A stretch of 64,000 nucleotides of DNA from Tribonema minus (taxonomy: Eukaryota; Sar; Xanthophyceae; Tribonematales; Tribonemataceae), in the NCBI GenBank assembly GCA_017506865.1, contig JAFCMP010000525.1:62001-126000 (forward strand). Reading direction: 5' to 3'. The notes under the pieces are model-generated. The model saw nothing but the letters and a program-made list of their open reading frames with translations, did no database searches and had not been told where the DNA came from. How positions within the stretch are numbered: position 1 is the first letter of the stretch; each line of letters begins with the position of its first letter. Below, piece by piece: positions 1-64,000 of this stretch. The position numbers and the translations under genes were made by a program.

Positions 1-40
1 CATCAATACAGGCCATGTATGTACGACAGGCAGCGCACGC

Positions 41-70
41 TGCTGTCGCTCTTGCAAAACCCCGGAAATG
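41..70 (-). repeat. Partial copy of trigger-factor exon 2
   Basis: The - strand reads TTTCCGGGGTTTTGCAAG, matching the PGFRK codons of exon 2 (222-371) with a few changes. It sits in the following intron with no reading frame kept, so it looks like a decayed duplicate of the exon's 3' part. Confidence 0.45.
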
Positions 71-221
71 CGGGCCGCACGTTCAGCACGCCAAACTTCA
101 ACTTCAAATGCTGGCCCACGTTGCATGATGCGCGCCTCCTCTTATAAGATTAATCTAAGCATATTACGTTACGTGCACTTAGAAGTATACTCAATCACAT
201 GTAGTTCGCGCGTATGCGTAC

Positions 222-1633
222 CTGTTTTCGCGCAAAGGGGGGGATCTGCCCCTTGCGGAACCCCGGAAACGCCGCCTTCTTACGCAGCTCCTTCTCAATG
301 CCGTTGTAAATGTTCTGCGTAACGTCGCCCTGAATCTCAATCTCAAACTCGTATTGGTATATTCCCGCAGCCTGTGGGGGGTTGGCGTTAGGCAGGGTGA
401 GGGTAGTTTGAGACCAGATATGCGTGGTGTCCGATGCTTGAAGTTAGCAACATCAAAGCCGAGAGCGGAATGGTTGTTCAACGCAGTCAGACGGGGCGCA
501 CTTACCGTTGACCAACTTCAATAACTGCCGGGAAGCCTACTAGCGTGACGTGTTGTGAGGTCTTCCATTACTTCAGGGAAGCCTACTAGTGTTTTACGTG
601 TCATGAGGTCAGCCACGGAGGAGTTGCGCCTGATGGTCGCGACGCAAAGTGGTGATGATCAGATGACAAAATGGAACAGAGTCTAGGTCTCTGACAGACT
701 ATCTGGAGCCAGCCCGAGACTGTCCCTTGCTGAAGCCGATGGCAGTCTGCTGAGCTGCTGACGCACACACCTGCCTAACTTACGCTTACATCTCCATACC
801 AGCTAGCACTGGCGTTAGCACGGCTGAGCCGAATCGGCGTACTGCCAGACATCCGAATTGTTGCTGCACAACACAGTGGGGAATGCCCGGCAGCAGTTGA
901 ATGCAGCTGCGGGTGTCCTCATGAAGCTGCAGCTGCACTGAGGGGCTGTTTGATGGCCATGCAAACCGAAAACTGAGAGGTTGACTCAGCAGTCAATGAT
1001 CAAGATCCTGCAATGGTGCTGCTACGGGACGCAAGACAACGATATTTATCAAACCTGAGTGATGTATCCCAGCACATCAGCTCGCAGCAGCGCTTGCCAC
1101 ATTTGTATCCGTTTGAAACCCACACCATACGACAGGTCTAGGTCAGTACTAAATTCGGACTTTTTCGATCTCTGACATTAGCAAGTTGAAGTTGACCAAT
1201 GCCCCACCGTCAAATCTGCCTCACACACGTTGCGTGCAACTGACTAGTGCCTCACTGCCTCTATCTGCGTTGCAGTTTAACATAATCACCAGGTACGGTG
1301 CAAAGCTCGCGATATGACGGCATCCAATCGCTCTTTTTGGTTTGGCTGCTGCGCTGGTGTTTGTTCATAGATATGCATCAGACCCACGATGCACGGCACG
1401 CTGGCAGCAAACTGCTTCGCACATATACCCACCTCATCCACGGCCTCCAATCTAGTGGCTTTGACTCCGTCCATGGCGTGCGCCAGCGGCTCTCCTGCCA
1501 CAGCAGCAGTCATCCTGACGGCATGTCTGCTGCTGCCGCTGCCAATGCTCAGCGCAGATGGCACGAAGGCCAGCGAGCTGGGCGCCAGCAGGGCCACCAC
1601 CAGCAGCGCCAGCTGCGTCATCGTGCCCGCCAT
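222..1633 (-). CDS. tig: Plastid trigger-factor-like chaperone, 5' part (two exons, runs off left edge)
   Basis: Exon 1 is 1633-1433 (67 codons) and exon 2 is 371-222 (50 codons); both junctions are GT-AG and phase 0, and the exon 2 donor (CAG/GTACGC) leads off the window. Exon 1 encodes a hydrophobic signal peptide ending at SLAFVPS, the A-F-x-P context typical of complex red plastids, followed by a basic transit-like stretch and the start of the mature part (GVKATRLEAVDE). Exon 2 carries the ribosome-binding signature of bacterial trigger factor, PGFRKGQIPP, after an alternating EFEIEIQGDV strand. Trigger factor binds the ribosome exit tunnel and chaperones nascent chains; here it would work in the plastid stroma. 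The PPIase and C-terminal domains should lie left of position 1. Joining the exons is my inference; the family call rests mainly on the FRKG signature. Confidence 0.72.
531..610. repeat. Imperfect tandem repeat in trigger-factor intron 1
   Basis: GGAAGCCTACTAG followed by an ACGTGT...GAGGTC tail occurs at 531-562 and again at 577-610. The rest of the intron (372-1432) shows nothing else I can name. Confidence 0.6.
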
Positions 1634-3723
1634 GCCGCTACAGCCCCTGCTCCTGGTGCGATGATCGCGTACGTGGCAACCCTAGATTAAACCTACATAA
1701 TAGGTGATCAACCTCATCCAAATTTAAAGACAAACTTTAGTAAATGAAAATTTGAGCGCGCACCACCCGAGTTTGGGGCATACTGCAACACACTGCACCA
1801 TACTGCAAGGTGAGGCACTACTGCAGCAACCGTTGGGCCCATCTAGTACTTGTGCAGCAGTCACCCGCAGTGACTCCCAGCGCGTGCCTGAGGGGGCATA
1901 GTCACGGTGGCTGCATTAATCGTGTCCCACACCTGAACACTTGCGCAGCTATCATCACTGAACCGATGGATGCTGTCAGTCAACCCGCCTGCCCCCGTAT
2001 ACGTGTAGGTACGTGCGTTCACAAATGGGAACCGTTTAGCCGGAAGGGGTTTCGCGAGGGCTGTGTGTCTGACTCTGATCCTGCGAGTGGTTATGCTCAC
2101 GGGGGGCATGCGAAAACTTGTGGGAAATTACACTGTGGTTGGGAACGTGCCTTTGGTGAAGCCAAGTCGCAAAGAACAACTATTCTGTACAAACTGTACA
2201 TATGAGGTGAGGGTACCCACCCTGTATAGCGCTTTCGCGGTGGCCTGGAGACGGCACCTCCGATCCACGTCCTCGGACGATTTGATGGGAGGTGCCTTAT
2301 CGATAAACTGCTCTACAATGTGTCAGCCGTGGATATCTATACAGGCGGCCCTCAGCTAACTCATGCATACATACTTAGAGTCCAGACACTGTGCTGACAT
2401 AGATCTTGACTAGATGTGTGTGTGTACATAGTGTACATACATGGAGCAAATTTTTTCGTGCTCACATAGAGTCTCTGTATACAGAGACACAACTAGACGG
2501 GCCTTCACCAAAGCACGCCTCGCCTCGTAACAATACCCCACCCTCCCCCACCCCATCCATACCTATCTCACTGACCTACAAGAGGCCGAGTGCAACGTGC
2601 TTACCGCCAATGCAGATTATTGAGCTGACTATAACCTTACAGTACTTTTTGTTAGTTCTCGCTCAGGGCGCGAAAAAGCCCAGATGAATGGCATCCAACT
2701 TGAAGCTTGCTGTACGGAACTACATGTCGTGTGACAGTCTGAAAGTGTCTCAACGACAACCACTCAAACGCCGCCGCCGCCAAACGGCATCTCGGGATCC
2801 TCCCCTACTTCCTCCTCCATGTGCCCCCCCCCCCTACAGTACATACCGTGCAAATGTCTCCCAGTGTTCTGCGGTCAACTCAGCTGTAGTGGCGCTCGCC
2901 TGCGCACCAACCGCCAGCGGTGGCGTACAGTTCCGTCTGTCATGGATATCACTGCTCAGCAACCTCCAATGACGTCAGATCTGAGGTACTTTTGACAAAG
3001 AAACTGAAACGGCCCTCAGGTAGGCCGTACATGCAGTGTGTTTCCAGGGTGCACGTCATACGTGAGGCATGCGTTGAAGCAGCGGAATTCCTCAAGCCAC
3101 CTAGAATTGGAGGCGGGATGGCAGGCGCGTGTGGTGGCACTGCAAACACCGTGCACAAAACTGCTGCTGATCATGTACGCGTGCTGCACGCGTGCGCCAA
3201 AGCAACATGTCAAAACGGCACACACGATGCAAGATGCGGCGCTTGTGTACAACTTCAAGTGTAAGGTGGTGGTGTCGCATTCTTTTGTGTTTCGCAACGT
3301 TCTTAAAGAAAACAAAGCGCGCAGTAATCTGTTTTTTAACTGTGATCAACACCCTTCGCGTGCGCCGTACCTGTAATACGCCAGACCAGATGAAGCCAGA
3401 CAGGTGTGGTACGTATGAGTCTTGTGAGTCTACGGCGCATATCTTCACCATGCCAACCTCAACTTGCACTGCCCGCCGCGTGACGACGCGCCAGCATCAG
3501 CCTCACGCCAGCTACCTCTACATTCTAGCTGTAGCTCAGCAATGCCACAGGGCTGCACCGGCATGTCGTCACCTGCGCCATTTGCCTCTGTTCAACTCCT
3601 TGAACCTTTGTGCAATTGCGTAAGCCCCCAACCCTTGTCCACCCCGACTCCCCTCTCTCAGCCCCACAGAGAAGGGGGCGCGGGCGAGGTAGAGAAGAGG
3701 GGTTCGAGCACAAGTGTGAAGGA
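1634..3723. other. Intergenic stretch, no gene recognised
   Basis: Short frames on both strands show no domain, consistent codon bias or splice structure. It lies between the 5' end of the trigger-factor gene and the proposed 3' end of the NYC1-like gene. A motif at 2646-2688 recurs near 63709-63756 (see findings). Confidence 0.5.
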
Positions 3724-6700
3724 TCACTCATCCTCCTCAGCGTAGAACTTGCGCGCGCCGTTCCTCTTGTACATGGCACCTGCGGTCTTCACGCGCACCC
3801 CCTGCGCAGTAACACAAGGGGGACGGACGCAACAACACACACAGTGTGAATTACTCGTGTGCACAGTTGAGGGTACAGCAGCAGCGTGTGCGGCACTACT
3901 GGCTGAGCGCAGGCCGGCGCGAGTAACCCTGACCGCAGCCCTTAGCAGCTGCAGCTATGAGCCAAGGAGCTGTTGGGATGGCATAGAGTCGGAGACGCGT
4001 GCGATTAATCCTACCCTTAACCCTAAAACCTAACCCCAACTCTCGCCGTAATCCTTCATGCACTGGCCCTTGACAGCAATGAAAAATGGCGAGGATCAGC
4101 ACGGCGGTGACTCGTGACTTGTGAGTCGAGACCCTAGCCCTACCCTGTGGATAAGCCAAAGTTACTCTGAGACACCGCTTTGGCAAACGGCAGCCTGAAC
4201 CTGACATCAGCGATACTTCAAACCATCGCCACGCACCTTGGCATCAAAGAAGCGGCCGTTGGCCGAAATTTGCGGCGCGACTACTTAGCGCGAGGCACGC
4301 AAACCTTACTCCACGTCCAACCGCCAAAGCGGATGCGGTGCATGCTTATTGTAATCCCATCAATACTTTGGCATCAAAGAAGCGCTCGTTTGCGAGGATC
4401 CGCGGCGCGCCGAGCGCGAGGCGGCCGAGCCCTAGCCCTACTTGTAGCTCCGGTGGCAGACGCACTGGAAGTGACCGGGCCCTAAACCCTAGTTGTAGCT
4501 CCAGGGGCAGAGGCACTGCATGCTTGCGCACACACCTGGGCACATACACGAGTACTTGAGTGTGTTTCAAGCAACGCATACCTGGAGTTACTGTCCAAGT
4601 GGATAGAGGTTAGAAACGAAATGTTCAGGGGCCTGCGTTTCGTGTTCCGTGTTTCGGCCCCACAGGCATTCCGTTTCCGTTTCGTTTTCCGTGTTGAACC
4701 GAACACGGAACACGGAAAACAGAACCGTGTTTCGTTCCGTTTTGGTGGCGTTTTAAGCCTGTGCAGCCGTGGCAGAGCGTGTGCAGCCGTGCCCACCACG
4801 ACATGCACGAATGCTGCTAACATTATGGTCCTGCTCAGCCCCATTGGCCGGGCAAGCATGGAGAAATAGGTTGCAACTACATGGCATGTCATACATGATG
4901 TCGTCTTATCCAATACAATGGACTCTGTCCAGCATTTGCGGCACAGTACGGCAGTAAAACAGGGGGTGACCGCGCATTTGAGACAGCTAGTTGCAGGGGC
5001 GACCGACAATCACGGAACGCCCTGACAAGCAGTCTCAGGGCATAGGCGTTAATTTTAGGATTAACTAATTGACAAACCTACGCGGTAAACAAGTTCAAGT
5101 GAAAGTTGAGGTTCAATTTTTTTCGCAAAGCTGGCAGTGTCTGGACGAGAGAGCAAATGCCTGAATCATCGCCTTGCTGCACAATGTGCAGTGCACCCAC
5201 CAGGACAGATGTCTGGCACCACACAAGCACGCAAACGCGGCTAAATCCGCATAAAACGGAACCGGTTTTCCGTGTTCCGTGTTCCGTTTTTCGGTCCGTT
5301 TAAACACGGTTCAAACACGGTTTTCCTGGAAAATTTCCGTTTCGGTTTTTCAGTTTTTAAATTTCAGTTTCAGCACGTGATATTTTGAGTATGTCATGTG
5401 AGTATGCTAGTGGACCTGCAGAGGTATCCGCGTCCTATGTGAAGTGGACTTTTTATTCCGTTTTCCGTTTCGGTTCCGTTCCGTTTCTAACTTCTACAAG
5501 TGGACCACACTCACAAGTCAAGGTACATTCACTGCAGAGCATTTACTTGCTAGTATAGCTCCGAGCGCACTTGTCCGATCTACGCAACGTGCATGGCCAG
5601 CATATGCAGCGCCGCACACACGAGGCACTTAGACCCTAACTTTAAAGCAAGCAACACACCCGATGCGGCGCGCGTTATCGAAGGTAATGCTCCTACCTTT
5701 GCGTCAGAGAGGGAGAATTGGCACACGTTATTTAAGGTTACTTACGGAGTACATACCTTGGCGTCAAAGAAGCGGCCGCCACCCAGGATCTGCGGGGCGC
5801 AGAGCGCGAGGCGTCCAAACCCTAACCCTAGTCCAACCGCCAAAAGAAGATGCGGCGCATGCTAGTTAAGGTGCGTGCACACCTTGGCGTCAAAGAAGCG
5901 GCTGCCGGCCAGGATCGGCTGAGCGCTTGACCCCGGCCCTGACCTTGGATGCAGCCCCACACGATGCACTCGTTTGCAGAAAACGTACATATAAGTAGAA
6001 AGATGTATGTGCATGTATAATGTGTATATATACTGCGCACCTTGCCGTCAAAGAAGCGGCCGCCGGCCAGGATCTGCGGGGCGCCAAGCGCGAGGCGCCC
6101 GAGTGCCTGCGGCGTCGTCAGGAACTTGATGTACGTAGAGCCCTTCTCGCCGTCCACCTCCCTGCGCGAGTAAAGCGGCAGCGTGCAATGGCACAAGGCA
6201 ATGTGTTCAGGAGGCACCGGTTGCGCCGCACTTGAAGTACGCGTAACGCTATACAGAACTGCAAGAACTTGACGTACGCAGAGCCCTTCTCGCCGTCCAC
6301 CTCTCTGCGTGCGTAAAGCGGGAGCATGCAATGGCACAAGGCAGTGTGGTTAGGAGGCACGCTGTCAAAGTATGCATAACCGTAACCCTAACCCCTACCT
6401 ACCCCTACCCTAGCCCTTCTTGCCGTCCACTCTCTGCGCACGTGAAGTGGCAGCGTGCTGTGGCACAAGGCAGTGTGTGTAAGGGGCAACAGTCACGCCG
6501 CAGCATGGCTCTGACCCTAGTCAGTACCTGCTCCTAACCCTTGACTTGCGCCATACAACTGCAACTGCGCGCAGAGGGGCGCGAAATGGGCACAAGGCAG
6601 TGTGTTCAGGAGGCACGCTGTCAAATAACGCATATTCATAAACCTAACCCCTACCCCCTCTCGCCGTCCGTCTCCCTGCACACGCGCGCAGGAGCGAGGC

Positions 6701-9700
6701 AGAGCGCGTTCAGGAGACACTCACGATGCTCCATAGCAAGCTTTTGACAAGGAATGTGTGAATTACATTTCATGGAAGCACCTTGGTGCTACCTTTGCGC
6801 GGAATGCCCACAATGCAGTGTGTTAGGCATCATTTGCGCCGCCGTTGAAGTACGTGTGACCCTTACCCTCACCCGTACCCCTAACCCTCACCCCAACTCT
6901 GACCCTAACCTCAACTTGCGCCACACAACTGCAAGAGTGCGCTGCAGCACGGGGAAAACACGCTGGTGTGCCGTCAACAGCATACTTCGACGTACAGCAG
7001 GAGCTGAGGTTCAGACCAGCGACAGCATGATAGCGCTGTCGAGCGCTGGCTCGTCGTGTGATCCTGAACCCTACCCCCACTGCCCCTCACCACGCGATCC
7101 CGATGGAGCGCTGCCTCATCATGCAATCTTCATCCAACGCCCCCCCTCACCCTCATCACGTGATCCCCATAAGCTCAGACTGGCCCACGGCAGGAACATG
7201 CCAGCTACGCGCGGCACCGGGCAGTGTGTTCGGGAGGCACCAGTCACGCCGCGGCGTGTACTCTAGCCCTAACCAGTACCCCGCACGCTACCCTAACCCC
7301 TGACTTGCGCCCTACAACTGCGAGAGCGCGCAGAAGCGTGTTACAGTGGCACAAGGCAGTTTGTTCAGGAGGCACGCAGTCAAATTACGCGTAACCGTAA
7401 CCCGAGCCCGAACCCCTACCCCTAACCCTGACTTTTGCGCCCTACAGCTGCGAGAGCGCGCAGAAGCGTGTGCCAATGGCACACGGCAGTGTGATCCAAG
7501 TACGCGGGACCGTAACCCTAACCCTACTCCTACCCCTAACCTCAACTTGCGTCATGCATAGGGTTGGCACGTGCGTAGATAGTATATATACGGTATATTG
7601 GTACATACGCGTATATATACGCGTAGACGCCGAAACGGGGCGTATATTCGCGTATACGCTTTTGCACCGCTGTGGTGCTCACGAGCGCTGCCCGTGGCCC
7701 AGCGCATGCCAAGGGTAAGGTGGCTAGGGCTATCTGGGGGCCAGAAGCGGAAAGGCAGGGCTGAGCGGTGGTCTCAAGCCACAGAAGGCGCCTGCACAGC
7801 CTGAACTTGGCAATTCAGTGGCTCAGGCAGCTTCGCACCTGGCCAGCAGAGCCTGCATGAGCCTTCACGGCTTGTCCTGTCGGTGATGTGGAAGAGGACG
7901 ATGGGAAGGGAGTCGCTGCACATGCTGACAGACACGCTGCCCTCTGACGAGGCGCAGCTTTTCAGCGGCACCATGCGGTCGGCGCACTCAGGCCGTAACC
8001 AAGCTTCTTTTGGCATTTCGGCCAACTTCAAGAGAATCCCACACTTCAAGTGTTGCTCTGATGACACTTTATGAAGGCAATTATTTCTAGTGTCTGCATG
8101 TCTGTAATCAGCACCCTGAGCCCGTTCGAATGCACCTGGTTTCAGAGAAATCTAAAGACGACAAGTCGTCGTAGCGAGATTTGGCTTTGTCAGATACGCT
8201 AATATACGCAGTATATACGTATTGTACGCCAAAAATACGTATATATGCGGGTATGCAAAATCCAAATATACGCAATGTGCCAACCCTAGTCATGCAACTG
8301 CAAGAGCGCTCAGAGGCGCAGTGCGGCATCATCGTGCCCGTGCGCAGTTCCAATTAGCTCGGGGGACGCACGCTGCTGTGCCGTGAACAGCGCACTTCAA
8401 CGTACAGCAGGTTCAGACTGAGGTCCAAAGGTTCAGAACGGCGACTGCATGATCGCACTGCCTCACCATGTGTTGCCCCCCCCCCCACCCCTCATTAACC
8501 CTCATCATGTGATCCCGATAAGCTCGAGAACAACTTGCCGGCGCCGCTACACGCGCGACGCGCTCCGCGAGAGCTTCTGGAGCTGCTCTGAGTACGAGTT
8601 TCAAATTTACATGTTGCCTGCGCATCCAAGAGCTTGCCACCCAGGTTCAGCGTTGAGGAATCCAGGAGAGCTTTTCTGGGTCGGCTTCACGGCTAGACGG
8701 TACGTTTTACTGCCTGCAAAGCGGGCCGATGCACCTGCGCCGTGGCACGAGGTCTGCCGCCAGTGCGTCAGTGCTCCTCGGTGGCACGTTTCACCCAGAC
8801 TCTACACCCAGTGATCCTTCATGGCCTCCACTTTAATTACGTGTACTGCAGTTGGCAACCGCTCCGATGCACACATACTTTCCAAGCAAAACTGCCGGCA
8901 ATGCCGGTCAACGCACCTGAGCCGTGGCACGAGGTCCGCCGCGACCGTGTCGGGCTCCTCGGCAAGCGCGTTAAAGAGCTTGCGCGTGTTGGGCTCTGAG
9001 CCCTCCAGCAGCAGGTCCGTCAAGACCATGCCGGGGCTCATTGTGTGCACCTGGCGCACGCAACATCATCACGAGGCTTACGTTAGGGGCACAGTAGGGT
9101 CAGCATTTGCATTGCGGTCATGCGCGTGGAGCTTCACTTGAAGTTACGGCGTCGTGTGCGCCTGCGCGATGGCGTGCGCGCGGAGCGTCACCACAAAGCT
9201 TACAGTTAGGATAACGGGTCAGCAGGCATCATCATATGTTTGAGATGAGGGTCATGGTAAGGTTATGGTTAGGATCAGCAGGTTCTGTCAGGACCGTGCC
9301 GGGGCTCATCGTGTGCACCTGAGCGATGGCGCACGGAGCATCACCATCGCATTCAAAGTTGAGTGTTAGGGCAGGGGCGTCAGGTGCGCTGTGCGCACCT
9401 GGGCGGCCCGGAGCAGCAAGTAGGGGTTACGGTGAGGGTTACGGGGAGCATCAGCAGGCTCTGTCAGGACCATGCCGGGGCACATTGTGTACACCTGAGC
9501 AATGACATGCGGAGCATCACCATCAGCCTTTTTTCAGCAGCAGGTCTGCGAGGACCACGCCGGGGCTCATTGCGCGCGCCTCAGCGGCGACAGGCAGAGA
9601 CGCGCCATCGCGGCGAAGGGCTGAGAAGGCCAGCAGGTCCACCGGCACCGCGCGGCCGGGCATTGGCGTGCTGAGCATCGCCACTTTGCTGCAGAAGCTG

Positions 9701-12700
9701 AGGACTGATGTCTGAACCATCTTGTAGTCGAAGTAATATCGTTGTTCACCTGCACGCGCTTCTCCAGGCCGGCATCCTTGATCTGCGCTGCAAGGCGCGC
9801 TCGCTGACTCCAAATTCAGCATCACACATGAAGCTGAAGTCTTGTTGAGTAAGTGTGCAAATTTAAAGTTGAAGTTGTCCCATCGATCACCTGCACGCGC
9901 TTCTCGAGCCCAGCGTCCTTGATCTCCGCAGTGAGACTGGCCGTGAGCTGCGGCATGGCGCTTTGTGGACTCTAGGTTCAGCACCACACATGAAGCTCAA
10001 GTTTACCACCAAGTTGAAGTATTCAAATACTCCGAAGTATTCAAATACAAAGCTGAAGTAATATCAATTTCACCTGCACGCGCTTCTCCAGGCCGGCGTC
10101 CTGGATCTGCGCTGCGAGGCTCTCCATGAGCTGCGGCATGGCGCGCTGCTGACTTCAAATTCAGCATCACACATGAAGCTGAAGTCTTGATGAGTAAGTG
10201 TGCAGATGTAAAGTCGAAGTTTGTCTCATCGCTCACCTGCACGCGCTTCTCGAGCCCAGCGTCCTTGATGTCCGCAGTAATACTGTCCGTGAGCTGCGGC
10301 ATGGCACGCTTGCTAACTCCAACTCCAGCAATCACACGCGGGGTTGAAAGCCTAAACACCTCTTTGAAGCATATGCAAATTCAACATTGAAGTAGAGTAG
10401 TCTCCACCTGCACGCGCTTCTCGAGACCGGCATCCTTGATCTCCGCAGTGAGGCTGGCCACGAGCTGCGGCATGGCGCGTTTCATGGTGCCGTACGCCGC
10501 AAATGAATCATGGAGTTGAAGGCTTATCACCAAGTTGAAGTATATTTTAATTCAGGTTTATGTAGAAGCAGTCTTTCTTCACCTGCACGCGCTTCTCCAG
10601 CCCGGCGTCCTTGATCTCCGCAGTGAGACTGGCCGTGAGCTGCGGCATGGCGCGTTTCGTGGCGCCGTACGCAGCGAAGCGCTTGGTGGCGCCGCCATTC
10701 ACGCCGGCGCCGTCGACGTTGAAGACGTTGCCGGGGAAGCCGTTCTGCTGCGCAGCCATGGTGCGCATCGCCTGCAATGTGTGCGCATGCAGCACGGTGG
10801 TCAGCGACAGCGTTTACGCGGCAGCGGGGCCACCACTGTATCATAAATGTATTGCGTTGTGTATGCGTCTCCTTGAAGTTGAAGTTCACGCCCGCGCCGT
10901 TGACGTTGAAGATGTTGCCCGGGAAGCCATTCCGCTGCGCGGCCATGGTGCGCATGTGCGCACACAGCAAGCGCGGTGTCAGTGGCAGCGTTCACACGAC
11001 AGCTTGGGGACTCGCGCTGCCTCGGACAGCACTGCATCTGCATCAGACATGTTGCATCGCATACAGAAGTGGGCACGCGACAGCGTTCCCATGGCTCGCG
11101 GCGCAGCAGCTGGGAGGGTTGGGCACCTTCCATCACCCATGTCACCAGCCCTGAGTGCACGATGTGAGTATGCCACTGGACACATTGCTTGGGGTAGAGG
11201 TGTGTGCAGCTTCCAGCGTAGGTGGAAAATGTTAAACTGGCAAGAAGACCATTCATCTGAAGCATAGCTTTTTGGCTTCGCAAAATAGGTTGGGGCAACA
11301 CATCAGGGCAAGAGTTGAGCGTTGCCGCGCAGCAACGCATCAGTGACATGTTGCGTTGCAGATTTATGCTATGACATTGCCGCCATGCAGCTCGTCGCCG
11401 ACAGGGACGCGCGTCGAAAGCCTGAGGCAGCTTCTGGCGCGGTGGCGGAGAGGGTCCCAATCAGACCGCACTGACGATACGCGTGCTATGAGCATACTAC
11501 TTCAAGTATACTGTAACTCCAAAACACAACGCGGTATTGGATCGTAGCGCTGGCAGCAGTCCGTCACGTTGCAGTTGGCCGTCCATCAACTTGTACTCGG
11601 TTTGTCGGGGCAGGGCGCTAGAACGTAGCGTAAAAGTCATGATATATTCAGGGTTACAGGTAGGCGAGCGTTAGGGTCACATTGCAGGGGTAGGTGAGAG
11701 TGAGGTTTAGGTTGAGTTGCTGTCGCCTTGCAGCAAAGTGTAGCTATAGTAGAAGCAGGTAAGGATTAGGATAGGGGTGCAAGTTGCTACCGTAGAGGTG
11801 GTTAAGGGTTAGGAGGTTCACGTCCATGCATGCAGGTAACAGAGCGAACCACCGTGCATGGAGGCAACATAAGCAGAACTGAGCCTTGAAACTATGAACC
11901 TCAACGCTCAGCAGCACTAGACGACATGCGTCAAGATGTCCACACTATCAACTAGAAATCTTTGAAACCTCCAACGACTTAGCAACCAAGATCCAGCGTT
12001 GCAACTGTGTGCGACGTGCTTTACTGGCCCGTGGCGCTAGAGCTAGGGGTTGGGTCAGCATTAATCTGCTAGGTTGCAACAATAACCTGGTGACGCTCCT
12101 GTGTGCGACGTGCACTGCACCACAGCGCCAGGCACATCAGTTGAAGTTCAAGCGGTTCTTTAACTTGAAGTGGTTGCCCACCTCGCGGCAGCACAGCAGC
12201 GTCCCCAGCGTGTTGGTGCCAACCACCGCAGCAATGTCTTGGGGATCCGCGTCCATCAGCGCTCCGCGCCCCGCGGCGCACCCCGCGTTGTTGATCCACA
12301 GATGAACCTGCATTCGTTCATGAATGAATTCACAGTGCCCTTAGTTTATAAGAATGTCCTGGGGGTCTGCGTCCATCAGCGCTCCACACCCCGCGGCGCA
12401 CTCCGCGTTGTTAATCCACGGATGAAGCTGCATCCATCCAGTGAATTCATGATGCTCCTGGTTGGAACATGACACGCATGCATCGGTGGGGCGCCTGACA
12501 AACCCCAAACCCTCAGCAACATCAGCTTCAACAATCGCTTCACTGAGTGCTGCCAATACCCCCCCCTCCTTCCCCCCCCCGGCCGCCAGCCCGACTTTAG
12601 CTGCGCACACGGCAACGCGCACGCAGACCGCTCAGCAGCGACAGTCATGTGTGAGGCCTGTTTACTTTTGTACCGTCACGAGTTGCCGAGATTGCAGTGC

Positions 12701-15283
12701 GCTTCGAGAAATGAAAGATGCGGAGCGCTGCTGCTGCACACTCCACCATCCCCTGCACCGAGCAGAATGCCACTTGCGCGAGCGCGCCTGCCGCCGTCGT
12801 TACCTCACGGCTCAGATGCGGGCATATGTCATTGAGCGCTGCTGCTCAGCCCACCGCTATCACGACTTCCCGCTGGACAAGCATACGCGGCACGTATACG
12901 AGCGGCCGAGGTCCTGACACACTCCGCGCAGCCTTCAACCAATGCACGCACGCGGTGAATTGGCGCTAGCGAAGTGTGGCGCGCGCTGCTGCTGCTGCTG
13001 TGCCTCCTGTCCACTTTGGTCACTGTCACGACTTCCCCCTGGACGGAAACCTGCAGCACGCAGACTATACGAGCGGACCTTGACCCTAACCCTAATCCTA
13101 AGCTCCTGCTGCATACCGCGCTAGCCGGCGACCCAACGTGCGCGCGCGGGGGACAGCGGCCGAACAGACATGCGAGCACAACGCGATTGAGCGCTGCAAC
13201 TGTTGCTCACCCCGCCGCCCGCCGCGAGCTTGTTGCGCGCGAACGCCCCCAGCGCGCGCACGTCGTTCGGCGACGACACGTCGCACGCGGTGCCCCACAC
13301 GGCCGCGCCGCCGCCGCCGCCGCCGCCGCTGCCGCCGCCGGCGCCGCCGCCGGAGTTCAAGTTGAACTCGCGCTGCAGCGCGGCGACGGCGGCGGCGACG
13401 CGCGGCGTGCCGCGGCCGCACACGACGACCCTGTCGCCGCGGCGCAGGAACTCGCGCGCCATGCAGTAGCCGAGGCCACGCGTGCCTGAGGGCGTCGCAG
13501 AGGAGAGAGGTAGGTAGGTATCGCTGCTTATTGCCCTAGGATTAGGGTTTGTGCTGAGCAGTTCGACAAGAGGCGACCCTGTCGCCGCGGCGCAGGAACT
13601 CGCGTGCCATGCAGAAGCCGAGGCCAATGCAACTGCCGCTGTCAACACAGGACCCGGCGGGCCGGTTGCGAGACTCTTCGCCGCAGCACATTATCCCGCC
13701 TTGCTATGCGCCCCATTCTGGCCTTTTTAAGCAGTGGATAATACATAATAATTCAGGAGCCCACTGGCTTTCGCAAAAAATGGCAGAAAAATTGATTTTA
13801 ATCAAGAAGTTGCAGAGGCATTGGTACAACTGAGTGATGAACATGACGCGCGCAACGCGAGGGGTCACCGTCTCATAATGACACGCTGCGCGACCACGCT
13901 CAACTGTCTCTCTATGGTATCTTCCCCTCCGCAACACCCCATTGGCACTCGTGACCAACTCGCAATGTTCGGTGTGTTCCCACCCTCGGTCCTCGTGATC
14001 GACTTCATCTACTACTGAATGTTTCAAGTGAGGCCTGAGGTGCGCTGTGTTCCGTATGGTCACACCCTGTGGAGGAAAAACCTGAAAAGAGGTCTGCGCT
14101 GCCCCCGATCAGCTTGGACACAGGTACTGCAACACAGCCCAGCAGTCGCGCTGCAACACAGCCTTGCAGCTGTGAATACCATTGACTCGTGTCAGGGGTT
14201 GCCTTGGGCCCTTGGGTGCAGCGCGCCCTCCTGCTTGGCCTTTGCAGCCCACGCACTCTGCGCGCTAAGTTCTCCAAGGACTTCAGAGGGTGACGTGCAC
14301 GCAACGTACAGGCACAGCAAGCAGCACGTCGCAGGTCGCATTGACGGCCACTCATGGCCCTTGTGAGTACCACCGTCCTAGTTAGGCTTGGTGCTCGTGC
14401 TATGTCTGTGGTCAACTGCTGCTTGTGACAATTCGCAACCCTGCCCCCGGTCTGCCCGGGTATGCACATGATGGTACACTTCACAATATGTGGGGGCGTA
14501 GTATCCCGGCGACATCTACTTCAAGTCCGTATCTGAAGTGTTGGGGTTGCCTTCTAAAGAAGGCAAGCTACTAGCTGCCTGCTGCCTGCGAGGTTCTGGA
14601 ACATTCCAAACAAGTCTGCCTGCCAAGGTGCCATTTTCTGTATGGTGATGTAAAGTAGGTCCTCCGTGTATGATCGTCAGGGTAGCAGAATCTGAGAGTG
14701 TGGTACGGATTGGAGTTTACTTGGATTGTTCAAGGCTCGGGGCTAAGCGCTTAGGGTTCCGCCCATCCCATATCATGAACGCGAAGAGTTAGGGTTAGGG
14801 TTAGGATCACAATCGGGAATATATTCTTCCAGCTTTAATTTCTACAGCCCGCTTGCAGCGCGCATGTGTTGGACTATATGGCTGGGATAATGAACACGTG
14901 AGCGGACGGCCCGACGACCAGTCGTTCCAATAATAGTAATGATAGCGGCATTTGCCAAGGATGCACTGGGCCGCGGTTCATGTTTCGTGCAACTAGTTCC
15001 TACATGGCTGAACGCACACCGCGCATGCAGCACACGCACCGCCTGTGATGACCACGCCAAAGCCCCCTTGCCGCCTCAGCCAGCCAGCACTGAGGTTGTC
15101 CACGCCATCAGCAGCGCACTGCAGTCTCCCTCTCTCAGCCTGCGCCGATCTGGCTCTGCTTCTTGCTCGCCATGCCCAGCCGCGCTGCTGATGCAGCGCT
15201 GTAATGCCAGTGCCGATTGGCAGCAGGCATGCAACTTGCTGCACTGCCAGCAAGGCAGCAGCAGCTGCGGCAAGTGCACGCAT
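3724..15283 (-). CDS. NYC1-like: Chlorophyll b reductase-type short-chain dehydrogenase (NYC1/NOL family), seven proposed exons
   Basis: Proposed exons: 15283-15040, 13485-13211, 12307-12182, 10771-10583, 9050-8917, 6161-6041 and, less surely, 3779-3724. All junctions are GT-AG, and exons 1-6 join in frame to 363 residues. The product starts with a hydrophobic signal peptide (MRALAAAAAALLAV...), then a Rossmann core: VVITGGTRGLG near residue 75 (NAD(P) loop), CDV, INNAG near 178-182, the family-typical GNVFNVDGAG, and the catalytic pair in YGATK (Y250, K254). VHTMSPGMVLTDLLL and the C-terminal FLTTPQ...GGRFFDGK are diagnostic of NYC1/NOL, which reduce chlorophyll b to 7-hydroxymethyl chlorophyll a in plastids. 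The last exon would end KFYAEEDE but needs a +1 phase shift relative to exon 6, so a small exon may be missing. Introns hold many copies of exon ends. The true substrate in an alga that may lack chlorophyll b is open. Confidence 0.85.
4236..5920 (-). repeat. Four degenerate copies of the 3' end of NYC1-like exon 6
   Basis: Copies at 5881-5920, 5755-5813, 4366-4427 and 4236-4297 each encode a version of GGRFFDAK and each is followed at the same point by GT, as at the real donor (6041/6040). They lie only on the downstream side of exon 6. Confidence 0.8.
4621..5490. repeat. CGGAA/TTCCG simple-sequence patches with perfect hairpin
   Basis: Three patches (about 4621-4745, 5256-5345, 5450-5490) are built from TTCCGTTTTCCGTGTTCCG-like words on both strands. 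Within the first, GTTTTCCGTGTT at 4684-4695 pairs perfectly with AACACGGAAAAC at 4709-4720 across a 13-nt loop. They lie in the long last intron of the NYC1-like gene. Confidence 0.75.
6259..8340 (-). repeat. Array of copies of the NYC1-like exon 6 acceptor region mixed with telomere-like tracts
   Basis: Copies of the acceptor and first codons of exon 6 (REVDGEKG) occur with acceptors near 6305, 6435 and 6677. Further copies of the intron end alone (CTGCGCGCTCTCGCAG type) occur near 6541-6640, 7306-7380, 7430-7500 and 8284-8340. Degenerate CCCTAA runs separate them (e.g. 6372-6410, 6870-6910, 7385-7430, 7508-7540). Copies are confined to the intron upstream of exon 6. Confidence 0.7.
7575..8275. 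repeat. Alternating TATACGCG-type patches
   Basis: 7575-7662 and 8195-8275 consist of alternating purine-pyrimidine words such as CGTATATATACGCG, self-complementary in many registers. Both lie in intron 5 of the NYC1-like gene. Confidence 0.55.
8725..8765 (-). repeat. Copy of NYC1-like exon 5 donor end
   Basis: The - strand reads GCAGACCTCGTGCCACGGCG then CAG/GTGCAT, matching the end of exon 5 (ADLVPRLR, donor at 8917/8916). It lies downstream of the real exon. Confidence 0.65.
9292..9590 (-). repeat. Copies of NYC1-like exon 5 acceptor end
   Basis: Segments at 9292-9345, 9462-9515 and 9540-9590 repeat, on the - strand, the exon 5 start that codes VHTMSPGMVLTD with its preceding acceptor. 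The real acceptor is at 9051/9050, and the copies lie only upstream of it. Confidence 0.75.
9748..10504 (-). repeat. Tandem array of five copies of the exon 4 donor end (about 170-bp period)
   Basis: After the real exon 4 (10771-10583), the segment coding RAMPQLTASLTAEIKDAGLE plus its CAG/GT donor recurs, with donor ends near 10406, 10236, 10073, 9889 and 9748 (spacings about 177, 170, 163, 184, 141). The copy at 10406-10504 is nearly intact (AAYGTMKRAMPQL...). Units are joined by AT-richer pieces with TTGAAGT words. Confidence 0.85.
10868..10965 (-). repeat. Upstream copy of the start of NYC1-like exon 4
   Basis: Encodes TMAAQRNGFPGNIFNVNGAG, a second version of TMAAQQNGFPGNVFNVDGAG of the real exon, then runs directly into AACTTCAACTTCAAGGAG. 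It lies on the acceptor side. Confidence 0.8.
12352..12433 (-). repeat. Upstream copy of NYC1-like exon 3
   Basis: Preceded by GATGCAG, it encodes WINNAECAAGCGALMDADPQ, matching exon 3 (WINNAGCAAGRGALMDADPQ) and then ending after GACATT. It keeps an acceptor but no donor, so it could act as a decoy or alternative 5' part. Confidence 0.8.
13573..13640 (-). repeat. Upstream copy of the start of NYC1-like exon 2
   Basis: Encodes GLGFCMAREFLRRGDRV, one residue different from the real GLGYCMAREFLRRGDRV (13485 leftwards). It lies just before the true acceptor and has lost its own. Confidence 0.8.
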
Positions 15284-15608
15284 GTTTTTTCTTTTTACAC
15301 AGCAAAACATTAAACTTCAACCGTTCATGAACTTCAAGCGATTTTTGGAAGTCGTCCCTCCATACCTTGAAAGTAAAGATGAGCTCGGCCAGCATGAGTA
15401 AACTCTGCTGTGATGACTGTGTGCTGTGTCATCTCTTGCTGAGAATGCCGAGAAGCTCAGATACATAGGTAGCTTGTGGTCTGCCTTGACCCTGTCCACC
15501 ACGCTCAACAACTTCCACAAGGTTATGGCGCACAAAATGAAGGGCTTCCCAACCTGCAAACAGCAGAATTCTCGAGCTCGTTCAGCATGCAAGCTCACAG
15601 ATCCAAAT

Positions 15609-15704
15609 CTGGAGTGGTTCAATCACTTCAACAAGCACCATATGCTGATCACACATCTGGAGTGGTTCAGTTACTTCAACAAGCACCTATGCTGATCACA
15701 CAAG
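15609..15704. repeat. Two-copy tandem repeat, about 49-bp unit
   Basis: CTGGAGTGGTTCA...ACTTCAACAAGCACC...CTGATCACACA is present twice in a row. It lies upstream of the NYC1-like start; 15284-16052 otherwise shows only a possible orphan - strand frame near 15330-15560 that I cannot assign. Confidence 0.7.
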
Positions 15705-16052
15705 ATAAGCTCAAGTTTTGGATGCCTGCTCTAGCTCTAGAGAGACAACTGAACACAAGGTGTGACCCAACCTCAAACTTGAAGTTCGTGGGAAGTTTAA
15801 AAAAAAAAATGAAAGACTTTGGGCCCAGTCAACTGACATGCCGTTTGTTTGCGCTTGTGGTAACGAGGAGAAAGATGGAGTATCAGTGGACGGTATCAAG
15901 GTTAGGCGGTGTGCGCTTCGTGCTGCAAGGCGGGAAAGGAGAAGGCGCAGAAATTAACTAAGACAGCAGCCCGGCGCCTAGTGACAGCTTCAGCTCTCGA
16001 CCGACTGCGCTGTGAGACGAAGAAAAACCCCGCAAACCGTCGCGCTGCACCT

Positions 16053-17057
16053 ATGCGGCTGTACCTGGAGGCAGAGGTCATGGCACTGAGGCACGTGGAC
16101 GCCGAGGCAGCACAACAGGCCAAGCATGCCATCGTCGAGGAGCGCAAGCGTCAGCTCGCCTTTTCCGTCGACGACGTGCCGCCATCTTTGTGGGACTACG
16201 TGTTCGAGGATTTCCTGCGTCCCGTCAAGCACCCCAAAGCTTCCAAGAGGATGGTGGAGCAGCGTCAGAAAGTTGTTCGACTCGCGACGGAGGCCGCGCT
16301 GCTTCTTCACAAGGACCCATCTCAACTTGCAGACATCTGCCTCAGCGGACCCGCCTTGAAGACACCGGCAGATGTGGCGGCATTCGTCTCGCTGCACTCG
16401 GAGCTGCGTGGCGCCGCCATTGCGCTTGAGTGTGTGCGCATTGCGACGTTCCTCACTGCCGCCGACAAGCCCAAGGCGTGCAAGATCATCCCCGAGTTGA
16501 AGGCGGGGCTCGACGCGGCTCTGGCGCATCGCAAGGAGGCCCTTATCCGAGGTGTGTGCAGCAGCGGCGGCAGTGCGGAGTGGATCGATGACCCAGCCTG
16601 CGCGCGTCGCGTGAAGCGGTTCATGCAGCACACCCACATCGACACCACGGAAACCGCCGCGAAGATCGCCGCCTTCCACCGCACGCGCGGGGACGCCGCC
16701 GCGCGCAGAGCGCTCCTGCAGACGGCCATGGACACGAGGCGCCAGAGAATCAGGGACGATTCCGACTTCTGCGCGTCGTTCATCAGCGGCGCCGTTGACG
16801 TCGAGGGTTAGGGTTAGGGTTAGGGTTAGGGTTAGGAGGTGGCGGCCGTCATGGCCATCACGGCGTACCTGTTTGACTCGGGGGGGCACAGAGCGTACTC
16901 GGAGTGCTCGTTCGAAGCGGAGGCGGCGTGTCTGCGCGCAGTGTTCGAGCGCGAGCAGAGCTGGGACTCCGGCGTGCATTCCGCGATGGACGTGGCGGAC
17001 GAGCTGATGGAGCAGATGAGCGTCGAAGACGACGACGACGACTACTCGTATTGGTAG
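16053..17057 (+). CDS. Conserved-looking protein of unknown function, split by a telomere-repeat tract
   Basis: From ATG 16053 an open frame runs to 16799, and a second runs from 16836 to the stop at 17057; joined in phase 0 they give about 322 residues. The product is mostly helical, rich in Lys, Arg and Ala (MRLYLEAEVMALRHVDAEAA...), contains LWDYVFEDFLRPVKHPK, and ends in an acidic tail with five Asp and YSYW. I do not recognise a family. Between the halves lie five tandem TTAGGG units. A 36-nt GT-AG intron (16800-16835, GTCGAGG...GTTAG) would restore the frame; otherwise the tract is an insertion that breaks the gene. An upstream exon is possible, since the frame is open from about 15909. 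Codon bias is strongly GC3, unlike the flanks. The long opposite-strand frame here is treated as a shadow. Confidence 0.6.
16806..16836 (+). repeat. Interstitial telomere repeat (TTAGGG x5)
   Basis: Perfect GGGTTA units inside a protein-coding gene; it begins near a possible GT donor and ends in TTAG. Shorter perfect tracts lie at about 14788-14803 and 25273-25291, and CCCTAA forms at 5816-5828 and 13081-13095. Confidence 0.9.
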
Positions 17058-19671
17058 ATGCGGAACCGAGCATGCACCGCCCGCCAGTTGGCCCGCGTGC
17101 TCACTGTCTGTGTTGCATAATTAGACATCGTAGATCACGATGCATCGCCGCGCCCACCCACACACACCTCGCACACCCCGGCTCAGCACCCTCGAGCGCT
17201 GTACGGCAGTGTCCCCCTTGGAGTAGTCAAATGAGCCCTTGAACATTGCAGCATTGGAAATCTGGTACGTACCGCCAAGGGGGGGTCCGAGGGTGCAGCG
17301 TGTGTGGCGCAATCACAGCAAGCACTTTCATGTTGTACGGCCGCACTGCAAGCAATGCATCAACATACAGCCCGCACGCACACACAGCGCCTCTGTCCTA
17401 ACTCAAACTGCTACATACTGAAGCTAGTCGATCTGAACGTAAGGGCAAGGCATCTAAGCTGGTGCTGTGTTGAGGGTCGTCGCACACCTTTGTGCCGCTG
17501 ACTTGCCATGCGCATATATGCATCACGCCGTTGCCATGTACAACTCCCTTACAGGTGGGCACTACAGAGCTGCATGCATGAAGCACCGATTTGCTGCTAC
17601 ATGGTATGGACTGAGGTTTTTACTGGGTGAGCATTGATTTTGCAGCTTGAACAGTCGCTCTCTGGAACTGTCTGCAGCAACGCCTCTTTGCATCCACAAT
17701 TGACCTTGGCACGATTGCCTTATGGCAGACCTCTTTGAGGGATCCCTCGGCACCTTCGTATCCACATGATCAGTTGAGCCATGCACTGCAGGATGTTGGT
17801 CAGAGCGCATGCCACACAAGCTGCAACACGCTGGCTAGGACTGGTGCCTTAAATATCACCATGTTCTGATGGTGTGATGAGAATAATCGAGCTTGTTCAG
17901 CATAGGCCTCATGCATGGCAGACGCAGGTGTATGTGCATCTGTGCTGCACCCTTAAAACTCGAGAGTCTGCCACAACGGACAACTTCTTAATTGCCACTT
18001 GTTTAGCAGCTGCCGCCTCTGCCTCGTGTGCTGCCAAATGACAAAGTGGGAAGCGGGTTGCCATCCCATTTGTGACAACCAGAAACTTGGGTTTTACTGA
18101 ATTACTGATGGGGCCTCCATACACGTACTTGAACATCAATGAGCACCTCTGAGCGACGCCACCACCCTTGACAACCCGCTGCTTTACCATTCATGCTATG
18201 TACGTCTCCATTGTTCAAATTTATAGAGGAGAAGAATAAAAAAGCTATCATTTAAAATGTTCGTTAAAATAATGAAAACAATGCAACAGCTTCAGTGAGT
18301 GCGAATTCTAACTGGCGTCCTCTTGCACAGCACATGTGCACACGCAGCTCAACCGGGCAGCCAAACGAAAAAAAAAAACATTCAGAGTAATACGGAGTGT
18401 TTGTATGACTTGGCAACGTCGTCACCTACAAACCAAAACGTGCGCTGCGCGGTCTATGTGCAGCCTACCTCAAGTCCACCCATCATATGCAGACGCACAA
18501 ACTGTCTGATAAACCCCAAATGAGCCCTGACCGACCGCCGAGGGGAAGGAAAGGAGGGGAGGGGGGCAGGCGCAAGCGCGGGACGGGGGGGCGGGAACCA
18601 GCGCAAACCGGGTTCCGCCTCGGGGTATGGCCACTTGATATGATGGGGCTTTAAACAAAATATACGTAGCGCCGCATGATACTCGCTGAGGTTCTGCGCA
18701 GCGCAGAAAACGCGGTTGGGGGTACACCGTACTCACAGGGGGCGGTTGGCGCACTCCTGAATAACGCGCCTGTCTGTGAGCACCTACCGGCTGCAACAGC
18801 TGCTGCCGCAACGCTGCGGTCCGTGCGCAGCCGCTGCAGCGGTGCGCGCGCTCGCGGTCACTCAGATCAGCGCTCAGCAGTGGCCAAACGCTTTCCGTGT
18901 GCAGCGGCCGAGACAGTGACTGCCCCCCCGCCCCCCCCCCCCCCTCCTTCCCCGCCCTACACGCACGCGCGCCGGGGAATGACGCGCGCAGGCGCCCGTG
19001 GGCGTCTCGCGTGTAGAGCTGCGGCGGGGGTACGGCGCGCTGCTGCCGGCGCCGCTCGCCGATTGCCGTAGCCGCGGCCGTGCCTGGGGTGCGCCCCTGC
19101 AATGTGCGCGCAGCGTGGCGCAGCGCAGTGCCTGGCAACGTTGACTGAAGTCCGCTGCGGAGGCCCGATTCACTTCACATGCTAAGCGCTGCTGATGCGC
19201 GTCTCATTCGTTCTCCGCAAACTTGAAGTGCGCTGCTGCAGCGGCGGGAGGCGCCGCGCCGCTTCGGGGACGGCTCTGCGAGGGCGCGAGCGCCGGCCGC
19301 GGGAACGCGCAAATATGCATGGTCTGGAAGTCAGAGCGCTGCGTGCATCCGCGCTGGCGGTCTCCATGTCCGCGCTTCTGCTGCTGCCGCCGCCGCGGTC
19401 AGCTGACGGAGAGCACCGCGGAAGCGCGGCGGCAGGGCAGCAGCGGCGGCGGTGGCTGATCAGCATGTCGCCATCGACCGCGTCAGCGAAGGTGCAAGCG
19501 GCGGCGGCGGCGGCACCGCTGTTGCAGGGCTGCCGCTGCAGCGCCGCCGCCCCCCTGCCACGCCGGCATCGGCTCCACCCCCCCTCCCCCCGCCGCTGTT
19601 GCCATGGCTGCGCCGTTGAGCACTGACGCGACGCCGAGCGCTGTGCGCAGAACGCGTGCTTTGGGCACACT
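17058..19671. other. Intergenic stretch without recognised gene
   Basis: 17058-18500 is moderate-GC sequence with only short random frames. 18530-19671 is very GC-rich with a C-run near 18920-18950; frames there are low complexity on both strands. The right part may be the 3' UTR of the EsV-1-7 gene ending at 19672. Confidence 0.5.
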
Positions 19672-19823
19672 TCAAATGCGCGGGCGCTTCGGCCGCACGT
19701 ACTCCTGCGCCAGCGGCGGCGGCGGGAACAGGCGCGACGGCTCGCGCGGCATCGCCGGCAATGGCAGCTGCTGCTGCGCGGCATCCAGCTGATACACCCC
19801 CACCGCCCGGCCGTCGCCGCAGC

Positions 19824-19854
<31 letters not shown>

Positions 19855-22800
19855 AGAGTGCCCGCCCACGAGCGGCATAAAGAAGTCCACGGGCGACGGC
19901 ACCTTGCGCAGGTGGTTCTGCTGTGGCGGCGGCAGCATCGCGTGGTGCGCGTGCAGCAGGCTCGGCGGCAGCATCAGGTGCTGCGCGGCCATGCCGCCGC
20001 CACCACCGCCGCTACTGCCCGCCGCGGCTGCCTGCAGCGCGTGCGGGTCGCCCAGCTGCCCGAACGCGTCTGACGGCGCCAGCTGCGGCGACTGCAGCGC
20101 CGCGTCAAAATGCGGGCTGCCGCCGCCCTGCTGCTGCTGCTGCCGGTAGTGCTGCCGCTGCTGCTGCTGCTGCCGCTGCAGCTGCAGCGCCGCCGCCTGC
20201 GGCGAAGATGGCGCGTACACCATCTGCTGCATGTCCATGCCGCCGCCGCCGCCGCCGCCGCCTGCCATCGACACCGCCGTGGCCGCAAGCATGCCACCCC
20301 CATACTGCATACCCCCGGACGCCATCCCCCACGGCGCCCACTGCGCCGGCACCGGCGTCGAGTGCTGCCACTGGTGCTGCGCCGCCGCTGCCGCCGTCGC
20401 CGCCGCATGCTGCTGCTGCGGCAGCGGCGCGGCGCCGGGCGTGCGGCCCGAGGCGAACGCGAACGCGTGCTGGCGCTGCAGCTCACGCAGCATCGCCTCC
20501 TTCTGGTGCAGCTGCAGGCGCGCCTCCTCTGCCTGCGCCTGCGTGCGTGCGTCACGCAAGACGGCGGTGAGCGGCACAGTGGTGAGCGGCGGCAGCAGCG
20601 GGGCGGCAGCGCAGCAGCAGGCGGCAGAGGCGCAGGCGACAGAGCAGTGGGCGGCAGAGAGCGCAGCAGCGGGCGGCAGCGCCGAGGACGGCCGAGCAAC
20701 AGGCGACAGAGCAGCGGGCGGCACAGCACTGGGCGGCAGAACAGTGAACGTCTCAGCTACTGTATGAGTGGCGAGCGGGCATAGCGGTTCATGGCAGAGC
20801 AGCGGGCGGCAGAGCAACGCGCGGCACGGCGGTGTGCAGCGCCGCAGGCGGCGGAGCAGCAGTGGGCAGATGAGAGTTGTGAGCGCAAGGGGAGCGACGT
20901 GCGGAGGGGTGGCGATTGTGCGCAGCGCATTGCGCAGGCTCACGCAGAGACCGTTGCACGAAATGACGCAGAGCCACCTGCCGTCAGCCTATAAAGACAA
21001 ATATTGTGATAGGTTGCTGAAGCCAGTTGTTTTTTACTGTTCACATGTGCTTCCCGTAGGGATTGAACTCGCGTTCAAGGCCTTATCAGCCCCACGAGTG
21101 CGCAGCTTAAACCACTCACTCAGCTGTCAGACTTACCACGCCATTCTGTACCCCGCAAACATATCACTGCAAAGTGCATGACGGGGTAAAATAGCTCGAA
21201 GCGCACCACGCAGCGCAGGCGAGGACACGGCCATTCAGCGCGGCATCGGAGAGAAAGCGCCACACGTGCCAACTTCGAGGTGCATCAGGACCGCCGCGCA
21301 CATCCTGCGGCTACTTCAAAGGACAACGATCGCGCGTGCCGCCGTCGCCATCAGTGCGCGAGCACGCACCTGCGCGTGCGCCACCTGCATCCGCAGCTGC
21401 CCGCCGCCGCCGCCACTACCGCCGTCGCTGCCGTCGCCACCCCCGCTGCCGCCAGATGACGGATCCGCGCTGCCGCTGCGCCCATCTGCCGCCATATGTA
21501 GCGCCGACAGCGTGCTCGCGTCCATCACCGACATGGTGCGCGGCATCGCCGCCGCCGCCGACGGCATCGGCATCATCCCCCCTGCCATCCCCCCCATGCC
21601 GCCGCCGCCGCCGCCTCCTTTGCCGCCGCCACCGCCGTTGGCATCGACGCGGAAGTCGACGTTCCACGCAGAGTCCACCCACGGAGAGTAGCTCATCCAG
21701 GCCATCTGCTGCTGCTGTTGCGGCGGCGGCGGCGGCAGCGGCGCCATGAGCGCCCCCGCGCCGCCGCCGCCGCCGCCGCTGCCCTCCATTTTTACCGCGT
21801 ACGCCGGCGCCCCCAGCGACAGCGCGCCGCCGCCGCCACCGCCGCCGTCCAAGCCGCCGCTGCCGCCGTACACCTGCCCAAACATCATGCCCGAGACTGC
21901 CGCGGAGTTCGGCATCATGGCGCCGCCGCCGCCGCTGCCGATGCCGTCCGCGGCAAACGCCGCCGCTGGCATGCCGCGGTGGTGGTGGTGGCGGTGCGCC
22001 GCCGCCACCGCCGCGCCGCCGCCGTAGATGACGCCGGCGGCAGCAGGCGGCGCGCCGCCGCCGCCCGCAGCGGCGCTGGCGCGCCCGTTCCCCGTGTCAG
22101 CGCTCGTCAGCGAGCGCGTCGATGTGGATGTCGAGCTGGAGCCGACGTCATCGCTCCAGCAGCTGGCGGCGTCGTCCGCGTGCCAGCGCGCGCCGCCGCC
22201 CCCACCGCTGCCGCCGAGGCGCCGCGCGCTGCTGCCGTTGGCGTGCGGCGCCGCCGCTGCTGCTGCTGCCGCTGCGGCGGCGGGTGCGTCGTCGCCGTTG
22301 CCGTCACCATCTGCGAGCCCCTGCTGCGTGTGGGGGGGGGGAACGAGCGGAGGTGAACGTCGCGCAGCGTGGCGGTCAGCGCGTCGTGAGTGCCCATCGG
22401 CGGCCAAGGGCGCTGTTGCTGAAGGTGTGCCGCAGTCAGGATGGTGGGAATCTGGAGGACTGTTTCTGCATGGGCGCGTCCATGTTTCGTCACGGGGCGA
22501 GATGATGGTGCCCACAAAGCAAGAGTCGGTGAACAGTTCACTGGTGAGCTGTGAACAGTGCACGCAGTGCGTGGTGCACCGCGCAGCGCACGCCACGCCC
22601 TTCCGGCGCCTGCGCCATCACAAGCCGGCAGCGAACTGCGCGTGCCCGTGATGAGTACACCAGTGAACTCTGAAAAGTGCCAGTGATCATTGAACAGCGC
22701 ACGCGGGGCATGCCCGGTGAAGTGCGCACCATGCTCGCCCGCCGCCCGCACCGCGATGTGCGACTAGCCCGTGAAGAGTTCGCCCGTAAACTGTGAACAG

Positions 22801-25800
22801 TACATGCGCCTCAGTGCACGCCGTGCTCGCCCCGCCGCCCGCACCGCGACGTGGCCCAGCCCGTGAATTGTACGCCATTGAACTGTGAACAGTACGCTGC
22901 GCCTTACCTGGTGGACCGCGCAGTGCACGTCGTGCTCGCCCGACGCCTGCACCGCGACGTGCCGGCGGTGAAATTGCGCGTGCCCATGAGCAGAACACCG
23001 CGGAACGTGGGAAGTACAACAGTGAACTATGAACAGTACACCGCGGGGCGGTGAAGCACGCGTCATGCTCGCCCCGACACCTGCGCCGCCGCATCCCCAT
23101 GAACACTACACCGGTGAACTGCAAACAGTGCGCTGCGCCTTACCTGATGGACCGCGCAGTGCACGCCGTGCTCGCCCAACGCCTGCACTGCGCGCAGTTC
23201 GCGTGCCCATGGATAGCACACGGCGGAACTGTGGGAAATACAACAGTAAACTGAAAGTACACCGGCGAACTGTGACCAGTACACACGCGGCGCACCTGGT
23301 GGACCGCGCAGTGCACGTCGTGCTCGCCCGACGCCCGCACCGCGACGTGCCGCGCGCAGTTCGCGTAGCGGCACCGCTGCCTCCGCATGTCCATCATGTC
23401 GTCCGTCTGCGCAGCGCGCGAGCGACGGCGACAACCAGACGCGCACCGCACGGACGCGTGTCAGCGGGGGGAGCGAGCGATGCAGGTGGGGGGGGCGCCG
23501 TCTCGACGCGCGCGTTCTGAAGGCGCGGACAGGAATGCCGCACGTGCTGCAACACAGATTGCAAAAGAACGCCGCTCCTTCCATCTGCGGGCCGCGCGCG
23601 CGCGGATGAACGCAGCACGCGTCGTACGCGCGCACATCGGCAGAGGTTCGCAGAGCGCTGCCACGAGCACCGCCGCTGTAGCCACGAACCGCCGACGTTG
23701 GCGCGTCGGCGAGAGCGCGCCCGGTCGCCAGCGCTGCAGGCGCCGCTCGCGACGCCCAGTTTTTCGGAGTGCGTAACTGCCCTGCCTCGCTCGCGCGGCG
23801 GCTAGACTCGCAACTCACCTCAGCATGCCCGCCCCGCGCAGCGCTGCGCCGCCGCAGGCACGCGCGCGACCACGCACACAGTTTCGGGATGCATGACTTG
23901 CCTGACTTGACTCATGACTCGGACTCGCCTTGTGCTGCCCCGCACAGCACAAGGCAGGTTCAGAGTGCGTACCCGCCCCCCGCCTCAACCCCCTGACTCA
24001 GACGCCCCCTGCGCGCCGCTGCGCCAGTAGCGTAGGCGCCCACAACACACGCAGTCACTGAGAGGACCATGACTCACAATCGCGACCGGTGACTCGTGAC
24101 TCAGACTCGCCTTGTGCGCCGCGCAGCAGAACCGCCCCCCCGCCTCGGCTCCCACCCCGAACGCGCCTCGTGCGCCGCTGCGCCGGTACCGGCACTAACA
24201 TAACAATACACACAGTCACTCAGAGGCAAGTGACTCACGACTTGTGAGTCAGACTCGCCTTGTGCGCCGCGCAGCAGCGCGGCGCGTGCCCGCAAAGCCG
24301 AAGAGCGGCTGCCGCGCGCACCCCAGGAGCTCGCAGCAAGTGACTCATGACTCGTGACTCAGACTTGCCTTGTGCGCCGCGCAGCGGCGCGGGCGCGTGC
24401 CCGCAAAGCCGAAGAGCGGCTGCCGCGCGCACCCCAGGAACTCGCAGCGCTGGTTCTTGACGTTGATCATGCCGACGAGCTTGTGCGCAGCGCAGTAGCG
24501 CGCGACCTCGCCCGCGAACCCAAAGTTCCTGTGGCCGCCGGGGGGGGTGGGGGTGGGGGAGGGAGGGGGGGGGGGGGGGGGGGGGGCATGCAAGAAGCAA
24601 GGCGAACTCGTTGAACCGGAGAGGCAGGCGCCGAGAACGAGCACGCATACGCATCAAGCAAGCGCGTATGTGTTGTGGCGACCCCAGCTGTGCCGCTGAG
24701 CTGAGAAGCTCGTGCACGCTTCGCAGGCTAGCCGATCCCTCCTGGGATGCCTAAAAATTACAACACTGTGCAATGGGGCCACGGCAGCACGCACAGAATT
24801 GCATCGTACAATGAGATGCCAGATTGACTCCTCGATCCAACCAGCGTCCGGGCGCGGGCGAATCAGCTGCACGCGGAGCGCGATCGCGGCCCGGCGGGAC
24901 GCACCGCGGCAGCAGCAGCAGCAGGTGGCAGCGTGCTCCCGTGCTGCACGCGCTGCCGTACATGCCTCAAGTGAATGTGCGGAAGCCGGCGGGTCTCTGC
25001 GGCGCACGCCGGAGCGACGGCGCGCCGCCGCTGCATCGCTGCGCTGCTGCGGGAGGCGGCGCTGCCGTGCGCGGCGGCGGCGGAGGAGGCGGCGCGCAGC
25101 CTTCTTCAAGTTGACAGCGAGCCTGCTTCAAGTTGACCACAAACCATCAGCCAATGCGCATCATGGCGCCGCGGAGTTACTAACGCGGGCCGCGGGCACC
25201 GTCGAAGCGGTTGAAACGCCCACGAGTGAGAGCGCCTCCAACCGCACACCGCGCGCAGTCAGGTACCCCCAGCTTAGGGTTAGGGTTAGGATACCGCCGT
25301 AAGTGGAGCTTCCATGCGCGCCAAGGTGCTCCGAGAGCGCCAGGCTGCTGCGCTGGTGTTCCCACATGAAGGCTGACGTAGGCGATTGCCCCCCCCCCCC
25401 CCCTCCCGCAGCGATGCGCACCTCGCACCCACCCTCCTCGCACGGCCTGCAGTAGATGACGGCGACCGCGCCGTGCATCGCGGAGCGTGTCGCGATGCGC
25501 AGCGCCGAAACTGCAGCGCGCGTCACGCACCTGTGCACCTCGCTCCTCGCACAGCTGGGAGATGACGTCGACATGCCAAACTGCAACTTCAATGTGTGAG
25601 GCACCTGCGCACCGCGCCACCGCCCGTCCCTCGCACAAGTTGCAGAAGATGACGGCGACCGTGCCAGACAAGTTCAATGTGCGACGCACCTGTGCACCTC
25701 GCACCCCGGCTCCTCGCACAGCTTGGAGATGACGTCAACCATGCCAAACTTCAACTTCAATGTGCGACGCGCCCGCCCTCTTCGCACAACTTGCAGTAGA

Positions 25801-26257
25801 CGACACCGAACGTGTCAAACTTCAAAATGCGTGGATGCAAACTTCAATGTGCGACGCACCTGTGCACCTCGCAGCCCGGCTCCTCGCACAGCTTGGAGAT
25901 GACGTCGACCATGCCGCGCTCGCGGTGCGTCGCGCAGTGGCGCGGCTTCTGCCCACGCAGCGCGTACGACGGCTGCTTGCGGCAGCCCGCGTGCTCGCAG
26001 CGCCGGTTGCGCAGGTTCACCATCGTGCCGCTGCGGTGCGCGGAGCAGAAGCGCGGCTTGTCGCCCTCGTCGCCGTAGTACGGGTGGCGCCGGCACGCCG
26101 CCGCCTCGCACAGCTTGTGCTTGAGGTCGACGTGCGATGCGTCGCGGTGGCGCGTGCACGCGACGCTCGGCCCGCCGACGGGCCCGTACGTCGACGGCTT
26201 CGTGCAGCCCTCGTGGCTGCAGCGCCGCGCGCCGCCGCCGCCGCCCCCGGCGGCCAT
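19672..26257 (-). CDS. EsV-1-7 cysteine-motif protein with long Gly/Ala/Gln-rich tail (five exons, about 829 aa)
   Basis: Proposed exons: 26257-25860, 24528-24369, 23406-23296, 22323-21370 and 20538-19672, joining in frame. The N-terminal part holds six motifs of the form C-x4-C-x15-C-x2-H separated by exactly 12 residues (e.g. CEHAGCRKQPSY...CATH, CRYANC...CAVH). Exon joins fall inside motif 4 and inside the x12 spacer before motif 6 without disturbing the spacing, strong internal support for the splicing. The pattern matches the EsV-1-7 domain of the brown-alga developmental regulator IMMEDIATE UPRIGHT and phaeovirus relatives. The last two exons encode poly-Gly, poly-Ala and poly-Gln stretches, a short helix (QAEEARLQLHQKEAMLRELQ) and a basic end, RPKRPRI, possibly nuclear. 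Exon 2 uses a GC donor (AAG/GCAAGT). The start could be in an upstream exon, as the frame stays open to about 26450. Molecular function is unknown for the family. Confidence 0.8.
22560..23180 (-). repeat. Six degenerate copies of the EsV-1-7 exon 3 donor end
   Basis: Downstream of exon 3 (23406-23296), the segment coding GEHDVHCAVHQ plus donor recurs near 23137, 23040, 22904, 22803, 22702 and 22571 (100-155 bp apart). Two copies keep CACCAG or CATCAG followed by GTAAGG. Between copies is a recurring TGTTCACAGTTCA...GTGTACTGTTCA word. Confidence 0.8.
24100..24310 (-). repeat. Copies of EsV-1-7 exon 2 donor end, GC donors kept
   Basis: Two further copies of the end of exon 2 (QPLFGFAGTR...CAAHK version near 24250-24310, and a shorter one near 24115-24135) are followed by GCGAGTCTGA, as the real exon is followed by GCAAGTCTGA. 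Confidence 0.75.
24541..24592 (-). other. Poly-C pyrimidine tract before EsV-1-7 exon 2
   Basis: On the - strand an almost pure C run of about 50 nt leads into CGGCGGCCACAG/G, the acceptor of exon 2. A shorter C run precedes exon 4 (22330-22340). Confidence 0.7.
25410..25850 (-). repeat. Copies of EsV-1-7 exon 1 donor end (about 80-bp spacing)
   Basis: The segment coding MVDVISKLCEEPGCEVHR with AG/GTGCGTCGCAC recurs after exon 1. A near-perfect copy is at 25690-25745, with degenerate ones near 25771, 25608, 25531 and 25420. Junctions carry TTGAAGTTGAAGTTTGGCAT. Confidence 0.8.
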
Positions 26258-26459
26258 GGCGCGCGAGCGGCCGCCTCCGACGCCCCCGCCGCCGCCACCG
26301 CCGCCGCCGCCAACGCCGTCACCACCTGTCCAGCTGCCGCCGCCGCTCGAGGCACCGCCGCCGCCGCCGCTGCCGCCGCCACTGTCGCCGCCGCTGCCGC
26401 TGTGCAGGCGGCGCGTCACCCGCCGCCTCTCCGCCGCCGCTGCCGGGAGCCGCTGTGTG

Positions 26460-29370
26460 TGTCAGAGGACCGGTGATCTAGGGCACCGGAAAGACGATGC
26501 ATGCGATGAAAGGAGGTGAGTTCAAAGCGATGTCCACGTGCAGTGATGCACTGATGAGTATACAACTAGTAGCGTCTGCAGGCAACTGCCCCGAGGCGGC
26601 AATAATGGAAGCCCGGAAAAACACCGAGCCATACGCAAGCCTGGCCCAACGCAGTGATGATGACTTTGGCCAGCTCTGACGCTGTGCCAGTGCAGTAGGG
26701 TGGCAGTGCGAGTAACGCACGCCGAGGAATGATGCAATGGCTGCCCCACAACTCGGTTGTTGTTGTTGCGATGCACCACACCTTGCGTCCAGCAACAGCT
26801 GAGGCTCTTGGTTACGCAAGCTAACATTGTTCAACCCGATGCCAGCGTTGTCATACGTGCACGCACGACCCAGGCCGCGAGGCCTACCACAAAGACGGGG
26901 AACGCGCGATCATCACTGAAAGTCGTCCTGTCAAGCGCACACCGCAGCACACATCAATCCGATGACAGCGCCGGCCTAGTGTCATATACCTCACAAAATC
27001 CATGTACATGAAGCGTGAATGGCCCGCCGTTCCGGGTGCTGGGCAGGTGCGGGTTGCAAAGCCGCAATGGTGACACACCAACGCAAGCGAAGGAGTGCAA
27101 TGAAAGTCGCACCTGTGGGCTGACGCCTCTATCGCATGTTGTCGGCACGAAGTCCAGGTGGCAGTCGCCACCTCTGCTCCCATACACCAGCGCGCGCGTG
27201 TTGCAAAAAACTTGATAAAGGAAGAGCTTCGATTTGTTCCAGTTCCAAAGGGCACGATGGCTGTAGCTGTTGGCACGTGATGATGATGACCGCAAAGCTA
27301 AGCAAGCAAGGCGAAGGTTCGTGCGCCACCACACGCATTTTGTATTTTGTTTTCTGGGTGGCGCTCGCCACTTGGTCTCGACTGTGACACCGGGCAACGA
27401 GAAAAACGCACAGAAAGTTGGTTGCCGCTGTGGCGCGCACAGAGAGCTCAGCACTCTATGATGTGATGATGAGACCAGCGAGCAGCCCTATTGTGAGTTC
27501 TGTAGTCCGGTGTTTGAGAATCTTTTGAAGGCGTACGAGGACAAGGCAGGTCTGACCCTGGACCGTAAGGCTGTACATCAACTTTGTGCTGGTGCCTGCC
27601 TGGTGACAGCACTCCCACGTCTGGGCCCCTATAGTGGGGTGGCCAAAGACATGCAAGGACATACATATTCATTGAGAGAAGTCTGCAAGATTACTGGCAC
27701 TGCCTGTGGGGGCTGGCCTCACTTGAAGTCTTTCGTGAGCGTGGTAATGTGCCTTGTTTGTGACGTGTCTGGTGGGCAATGTTGTTCAGCTGATGGCTAA
27801 TACCATGAGCTAGCTTGTGTGTACGTTGAGGCAGATGTGGAGCATATACTGAGTATATGCCCAGTACACCTGACAACGCGACGGCAGATGACCGGTCCAG
27901 GAGTGCATGCTATAGGTATAGTTGGTCTCCCTCACTTGACTATGTTTTCTCTCAGACTGTCAGTGACCCATGGATAGTCAGTGCTATTGGTCACACAGTA
28001 TGATCATGTTTGAATTACATGCCGTGGCGAACAGTCAGTGGGGGCAGTCAGTCCCTTCATCCCATTGGCAGAACCAGCGTTGCAATCACTGCAGTTTGGG
28101 GGCCCTGCAGGCTGCAGCGCTTCATGACGATTGACAAAATGCCAGCTGTCCACAGCCGTGGTCACCGTGACCGCTTACAGTCCTGGACTTCTGTTGTGAA
28201 CAAGTATAATTATAGTCATGTGCGCCCTCGAGTTGTACAGCGCATATCGGTACAGGGAGTACAGCCTGAGTATGCGTCACACACGTACCGACATCAGCTG
28301 TATCAGCAACTTGAACTTCGTTGAACACCAGGGCGCGTGCACAGTCATATGCATATATGGTGACATGGCATCGCAGTCGCCGAGCCGGCGGTGTTGCAGG
28401 CACTGGCAGGCTGAGCCTCTGAGGCTGCACCACCTTCACTGCCAGTGACCCTGAGCAGCAAGCACGCCACTGCATCAATCAGAACTACCAATCTCATGTG
28501 CTGCCGCAGCACTTGATCTAATAGTATCTGCATCATGATCATGTCACATCAATGATTGCAATGGGCATGGCAGAGCTCGAGCGCTCTGGAGCACTTGAGT
28601 TTCTGAGGTCACATCATACTTTATGATACTACAATAAGTATCATAAATGACAAAATACGAACACAATCCATTGCGTTGCTCACAAATTGTAGCAAGAAGA
28701 CCGGTCTAGACCCCCTTGAACTGGATGGGCAGTGGTAGCACACAACAATAGTGCAAAGACAGCTCTAGAGTAAGCTTCCCTACTTGCAGTGCTTCATGAA
28801 TGACGCAGCAACGAATGGCCATACCACACAAGAAACGCCATGCTGACTCTTTCTGGCACAAAGGTGTTGGCAGAAGTGTCAGTCCTCATTGCGGTGGCAT
28901 GGCATGCATTCATACGTCAGAGGATCCAGGGATTCATACGTTAGAAGACATTCAGTGGGGCCGTTCATTTCAATTCGGTTTTGCCGAGGAGCGAGCGCTC
29001 AAGCCCTTGGCTATAAGGAACCCCAAGATCAGACCTTGCAACAGCGTTGCAGGAAGCAGCGAGCATGCGAGCATGTGCCTGCCTTTAAAGAGAAGACGAC
29101 GCTTTCCAACGCGAAAGACTTGCCTCGGCTTCTTCAATTCACCGAGGGTTACAGTTTACAAAGCTGGTGAACTTCACCAGCACGTAGAATCATTTTGGCA
29201 ATGGCATATAGACCAGGCAGCATTTTACATCTTGATCTGGAAACTCACCTACCCATTAGTCTAATGTGTACATGTAGTGGCGTCTTGACTAAACTGTTCC
29301 ACTATCATCTTTTGAGAAGCATCTTTTATAGCCGCATTTCAGCTCATCCTGATACGAGTGGCAAATCTGC
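26460..29370. other. Long stretch with no recognised gene
   Basis: Lower-GC sequence with short, unsupported frames on both strands; the longest (+ strand, 28800-29264, 154 codons) has no recognisable domain and ordinary composition. A perfect 11-bp hairpin lies at 28620-28647 (TTTATGATACT / AGTATCATAAA, 6-nt loop), and a half copy of a palindrome found at 61453 lies at 28704-28718. Confidence 0.5.
28620..28647. other. Perfect 11-bp inverted repeat
   Basis: TTTATGATACT at 28620-28630 and AGTATCATAAA at 28637-28647 form a perfect stem with loop ACAATA. No gene is recognised nearby, so terminator, transposon end or chance are all possible. Confidence 0.7.
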
Positions 29371-29379
29371 CATTCCGCA

Positions 29380-29940
29380 GTGCCTGCCGTAACGCCGCTG
29401 GCCCCGGCAGTTGCCGCCGTGGCACGTGCAGAAGCAGCGACATTCATTGCGGTTTGGGCGGGCAGCTCACTGATGCTGCACCTGCTGCGGCGCAACAACC
29501 GCCGCAGCAGGCAAAAAGGAGGCGGGCGATCGCACGAGGAGCAATGGCAGCTTGACATCGTAGTTCCATTGATAGCTGCGGCTGCCGCTGCAGCTGCTGG
29601 CGCGGAGGCGGTGGCCGTCATGGCTTTGCCTTGCGAACGCGCCGGCGGCGCAGGACATGCGACGGCAGCAGCGCCACTGACCAACGCAAAGGCTGGCTGG
29701 CAGGCGGTGAAATGTGCCAGCTTACGCCGCAGCAACGATCGCAGCAGCGCCGCTGCACCGACCAGCCTGCTTTGCGCCTGCACAGGCGCCTCGCGGCTGG
29801 AGTTCCCGCTGCCACGCCCGCGTGCGATGCAAGCGCCGCCGCCACGCCGCACGCTGCCAGAGCACCCCGCCTGCACTGCTGCGCACCGCCGGCGCCAGCG
29901 TGCTGCCTGCGCGCCGCCGGCGCCGGCGTGCTGCGCATGA
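29380..29940 (+). CDS. Possible small Ala-rich membrane protein
   Basis: Open frame of 186 codons starting MPAVTPLAPAV, with a hydrophobic segment around residues 20-36 (ATFIAVWAGSSLMLHLL) followed by an Arg/Lys-rich stretch, and a second alanine-rich hydrophobic run near residue 62. The C-terminal third turns into Arg/Pro/Cys-rich sequence typical of non-coding GC-rich DNA. No family is recognised, and an opposite-strand frame competes. Confidence 0.25.
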   Translation: MPAVTPLAPAVAAVARAEAATFIAVWAGSSLMLHLLRRNNRRSRQKGGGRSHEEQWQLDIVVPLIAAAAAAAAGAEAVAVMALPCERAGGAGHATAAAPLTNAKAGWQAVKCASLRRSNDRSSAAAPTSLLCACTGASRLEFPLPRPRAMQAPPPRRTLPEHPACTAAHRRRQRAACAPPAPACCA

Positions 29941-31270
29941 CACGGCGTTGTGTCCCCTGCGCAGCGCTAGAAACCGCCTCCGCTGCCGAGCGCCCCCTCC
30001 CCCCTGCCCCCACCCTTGCCCTGCCACGCTGCTGAGCAGCTGATGCGGCTGCCTCCAGACCCGCTGCGAGGGGCAACGCGGCGCGGGCAGCGCACACGCT
30101 TCCGGGAGGGCCGCTGCTGCTGCTGCTGATGATGATGATGACGGCGTGCCTGCACCGCGTGGGTATTTTGAGCTGTAGTGAGACTTCTCTCTCTCCTGCG
30201 TTTTTTCCTCTGCCCCCCCCCCCCGGGGCATGACCACTGCCATGTAACACCTGAGCAAATGCAGACGCCTGGTGTGCGGTGCAGGGCCCTCGGCGCGCCC
30301 TTCATGCCGCTGGTACTCCTTCCCCCCCCACCCCCCAAGCTCCCTCAGCATCAGCACTGCGCCACGACAGCAGCGCTGCGCCACGAGTGCTGCCCGACAG
30401 AGCACTGCCGCAGGGTCAACGCGGCGCCTGAAGCTGCTCACCTCGAGGAGGCCATGCCCCCAGCTCCGTGTCACCTCTCGCGCAACCGCGTCCCGGCAGC
30501 AGCAGCAGCTGCATGCGCCCACCTCTCGCCGCAGCAATGGACGCGCCCGCTCCTCGGCAGTGCAAGTGCCGCCACGAGCGGCGCACACAGAATTGCGTCG
30601 CCGCGCGAATGCACGGCCGCCAGTGTGGCGCTGCCCGTGCGCTGGTGCTGCTGCCGCTGCCAGCGTGCTTGGGCGCAGCGCCGCCGTCGGTGCCCTTGCA
30701 GACGCGGCAGCCGCTCAATCGCACCGCACGCGTGCGTGCGCCCTGCCACGCGCGCACTGTGCCAGCGCTGCATCGTCGCTCAGCTGCTGCGGCCGCTGCC
30801 GCTGGTGCGCCTCTATGCAACGCGCCGCGACCTCCAGAAGGCGTTTCCGTCAGGGAGTTGACTGCGCAAGATGTGGATGGCTAGCAGGCCCACGCTCGCC
30901 TTTCATAGCACCAATGCTGGCGCCGCCGCACTGCGGCGTGGCAGCGGCGCCGTGCGTCAGATGCTGCAGTGCTGCACTGCTGCCGCGCGCCATCGGACGG
31001 CGCTGACTGCGGGCCGTTCCGAAGGGCGCCGCAGCAATTGATGCGCGATGGCTGTTTGAGACTGGCTGGTGCGCCAGATAGAACAGCATCAGACGACGCG
31101 CCGAACACTGCTGACGCACACGCTGACATTGTCGGACAGGTCCGCCAAGCTCCCGCAACGGCACGGCGGCGGCACGAGCGCGGCCTGCTGGTGTGTGCTA
31201 TCGTGGCGTCACCAATGAACGGATGCTTGTGCTAGCAAACCAAACTGAATGACGTGATGCCGGCAGAGTG
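29941..31270. other. GC-rich stretch, no confident gene
   Basis: Several overlapping frames on both strands have Ala/Arg/Cys-rich composition without motifs. It contains short CGCCGGCGCC repeats near 29885-29935 and C-runs near 30215 and 30325. Confidence 0.4.
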
Positions 31271-31277
31271 AGCGGCT

Positions 31278-33524
31278 TTATTCCACGCGCAGGCTGCGGC
31301 GCCTCCGCGCGGCCAGTGCGCCCCCGCCGCCGCCGCCGCCGCCGCCACCGCTGCCGCCACCGCCGCCGCCACTGCTGCCGCCACCGCTGCCGCCGCCGCT
31401 ACCGCCGCCGCCACTGCTGCCGCCACCGCCGCCGCTGCCGCCACTGCTGCTGCCCTGCTGTGCCTCACTGCCGCCATAATCCCTGGAACTGGGCTCACCA
31501 GCTGACTTGGCCTCACCAGCCCCCGCCCCCAGCCCCGATTTTGCAAGTGAAACCGGAATCGAGCCGCCTGCAGAGCGCGCAACCGACCTTCGGCGCCTGC
31601 GGCCGCCGCTGCAGGCAAGCATCGCCCACAGCGCCGCCAGCGTGCCGAGCGCCGCCGCGGCGGCGGTGGCGGCAGCGACGGCCGCGCGGTCGTGCGCGCG
31701 CGCAGCCGGCACGCGCAGCCGCAGCGGTGGCGGCGGCGCGATCGGCCGCAGCGGTAGGAGAACGGGCGCTCCGCCGCAGGACAGGTAGGCGGCGGGCGGG
31801 GCAAGCGCGACGGACGCGTGCGTGCCGCTCGCGAGCGGGCGCGCGTAGCGCACGTGCACCGGCAGCGACAAGGTCACGCGTGCGGCATCGGCGGTGGCGG
31901 GGGCGCAGGGGAAAGCGGTCGAGAAGGCGAGCACGTGCGGCGTGGATGCGGACGCCGGCAGCTCCACGTCGATCGGCGCGCCGCCGCGCGACGTCACAGC
32001 GACCAGCGCGTCACCTGTGGAAGTTGTGGAGTTGAAGTAGCGCCAGCGCGAGCGCGCCTCGTCGATGTCGACGTACGCGCCGCGCGGCAGCGCCTGCACG
32101 AGGGTCAGCAAGCAGCTGCCCGTGTCGCCGCCATCGCCGCTGCAGCTGCTGCTGTCGTCCTCACCGCCGCCTCCCCTGCTGCCGCCGCCACCACCGCACG
32201 CGGCGCTGCCGCAGACGCCCCCGCCGGCGACTGTGACGGACATCGCGACAGCGCGGTGCAGCCCGCCGCCAGGCACCGCGGCAAAGGACACCGAAGCGCT
32301 GCGCGCTGCTGGCGTGGCAGCGGCAGCGGCGGCGGCGCTGGCGCGCTGATTCAGACCATCGCTGGCCGCGCAGGTGACCTGCTGCGGCGGCTGCGGCGGC
32401 GCCCCCTGCGCGCCGGAACGCGGCAGCGCGCACCGCCACCGCAGCTCCGCCTGCGGCTTCGCGCTGCTCATCGCGTAGCGCAGCCACAGCGGCGTCGCCG
32501 CTGCGTCGCTGAGCGCCGATGGCAGCGGCAGCGGCTCAACGATGGTCAGAGCCTGCGGCGGCGCGCCGGCGCTTGCCGCGGCGAGCTGCGCGAATGCTCC
32601 GACCGGCGCTGAGAGCGCCTGCGCCAGCTGCTGCGCCAGCGCGTCCTCCGCTTCTGCCTGCCGCTGCGGCGCGCGATCCGTGGCGGCGCGCTCGCTGCTG
32701 CCAGCCTGCGCTTGCTCAAGTCCAAGTGCAATGCCTCCAGCGGTGGCGGCGGTGATGGTGATGGCAGCGCCGTCATCTATGTGCCCTGTCGATGCTTGCT
32801 GCCCTGAGTCCTCTCCTGCCGCTGCTGCCGTGGCTGCTGTTGGAGGTGGTGCTTCATGCGATCCGTCGTCAGTGGCTGTTTCCAGCCAGGGCAAGTGCAG
32901 CCACAGCCCCTCTGCAATGCCCGCACCATCCTCTAATGCTGGCACCGCTGCTGCTGCTGCTGCATTGTGGCCAAGCCAGGGTAGAGAAGCGTCTAGCCCT
33001 GCCCAAGACAGCGTCTGCTGCGCCAGCAGGCCAGCGACATCCTGCGGCAGAGGGGCGTGCGCGAGCGCCGCCTGAGCGCAGGCCTCCGCTGACATGCGGC
33101 CCTGCTGTGGCAGTTTCGACGCTGCTGCGTCGGCGCGAGGTCTGCACACCACATGAGCTCCGGGCGGCAGAGAGGTGATGTCTGGGTGCATGCCCGCAGC
33201 TGCCATGGCTGCTCCCAGCAGACTGCTTGTTAGCAGAGAAAGATCGCTGACCGTCGAAGTATTGGGAACTGATGCTGGCACCACGTAGATGGCCGCATCA
33301 ATGCCATTCGCTGCTGACACATGTAGTGCCGCCGGCTTTGACAGAGGCAGCGTGCTCCTGCGAGCCAGCACAGCGCTTTCAGTTCCCGGAGCCAGACCGA
33401 CTGAAACCTGCAGCTTGCGAGGCTTCGCAGAGGATTCCGATGCCAGCTCGCCACTGCTGAAGAGCCATAAGGCATCCAGTGCAAAAACACGAGCTTGCAT
33501 CGCGGAGGCAGGTGCAGAAACCAT
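31278..33524 (-). CDS. PIGX: PIG-X/PBN1-type subunit of GPI mannosyltransferase I
   Basis: A single uninterrupted frame of 748 codons from ATG 33524 (an in-frame ATG eight codons later is an alternative). PIG-X, with PIG-M, adds the first mannose of the GPI anchor on the lumenal side of the ER. The diagnostic part lies around residues 485-660: ALPRGAYVDIDEA, then DVELPASAS, LSLPVHVRYARP, and after a Pro-rich linker one hydrophobic segment (AAVAAATAAAAALGTLAAL). This order and the LPVHxRYxRP core match human PIG-X. Unusual are the long Ala/Gln-rich lumenal N-terminal extension (family members are usually about 250-420 residues) and a C-terminal Ser/Gly tail after Arg/Lys residues. No intron is seen, in contrast with the genes to the left. 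Confidence 0.85.
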   Translation of the reverse strand: MVSAPASAMQARVFALDALWLFSSGELASESSAKPRKLQVSVGLAPGTESAVLARRSTLPLSKPAALHVSAANGIDAAIYVVPASVPNTSTVSDLSLLTSSLLGAAMAAAGMHPDITSLPPGAHVVCRPRADAAASKLPQQGRMSAEACAQAALAHAPLPQDVAGLLAQQTLSWAGLDASLPWLGHNAAAAAAVPALEDGAGIAEGLWLHLPWLETATDDGSHEAPPPTAATAAAAGEDSGQQASTGHIDDGAAITITAATAGGIALGLEQAQAGSSERAATDRAPQRQAEAEDALAQQLAQALSAPVGAFAQLAAASAGAPPQALTIVEPLPLPSALSDAAATPLWLRYAMSSAKPQAELRWRCALPRSGAQGAPPQPPQQVTCAASDGLNQRASAAAAAAATPAARSASVSFAAVPGGGLHRAVAMSVTVAGGGVCGSAACGGGGGSRGGGGEDDSSSCSGDGGDTGSCLLTLVQALPRGAYVDIDEARSRWRYFNSTTSTGDALVAVTSRGGAPIDVELPASASTPHVLAFSTAFPCAPATADAARVTLSLPVHVRYARPLASGTHASVALAPPAAYLSCGGAPVLLPLRPIAPPPPLRLRVPAARAHDRAAVAAATAAAAALGTLAALWAMLACSGGRRRRRSVARSAGGSIPVSLAKSGLGAGAGEAKSAGEPSSRDYGGSEAQQGSSSGGSGGGGGSSGGGGSGGGSGGGSSGGGGGGSGGGGGGGGGGALAARRRRSLRVE

Positions 33525-33580
33525 CACACAAAGCGGAGCCACGCAATCCTAGATCTGTCGCTCCTTATTATTCGGTACTA

Positions 33581-33979
33581 CAGCGCAGACTAGGCTGCTG
33601 CGTTGACGCAAGCTTTTCGATTGCATAGGCAACCCGGCCTCCCTTGGGCCTTTATAAATACAAGTCCATACGTACTCCAGCTGAACTCCTGAACTCCAGA
33701 TGTACTCCATGGAAAAAGTGAATGCTGACGTGTGTATGCATATATGTGTAGAAGCAACGAGACATTTGTGCAAAAGAGCACGATGAACGACGGCTGAGAC
33801 CCGCTGCTGCCAGCACTGAATGATTCGGCTGGCGCAAATGTGGACATATAGCCTGCATGCACTGCTGTATAAGCTCCTAGGACACAGCGCAGACTAGGCT
33901 GCTGCGTTGACGGAAGCTTTTCGATTACATAGGCAACCCGGCCTCCCTTGGGCCATTATAAATACAAGTCCATACGTAC
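33581..33979. repeat. 95-bp direct repeat with TATA-like box, two copies
   Basis: 33581-33675 and 33885-33979 (304 bp apart) are nearly identical, from CAGCGCAGACTAGGCTGC to AATACAAGTCCATACGTAC; both contain TTATAAATA. They lie just upstream of the PIG-X start, so they may be duplicated promoter sequence or a short mobile repeat. Confidence 0.85.
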
Positions 33980-34849
33980 AAGCTCTGCGGTGCAAGGCAG
34001 ACCACAAGTTTGCTGCGCATGTGATCTCAGGAATATACCAAACCTGCGGCCTCCTTTGGTGCCTTCATGAGTGCAAGCCATTGGGTTTGTCATCGCGATA
34101 TCGTACTTTGCAGTTGCCAAATTGGTCACCCACTGGCAGGTGTTGCGAATGCACTGCAATGTGCACGAGGGGGCGGGCGTCGATCGGAAATTGAGAGTAA
34201 GCTATACCAAGCTGGTGCAAGGACCGATAGGTGCGAGCTTTTTTAAAACTGATCATTTCTAAATGCGCGAGAGGAAAGCATGCGCCGCGGTGGAGGCCAT
34301 GGCACACCCCTGATATGAACACCAACAGAATGCGGCACTACTGTTCCTGTAAAAGATGCGTACTGGCTGGCGTTTTTCAGGCCATGAGCAGGTGTGCCCT
34401 AAACTTTAATCGATGCTGGAAGAAGCGCATTTTCGCGACGCTGCGTGATGCATGCATGCACTGTGAGAAAATTATGTGCAACCAAACCAATTAGAAGTAC
34501 CACGCAGCAGCTGACGATATTGGGCTGCTTCCGCAGCACATGCAGTTGAATTAACGCCGTGCATCGCACCTTCTTGCAACTCGAAAGCATCACAACAGAG
34601 ACGGGCAACGACAGAAGAGCCAAGATCACAAGACATGAGCACGGTCTTGTGTCGCATTCACTGCATGCATGTGGTTTTTGCTGAATTGATGCCATGGCAA
34701 CTATGCTCGTGAATCATGATGCACCGTACATAGCATTTGCGCACTGAGCCCCCCTTGAGGCTTGGACGACAAGATGCAGCATGCTGCCGCAGCGGTCCTC
34801 TCAACTTGATCTACTACTGATGGTCCAGTGGTGGGCGCGCAAACCTAGG
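33980..34849. other. No gene recognised
   Basis: Short frames only; no motif or repeat stands out. Confidence 0.4.
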
Positions 34850-35662
34850 TCATTCAGCGGCTGCAGAGCTGCTGTGTAAAACACGAATGTCATGCTCACT
34901 CCTGCAGGCACGATCTGAGAAACGGACATGCTGGATCGTCAAGTAGAAGGCCCCAGCAGCCCCCATTGCCATGTAAGCCCTGACTAGCATGTACAGGTCT
35001 CCGCTGCCCAGCCAAAGCGCAGTCTGGAGTGCGCCGAGGATACCTCCGCCAACGGATATGGCAGTGCTGTGGGCGCTGTATCTGCGGGCATATACAACGA
35101 AACTGAGCGCAATGACGTCGTACTCATCAAGTGGCTGCAGCAGGCTGCCTACCCCGGCAGATTCAGGCAAATAGTACCTTAGTACCCGCGTCGTCCAGAG
35201 GGATCTGTAGGATCTCGAAAGCAGCTCTCCCGCAAGCCCGAGCGCCGCCCCCGCAGCAATCACCGTGAAAAGACCGCTCCTGCCTGTGAGACCCAGGATG
35301 CGAGCATATGTACTCACTATACCCTGCACAGTACCTCCTGCGCCACTCCGCGTGCCAGTGGCCGGGGGCTCAGGCTGCATCGGCATGAGCACAGCCCAGG
35401 CAGTCACCGCAGACACAGTCCTGGCGAAAACGGTGGTGGCCAGGCAGCTCCTGCCTTCTCCGCATGGGCTCCACTTGAAAGAATCCTTGTAGAGGAGGTT
35501 CACGCCAAGGTACTCGCCAACGCCCGCAGCCAGAACCGTGTATTTCCAAGTCGTGTTGTTCAGGCCGACATGCAAGGCCTCTGAAAGGCATACTGCATTC
35601 AAGCATTCACTTGTCTTGCTGTACATAGTCTGCATGTGTATGATTAAGCATGTGCTTCGCAC
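34850..35662 (-). CDS. Multi-pass membrane protein, diverged intact member of the local plastid-targeted family
   Basis: 270 codons, uninterrupted. It shares with the three copies at 39-56 kb the core GEYLGVNLLYKDSFKW, TTVFARTVSAVTAWAVLMPM, SGLFTVIAAGAALGLAGELL and AISVGGGILGALQTALWL. About five hydrophobic segments are seen, so an integral membrane protein is likely. Unlike the copies, this frame has no visible signal peptide or A-F-A-P motif; its N-terminus (MRSTCLIIHMQ...) is unrelated and may be spurious, with the targeting exon missing or upstream. No characterised family is recognised. It is the only member with an undamaged core and may be the ancestral locus. Confidence 0.6.
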   Translation of the reverse strand: MRSTCLIIHMQTMYSKTSECLNAVCLSEALHVGLNNTTWKYTVLAAGVGEYLGVNLLYKDSFKWSPCGEGRSCLATTVFARTVSAVTAWAVLMPMQPEPPATGTRSGAGGTVQGIVSTYARILGLTGRSGLFTVIAAGAALGLAGELLSRSYRSLWTTRVLRYYLPESAGVGSLLQPLDEYDVIALSFVVYARRYSAHSTAISVGGGILGALQTALWLGSGDLYMLVRAYMAMGAAGAFYLTIQHVRFSDRACRSEHDIRVLHSSSAAAE

Positions 35663-36600
35663 TTCAGATTAGGGCAGCTGGACCTTATTGCACGCACAGT
35701 AACAAATGATCAGTGCTGGTGCACAACAATTGTATGAAGCACCTCTGTCATTGTTTCTAATACACCAGACTAGGGACAAGTTTCAGCAGTTTCAAAGCAC
35801 GAGTCCAATGCATTGATTGGACGACCATGTACACCAACCAAATGTCCTGTTAGTGCACGGAATGCTTCTGCTGTTGGACACCTTTGTCGATTGACTGACG
35901 CATGCGATTAGACACCTGCTTGGCATCAAGGCAGACAACTACTTGGCTCGAATTCTCACGCATGCGAGTTCGGCGCATGCACAACTTCTCATTGAAGTAA
36001 CATGCCAATTTTTGTATAAGCATACAGGCATATGCCTATGATTGGGGCACCAGACTACCAGTTCACCAAGTGCATCACAAGGCTCATGGCCAGGTTCATG
36101 TGCATGCACTTCGACACAGTAGCATGCATCACAGCATGTGCTATGCGCAACCGCTTGTGGCTAGAGACATTGGGTAACCTGCGGCTTCTATCTGTGTGCC
36201 ATGGTTAGCAGCGTACATTGTGTGCGCCCAGGTACCGAGATGCTTTACATCCACAACACCTGGCGCATATTTGCAACCTCAGTGAGAATTTCACAGTTTG
36301 GGGCAACGTGGTGCATCTTAAAATTCCCAATGATGAAGCATCGAGGGCGAGCCAACTGCTCACTGCAAACGTGAGCAGTTCAGAACTGTTCAATTTGAGG
36401 CTAAAATGTATAGCATTTTAGTCGTACCTGTGCAGCATCTTGCCAGCTGGATGTTTGTTGGTCAACACTGTAGAACCAGCATCGTTCCTCATAATTGCGC
36501 TGTTCAGCTGGTGCGAGGGGCACACAACAGACGGGCTGAGCTTCAGCAGCATTCATGCCACAAGATGCTCTGAAGCCACACTTGCATGCATTCTCAATCC
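35663..36600. other. No gene recognised
   Basis: AT-richer sequence with CATGC-rich words (36090-36150); only short frames. Confidence 0.4.
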
Positions 36601-36636
36601 TGAGTGGTGCAACCAGAGCAGCTTCAAGTGCTTCTC

Positions 36637-36936
36637 TCACCGCGCCGATCCACGACTCGAATCTGACATTTGACAGGATGAGACGTCGCCGACCAGCGCA
36701 GGCTTGCTGGTCCTCGCAACGAACATGAAAGCCGCGCTGCCAACAAGCAGTCCGGCTGCGAGCAAAGCCTGCCGCGAGCTGCTGGTGCTCTTGTCAAGTG
36801 CAAGCGTGGGGATGGGTGGCGTCTCGCTCTGGACCCTGTTGCAGACCCGACCCTGGCGGAAGATGAAGCTGCGGGCCACCGGCAGCAACGCCGCTCTGCT
36901 CCACAATTCACTTTGAGCGCGCACCGAATACAGCAT
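36637..36936 (-). CDS. Possible small mitochondrial single-pass membrane protein
   Basis: 99 codons from ATG 36936 to TGA 36637. The first 35 residues are Arg-rich and nearly free of acidic residues (MLYSVRAQSELWSRAALLPV...), as in mitochondrial presequences. One hydrophobic segment follows (ALLAAGLLVGSAAFMFVA), then a short polar tail. No family is recognised. Overlapping frames extend further left and right, so the ends are uncertain. The copy-tail of the composite repeat begins about 130 bp to the right. Confidence 0.4.
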   Translation of the reverse strand: MLYSVRAQSELWSRAALLPVARSFIFRQGRVCNRVQSETPPIPTLALDKSTSSSRQALLAAGLLVGSAAFMFVARTSKPALVGDVSSCQMSDSSRGSAR

Positions 36937-37061
36937 GGTCGACGACGTGTGTGCAGGCTGACTGACGCTGACTGACGCGCTTCGCCGAGCGAGCGGGAGC
37001 AACTTCCCAACACGCACCCTGGGGCTGCTGGTTGAAGTTTTTCTGAAACCGCGGCGCAATC

Positions 37062-39215
37062 GGGTTGAGCACCGTGCTGTAGCCACAGCGGTGTCCAAGA
37101 GAGGTGCACAAAGAATTTTACCTACATAACCTGTGCAAAGAAAGAGCTCGACTACATCACGCGGTCAGTGGGTAAGCTCACAAGATGATCGGTTTGCGCT
37201 ATGATGTCGCCCCCTCTGGCTGATGCAGCGCCGCTGCGCTTTCTTGTTGAAACTACGGCGTTGCTCATCAGTCTCCAAAAAGAATTGACTCAGCCGAAAA
37301 AAACGCCATGTGTTGCAGGAACAGACCGCGTATGCCGCGACCGCTTCCTTCTGGCAGTCCATGCAGCAAGCAGTGAAGCTTTCTACGCCGTCACTGGCAG
37401 TGGTCAAGACGCCGCCGCATGGGGAGAGGGGGGCGGGATTGCGGGCATGTTGGCCTACTAGGGGAAGGGGGGGATCGCAGGGCACGGCGAAACGTTCTGC
37501 GCTCAAATCACACATCACTTGTGTGTACATTTGTGACGACAGCAGGTGCTGCTTTGGCCTTGATGATATCCGGAGTCCCCTAGCTTTCGTTGGCGACAAA
37601 CACTGTGGCACATTGGGTAAGTAGTCGGCATTTGAAGTAAACTTTACTATGCGCGATCACGATCATGGCTCTCCCTTGCAATCGGCAGCTGGTGTTCATC
37701 ACGCATGTATCAATGTGCATGTTCACTGATTAATGATGCTGCTGCTTTCAGAGTTGTAGATCATCCAAGCGTATACCTTAGAACCATTGCAACACAATGG
37801 TGATATCTGAACTAGTTTCACAGGTAGACAAATGAACCTTGTTGCACTGTGACCATCAAGCATCTCAGGATATCTCACTGCAGATGTGTGCCAGGCGCAG
37901 TCTGTGAGACGGTGGCTGCGTGTGAAGCGGGACAACTTGACCCCCCCCCCCCCCCCCCCGAGGCCGCTATGATGCCTGGGGGCCCGGGGAGGGGGGGGGT
38001 TAACCAGTAGGCGGGTCCCCGGGCCGGCACAGGATATTTGAGTGTTTGAGCGGTCAACGACGCATTCATTTGCAATATGTGTATGTGGACAGAAGCAGGT
38101 GCTGAGGTTGTACAGACAGTGGTTGTGCGAGAAGCGAGATGACCCCCCCCCGGAGGGGGGTCCCCGGGTAAGGCGGGGGATCTACTCGTAGGCAGGCCCC
38201 GCCACGGCACACCTACTTTGTTGAGCTTTGAATCATATGTTTATAAATCTATAGTTGCAATGTGTGTTTGAAAAACATTTGACAAGCATGTGAATTGCGC
38301 ATTTGTCATAGTCATGTTCTGAAGCGCTTGCAGGTGCAGGTGCTGCTTTTGTTTATCACGCACATGCTCTTTCCAGAAAACCAGTTCTATCAACACGCAC
38401 GTTTAAGTTCGTTTACGCACCCAGTCACGTATACCCACCCACAGTGGGGAGTCCTCACCCGCAACTAGGCTTCATGCTACCTCAGCTGGTGCGTCCGACA
38501 CTGGCTGGTAAACGACAACCAACATCAAGGGCAAGCCTGTACTTTGTGCGCGACTCATCCACCGTGACCCTGGGGGGTTGTGTGCGTGTCACCGTCAGGA
38601 GCCAAGTGCGCTACGCAATGCTACAGCGGCCAGCCTGCCAGTGAGCATTCGGTCGCAGTGTTCAAGATGGGCAGTGCTGGGCCATGCACCAAACAATTGT
38701 GCCCTTTACTGAGCGGCGAGATGCGGCATCATGTCAAGGCTACAGTACCAGTCAAGCAATCGTGGACAAACCAGTGATCACAGGCAACCCAATTTTGTAC
38801 AAGGCGGAAAGCGCATTTCACACAGGTGACACCGTCCAATTACTAGTAGCTTTGATGCAACAGGCACATGACTGGAGTCGTGTCGCGGTCATCGCATGCA
38901 TTTTTTTGTGAATTGTTACCACGGATTCTTACTGGTGCGCTGTGCCCTACATCTACCTTGAAACACATACTTCAAGCACACCGCTGCTGCTGCTGTCTGC
39001 TCAAACTAGTGCTGACTGCGCACTGCAACCACTGCAACACTGCTGGCAACTTGGGCTATTGTGATATGAAGAATATCATCATAAAGTATATGATATAGTC
39101 CGAGCGTTGCGCCAGACTAGTTGCAAATGTTTCCTCATGCCAATGGCAGCGAACTGCTTCTTGAATGAAGCTGGACTGGGCAATCATGTAGAAGGCCCCA
39201 AAGCGGCTCATCAAC
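37062..39215. repeat. Non-coding tail of the composite repeat, copy A
   Basis: Begins with GAGCACCGTGCTGTAGCCAC, which in copies B and C (45421, 52671) is the end of the gag-like frame. It then follows the same order: CCTCTGGCTGATGCAGCGCC block, poly-C/poly-G hairpins (37940-38000, 38143-38180), and the CACCGTCAGGAGCCAAGTGC block (38590), ending at the membrane-gene 3' end. It is more diverged than B and C are from each other. Confidence 0.75.
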
Positions 39216-39219
39216 TTGA

Positions 39220-40058
39220 CTATGTACACAGCGTATAGCGTGTACTTATGATCTTGTATTTATAGCAGCCCCAAGGTGGGCTTGATGCGTTGCAGGTGCC
39301 TATATTCCAGCCACAGCGCAGCCTGGAGTATGCCGAGGACACCTGCACCAATAGATACAGCAGTGCCGTGGGTGCTGTACCTGTGGTTGTATAAAAAACC
39401 AAAAATGTGAGGAAACTGTACTTACACAGTCTGAGAGTCTGAGGCTGCAGCGCCGCGCTCACTGCCAGTGGCAGCCTGCCCGGCGCCAGCGATGGCAGCT
39501 CTCCTGCAAGCCCGATCACCGTCCCCGCCGCAATCGCTGTGAAGAGACCGCTGTTGCCCGTGAACCCCAGACTGTCGGCAAACCACCTCGCCATTGCCTG
39601 TGTGCGGGTCGTTCGGACACCCTTCGGTCTGTCCAGGGGCTGCATCGGCATGAGCATTGCCCAGGCAGTCACCGCGGACAGTATCCTGGCGAGAACGGTT
39701 ATTGCCTTGCAGGCTCTGCCTTTTCCACATGCCTTCCGTTTGGAGAAGGCACTGTACAGAGGGTCCACACCAAGATACTCGCCAGCGCGATCGGCGATGC
39801 CCTTATAGAACCACACTCGAACCATTTTCGCTATCCCTGACCGGGCGGCTTCTTCAAACGGGTTTCCTGGCATGAACGCGCCGTTGATCTGAAGAGCAAG
39901 CGGATTGCCCCCCCACGAAGCATCCAAATTGAGCTGCCAGTGTCAACAGCTTTCGATCTGAACACGCGCTTATGTTTGAGGGGCGCGAAGGCCTGCGTTG
40001 CTTGCGCCAAAAGCAGCAGTGCTGCGGCTATCAACAGGTTGTGGAATGCACGCATCAT
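39220..40058 (-). pseudogene. Plastid-targeted membrane protein, copy 1 (one-base frameshift)
   Basis: From ATG 40058 or 40055 the product starts with a signal peptide ending QATQAFAPLKH, a textbook A-F-A-P plastid signal, then SSIWMLRGGA. Compared with copies 2 and 3, one base is missing near the seven-base C run at 39908-39914, so the frame changes before the core (GNPFEEAAR, AGEYLGVDPLYSAF, ARILSAVTAWAMLMPMQP, SGLFTAIAAG, GLAGELP), which is otherwise open to 39220. The C-terminal third differs from the other copies. A homopolymer sequencing error is possible. Function unknown; about four hydrophobic segments are seen. Confidence 0.6.
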
Positions 40059-40198
40059 TTGAGCTGATCTCGCGTGTGGCTGCTTCGGCCAGAGAGCGTG
40101 GTGTGCGTCCAGCGTGTCATCTCGGTCCATCAAAATCACATCAAAAACTTCCTCCTTCATCTTCAACGCGGGGCGGTGCATTGTTGGCTTGCTTCGCA

Positions 40199-40720
40199 TA
40201 GGAAAATTTAGACACGTAAGTAGTCTCATGGGCCTTGGACCCCACTACAAAAACCCTACTTTCCGCATCGTTTGACCACTTTGGCGCTATGTCACGCGAC
40301 ACCCAGGCGCTGCTACACGCACTCGCCGAGCAGAGCACGGGCAGCTCAATCTTGCCTGGCGCCGCCGCACCTCTCTCGCGCTACAGCTACAACGCACGCT
40401 CACACGCGTTGTGGTTGACAGGAACGCGGCCATAGCCCCTGATGGCGACGTCAGCGTCATCGCTGCACAATGTTGCGCGGCCCTCGCCGCGCCGATCCGC
40501 CGCCGCCGCCCCCCCCCCCTCGTAGATATACTTCAGAAGTATTTACTTATCGCAAAGCCCGTTTTATCGTGTGCTCAGCCCATGCGGTCCAGGACATGAT
40601 TTACACCTTCAGCGCCAAATGCACGCAAAGTGTGTAGTACAGCTCGCCTCTGCCTCGCTCGCCTGGTCTGCCCAGTGCATGCAGCGCAGCAAACTTTAAG
40701 CCAGGCAGCGTGGCCAAGAC
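40199..40720 (+). mobile_element. Retroelement 3' fragment, copy A
   Basis: Encodes LDPTTKTLLSASFDHFGAMS and RDTQALLHALAEQS, the same C-terminal part as at 48.9-49.7, 56.6 and 59.5 kb, then breaks down. The following 3' tail (GCTCAGCCCATGCGGTCCAG at about 40573) recurs at 49.7, 50.2 and 59.9 kb. Confidence 0.75.
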
Positions 40721-40739
40721 CGAGGTCTTGACCTCCCAG

Positions 40740-41660
40740 GGAAGCCAAGATGTGGGGAGTGTGCATTGTGCTTGCAATAGTCCCTGTAACTCTATGCGTT
40801 AGTTTAGCTGTCTTGGACGTCAGCAGTAACTGCACAAAGTCTGGCTGGCTGCAAGTTGGTGGGAAGTTCCTTCTTGCTCCCCCTTGGTAGTTTTTGCAGT
40901 TGGGTTTTGTGGGGAGTGTGCATTTTGCTTTCAATGTTCCCTGCCATTCTATGAGTTAGCCTAGCTGTCTTGCATGGTGCTTGGCAGTGACACAGTTGTC
41001 AGCAGTAACTGCTTGGTGTCTGTTGAGTGCAGGAATTTGTGGGAAGATTTGTCTTGCTTCCAGAAGACCATTGCTAAGTAGTTTTTGAAGTTGGATTTGA
41101 GTTCAGTCTAGTGGTGCTAGGGAGCATCTGGTGAATGGACACAGTTTTCAGATTGAAGACAAGCTCTGCCTTCTACTTTTGCTGCTTGGGGGATCTGCAT
41201 AGCTCAGCAGTGGTTTGTTGGTGTCAGGCTTGATCAACCTGCCCCAACTGCTGCTGCTGCAGAACCTCAGGAGGTGGGACTAGCTCTTCAGTTGGAGGAG
41301 TCTGCGTTTCGAACCTCAGGCGTGCAACAGGCGCGTATGGAGTGAGGTATCGAGGGTCACTGCAAGCGGGCTAGCAGTGTCAAGGGGGTGCCTGTCGGGT
41401 CGCAACCACAGGTGAATTCAGCGAGAAGCAAAGAAAACTTGTTGGACGTAATGACACCCGTGGAGTGCAGGGAGCTCAGCTGGACCTAGGAGCAAAACTG
41501 ACTAGGCAAGCGGCACAGACATGTGCCAGGAGCACCGATGGTCGGGAAGACCATCAAGGGGACAGGACCCACGACCCGCTCGGGGAGCTCAAGTCGCGGC
41601 AGAATTGCTGCAGGTCCTGCGGCCACGGAGGCCGGAGCGGATGAGGCTCAGCCGCCGGGC
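40740..41660. other. Non-coding with a direct repeat
   Basis: GGGAGTGTGCATT...GTTAG...TAGCTGTCTTG occurs at 40756-40816 and 40915-40975 with about ten changes. No gene is recognised. Confidence 0.5.
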
Positions 41661-41667
41661 CGGCGGC

Positions 41668-42109
41668 GCAGGATCCGCTCCGCTCATCGGCGACCCTGAA
41701 AGCCAAGAAGCAACCGAGGCCCTTGTCCAGTAGTAAAGTCTCCAGGGGCAGAACTGATATTGAAGTTGGGTTATGGCATGCTGTAGCCCTATGTCAGGGG
41801 CATCTGCTGACTACTCACTTGTTGAAGTTGATATTGATCCTGACGTGATATTGAACTTCAACGGTGATATTCAGACTTCAACTTCATGCCAACTTCAACT
41901 GTCATATCACTGCTCAACGTGCAATAGCACGGCTCCACCCATCTCAACTTCAACAACCAAGAGCTCCTCTGGTGCGTCTGAGTGAGGCCAACAACCTACT
42001 ATTATCTAACTTCAACAGTTTGAGGGTCTTGACTGACCTCACTATAGCATAAGTGCTCGGTTGCTTTTTGGGTTTCAGGGTCGCGGATGGGCGGAGCGGA
42101 TCCTGGGGC
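41668..42109. repeat. Long inverted repeat around an ACTTCAA-rich centre
   Basis: Arm 41668-41720 (CAGGATCCGCTCCGCTCATC...GAAGCAACCGAG) is complementary, with few mismatches, to 42056-42109 (CTCGGTTGCTTTTTGGG...GGAGCGGATCCTGGGG). The spacer of about 335 bp contains repeated AACTTCAA words centred near 41870-41960. The right arm is the start of the gag-like region. Confidence 0.8.
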
Positions 42110-45100
42110 CCCGTGAGGGCGCGGCCGGAGCTGCGCCTATGGGTGCCAATAACGCTGGCTTGGTGTATCCAACAGGCGTTATGGAGGTGGCGATCGCCAT
42201 CGGCCTCACGGGGACCCCGGCGGCGGCGGCGGAGCCTGCCGCCATTCTAGGGGGGGAGGATCTTAGTGCGACGCCCACACAGGAGCACTGGCAGTTGCAG
42301 GATCAGGGGGCGGCGCCCACGGGTGGGCAGCCGCAGGCGGACCAGCAGCAACAGACTGCGGTCGCACACGAGGGAGCGGCGCTCATGCAGGAGCAAGCAT
42401 CGCAGCAGGTGCAGGGTGCAGCTATTGGCCATGTAACGGTGGCCCTGGAGCGCCCATCGAGGAGTGCCACTGGCAGCGAGGAGCGACTTCGGGAGCCCGC
42501 CGAGGCACGTGACAGGGAGCGGGCGACACGCGCCGTGCGCGCGGTGGCCCGCGGCATGTCTCTGCCGCCCGCGACGTTCGGAGGCCCTACCGGGCGGCTG
42601 CCTTTGCCCGGAGCCGTGGAGCGCGCGGAGGCAGGCCTGTCGCTATACCGTATACGGTGACCCTGCGCAGCGCGCAGCAGCGGCTGTGGCGGAAGCGACG
42701 CGCCAGGCGGCCGCACAGCGCGCTGCCGCGGCGGCGCAGGCGGCCCGCAGGGGAGCCGCTGCCGGGGCAGCGGAGGTGGCGCGCGGTGCCCGGCCCAGCA
42801 AGCTAACGCTCGCGGCGCTGCGCTAGGAGAACGCGGCGACACGCGAAGAGATGCCCAACTCGCTCTCCGCCATGATGATGCACGGCAGTAACGAGCGCAG
42901 GCATGCAACGTTCGCCGCGGACGCGGCGAACTTCAGAACCGCCACGACGGAGGATGCAGCCACACTGCGTGGGGAGGTCGGCGCTCTCGCGCGCTGATTG
43001 GAGGAGCCTGAGTACTTGAACCAGCTCTCCAACAACATGGGCGATCTGGCGCGCCAGATGGCGCTCATGGCCCGCGCCCCGGCGGCGCGGGAGCAGGCGA
43101 TCTGCGAGCGCGAAGCCACGAGGGACGCGGCAATGCAGCTCATGTTGCTGCAGGCGCTGCAGGCCACCATGGGGAGCGCGGCGTGCACCGCGCCAGGGGG
43201 GGGCGTAGAGCCGCAGCCTGACTGAGGCGGTGGGCGCCGCCAGCGCATCGCCCATACGCGGAGGCAGCGCTCAGCGCTGCTTGGCGTGGGCTACCTCGCC
43301 GGCACTGCTGGCAGCGGCGACGGCGACGGCAGTGACGGCGGCAGAAGCCTGAGCCGCGAACCGTCATTGCACTGTCTGACCATCGCCGACACGGCAGCAG
43401 CTGCAGCGACAGCGACTGAAGCGGCGGCAGCGGCGCGAGCTCGCTCTCTAGCGGCGCGAGGTGCGCGCAGCGCAAGCGTCGCAGGCGCCGCCGCGAGCGC
43501 AGCGAGGGCAGCAACGGCCGCGATGCCGAATGCGAGGTCACTAGGAGCAGCTTTGAGGCGCCGTCGCCAGTGGCCGGGGGCGTCAGCGGCGGCGGCAGAT
43601 GCCGCCGCAACCGGCGCACGCCGTCACCTGACAGCGAGGGTGCTTCGTATCAGCCGAATGCGCTGCTTTTAACTCCATCCGGAGCTGGAGCGGGGGGAGA
43701 ACTTCGATGAACACTTGCCAATGGGGTCGTGTCCGCACGGGTCGTGGCCTCCTGGGGCACCATTAACCTCATCAAAAGGGAAACGGCGGAGCTGACGGCG
43801 TACCAGCCTGAGGCGCTACCGCGGAGCGACGTGCCCCTAGTGCCGGCTGGCGGGGCACGCCGGCACAGGGATGAGGGGACCGTAGCCCTGATTCGCTGGA
43901 GGCCGGAGGGACTCGCCACGGGCTGGCTGGTGGACGAGAACGCTGTGAACCGCAATGCGGCAAGAGATCACCTCGTGCGCGTCGAGGAGACACCGGGTGG
44001 CGTCATGCAGCTGCTGCGCCAGCTGGGCTATTACCGCGCGTATGTGCGGTCAACGGCGCAGCAGCGGCAGCGCGGCGAGCGCGTGGACGCGGCAGCGGTG
44101 AGCCCAATAGCGCAGCGGCACTGGCAGCTGCGCTGCAGAATCATTGCAGCTGCTACACGCCGCTGTGCTGCAGGCGTCGGCAGAACTTGAAGGCACACGT
44201 CAGCAGCAGTTCGGTCCCGGCTGCGTCAGGAGGCTGGGGCGTCTGCAGACGCGCGCAGCGGAGCGTGACGGGGGGAAGGAGCTCGCCTTGCCCTCAACAG
44301 CAACGCGTCTTACTACGAGGGCGAAAGGAGGAGGGCGTTGGCGGAGCGAGTGGAGTCTACATGGAGGCCATGGCTCCACCTTGGCGACGACGACGACGAC
44401 GACTTGCGGGTGCTGCACGCATGTGAGGAGCGCAGGCGCGAGAGGGAACAAGATGACCAGCGTCGCATCACAGCCCTCTGCATGGACGGGCTGCGCGCCG
44501 CTACCAGGAGGCTCAATGACGCGCGCAGCACTGAGTCTCTGCAAGCCGCGGAGATCAGTGGCAGCCGCGGCAAGTCAGTGGAACCTGAACCGCAAGGCCA
44601 ACGCCGTCGCCGAGGCGGCACTCACTGGCAGCTGCGCGGGCTGCGCAAGAGGCTGACGGAAGAGGAACACGTCTACCGCCGGGTGGAGGACGAGTACTGG
44701 CGTGCCATCGACAAGGGCATTGTCAATCCCGGCAGGCCCGCGCTGGCCAGCAGCGGCGCGGCGGCGGCGGCGGCGGCGCGCGGCAACGATGCTGCTGCTG
44801 CTGCTGCTGCTGGGTGCCGCGGTGCTACCTCACCGCGCGCTGACGATGCTGACAGCGGTTATACTGCACCGCGCACTGGCAATGCTGGCGGCGGTGCGGC
44901 GATGGCGCACAGCAGCAATGCCGCTGCTGCTGCAAGGCGCGACGGCTCTGCTGCCGCCGGGCGTGACGGCTTTGCTGCCGCCGCGGCGGGGCGCAGCGGC
45001 GCAGCCGCTGCTGCCGGCGGGGGCGACGGCGTTAACGCCGCCGACGAGCGCGGCGACGCCATCGCCGAAATCGCCGCTGCAGCCGCAGCTGCCGCTGCGG

Positions 45101-45519
45101 CGGCCGCGTACAGCGGCGCCGCCTGCTGCAGAGCCGGCTGTGACGGGTTGCCGCTCACGGAGGAGGAGCTTACCATACTGGGGGTAGGCAGTGTCATGAC
45201 CGCTACGGTGCTGAGGGAGCAGGCTTCATGGAGCGGCTGGGCGGCGACGGGAGTTGGGGAGATTCTGAAGCACATTCTGAAGCACATACCACGCTCCCAC
45301 CAGGAGCAGTTCGAAGCCATGGAGGCGTTAGACACCAACTGGCGCCGCCACTACTACGACTCACTGACTGCTGGAGTCGCACACGCGATCTATGGGGGAC
45401 TAAAAACGCGTGACGTGATCGGCGTTGAGCGCCGTGCTGTAGCCACAGCAATGTCAAAGAGAGGTGCACAAGAACCCCACCTACCAGTACAGTACATGCT
45501 ACTAGTACTACTAGCCTGA
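42061..45519 (+). CDS. Gag-like / ORF1-like region of the composite repeat, unit B (frameshifted pieces)
   Basis: A series of frames in the same direction: 42061-42660 (Ala/Gln-rich), a coiled-coil-like stretch near 42998-43225 (LARQMALMARAPAAREQA...), 43729-44190 (AELTAYQPEALPRSD..., GLATGWLVDENAVNR, LLRQLGYYRAYV) and 44338-45519 (393 codons: EERRREREQDDQRRIT, VYRRVEDEYWRAIDKG, poly-Ala, GLPLTEEELTILGVGSVMTA, NWRRHYYDSL). Stops and frame changes separate them, so no full protein is made as it stands unless introns exist. Low complexity, charged coiled coils, repetition and closeness to RT fragments suggest a retroelement structural ORF, but no zinc knuckle or capsid fold is visible. A host repeat gene is the alternative. 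Confidence 0.5.
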
Positions 45520-47995
45520 GAAAACAAAGAGCTCAATGACATAACGCGGACAGTGGGCAAGCTAAGTTAAACAAGCTGCCGCAGCTGTCGATAATCAGTT
45601 TGCGCTATAATGTTGCCACCTCTAGCTGGTGCACCGCCGCTGCCGCCATCTTGATGAGACTACGGCGCTGATCATCGGTCTCCACAAAAAACTGACTCAG
45701 CCAAAAAACAACGCCATCTTAAGCAAGCCCAGGACAACCGCGTCATCGTATTGCTGCACACGCGACCGCCTCCTTTGGCAGTCCATGCAGCAAGCAATGA
45801 AGCTTCCTACTGCACCGTCAGTGGTCAAGACGCCCCCGCAGGGGGGAGAAGGGGGGGGATTGCGGGCAGGTTGGGGAAGGGGAGGGTCGCGGGGCACATT
45901 TGGCTTAAATTATTGCGCTGTAGATCGCACATCACTTGCGTGTACGTTTGTGACGGCAGCAGGTGCTGCAGGTGCTGCTTTTTGTACACTTTGCTCTGGG
46001 GATATCCGAATCCCCAAGCTTTTGTCAGCGCCAAACACTGTGGCACGTTGGGTGCTCATAGGTTGGTTTTCGCAGAAAAATTTGAGCGCGATCGCGAACA
46101 TAGCTCCCCCCGAGGGGAGGAAAGGAGTGTGCATGTAATCGGCAGGTGGTGTTCATCATGCATGTATCGATGTGCATATTCATAGACTCATGATGGTGCT
46201 GCTTTCAAAGTTGTAGATCACTTAAGCGTATACTGTAGTACCATATAACCGTTGTGACACAATGGCCCAGGTAGTTTCTCTAGTAATTTCACCGGTAGAC
46301 GAATGAACCTCCCTGCTGCACCATGACCATCGAGCATCTCATCTCAGTGCAGATGTGTGTCAGGCGCAGTCTGCGAGAACACCCCCCCCCCGAAGGGGGG
46401 GGGTAAGGGGGGGGGGGCCCGGGGTCTACGCGGGCCCCAGTATGGCATACCTACTTTTGTAAACTGACAACTATGCATTTAGTTGCAATATGTGTTCAAG
46501 CAATTGTGGTAGACAACAGATGCTGTTTTTGAACATGACGCAAGCGAAGCACACTTGGTGGATGATAGGCTCGGGTAATTGAAAATCACGCGTACGCGCA
46601 GGTCGGGCTAGCACGCCACACCGTACCACTGCATAGCGCAGAGGCGGACGGGGCAGGCCGAAGGTGACACACACACATCGTGATGACACCGGAGATGCTG
46701 AAGGAAGTGTGGCCGAGGAAGTAATATGTAGTATAACGTCAACAGCAAACCTGCGCCTGCCAGCTGGCTCAGGATACATCAATTGCTGCAGCTGATCAGT
46801 CACCCCCATGAATGATCTGGAGCTGAACTCGAACATGGAGCAGCTTGTGAATAACTCTGCACTGCAACTACAAGGTCAAGTGCAAACCTCAACAAGGCAT
46901 GTAACCCAACATATGCAACAGCGCCAAATTTTAAAAAAGCAGGCGAGCTTAATGCGCGCCTCCGGGAGGGGGGAGCAATCAGCGGGCAGGTGCTGTACTA
47001 CATCACGCAATCTTTATGTTCATGTACGTGATCGAATAAAGCCTCAGCACCTGTTGTGCTGCTTCGTACATCACCCAAGTGCCAAAGCGTAAAGCACATT
47101 GATGGATTCTTGCAGTCAAGTACTAGTAGACGCCCTGAGGGAGCTCTGTCACGGTAGGGAGCTACTAGCTAGGGCAGCGGCAGGATCTGCGATAACATGT
47201 TTGCTGGCATGACGTTGGCATTCGACAAGCATGTGAATCACGCAGTCGTCATGTTCAAGTACTATAGCGCTGCAGGTGCAGGTGCTGCTTTTGTTTATCA
47301 CCCACACACTCTTTCCAGAAAACCAGTCTATCTATAGGCACGTGCGTTCACGTTCGTTTACGTACCTAGGACTTGACCCGCTCGCGGTGGGTCCTCCCAC
47401 AATTAGGCTTCATGCCTGCCTCAGCTAGTGCACCACGGGCAGGTTAACTACGATCAACAACAAGGGCAAAACTGTACTTTGTGTGCGACTCATGCACCGC
47501 GGCCCTGGGGGTCTGTGTGCGTGTCACCGTCAGGAGCCAAGTGCGCTACGCAATGCTACAGCGGCCAGCGTTCGATTGCGGTGTACAAGATGGGCAGTGC
47601 TGGGCCATGCACAAAACGCTTATGCGCTTTACTGAGCGGCAAGGTGCAGCATGTCAAGACTACAGTACCAGTCAAGCCAGCGAGGACAACCCAGTGATCA
47701 CGCAGGCGACTCAGATTTCTGTGAAATAAGGCTGAAAAGCGCTTCTTTGCAGGTGACGCCGTCCAATTAGCTTTGAGGCAACAGGCACACGATTGGAGTC
47801 GTGTCGCAGTCACTGCATGGTCTTTTTGTGGATTGTTGCCATGCATGCTTATGGATGCGTTGTACACTGCATCTACCTTGAGACACATGTGTATATACTT
47901 CCAAGAGCTGCGGCCGCTGTCTGCTCAAACTTGAACTACTGCTGACTGCGCACTGCAACCACTGCAAATTGAATGCTGCTGCGCAAAATGGGCTA
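45421..47995. repeat. Non-coding tail of the composite repeat, copy B
   Basis: Same order as copies A and C: GTGCTGTAGCCAC start, GCTACTAGTACTACTAG (45496), CCACCTCTAGCTGGTGCA block, poly-C/G hairpins (46382-46437), AATGATCTGGAGCTGAACTC (46808), then the block from 47427 that is almost identical to copy C. Short frames inside are kept only because the sequence is recent. Confidence 0.8.
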
Positions 47996-48451
47996 TTACG
48001 ATCGTTGAGGCAGACTAGCTGCAGATGCCTTTCGATGGCAGAGGGAGTAGCTGGACTGGACAACCATGTAGAGGGCCCCGAAGAACCCCATCAACAAGTA
48101 CGCAAAGTGTATAGTGTACATGTGCCCATACTCCAGCCAAAGCTCCACCTGGAGTATGCCGAGGATACCTGCACCAACAGATACGGCAGTGCCGTGGGTG
48201 CTGTACCTGTGGTTGTATAAACAACCAACAAATGTAAGGACACTGTACTCACACAGAGTCTGCAGCGCGCTCAGCCTGCCTGGCGCCAGAGGCTTTCTCG
48301 ATAGCAGCTCTCCTGCAAGCCCGATCGACGCCCCCGCCGCAATCGCCGTGAAGAGACCGCTGTTGCCGGTGAACCCCAGCATGTCGGCAAACCATGTCGC
48401 CATCGCCTGTGCGGTCATTCGGACACCCTTCGGTCTGTCCAGGGGCTGCAT
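47427..48451. repeat. 1,025-bp block nearly identical to 54964-55988
   Basis: At a constant offset of 7537 the two blocks match throughout my reading except T/C at 47577/55114; identity stops abruptly at 48452/55989. It covers the tail end and the 3' half of the membrane gene. Flanking parts of the units are clearly more diverged. Confidence 0.9.
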
Positions 48452-48861
48452 AGGCATGAGCACAGCCCAAGCAGTAACCGCGGACAGTGTCCTGGCGAGA
48501 ACAGTAGTCGCCATGCAGGCCCTGCCTTCTCCACATGCCTTCCACTTAAAGGAGGCACTGTACGGAAGGTTCACACCAAGGTACTCGGCAGCGCCATCGG
48601 CAATGCCCTTGTAATTAGTACTCGAGCCATTTTCGCTAACGCGCACCCGGCGGCTGCTTCGAACGGGTTTCCTTGCTTGAACACGCCGCTGATGTGAGTG
48701 TTGGAAGGCGACGCCCCTCCGCGAAGCATCCAGATTGAGGTGCCAGCGTCAACAGCTTTCGCCCTGATCACGCGCTCATGTTTGAGGGGAGCGAAGGCCT
48801 GCGTTGCTTGCGCCACGTCCAGCAGTGCTGCAACTAGCACCAGCCTGTGGAATGCACGCAT
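47996..48861 (-). pseudogene. Plastid-targeted membrane protein, copy 2 (one-base frameshift)
   Basis: ATG 48861 starts MRAFHRLVLVAALLDVAQA, then TQAFAPLKHERV (A-F-A-P plastid signal) and IWMLRGGA. After KMARV one base is missing relative to copies 1 and 3 (near 48617), shifting the frame. Past that point the core runs open to 47996: GAAEYLGVNLPYSASFKWKA, TTVLARTLSAVTAWAVLMPM, GLFTAIAAGASIGLAGELLS, AVSVGAGILGILQVELWL and a final hydrophobic segment. It has about five hydrophobic segments; an integral plastid membrane protein is the likeliest product of the undamaged form. A short intron instead of a frameshift cannot be excluded. Confidence 0.6.
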
Positions 48862-48883
48862 TGTTATTACTAGCTGATCTCAC

Positions 48884-49699
48884 GTGTGGCTGTTTCGGCT
48901 CCAGAGAATGCGGTGGCGTCCCAGCGTGTCAAATCAAAAACTCAATAATCATATCAAAAAAACTTCCTCCTTCTTCAACTTCAACGCACAAGGGCTCAAC
49001 GTCACGCGACACAACTTGCTCGCAGACGCGCTTTTTCAGCTGCTCAAGCAGGTGGCCCACCTCCGCGGTCTCGACCGGGACACCCTTGCCCCCTTCCGCC
49101 GCTACGCGGCGCGCCACGGGTTCAACAAGTTCATGGACATCGTCTTCGGCAGCAACCAGATCTGCCTTCCAGTCCCTAAAGTGCAGCCGAGCGCCGACGC
49201 GGTAGCGGCAGGCCGGTGCACTAAACTGCGCGGCGGCTTTGGAGTAGCTTGTTGCATAGACGTCACCATACGTGACAGCTCATGTCCCTCCCGCCTCCGT
49301 CAGGCTCAGGGGGGCGCGCGCGATGTGCAGCGCGTGCTTGAATCGGCTTCGCAGGAAAAGATAGACACATACGTAGTCTCAGGGGCCCTGGACCCCACTA
49401 CACACACCCTATTTTCCGCAGCCTTTGACCACTTCGGCGCTATGTCACGCGACACCCAAGCGCTGCTACACGCACTCGCCGAGCAGAGCTCGCAGGGCAG
49501 CTACAATCTCGCGCAGCGCGTTGCCTTCTGGCGCCGCCGCGCCTCCCTCGCGCTACAGCGCGCGCTCACACGTGTCGTGATCGACAACTGGAACGCAGTC
49601 ATTGCCCCTGATGGCGACGTCAGTGCTTACCGCCGCATCGCACTGTTGCAAGTACCGCGGCCCTCGCCGGCCAGCGCCGAACCGCCGGCCCCTCCGTAG
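48884..49699 (+). mobile_element. Retroelement C-terminal domain, open reading frame (unit B)
   Basis: 271 open codons: NVTRHNLLADALFQLLKQVA, PFRRYAARHGFNKFMDIVFG, VACCIDVTIRDSS, FDHFGAMSRDTQALLHALAE and RALTRVVIDNWNAVIAP. The same order (Cys/His box, RHN-LAD, D-V-T, FG, closing helical part) follows the RT domain of non-LTR-type elements; here it stands alone, 5' truncated, right after the membrane gene's start. The stop at 49699 is followed by the shared 3' tail. Confidence 0.7.
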
Positions 49700-49778
49700 A
49701 TTTAGTTATCGCCCGATTATCGTGTGCTCAACCCCCATGCGGTCCAGGACATAATATACAACTTCAACGCGGGGCGGT

Positions 49779-50350
49779 GTGCAGTGCGCTTGCTTGAGGC
49801 TTCGTACCACTAGGCAAAGGTTAGACACGCAAGTAGTCTCAGGGGCCTTGGACCCCACTACACATACCCTACTTTCCGCAGCGTTTGACCACTTTGGCGC
49901 TATGTCACGCGACACCCAGGCGCTGCTACACGCACTCGCCGAGCAGAGCTCGGAGCAGCTCAATCTTGCGCAGCGCCTTCCGCAAGGCCTTCTGGCGCCG
50001 CCGCACCTCTCTCGCGCTACAGCTACAGCGCATGCCCACACGCATTGTGGTTGACGACTGGAACGCGGTCATAGCCCCTGATGGCGACGTCAGCGTCATC
50101 GCTGCACACTGTTGCGCGGCCCTCGCCGCCGCCCGCCCCCCCCCAGCAGGTATATTTACTTTACTTTACTTATCGCAAAGCCCATTTCATCGTGTGCTCA
50201 GCCCATGCGGTCAAGGACATGATATACAACTTCAACGCCAGATGCGCGTGAAGTGTGTAGTACCGCTCGCCTCTGCCTCCGAGTCGCTCGCCTGGTCTGC
50301 CCAGTGAATGCAGCGCAGCAAAGTTTAACTTTCAGCCAGGCAGTGTGGCC
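49779..50350 (+). mobile_element. Second retroelement 3' fragment with tail
   Basis: Repeats the GALDPTTHTLLSAAFDHFGA part, then the 3' tail (GCTCAGCCCATGCGGTCAAG at about 50197, ending AGTTTAACTTTCAGCC). It leads directly into the gag-like region of unit C. Confidence 0.7.
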
Positions 50351-52770
50351 AAGGCTGGTGCTGCTCAGGAGCAAGCGACGCGCGACGCCGCAGTCGCCAG
50401 AGATCAGGCGGCGCGCGAGCGCGAGGCGGCTCGGGAGCAAGCGGCGCGTGAACGCGAGGCCGCGAGGGTCGCGGCGATGCAGCGCACGTTGCTGCAGGCG
50501 CTGCAGGCCGTCATGGGGGGCGCGGCGCGCACCGCGCCGGGGGGGGGGCGTAGAGCCGCAGGCGGCGGGCGCCGCCAGCGCATCGCCCATACGGGGAGGC
50601 AGCGCTCATGAGGACAGCGCGCTGCTCGGCGTGGGCTACCTCGCCGGCAGCGGCAACGGCGACAGCGGGGATGGCGGCAGCAGCCTGAGCGGCGAACCGT
50701 CATCGGACGACGGCAGCAGCCGCAGCGACAATGACCGCAGCCGCGGCAGCGGCACGAGGCGCGCGCAGCGCCAGCGTCGCAGGCGCCGCCACGAGCGCAG
50801 CGAGCGCAGCAACGGCCGCGATGCCGAACGCGAGGCCACTAGGAGCAGCTTTGAGGCGCCGTCGCCAGTGGCCGGGGGCGTCAGCAGCGGCGGCAGGGGC
50901 CGCCGCGACCGGCGCACGCCGTCACCTGACGGCGAGGGTGCTTCGTATCAGCCGCTGCGGCATGCGCTGCTTTTAAGTCCATCCCAGAGCTGGAGAGGGG
51001 GGAGGACACTTGGGGTCGTGTCCGCGCAGGTTGTTGCAGTGCCTCCTGGGGGCCCATCAACCTCAACAAAAGGGAAACGGCGGAGCTGATGGCGTACCAG
51101 CCTGAGGCGCTACCGCAGAGCGACGTGCCCCTTGCGCCGGCTGGCGGGGCGCGCCAGCACAGGGATGAGGGGACACTTACTTAGAGTAGCCCTGATTCGC
51201 TGGAGCCCAGAGGGACTCGCCACGGGCTGGCTGGTGGACGAGAACACTGTGAACCGCAGTGCGGCGAGATACCACCTCATCGCGTCGAGGAGACGCAGGG
51301 TGGTGTCGTGCAGCTGCTGCGGCAGCTGGGCTATTACCGCGTGTACGTGCAATCAACTGCGCAGCGGCGGCAGCGCGGCGAGCACGTGGACGCGGCAGCG
51401 GTGAGCCCGATGGCGGAGCGGCAGCTGCGCTGCAGAATGCAGCTGCGACACGCCGCCGTGCTGCGGGCGTCGGCAGAAAGGCACACTTCAGCAGCAGTTT
51501 GGCCCGGCTTCAGCAGGAGGCTGGCGCGTCTGCAGACGCGCGCAGCGGAGTGTGACGGGGGGGAGGAGCTCGCCTTACCCTTAACAGCAATGCGTCTTAC
51601 TTTGAGGCCGAAAGGAGGAGGGTGTTGGCAGAGCGAGCGGAGTCTACGTGGAGGCCATGGCTCCAACTTGACAATGAGGACCAAGTCTTGCGGTTGCTGC
51701 ACGCACGTGAGGAGCGCAGGCGCGAGAGGGAACGGGATGACCAGCGCCGCATCACGGCCCTCCACGAGGACAGGCTGCGCGCCGCTACCAAGAGGCTCAA
51801 CGATGCGCGCAGCACTCTGCAAGCAGCCGAGATCTGTGGCAGCCGCGGCAATCAGTTGAACCTGAACCGCAAGGCCAACGCCGCCGCCGAGGCGGCGCTC
51901 ACAGCTGCGCGGGCTGCGCGAGAGGCTGACGGACGAGGAACACGTCTACCGCTGGGTGGTGGACGACTACTGGCGTGCCATCGACGAGGGCATTGTCAAC
52001 CCCGGCAGGCGCACGCTGGCCAGCAGCGGCGCGGCAGCGGCGGCGGCGCGCGGCGGCGATGCTGCTGCTGCCGCCGGGCACCGCGGTGCTACCTCACCGC
52101 GCGCTGGCGATGCTGACAGCGGCGCGGATACTGCACCGCGCACTGCCGGTGCTGGCGGCGGCGCGGCGATGGCGCATAGCAGCAATGCCACTGCTGCTGC
52201 CAGGCGCGACGGCTCTGCTGCCGCCGGGCGCGTCGTCTTTGCTGCCGCCGCGGGGCGCGGCGGCGCAGCCGCTGCTGCCGGCGGGCGCGGCGGCGTTACC
52301 GCCGCCGACGAGCGTGACGACACCATCGCCAAAATGGCCGCTGCAGCCGCAGCTGCCGCTGCAGCGGCCGTGTACGTCGGCGTCGCCTGCTGCAGAGCCG
52401 GCGGCGATGGGTTGCCGCTCACGGAGGAGGAGCTTACCATACTGGGGGTAGGCAGCGTAATGACTGCTACGGTGCTGAGCAAGCAGGCGACTTCGTGGAG
52501 CGGGCGGGCGGCGAGGGCAGTTCGGGAGATCCACATACCACGCTCCCACCAGGGGCAGTTCGAAGCCATGGTAGGCGTTGGACACCAACTGGCGCCGCCA
52601 CTACTACGACTGGTGGAGTCGTATACGCGAGCTATGGGGGACTCAATACGATCGTTCGAATGACGCAATCGGCGTTGAGCGCCGTGCTGTAGCCACTGCG
52701 ATGTCCAAGAGAGGTGCACAAGAACCCCACCTACCAGTACATGCTACTAGTACTACTAGTAGCCTGTGAA
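50253..52770 (+). pseudogene. Gag-like / ORF1-like region, unit C (frameshifted)
   Basis: Homologous to 43.0-45.5 kb. It shows a clearer coiled coil (REREAAREQAAREREAAR, about 50345-50480), an Arg/Ser-rich part (RAQRQRRRRRHERSERSNGR, about 50757-50815), ETAELMAYQPEALPQSD, GLATGWLVDENTVNR, and a 235-codon frame 51956-52663 with LTEEELTILGVGSVMTA. The frame breaks after SHQGQFEAM, where unit B continues EALDTNWRRHYY. The poly-Ala segment is shorter than in B, and the KHILKH duplication of B is absent. Confidence 0.5.
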
Positions 52771-55532
52771 AACAAAAAGCTCGACGACATCACGCAGACA
52801 GTGGGCAAGCTCACAAGCTGCCGCAGCCGCTGATGATGGATTTGCACTATGATGTTGCCACCTCTGGCTGATGCAGCGCCGCTGCCGCGCTTTCTTGTTG
52901 AGACTACGGCGTTGCTCATCGGTCCCCAAGAATATTTGACTCAGCCGAAAAACAACGCCATCTTTAGCACAGAAAAACCGCGTGTACTGCTGCTCGCCGC
53001 TTCCTTCAGTCCATGCTACTGCGCCGTCAGTGGTCAAGACGCCCCCGTAGGGGGGAGGGGAGGATTGGGGGCAGATTGAGGAAGGGGGGAATCGCGGGGC
53101 ACATTGGCCAAATTACTTGCGGTGCAGATCACACATCATGGCATCACTTGCGTGTACGTTTGTGACGACAGCAGGTGCTGCAGGTGCTGCTATTTGTACA
53201 TTTTGCTCTGGGGATATCCGGAGTCCCCAAGCTTTCGCAAGCGACGAATACTGTGGCACGTTGGTGAGGTTGGTATTTGAAGTAAACTTTGAGCGCAATC
53301 GCGAACATACCTCCCCCCGAGGGGACGAAAGGGGTGTGCATGTAATTGGCAGGTGGTGTTCATCACGCATGTGTCAATGTGCATATTCATAGACTAATGA
53401 TGGTGCTGCTTTCAAAGTTGTAGATCATCCAAGCGTGTACTGTAGTACATACCATAGAACTGTTGTGACACAATGGCCCAGGTAATTTCTGAAGTAATTT
53501 CACCGGCAGACGAATGAACCTTCCTGCTGCACCATGACCATCAAGCATCTCATCTCACTGCAGATGTGTGTCAGGCGCAGTCTGTGACACCGCGGCCGCG
53601 TGTGAAACGGCAGGATTCCCCCCCCCCCCCCCGAGAGGCCGCCATGATGCCTGAGGGGCGGAGGGGGGCCCCGGGGGGGGGATAACCAGTAGTTCTTGTA
53701 GGTGTTTGAGCGGTCTGTGTATAAAAGCAGGTGTTCATGTTGTACAGATCGTGGCTGCGCGCTAAGCGAGGCCCCCTCCCCCGGACAGGGGGGGGGGTAA
53801 GGGGGGGGGCCAGGGTCTACGCGGGCCCCGCCACGGCATACCTAATTTTTTGAGCTGACAATTATGCATTTTGCTGCAGTATGTGTTCAAGCGATTGTGG
53901 TAGACAACAAATGCTGCTATTGAACATGACGCAAGCGAAGCACACATTGGTGGACGATAGGCTCGGGTGATTGAAAATCACGCGCGCAGCCCGGCCGGGC
54001 TAGCACGCCACACCGTACCACTGCATAGCGCAGAGGCGGACGGATGCAGGCCGAAGGCGACACAAACACTTCTTGGTGGCACCGGAGATGCTGAAGGAAG
54101 TGTGGAAGCGATATAGAAGTATATATAATGATTAACTTGAACAGCAAACCTGCGCGTTCCAGCTGGCTCAGGATTAATCAGTTGCTGCAGCCGATGAGTT
54201 ACCTCCATGAATGATCTGGAGCTTAACTCGAACATGGAGCAGCTTGTGAAAAAAACTGCACTTCAACTACAAGGTCAAGTGCAAACCTCAACTAGGGCAT
54301 GTAACCCGAAATCTGCAACAGCGCCAAATTGAAAGAAAGCAGGCAAGCTAAACGCGCGCCTCCGGGGGGGGGGACCAACCAATGGGCAGGTGCTGTAAAT
54401 CACACATTCTTTATGTTCATGTATGTGACCGAATGAAGCCTCAGCACTACAAGGTCAAGTGCACACCTCAACTAGGGCATGTGACCCGAAATCTGCAAAG
54501 GCGTCAAGTTGTAAAATATGGGGGCTTGCTGCTCGCGCGCCTCCGGGGGGGGGGAGCAATCAGTGGGCAGGTGCTGTAAATCACACATTCTTTATGTTCA
54601 TGTACAAGACCGAATGAAGCCTCAGCATCTGTTGTGCTTCTTTGTACATCACCCAAGCGTAAAAGCGTACAGCACGTTGATGAATTCTTGCAGTCAAGTA
54701 GACGCCCCGAGGGAGCTCCCTAGGGAGCTACTAGCTAGGGCAGGGGCGGGATCTGCGACAACATGTTTGCTGGCATGACGTGGGCATTTGACAAGCATGT
54801 GAATCACGAATTCGTCATGTTCAAGTATTTCAGCCCTGCAGGTGCAGGTGCTGCAAACCAGTTCATCTACAATCACGTGTGTTCACGTTCATTTACGTAC
54901 CCAGGACTCGGCCCACTCGCGGTGGGTCCTCTCCCACAATTAGGCTTTATGCCTGCCTCAGTTAGTGCACCACGGGCAGGTTAACTACGATCAACAACAA
55001 GGGCAAAACTGTACTTTGTGTGCGACTCATGCACCGCGGCCCTGGGGGTCTGTGTGCGTGTCACCGTCAGGAGCCAAGTGCGCTACGCAATGCTACAGCG
55101 GCCAGCGTTCGATCGCGGTGTACAAGATGGGCAGTGCTGGGCCATGCACAAAACGCTTATGCGCTTTACTGAGCGGCAAGGTGCAGCATGTCAAGACTAC
55201 AGTACCAGTCAAGCCAGCGAGGACAACCCAGTGATCACGCAGGCGACTCAGATTTCTGTGAAATAAGGCTGAAAAGCGCTTCTTTGCAGGTGACGCCGTC
55301 CAATTAGCTTTGAGGCAACAGGCACACGATTGGAGTCGTGTCGCAGTCACTGCATGGTCTTTTTGTGGATTGTTGCCATGCATGCTTATGGATGCGTTGT
55401 ACACTGCATCTACCTTGAGACACATGTGTATATACTTCCAAGAGCTGCGGCCGCTGTCTGCTCAAACTTGAACTACTGCTGACTGCGCACTGCAACCACT
55501 GCAAATTGAATGCTGCTGCGCAAAATGGGCTA
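52671..55532. repeat. Non-coding tail of the composite repeat, copy C
   Basis: Same landmarks as copies A and B, with two poly-C/G hairpin patches (53618-53690 and 53768-53830) and a local 180-bp tandem duplication (54267-54446 / 54447-54626). Confidence 0.8.
54267..54626. repeat. 180-bp tandem duplication
   Basis: CTACAAGGTCAAGTGCA...ATTCTTTATGTTCATGTA...GAATGAAGCCTCAGCA repeats at exactly 180 bp; copy B (46870-47060) has one unit only. Confidence 0.8.
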
Positions 55533-56339
55533 TTACGATCGTTGAGGCAGACTAGCTGCAGATGCCTTTCGATGGCAGAGGGAGTAGCTGGACTGGACAA
55601 CCATGTAGAGGGCCCCGAAGAACCCCATCAACAAGTACGCAAAGTGTATAGTGTACATGTGCCCATACTCCAGCCAAAGCTCCACCTGGAGTATGCCGAG
55701 GATACCTGCACCAACAGATACGGCAGTGCCGTGGGTGCTGTACCTGTGGTTGTATAAACAACCAACAAATGTAAGGACACTGTACTCACACAGAGTCTGC
55801 AGCGCGCTCAGCCTGCCTGGCGCCAGAGGCTTTCTCGATAGCAGCTCTCCTGCAAGCCCGATCGACGCCCCCGCCGCAATCGCCGTGAAGAGACCGCTGT
55901 TGCCGGTGAACCCCAGCATGTCGGCAAACCATGTCGCCATCGCCTGTGCGGTCATTCGGACACCCTTCGGTCTGTCCAGGGGCTGCATCGGCATCAGCAT
56001 CGCCCAGGCAGTCACCATGGACAGTATCCTGGCAAGAACAGTAGTCGCCATGCAGACCCTGCCTTCTTTGCATGCCTTCCACTTGAAGGAGGCACTGTAC
56101 GGAAGGTTCACACCAAGGTAGTCGCCTGCGGCCTGGGCAATGCGCTCGTAGTAGTACACTCGAACCATTTTCGCTATCGCTGACCGGGCGGCTGCTTCAA
56201 ACGGGTTTCCTGGCTTGAAAACGCTGCTGATGCGAAGAGTAGAAGCAGACGTCCCTCCACGAAGCGTCCAAATTGAGCTGCCAGCGTCAAAAGCTTTCGC
56301 CCTGAGCACGCGCTCACGTTTGAGGGGCGCGAAGGCCTG
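55533..56339 (-). pseudogene. Plastid-targeted membrane protein, copy 3 (5' truncated at a retroelement junction)
   Basis: The core frame (to 55533) is intact and joins without shift to the N-terminal region: RVLRAKAFDAGSSIWTLRGG, FKPGNPFEAAARSAIAKMVR, AGDYLGVNLPYSASFKW, then the part identical to copy 2. Upstream the signal-peptide codons are missing: at about 56339/56340 the sequence switches from the AFAPLK region to CCCCTTCCGCCGCTACGCGG of the retroelement C-terminal domain. Without a start or targeting signal it is probably silent, although it is the only array copy with no frameshift. Confidence 0.65.
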
Positions 56340-56945
56340 CCCCCTTCCGCCGCTACGCGGCGCGCCACGGGTTCAACAAGTTCATGGACATCGTCTTCGG
56401 CAGCAACCAGATCTGCCTTCCAGTCCCTAAACTGCAGCCGAGCGCCGACGCGGTAGCGGCAGGCCGGTGCACTAAACTGCGCGGCGGCTTTGGAGTAGCT
56501 TGTTGCATAGACGTCACCATACGTGACAGCTCATGTCCCTCCCGCCTCCGTCAGGCTCAGGGGGGCGCGCGCGATGTGCAGCGCGTGCTTGAATCGGCTT
56601 CGCAGGAAAAGATGGACACATGCGTAGTCTCAGGGCCCTGGACCCCACTACACGCACCCTACTTTCCGCAGCCTTTGACCACTTCGGCGCTATGTCACGC
56701 GACACCCAAGCGCTGCTACACGCACTCGCCGAGCAGAGCTCGCAGAGCAGCTACAATCTCGCGCAGCGCGTTGCCTTCTGGCGCCGCCGCACCTCCCTCG
56801 CGCTACAGCGCGCGCTCACATGTGTCGTGATCGACAACTGGAACGCAGTCAATGCCCCTGATGGCGACGTCAGCGCTTACCGCCGCATCGCAAGTGCCGC
56901 GGCCCTCGCCGGCCAGCGCCGAACCGCTGGCCCCTCCGTGATTTA
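56340..56945 (+). mobile_element. Retroelement C-terminal fragment (unit C)
   Basis: Starts inside the FRRYAARHG codons and continues as in 49097-49699 with few changes (VPKLQPSADAV, CIDVTIRDSS), then loses frame after ASQEKMDTCVVSG. It ends in the GCTCAACCCATGCGGTCCAG tail. Confidence 0.75.
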
Positions 56946-57009
56946 GTTATTGCCCGATTTATTGTGCGCTCAACCCATGCGGTCCAGGACATAATATACA
57001 ACTTCAAAA

Positions 57010-57830
57010 CTTCAACTCGTGAGACACCCGGGCCAGGCGCGCGGGGGGGGGCAGAGAGGGTGGCGCTCATGGCGCAGCTCACGCATGAGTGCGGCGGCGT
57101 GTTCCTTGCCATTGACGGCAGTCATGCCTTCAACGCGCTGTCGCGCTCGGCAGTCCGGTGGCCGAGCATCTGCCTGGGCTGTACGGCTAGTAGTACGTCG
57201 AACACATCTAGCCCCGTGGCTACAATTTGGCCTAGATGGGCACGCCGACGCCGCCATCATCCTCTTTCAACAGCCTGCTCATGAGCGCATGCAGCAGGGC
57301 GACCCATTGGGGCCCTGCTGTTCGCGCTGGCACTGCGCGGCACCATGGTGGCTGCCCGTGCCACTGGCAAGTTCCCGCCGCTGGCACTTCCGGGCTACCT
57401 CGATGACCTCACCATCATGACGCCCAGCTGTGACGCGCCGCTGCTCGGCCACGTCGGCCGCGCCTTCTGCTTCATGAATACAACAGGCGCTGAGCGAGTT
57501 AAACAATGTCATTCAGGTCAACGTCACGAAATGCGCGGCGCTGGTGCCGGCCTCAGGCGGCACTCGCGAGCGCGCCGCCGCCATCTTCGCCGCTGCCAAG
57601 GCCCTTGTACCAGTATGCGACGACGGCATCACGCTGATGGGGGTGCCAGTCGGCACCGAGGACTTCGTGCGCGCCCACGTAGCGGCGACCCTAAGGCTTC
57701 GTGCCCCCGACACCGACCGCCTGCAGTGGTTGCGGAGCTGGTGCAGATGGAGGCTGGCGCAGGAGCCATCGGCGGGTCTTACGCCGCCGACTCAGTGACA
57801 CGAGGGCGCGCCGGCGGCCGGTGACGATCG
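57010..57830 (+). mobile_element. Reverse transcriptase domain of a non-LTR-type retroelement (frameshifted)
   Basis: Recognisable RT blocks in order: FLAIDGSHAFNALSR (57102 onwards), QQGDPLGP (about 57292-57316), then LRGTMVAARATG and the catalytic box GYLDDLTIM with YLDD at 57396-57407, followed by INGI-like VNVTKCAALVPASGG and DGITLMGVPVGTEDFVRAH. At least two frame changes separate the blocks, so it is inactive. This is the only RT core in the window; the C-terminal domain fragments elsewhere probably derive from the same family. Confidence 0.75.
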
Positions 57831-58182
57831 CCGCGGCCCGCCGGCTGTCGCGGCAGCGGCGGCACCGCCCTCTCCATGGGCGGCGGCGGTGGCATGATAC
57901 GCGGCGCCGACTGGCCCAGGGGCGGCGCGGCCCCAGTGATGCCACCAATGCATCACTGTCACAGCAGGTAGTACGCGTGCATCTGCGGCTGGGGAGCGGT
58001 GGCTTTGGCGTGCTGGGCGCGGCGCCGCGTGCATGACATTGTGCCGCATTTGCTGCACGCACCCTCGAGTGCATGGGACTGGCACTGGCGGCGTTTCCAG
58101 GCGCGGCGCGCAGCCGTGTCCTGGAGCACGCCTGCTACGGCTTCACCTTCACACAGATAGCTACCTGCCTGCAGCAGCTGCG

Positions 58183-58564
58183 AGGAGGGAATTTTTTGAT
58201 ACAATCCGCCAATTCTCGGAGAGCACCACGGGTTTGAGGCCGGCGGACACGCCCTGACTCACTCGGAGAAATGGTCCAGAGGCCGAAAAAGGCTTGATAC
58301 CTTTAACACTTTTTCAAAATGTAAAATACAACATCCTCTCCGCGATCCGAAAATGGTGTACTTCAAGTTGAAGTTGAAGTTGGAATGAAAGTTGAAGTTC
58401 ACAATCTTTGAAGTTATCCATGGTGGCAGATTTTCATAAAGTCGAAATGGGTGAGGCCTCGATCGAGCCTACCGGCAATTACTCCGGACGCACACACGCC
58501 TGCCGAAACCTGAGGTCGGGGCGTGTCTTGGTAATTCGCGGATTGTATCAAAAAATCCCTCCTT
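58183..58564. repeat. Inverted repeat around a GAAGTT-rich centre
   Basis: Arm 58183-58219 (AGGGAATTTTTTGATACAAT...) pairs with 58529-58564 (...ATTGTATCAAAAAATCCCTC). The spacer of about 310 bp contains CTTCAAGTTGAAGTTGAAGT near 58362-58400. It lies inside retroelement-derived sequence. Confidence 0.8.
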
Positions 58565-58570
58565 CTGCCA

Positions 58571-59830
58571 GTGCGCAGCGGCAGCGACGACGTCGCGGCG
58601 GCCCTCGCACTGCTCCCGAAGAGTCTGCCCCAAGTCTGGTACTGCGACTGGCGCCAGGGCGACGACGCGTGGCGGGCGCTGCGCGATCTGCTGCAACGGG
58701 CAGGCGGAGCTGCGGGGATTGGCATGCGGACTCGCGCCGGCGCGCGCCGCGCTGCGCCAGCGGTGGCGCGCGAGCCAGGCTCTGCTCAGGCCCCCCCGGC
58801 CGCCGTGCCGCCGCTGCGTCAAGCGGCGCTATCGCGGGTGCTAGACGCAGCGCTCGCCGCCACGCAGCTGCGCCGGCTTGAAGCAAATGAGTTGGAAGCA
58901 GTCGCGGTGTGGCGCAGCGGCGCCTCTAAGGGGGCCATAGGTTGCTTGGCGCAATTGCCGAGCACTGACCCCGCGGAGACCATGTCGCCGCCAGAATTTC
59001 GCGAGACGCTGCGGCGCCACCTGGGCGTAGAACGCCCCGCCCCCGCTGCGGCGCGGTGCCCCAAGTGCCATAAACCAGTGGCCTCAGGCACGCACCTGCG
59101 CCGCTGCACACAAGGGCTTAGTAACGTCACGCGACACAACTTGCTCGCAGACGCGCTCTTTTAGCTGCTCAAGCAGGTGGCCCACCTCCGCAGTGTCGAC
59201 CAGGACACCCTTGCCCCCTTCCGCCGCTACGCGGCGACGCGCGCGCCACGGTTCAACAAGTTCATGGACATCGTCTTCGGCAGCAACCAGGTTGCCTCCC
59301 GGTCCCCAAAGTGCAGCCGAGCGCGGAAGCGGTAGCGGCAGGCCGGTGCACTCAACTGCGTGGCGGCTTTGAAGTTACTGTAGCGTGTTGCATAGGCGTC
59401 ACCATACATGCCATTCACAGCTCATGCCCCTCCCGCCTCCGTCAGGCTCAGGGGGGCGCACGCGATGTGCAGCGCGTGCTGGAATCGGCTTTGCAGGAAG
59501 AAATAGACACATGCGTAGTCTCAGGGGCCTTGGACCCCACTACACACACCGTATTTTCCACAGCCTTTGACCACTTCGGCGCTATGTCACGCGACACGGT
59601 GACCCACTGGCAAGCTGCTACACGCTCTTGCCGGCTCGGAGCAGAGCTCGCGGGGCAGCTACAATCTTGCGCAGCGCGTTGCCTTCTGGCGCCGCCGCAC
59701 CTCCCTCGCGCTACAGCTACAGCGCACGCTCTCACGCGTTGTGGTTGACGACTGGAACGCGGTCATAGCCCCTGATGGCGACGTCAGCGCAATCACAGCA
59801 TCGCACTGTTGCAGGTGACGCGGCCCTCGC
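58571..59830 (+). mobile_element. Retroelement linker, Cys/His box and C-terminal domain, with breaks
   Basis: 58571-59163 encodes LPQVWYCDWRQGDDAWRALR and an Ala-rich helical linker, then CPKCHKPVASGTHLRRC (C-x2-C-x8-H-x3-C, near 59057), then SNVTRHNLLADALF and a stop. The next part continues PFRRYAA (a few bases altered), CIGVTIH, GALDPTTHTVFSTAFDHFGA and loses frame after SRDTVTHWQA. This shows the order RT - Cys/His box - RHN domain, as in other copies where only the 3' part remains. Confidence 0.7.
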
Positions 59831-61452
59831 CGCGCCGATCCGCCAATCCGCCGCCCCCCGTGGATATATATTTACTTTCAAATTAAGTTACCGCAAAGCC
59901 CATTTATCGTGTACTCAGCCCATGCGGTCCAGGACATAGTTCAAAGCTTCAACGCCGACCGCGAGCGAAGTATTTAGGTGACACACTCCTCACTCGCCTC
60001 TGCTAGTCAGTGCAGCGCAGCACCAAAGCCAGCAGCGTGGCAGCAGCTTCAAGGAAAGCCAAGAAAAGTCCAAAAGACGCCCTGCTCAACTGCCCAAGGC
60101 ATACAGTGACTGAGCATGCGGCAACACAGCTGTGATGCAAAGGTCACACATGACATGCCACAGTGTGTTCCTTTGCAGACAGCCTGAGTGGGTCTGTGCG
60201 CCTTCATCGGTCTCATACAATCCTGATGAAGCTATAGATATATCAACTCAGTGATTCTAAGCGAGCTCCGGAAGGGCAAGGTGTGAAGACACCAGTAAAG
60301 CACACTTGCAATCGTGGCGTATGTTGCTGTACAGTACTTAAGCCGCTCAAGGGGCGGATAGTACACGCCATGCAGTTTTGCAATGCATATCCTGTTGTTC
60401 TGTCTGGACATAGTGACATGTTGATAGAAACGAAATGATATATTAGGCACTATGCAGGTGAAATATTGCTGCTTTCGTAGCTCATACACCTATGCGGTTT
60501 GACAAATTATTACAGCTGTGCACTGCCATGACAATTGCTACTGAAGAGAGCAAGAGCACAAGGGCCAAATACGCCCAGCATTTACTGCAACATATGTCAC
60601 GGTCACTGCTTGATGATTTTATTTATTTATGCCCACAGAGGCGTGCGGGCAGACCGCATACCGGAGTTGACCACCGCCCCCTCAAGAGTTCTTCTAAGTG
60701 CACTGTGACACAGGCATTCAAGTTGCTGCAAAGCTTCTGCACCAGCATGGTGCACGTCATTGCTGCAGATGCGCAGCGCATGCCCCAAAGCAATCGTGCA
60801 AGCCTTAGTGCCCGGTCTACGTCGCCATGGTGGGGGGGGTGCACTGAATCAACTTGCACCAATCGGAGACGCACATCAGTGTACAGTGCTCAGCCAGCCT
60901 AACGTTGCTGAATGTGCCACCAGGTGGGATGAGCGCGGCCGCATCACAGCGCCTGATTGGCGTCTGCCACCTGGCATTGTAGGCTGCTGCGCCCAGCGAA
61001 GCCTGTCTGCCCCACACGTTCCTCAGGTGGCGGCACCTTTGGCACTGCTGCGCTCACTTCTGAATCAGTCAGCAGGCAGCCTGCCAGTGACACCTTCATA
61101 ACTTGAAGTTTGACTGGAGTCCTGGCCATTGTCATGTGTGCATAGCTACGCTCGTAAGCAAGCAGTTACTGAGTGCTGCTGTGCATGCTCATTCTTGCAG
61201 CCTTTTCTGCAGCTACGCTTGTCTGCGCCAGCAACAGCCGCGTGGCTGCGCACTGCCGACCCTCCTCCCAGGCAGTGGCCTCACGCTACATCAACTGTGC
61301 TGTTTTCAGCCAACAGCACCATTGCAATGCCGCAGGAATCCTAGCAAGTGGCACATGCCAGTAAGCGTGTACTGAAGTTCTTGTGATATTTGGCGCCAAA
61401 GCAAGCAGTACTGCAGCTAGCAGAGCCTGCGCAGCTGATTTATCCGTGTAAT

Positions 61453-61474
61453 CAAGGGGGTCTAGACCCCCTTG
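61453..61474. other. Perfect 22-bp palindrome
   Basis: CAAGGGGGTCTAGACCCCCT plus TG reads the same on both strands. Its right 15 bases occur again at 28704-28718. Confidence 0.9.
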
Positions 61475-61488
61475 GTGTAATAGAAATG

Positions 61489-61775
61489 ATAAGGATTACC
61501 TCTGAAGCCTCACCGAGCGTGGCATCACACGTAACCGCTCTGCTGCGGTTTCAAACTTCAGCTTCTGGCGCAAGAGGGCATCTGCTCGTTGGCGGAGGTC
61601 TCAGAGTTCTGCCTGTTGGCGCTCAGAGGGTTACGGCAGTACAGTTTGGCTGCCCTCTGGCTCTGTGGCAGCCGCTCTGGCGTCATGGTGCATGTATTTT
61701 TCTTCATGATCGGTGTGCCACGACGTTTGTATAAGGATTACCTCTGAAGCCTCTCCGAGCGTGGCATCAGGCGTG
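61489..61775 (+). repeat. 45-bp direct repeat, 242 bp apart
   Basis: ATAAGGATTACCTCTGAAGC followed by CTCACCGAGCGTGGCATCA (second copy with one change) occurs at 61489 and 61731; both would encode RITSEASPSVAS in a + frame. Confidence 0.8.
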
Positions 61776-63200
61776 AATGATTGTGCAACTACTGCCGGCT
61801 CCTACAGCAGCAGCCGCTGCGGCAGTCGTTTCAGGCGTTTCAGTTTCAAGGCGTATTTGACTCTTTGGCGTGATGGTTTTTTCAAGGTTGAGTGTAAGAA
61901 GAGGCAACCTGGAGGGACGAAACGAAGCCCTGACTGCGCCTGCCTCACCTTTCAGATTGACCGTATGTGAAAATGTGTTCATTTCGCTAAGACTTCAAGT
62001 GTTACTTCAACCGTTGCTGACTTTGACTGAAACCCTGCAGCATTTTTTTGTAAGCATTTGAAAGGCGTTTAAAACAGCAGTCGAAGCAAAGGCAGCACCA
62101 GCCTTGGCCTGAGGCCGCGTCAGCTCAGAGGCTGACAGCAACCATCATAGCACTCTCACATTTGCGCTGTGGCATGTTGCCGGCAACTGCTGGAGCTTCG
62201 ATTGCAACACCGCGAAGAGCTTTCGCCAACATTGCACAGGTCGGCAGAGGCGGTATCGCTTTTTGAAGAGCTCACAATAGTTCATTGAGCGGCGCGTACT
62301 GCTGGTCGGAAGGCACTCGCTTGAGTCAGCATCATCGCGCAGATAATATCAGTATCCTCAGTTACAGGTGCTCGAGGCACTCTTGAGGCAGCGTCTGTCG
62401 AGCGCTTGAGGTGCTAACGTGAGGTTGATGAAGTGAAGATGAAGTACGTTCTTTGTGCTCCAGTTGAGTGAGAACAGCAAATGCGTAAGATGAGGTGACA
62501 GCACTGGAGGTGCTTGCCAAGTGAGTGCCGGTGACAGTTTCAATGTGTTGCTCAATGCATAGACGTGTTTGGCATATGCTGCAGGTAAAAGCGCAAGACT
62601 GCATACCAAATGCGTGAAGTTTCAGGCACAAGTGATATCTTTTGTATTGCGTTGAACTGATTGTTGTCGCAATATTGCTTTCTGTTGGGATTCATTACTT
62701 TTGATGTCAACAGTAACATTATCAGCTGTAGCGTACTGGCGTACCTTTGTGTTTTGCCTCTATATCATATTGGCTGAAGCCAGATAATTCTTTGAACTTC
62801 GAAACTGTACACTACAGTCGTCTGCAAAACGCCCGCAAACACGATTGTAAGCGAATGTGATGCCCGTAGCAAAGACCTGACACAATTCCAGTTGCAAAAA
62901 CAGCTTGAAGGCCAGCAACCAGAAGACGTCCAAGTGATGGAGATGCTACAGTTTAGGCTGCAGTGATGATGTCTCATCAGCATAGCTTGAGTAGAATATA
63001 CACACTTCGCAACACACCAAAGGAATGCTGGAGAGAGTTCATTGCAGCACTGAAGGCATCCTGAATATATCAAGGGAACGCTGCAGGATGTATTGTCTTG
63101 TAATAATAATGAACCGGGAACTCTAGCCACCGACTTCACCTTCAATTCGTGACGCGACACAGAACGGCGCGGTGAAGAGGAGTGAAGCCGCGAAGCCGCA

Positions 63201-63538
63201 ATGCAGCGAGCCGTGCTGAAGACTGTGGCTCGTCAGGCGCTGCTCGCAAGAACATTGCGAGGGCCAGGTCAGGCCGTATACTCAAGTTTGCACGCTAGCA
63301 GAAGCTTGCCCCATGTTGCTCCTCAGTTGACACGCTGCCTGGCGCTGGCAACAACGGTCTCCCACGACAAGAAGAGAGGCTTGAGTTGGATAAAGTCTGC
63401 AGCTGCAGCAGCTGCTGCTGCTGGTTCTTGCCTTAGCCTTGCGTGCTCTGGCACGACGCACTGTGAACAAGGCCCGAAGCAGAGTGTCGAAGGTGCTGCG
63501 GACGACAAGACTGATGGACACGGGCCCGCGACAACTGG
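63201..63538 (+). CDS. Possible first exon of a mitochondrially targeted protein
   Basis: ATG 63201 opens a frame with an Arg/Ala-rich, acid-free start (MQRAVLKTVARQALLARTLR), typical of a mitochondrial presequence. An Ala-rich hydrophobic segment follows (SAAAAAAAAGSCLSLACS), then a polar acidic part. At 63538/63539 ACTGG/GTGAGA is a good donor; without splicing the frame stops at 63542. A possible acceptor is TTCTCTCTCAG near 63731, but the continuation is short and not recognisable. Family unknown. Confidence 0.4.
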
Positions 63539-64000
63539 GTGAGATTGCCGACTACTAGGTCGCATCTATAGATCATCAGAAAGAGAGAGTTGGGAGTGCA
63601 CACGAGCTTCAAATGGTGTAAAAACATTGCGGCCCATGACTTTCTGAAACTGACAAAACTCTACTGGTGCTGGCATCATTTATAAATGAGTTTGCCATAT
63701 ATGAGTTTTACTTTTTATTGATTCTCTCTCAGGGCGCGACAAAGTCCAGATGAACAGTTGGACAACTGCCTCTTCAGAAGCATTGATTGTCGTTCTTCAT
63801 GACTTACTTCACTTGGTAGTGAGCATTGGGGGCACGGACTGCAACTTTGAGTGTGATGACATGTGGTCAATGCTCATGGTACTTGCAATCGCCCAATCCG
63901 TGGAGGCTGTCAGCCATTCTGTGTCTTGAAGTGAGCATGTGTGCATGCGCTGCACATGATGCTGCCTGCAGGTACCCAGACGAGACGCTCTCGCGGCTTA
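63539..64000. other. Possible intron and 3' flank
   Basis: Pyrimidine-rich TTTTTATTGATTCTCTCTCAG at about 63711-63731 looks like a splice acceptor; beyond it no confident exon is visible before the window ends. Confidence 0.3.

Follow-up and report, generated by a model that had tools for sequence, protein, structure and literature searches.

Introns of an NYC1-like gene in Tribonema minus probably lengthened through short head-to-tail duplications spanning exon–intron borders

The introns of an NYC1-like gene of the yellow-green alga Tribonema minus very probably grew by many short head-to-tail duplications, the units of which straddled an exon–intron border; the duplications would have originated in repair, with array growth following later. 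Fragments of exon edges lie in these introns in direct orientation and on one side of their exon, several of them in clean tandem geometry, and the same layout recurs in other genes. The original prediction, that the introns had grown by repeated duplication across their borders, is well supported by orientation, polarity, tandem units and recurrence, and the near-neutral decay of the copies agrees with it.

The gene lies on the minus strand of the 64,000-nucleotide stretch analyzed here (the window), to which coordinates refer unless stated otherwise. Its identity as an NYC1-like chlorophyll(ide) b reductase follows the family name of the protein search matches. The gene spans 11,560 bp, and 1,167 bp of coding exons give a model of 388 amino acids from seven exons, with GT–AG borders throughout. 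Exon 1 (15040–15283) carries the ATG start and an N terminus that, judged by eye, resembles a signal peptide. It is followed by exon 2 (13211–13485), exon 3 (12182–12307), exon 4 (10583–10771), exon 5 (8917–9050), exon 6 (6041–6161) and exon 7 with the stop codon (3724–3801). The best match, a deposited T. minus protein (P0001, 299 amino acids), begins with MAREFL in exon 2 and is 100% identical to the model from there to its C terminus, which amounts to 77% of the model length; exons 2–7 are represented in it. A codon model seeded with this gene and retrained on long open frames gave its top score to the correct frame in six of the seven exons; its power was too low for finding short exons unaided. 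Pfam scans of two stretches of the gene, with stops written as X, returned no matches.

To tally copies, the exons were masked and each was searched against the remaining sequence of the gene (E ≤ 0.01), counting direct matches up to 3 kb away. Eighteen copies were recovered. All 18 are direct, and all 18 obey the polarity that had been predicted: copies of exon starts lie upstream of their exon and copies of exon ends lie downstream. No wrong-side or inverted copy was found in this search, and exons 1 and 7 had no copies at the same threshold. The eight start copies derive from exons 2, 3 and 4 (one each), exon 5 (three) and exon 6 (two), and the ten end copies from exon 4 (five), exon 5 (one) and exon 6 (four). 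Comparison of the gene with itself (E ≤ 1e-4) likewise matched exon edges to introns exclusively in direct orientation, with none inverted.

All copies are read on the minus strand. Upstream of exon 2 lies a 96% copy of its nucleotides 8–60 (13574–13626), the flanking intron of which has no homology. Single start copies precede exon 3 (12353–12426, 89%) and exon 4 (10885–10955, 90%). Downstream of exon 4 all five of the end copies originally described were recovered: copy 1 (10408–10503, 90%), copy 2 (10237–10311, 89%), copy 3 (10074–10145, 88%), copy 4 (9891–9964, 96%) and the truncated copy 5 (9750–9788, 92%). Exon 5 has three start copies upstream (9535–9572 and 9449–9494, both 87%, and 9276–9318, 88%) and one end copy downstream (8735–8781, 83%). 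For exon 6, the four downstream copies stood: 5883–5926 (89%), 5757–5816 (90%, with a telomere-like run flanking it upstream), 4368–4429 (81%) and 4237–4296 (75%). The upstream count, given as at least three, fell to two at E ≤ 0.01, with weaker ones visible in alignment; one of the two matches at 93% (6262–6303), and the other (6412–6430) is 19 bp long, weak alone and part of a longer intronic array. Sixteen of the 18 copies are less than 800 bp from their own exon. The other two, both end copies of exon 6, are 1.6–1.7 kb off and sit towards the far end of the intron. Intron 6 also contains degenerate sequence that by eye is rich in ACGGAA (4620–4760 and 5240–5490) and a short inverted repeat (4626–4653/4702–4729).

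The same polarity was found in a second gene. Twenty chosen 10-kb stretches of the same assembly, on 10 of its 554 contigs, make up 264 kb together with the window. L016, picked as the stretch richest in local repeats, contains a myosin gene; this gene and the CNNM-type gene described below were chosen for their repeat-rich stretches, not at random. Eleven myosin exons are fitted exactly by a deposited T. minus protein (P0121, exact spliced match) with GT–AG borders, the start of the first exon being merely where the match to P0121 begins. Of 28 direct copies, 25 conform strictly (14 start copies upstream and 11 end copies downstream), one is an inner copy from late in exon 1 lying downstream, and two break the rule; four inverted matches of exon 4, all at distances above 5 kb, were left out of this tally. 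Clean border-crossing tandem units are present at the ends of exons 2, 6 and 11 and at the start of exon 10. For NYC1 and myosin combined, 43 of 46 copies conform strictly and 44 of 46 do so by exon half.

One of the two exceptions is a weak 20-bp match (E = 0.006). The other is a copy of deposited exon 8 directly behind exon 7. The 99-bp intron before deposited exon 8 consists of this 59-bp exon copy followed by TTAGGG repeats through to the acceptor (minus strand of L016, gene coordinates 5882–6083). Alternatively, exon 7 can be extended through the copy to AAG/GTTAGGG and joined to exon 9, which gives a myosin of the length of its relatives; the join reads GTHK, and the closest relative (P0122) has GSHK. 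The deposited path through exon 8 has 13 extra residues that are absent in five of six aligned relatives, the sixth having a different insert of about nine residues. Judged from these alignments, deposited exon 8 is probably a decoy copy and an annotation slip, in which case the second exception obeys the rule as an end copy. A little further along the same strand (about 6180–6300 in gene coordinates), an exon 8 end copy is followed by telomere repeats and then by an exon 9 start copy, with no ordinary intron between them.

Deposited intron 7, which starts with the 59-bp copy of exon 8, is also what might be expected if tandem duplication of an AGGT-bearing exon segment had created introns out of exon sequence, a named and reviewed mechanism of intron gain (PMC3443670). 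The myosin case is ambiguous, however, and a decoy exon in the deposited model accounts for it better. Gain of this kind would place end copies far 3′ and start copies far 5′ in the intron, whereas 16 of the 18 copies in NYC1 are no more than 800 bp from the exon they derive from. No whole new intron between two copies of an exon segment was found; the NYC1 copies are inside existing introns. What T. minus shares with the mechanism is tandem duplication combined with splicing, but here existing introns lengthen. We consider intron gain most improbable as an account of the copies, and retain lengthening by border-spanning duplication.

A CNNM-type transporter gene (L023) is arranged in much the same way, one of its exons, for instance, being preceded by four start copies. 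Its borders could be placed only approximately, the region at about 3270–3900 is ambiguous, and a weak match to the late part of an exon falls past the exon that follows; the gene was left out of the polarity tally. The pattern is not universal: only one local pair is present in L022, the stretch carrying a phosphoglycerate kinase gene. Scans for protein families found none in L029 (minus strand), in the initial 6 kb of L020 (minus strand), in 1 kb of L021 (minus strand) or in one frame of part of L027, and part of L017 gave a RICTOR_N match that was sub-threshold only. Among ten long open frames (from nine stretches and L029), six had no family, two had sub-threshold matches (DUF2306 and AAA_16), one was phosphoglycerate kinase and one a reverse transcriptase. 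The reverse transcriptase domain lies in a 1469-residue open frame at L032:1–4407 on the minus strand, in a stretch poor in local duplications.

Across the 264 kb, pairs of similar sequences within 2.5 kb of each other (E ≤ 1e-6) were direct in 240 cases and inverted in 7, pairs belonging to one array being counted separately. First-order Markov shuffles of the 264 kb (one per piece) gave no local pairs, so the copies are not due to chance. The commonest offset within the observed pairs is 100–200 bp. Local pairs cover 13.3% of the bases, ranging from 0 to 49% per piece, and recognised local copies make up 31% of intron bases in NYC1 and 57% in myosin. Copies are direct and adjacent head to tail both in the myosin gene, where self-matches at E ≤ 1e-4 number 39 direct and 0 inverted, and in the sample as a whole. 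Within intron 4 of NYC1, a two-unit repeat (10148–10221 versus 9803–9876, 93%) represents array-type growth, which may have proceeded by unequal exchange after the first duplications. A dispersed introner element was considered and rejected for one stretch, 1071 bp of exon 4 and intron 4: in an assembly search that skipped very common words, its only matches were its own locus and the nearby start copy of exon 4.

Geometry and purifying selection together impose the polarity, and no new mechanism is needed. A duplication would at birth have the form A-B-(filler)-B-C. Where the unit ran from intron into exon, the second copy alone would be joined to the remainder of the exon, leaving a dead copy upstream; where it ran from exon into intron, the first copy alone would be intact, and the dead copy would lie downstream. 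Selection would retain the exon still attached to its own remainder, and the other copy would become a dead piece with a fossil splice site. A duplication wholly within an exon would break that exon. The original prediction had held that no named mechanism gives this polarity and that simple tandem duplication would yield whole exons. Neither point survived: it is enough for a head-to-tail duplication to have its two breakpoints on opposite sides of the border, in exon and intron, and partial-exon units also arise when a breakpoint falls inside an exon. In simulations, tandem duplication under a viability rule gave only start copies upstream and end copies downstream, a result that holds by construction.

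Random capture of nearby sequence in free orientation, simulated in the same genes, gave only 18% (myosin) and 21% (NYC1) conforming copies, and the polarity therefore separates tandem duplication from free capture. Such capture, in which intron breaks receive fragments copied from up to about 5 kb away through synthesis-dependent strand annealing, is known in the human genome for fragments of the same size class and distance (mean 162 bp, <5 kb), and the human set includes four partial exon/intron donors (PMC2671141). With place and orientation free, its 18–21% falls far from the 43 of 46 observed, and the 240 direct against 7 inverted pairs in the 264-kb sample also argue against it. We rejected capture of nearby DNA on our reading of the model, in which side and orientation are free, and regard it as having very little chance of explaining the copies.

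Comparison of live exons with dead copies gave Ka/Ks values of 0.28 for NYC1, 0.43 for myosin and 0.35 together, where about 0.5 is expected for a dead copy against a constrained exon. The shortfall below 0.5 has P = 0.0035 for NYC1, P = 0.25 for myosin and P = 0.008 for both, copies within an array not being independent. On dead branches, with 24 mixed-pattern sites set aside, 58 of 89 changes (65%) were nonsynonymous against a neutral 76% (P = 0.013). With Ka/Ks below 0.5 and this slightly low nonsynonymous share, the copies may to some extent have served as coding sequence or been converted by the live exon.

The low ratios (0.35, and 0.28 in NYC1 alone) would suit functional alternative exons or splice sites under selection, either mutually exclusive or of the cassette type. 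So would the better preservation of exonic than intronic parts in several units and the retention of AG or GT/GC at the extrapolated position in 30 of 43 dead borders in the two genes, a retention that bears out the predicted ladder of decoy splice sites. The dead-branch share of 65%, however, is not far from neutral. The dead–dead pair at gene coordinates 5264/5610 (window 10237/9891) has pN 0.08 and pS 0.09 over 51 bp; of the dead–dead pairs it has the most similar introns, and its exon-like and intron parts decay about equally. Moreover, the copies are partial exons, and the deposited NYC1 protein omits every one of them. We judged constitutive extra exons unlikely on that omission and on the decay of the copies, and selected alternative exons are, in our estimate, very unlikely. 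The substitution patterns suggest that the copies are mostly dead, although some sequence exchange with live exons, or a short period of coding use, is possible.

TTAGGG is the likely telomere unit, and contig C2 opens with some 440 bases of it. Searching the assembly with (TTAGGG)5 gave 2303 plus 3123 matches, overlapping ones and contig ends counted. The 264 kb contain 72 telomere-like clusters (about one per 3.7 kb), and simple shuffles of the bases contain 3. Two of the 72 were too near a stretch end for comparison of their flanks; of the other 70, 21 are bracketed by direct repeats (alignment score ≥ 40), as are 192 of 1440 control sites (P = 0.0006), members of one array not being independent. 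Telomere-unit filler at seams exceeds control: of 100 gaps between copies 11 contain the motif and 89 lack it, and 83 of 2000 control intervals contain it (P = 0.004), an enrichment of two to three times. Four other hexamers in the same gap comparison occurred in 0, 0, 2 and 1 of 100 gaps. Exact seams occur, for example in L020, where 74 bp recur at 99% on both sides of a telomere-like stretch inside a tandem array. In the NYC1 gene, telomere-like runs lie between the exon 2 copy and exon 2 (13537–13549), between exon 6 start-region copies (6377–6395) and inside an intron 5 array (7392–7432). The intron preceding myosin exon 4 terminates in CCCTAACCCTAG. Over 20 stretches, the number of runs is weakly related to repeat coverage (rho 0.41, P = 0.07).

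We infer that the duplications came from repair of staggered breaks by fill-in and end joining, some with telomere repeats as filler. In mouse cells, Cas9-made breaks with 3′ overhangs lead to small tandem duplications that need Ku80 and fill-in by CST-Pol alpha, and their dependence on Shieldin has also been demonstrated in human cells (PMC8355091). The duplications reported there share with ours their short head-to-tail form and staggered breaks. They differ in that T. minus presents an evolutionary ladder in introns, with many duplications per gene and telomere-like runs in 11 of 100 gaps, and in that the pathway, known from mouse and human cells, is here a proposed one. The density of copies and the TTAGGG runs fit staggered-break fill-in repair, sometimes involving telomerase. 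CST also acts at telomeres, so addition of TTAGGG by telomerase to the same overhang before CST fill-in would yield B-TTAGGG-B. We offer as a tentative and fairly unlikely possibility the joint and stronger reading that fill-in of staggered breaks by the telomere machinery, with TTAGGG filler from telomerase, was a main engine of intron growth and that the filler also supplies working splice signals, CTAAC serving as branch point and CTAG as 3′ splice site, the acceptor in use at myosin exon 4 being an example.

A mechanism directed at splice borders, for instance through telomerase priming at AG/GT or YAG/G ends or through R-loop breaks, would differ from random local duplication in where it strikes. 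In myosin, seven intronic repeat clusters lie near borders (summed distance, P = 0.0006; six of seven within 60 bp, P = 0.045). The signal is weaker for the four clusters of NYC1 (P = 0.07 and 0.57), and several young copies end about 4 bp or less from the border. Detection is biased to borders, however, since old copies stay recognisable longer in exons, and telomere-like runs are not clearly closer to borders than random. Among 19 runs in the two genes, four lie within 5 bp of a splice border (7.6% at random) and four within 20 bp (16% at random); with distances near random, a clear attraction of the runs to splice borders was rejected. We think border targeting unlikely.

Continuity of the unit across the breakpoint is clean for several units, and the flanking intron is unmatched for several young copies. 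Among the youngest copies, those of exon 2, exon 4 (copy 4), myosin exon 7 (c5533) and myosin exon 9 (c6415) match their exon at 93–98%, but the flanking intron does not match. These count against plain co-duplication, because it predicts similar decay on both sides. Their exon-only homology could reflect conversion or unequal exchange between parts of exons, or duplication units ending close to the border.

A literature search, with most subscription journals outside its coverage, found no title or abstract reporting the pattern in Tribonema, nor any paper on Tribonema introns. Patch-mediated tandem duplication has reportedly been described in rice, and staggered nicks have reportedly been studied in plants. 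It is the density of copies and the TTAGGG runs, rather than the polarity, that stand out here. The duplications of Pace et al. (2009; PMC2671141) are likewise local, of 100–200 bp, and may carry partial exons and splice sites. In that study, copies ≤50 bp apart were excluded as tandem duplications and an oppositely oriented exon copy is reported, whereas the T. minus copies are direct and one-sided. Telomere-repeat insertions at repaired breaks in mammals likewise place short TTAGGG runs in interstitial positions at the seams; flanks are duplicated at some of them, namely 6 of 130 rodent and 4 of 25 primate loci (PMC2246262). By comparison, the 264 kb of T. minus contain 72 telomere-like clusters, some of which lie between long direct repeats. 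Direct repeats near splice borders have also been reported (PMC11782384).

The copies form a readable record of intron lengthening. Dead edges can be dated against their live parent and assigned a side by geometry, which gives datable layers within an intron. For annotation they are a warning, as the ladders present plausible false splice sites and one deposited myosin exon is probably such a decoy. T. minus may also offer a natural system for break repair with telomere-repeat filler.

Elsewhere in the window, EsV-1-7 cysteine-rich motifs (Pfam PF19114) occur on the minus strand at 22001–26400, amid local repeats at 22545–23352, 23908–24525 and 25424–25915. Further direct duplications lie at 54266–54627 (about 87%) and 49320–50238 (about 78%), and 56338–57007 matches 59212–59952 at about 81%.
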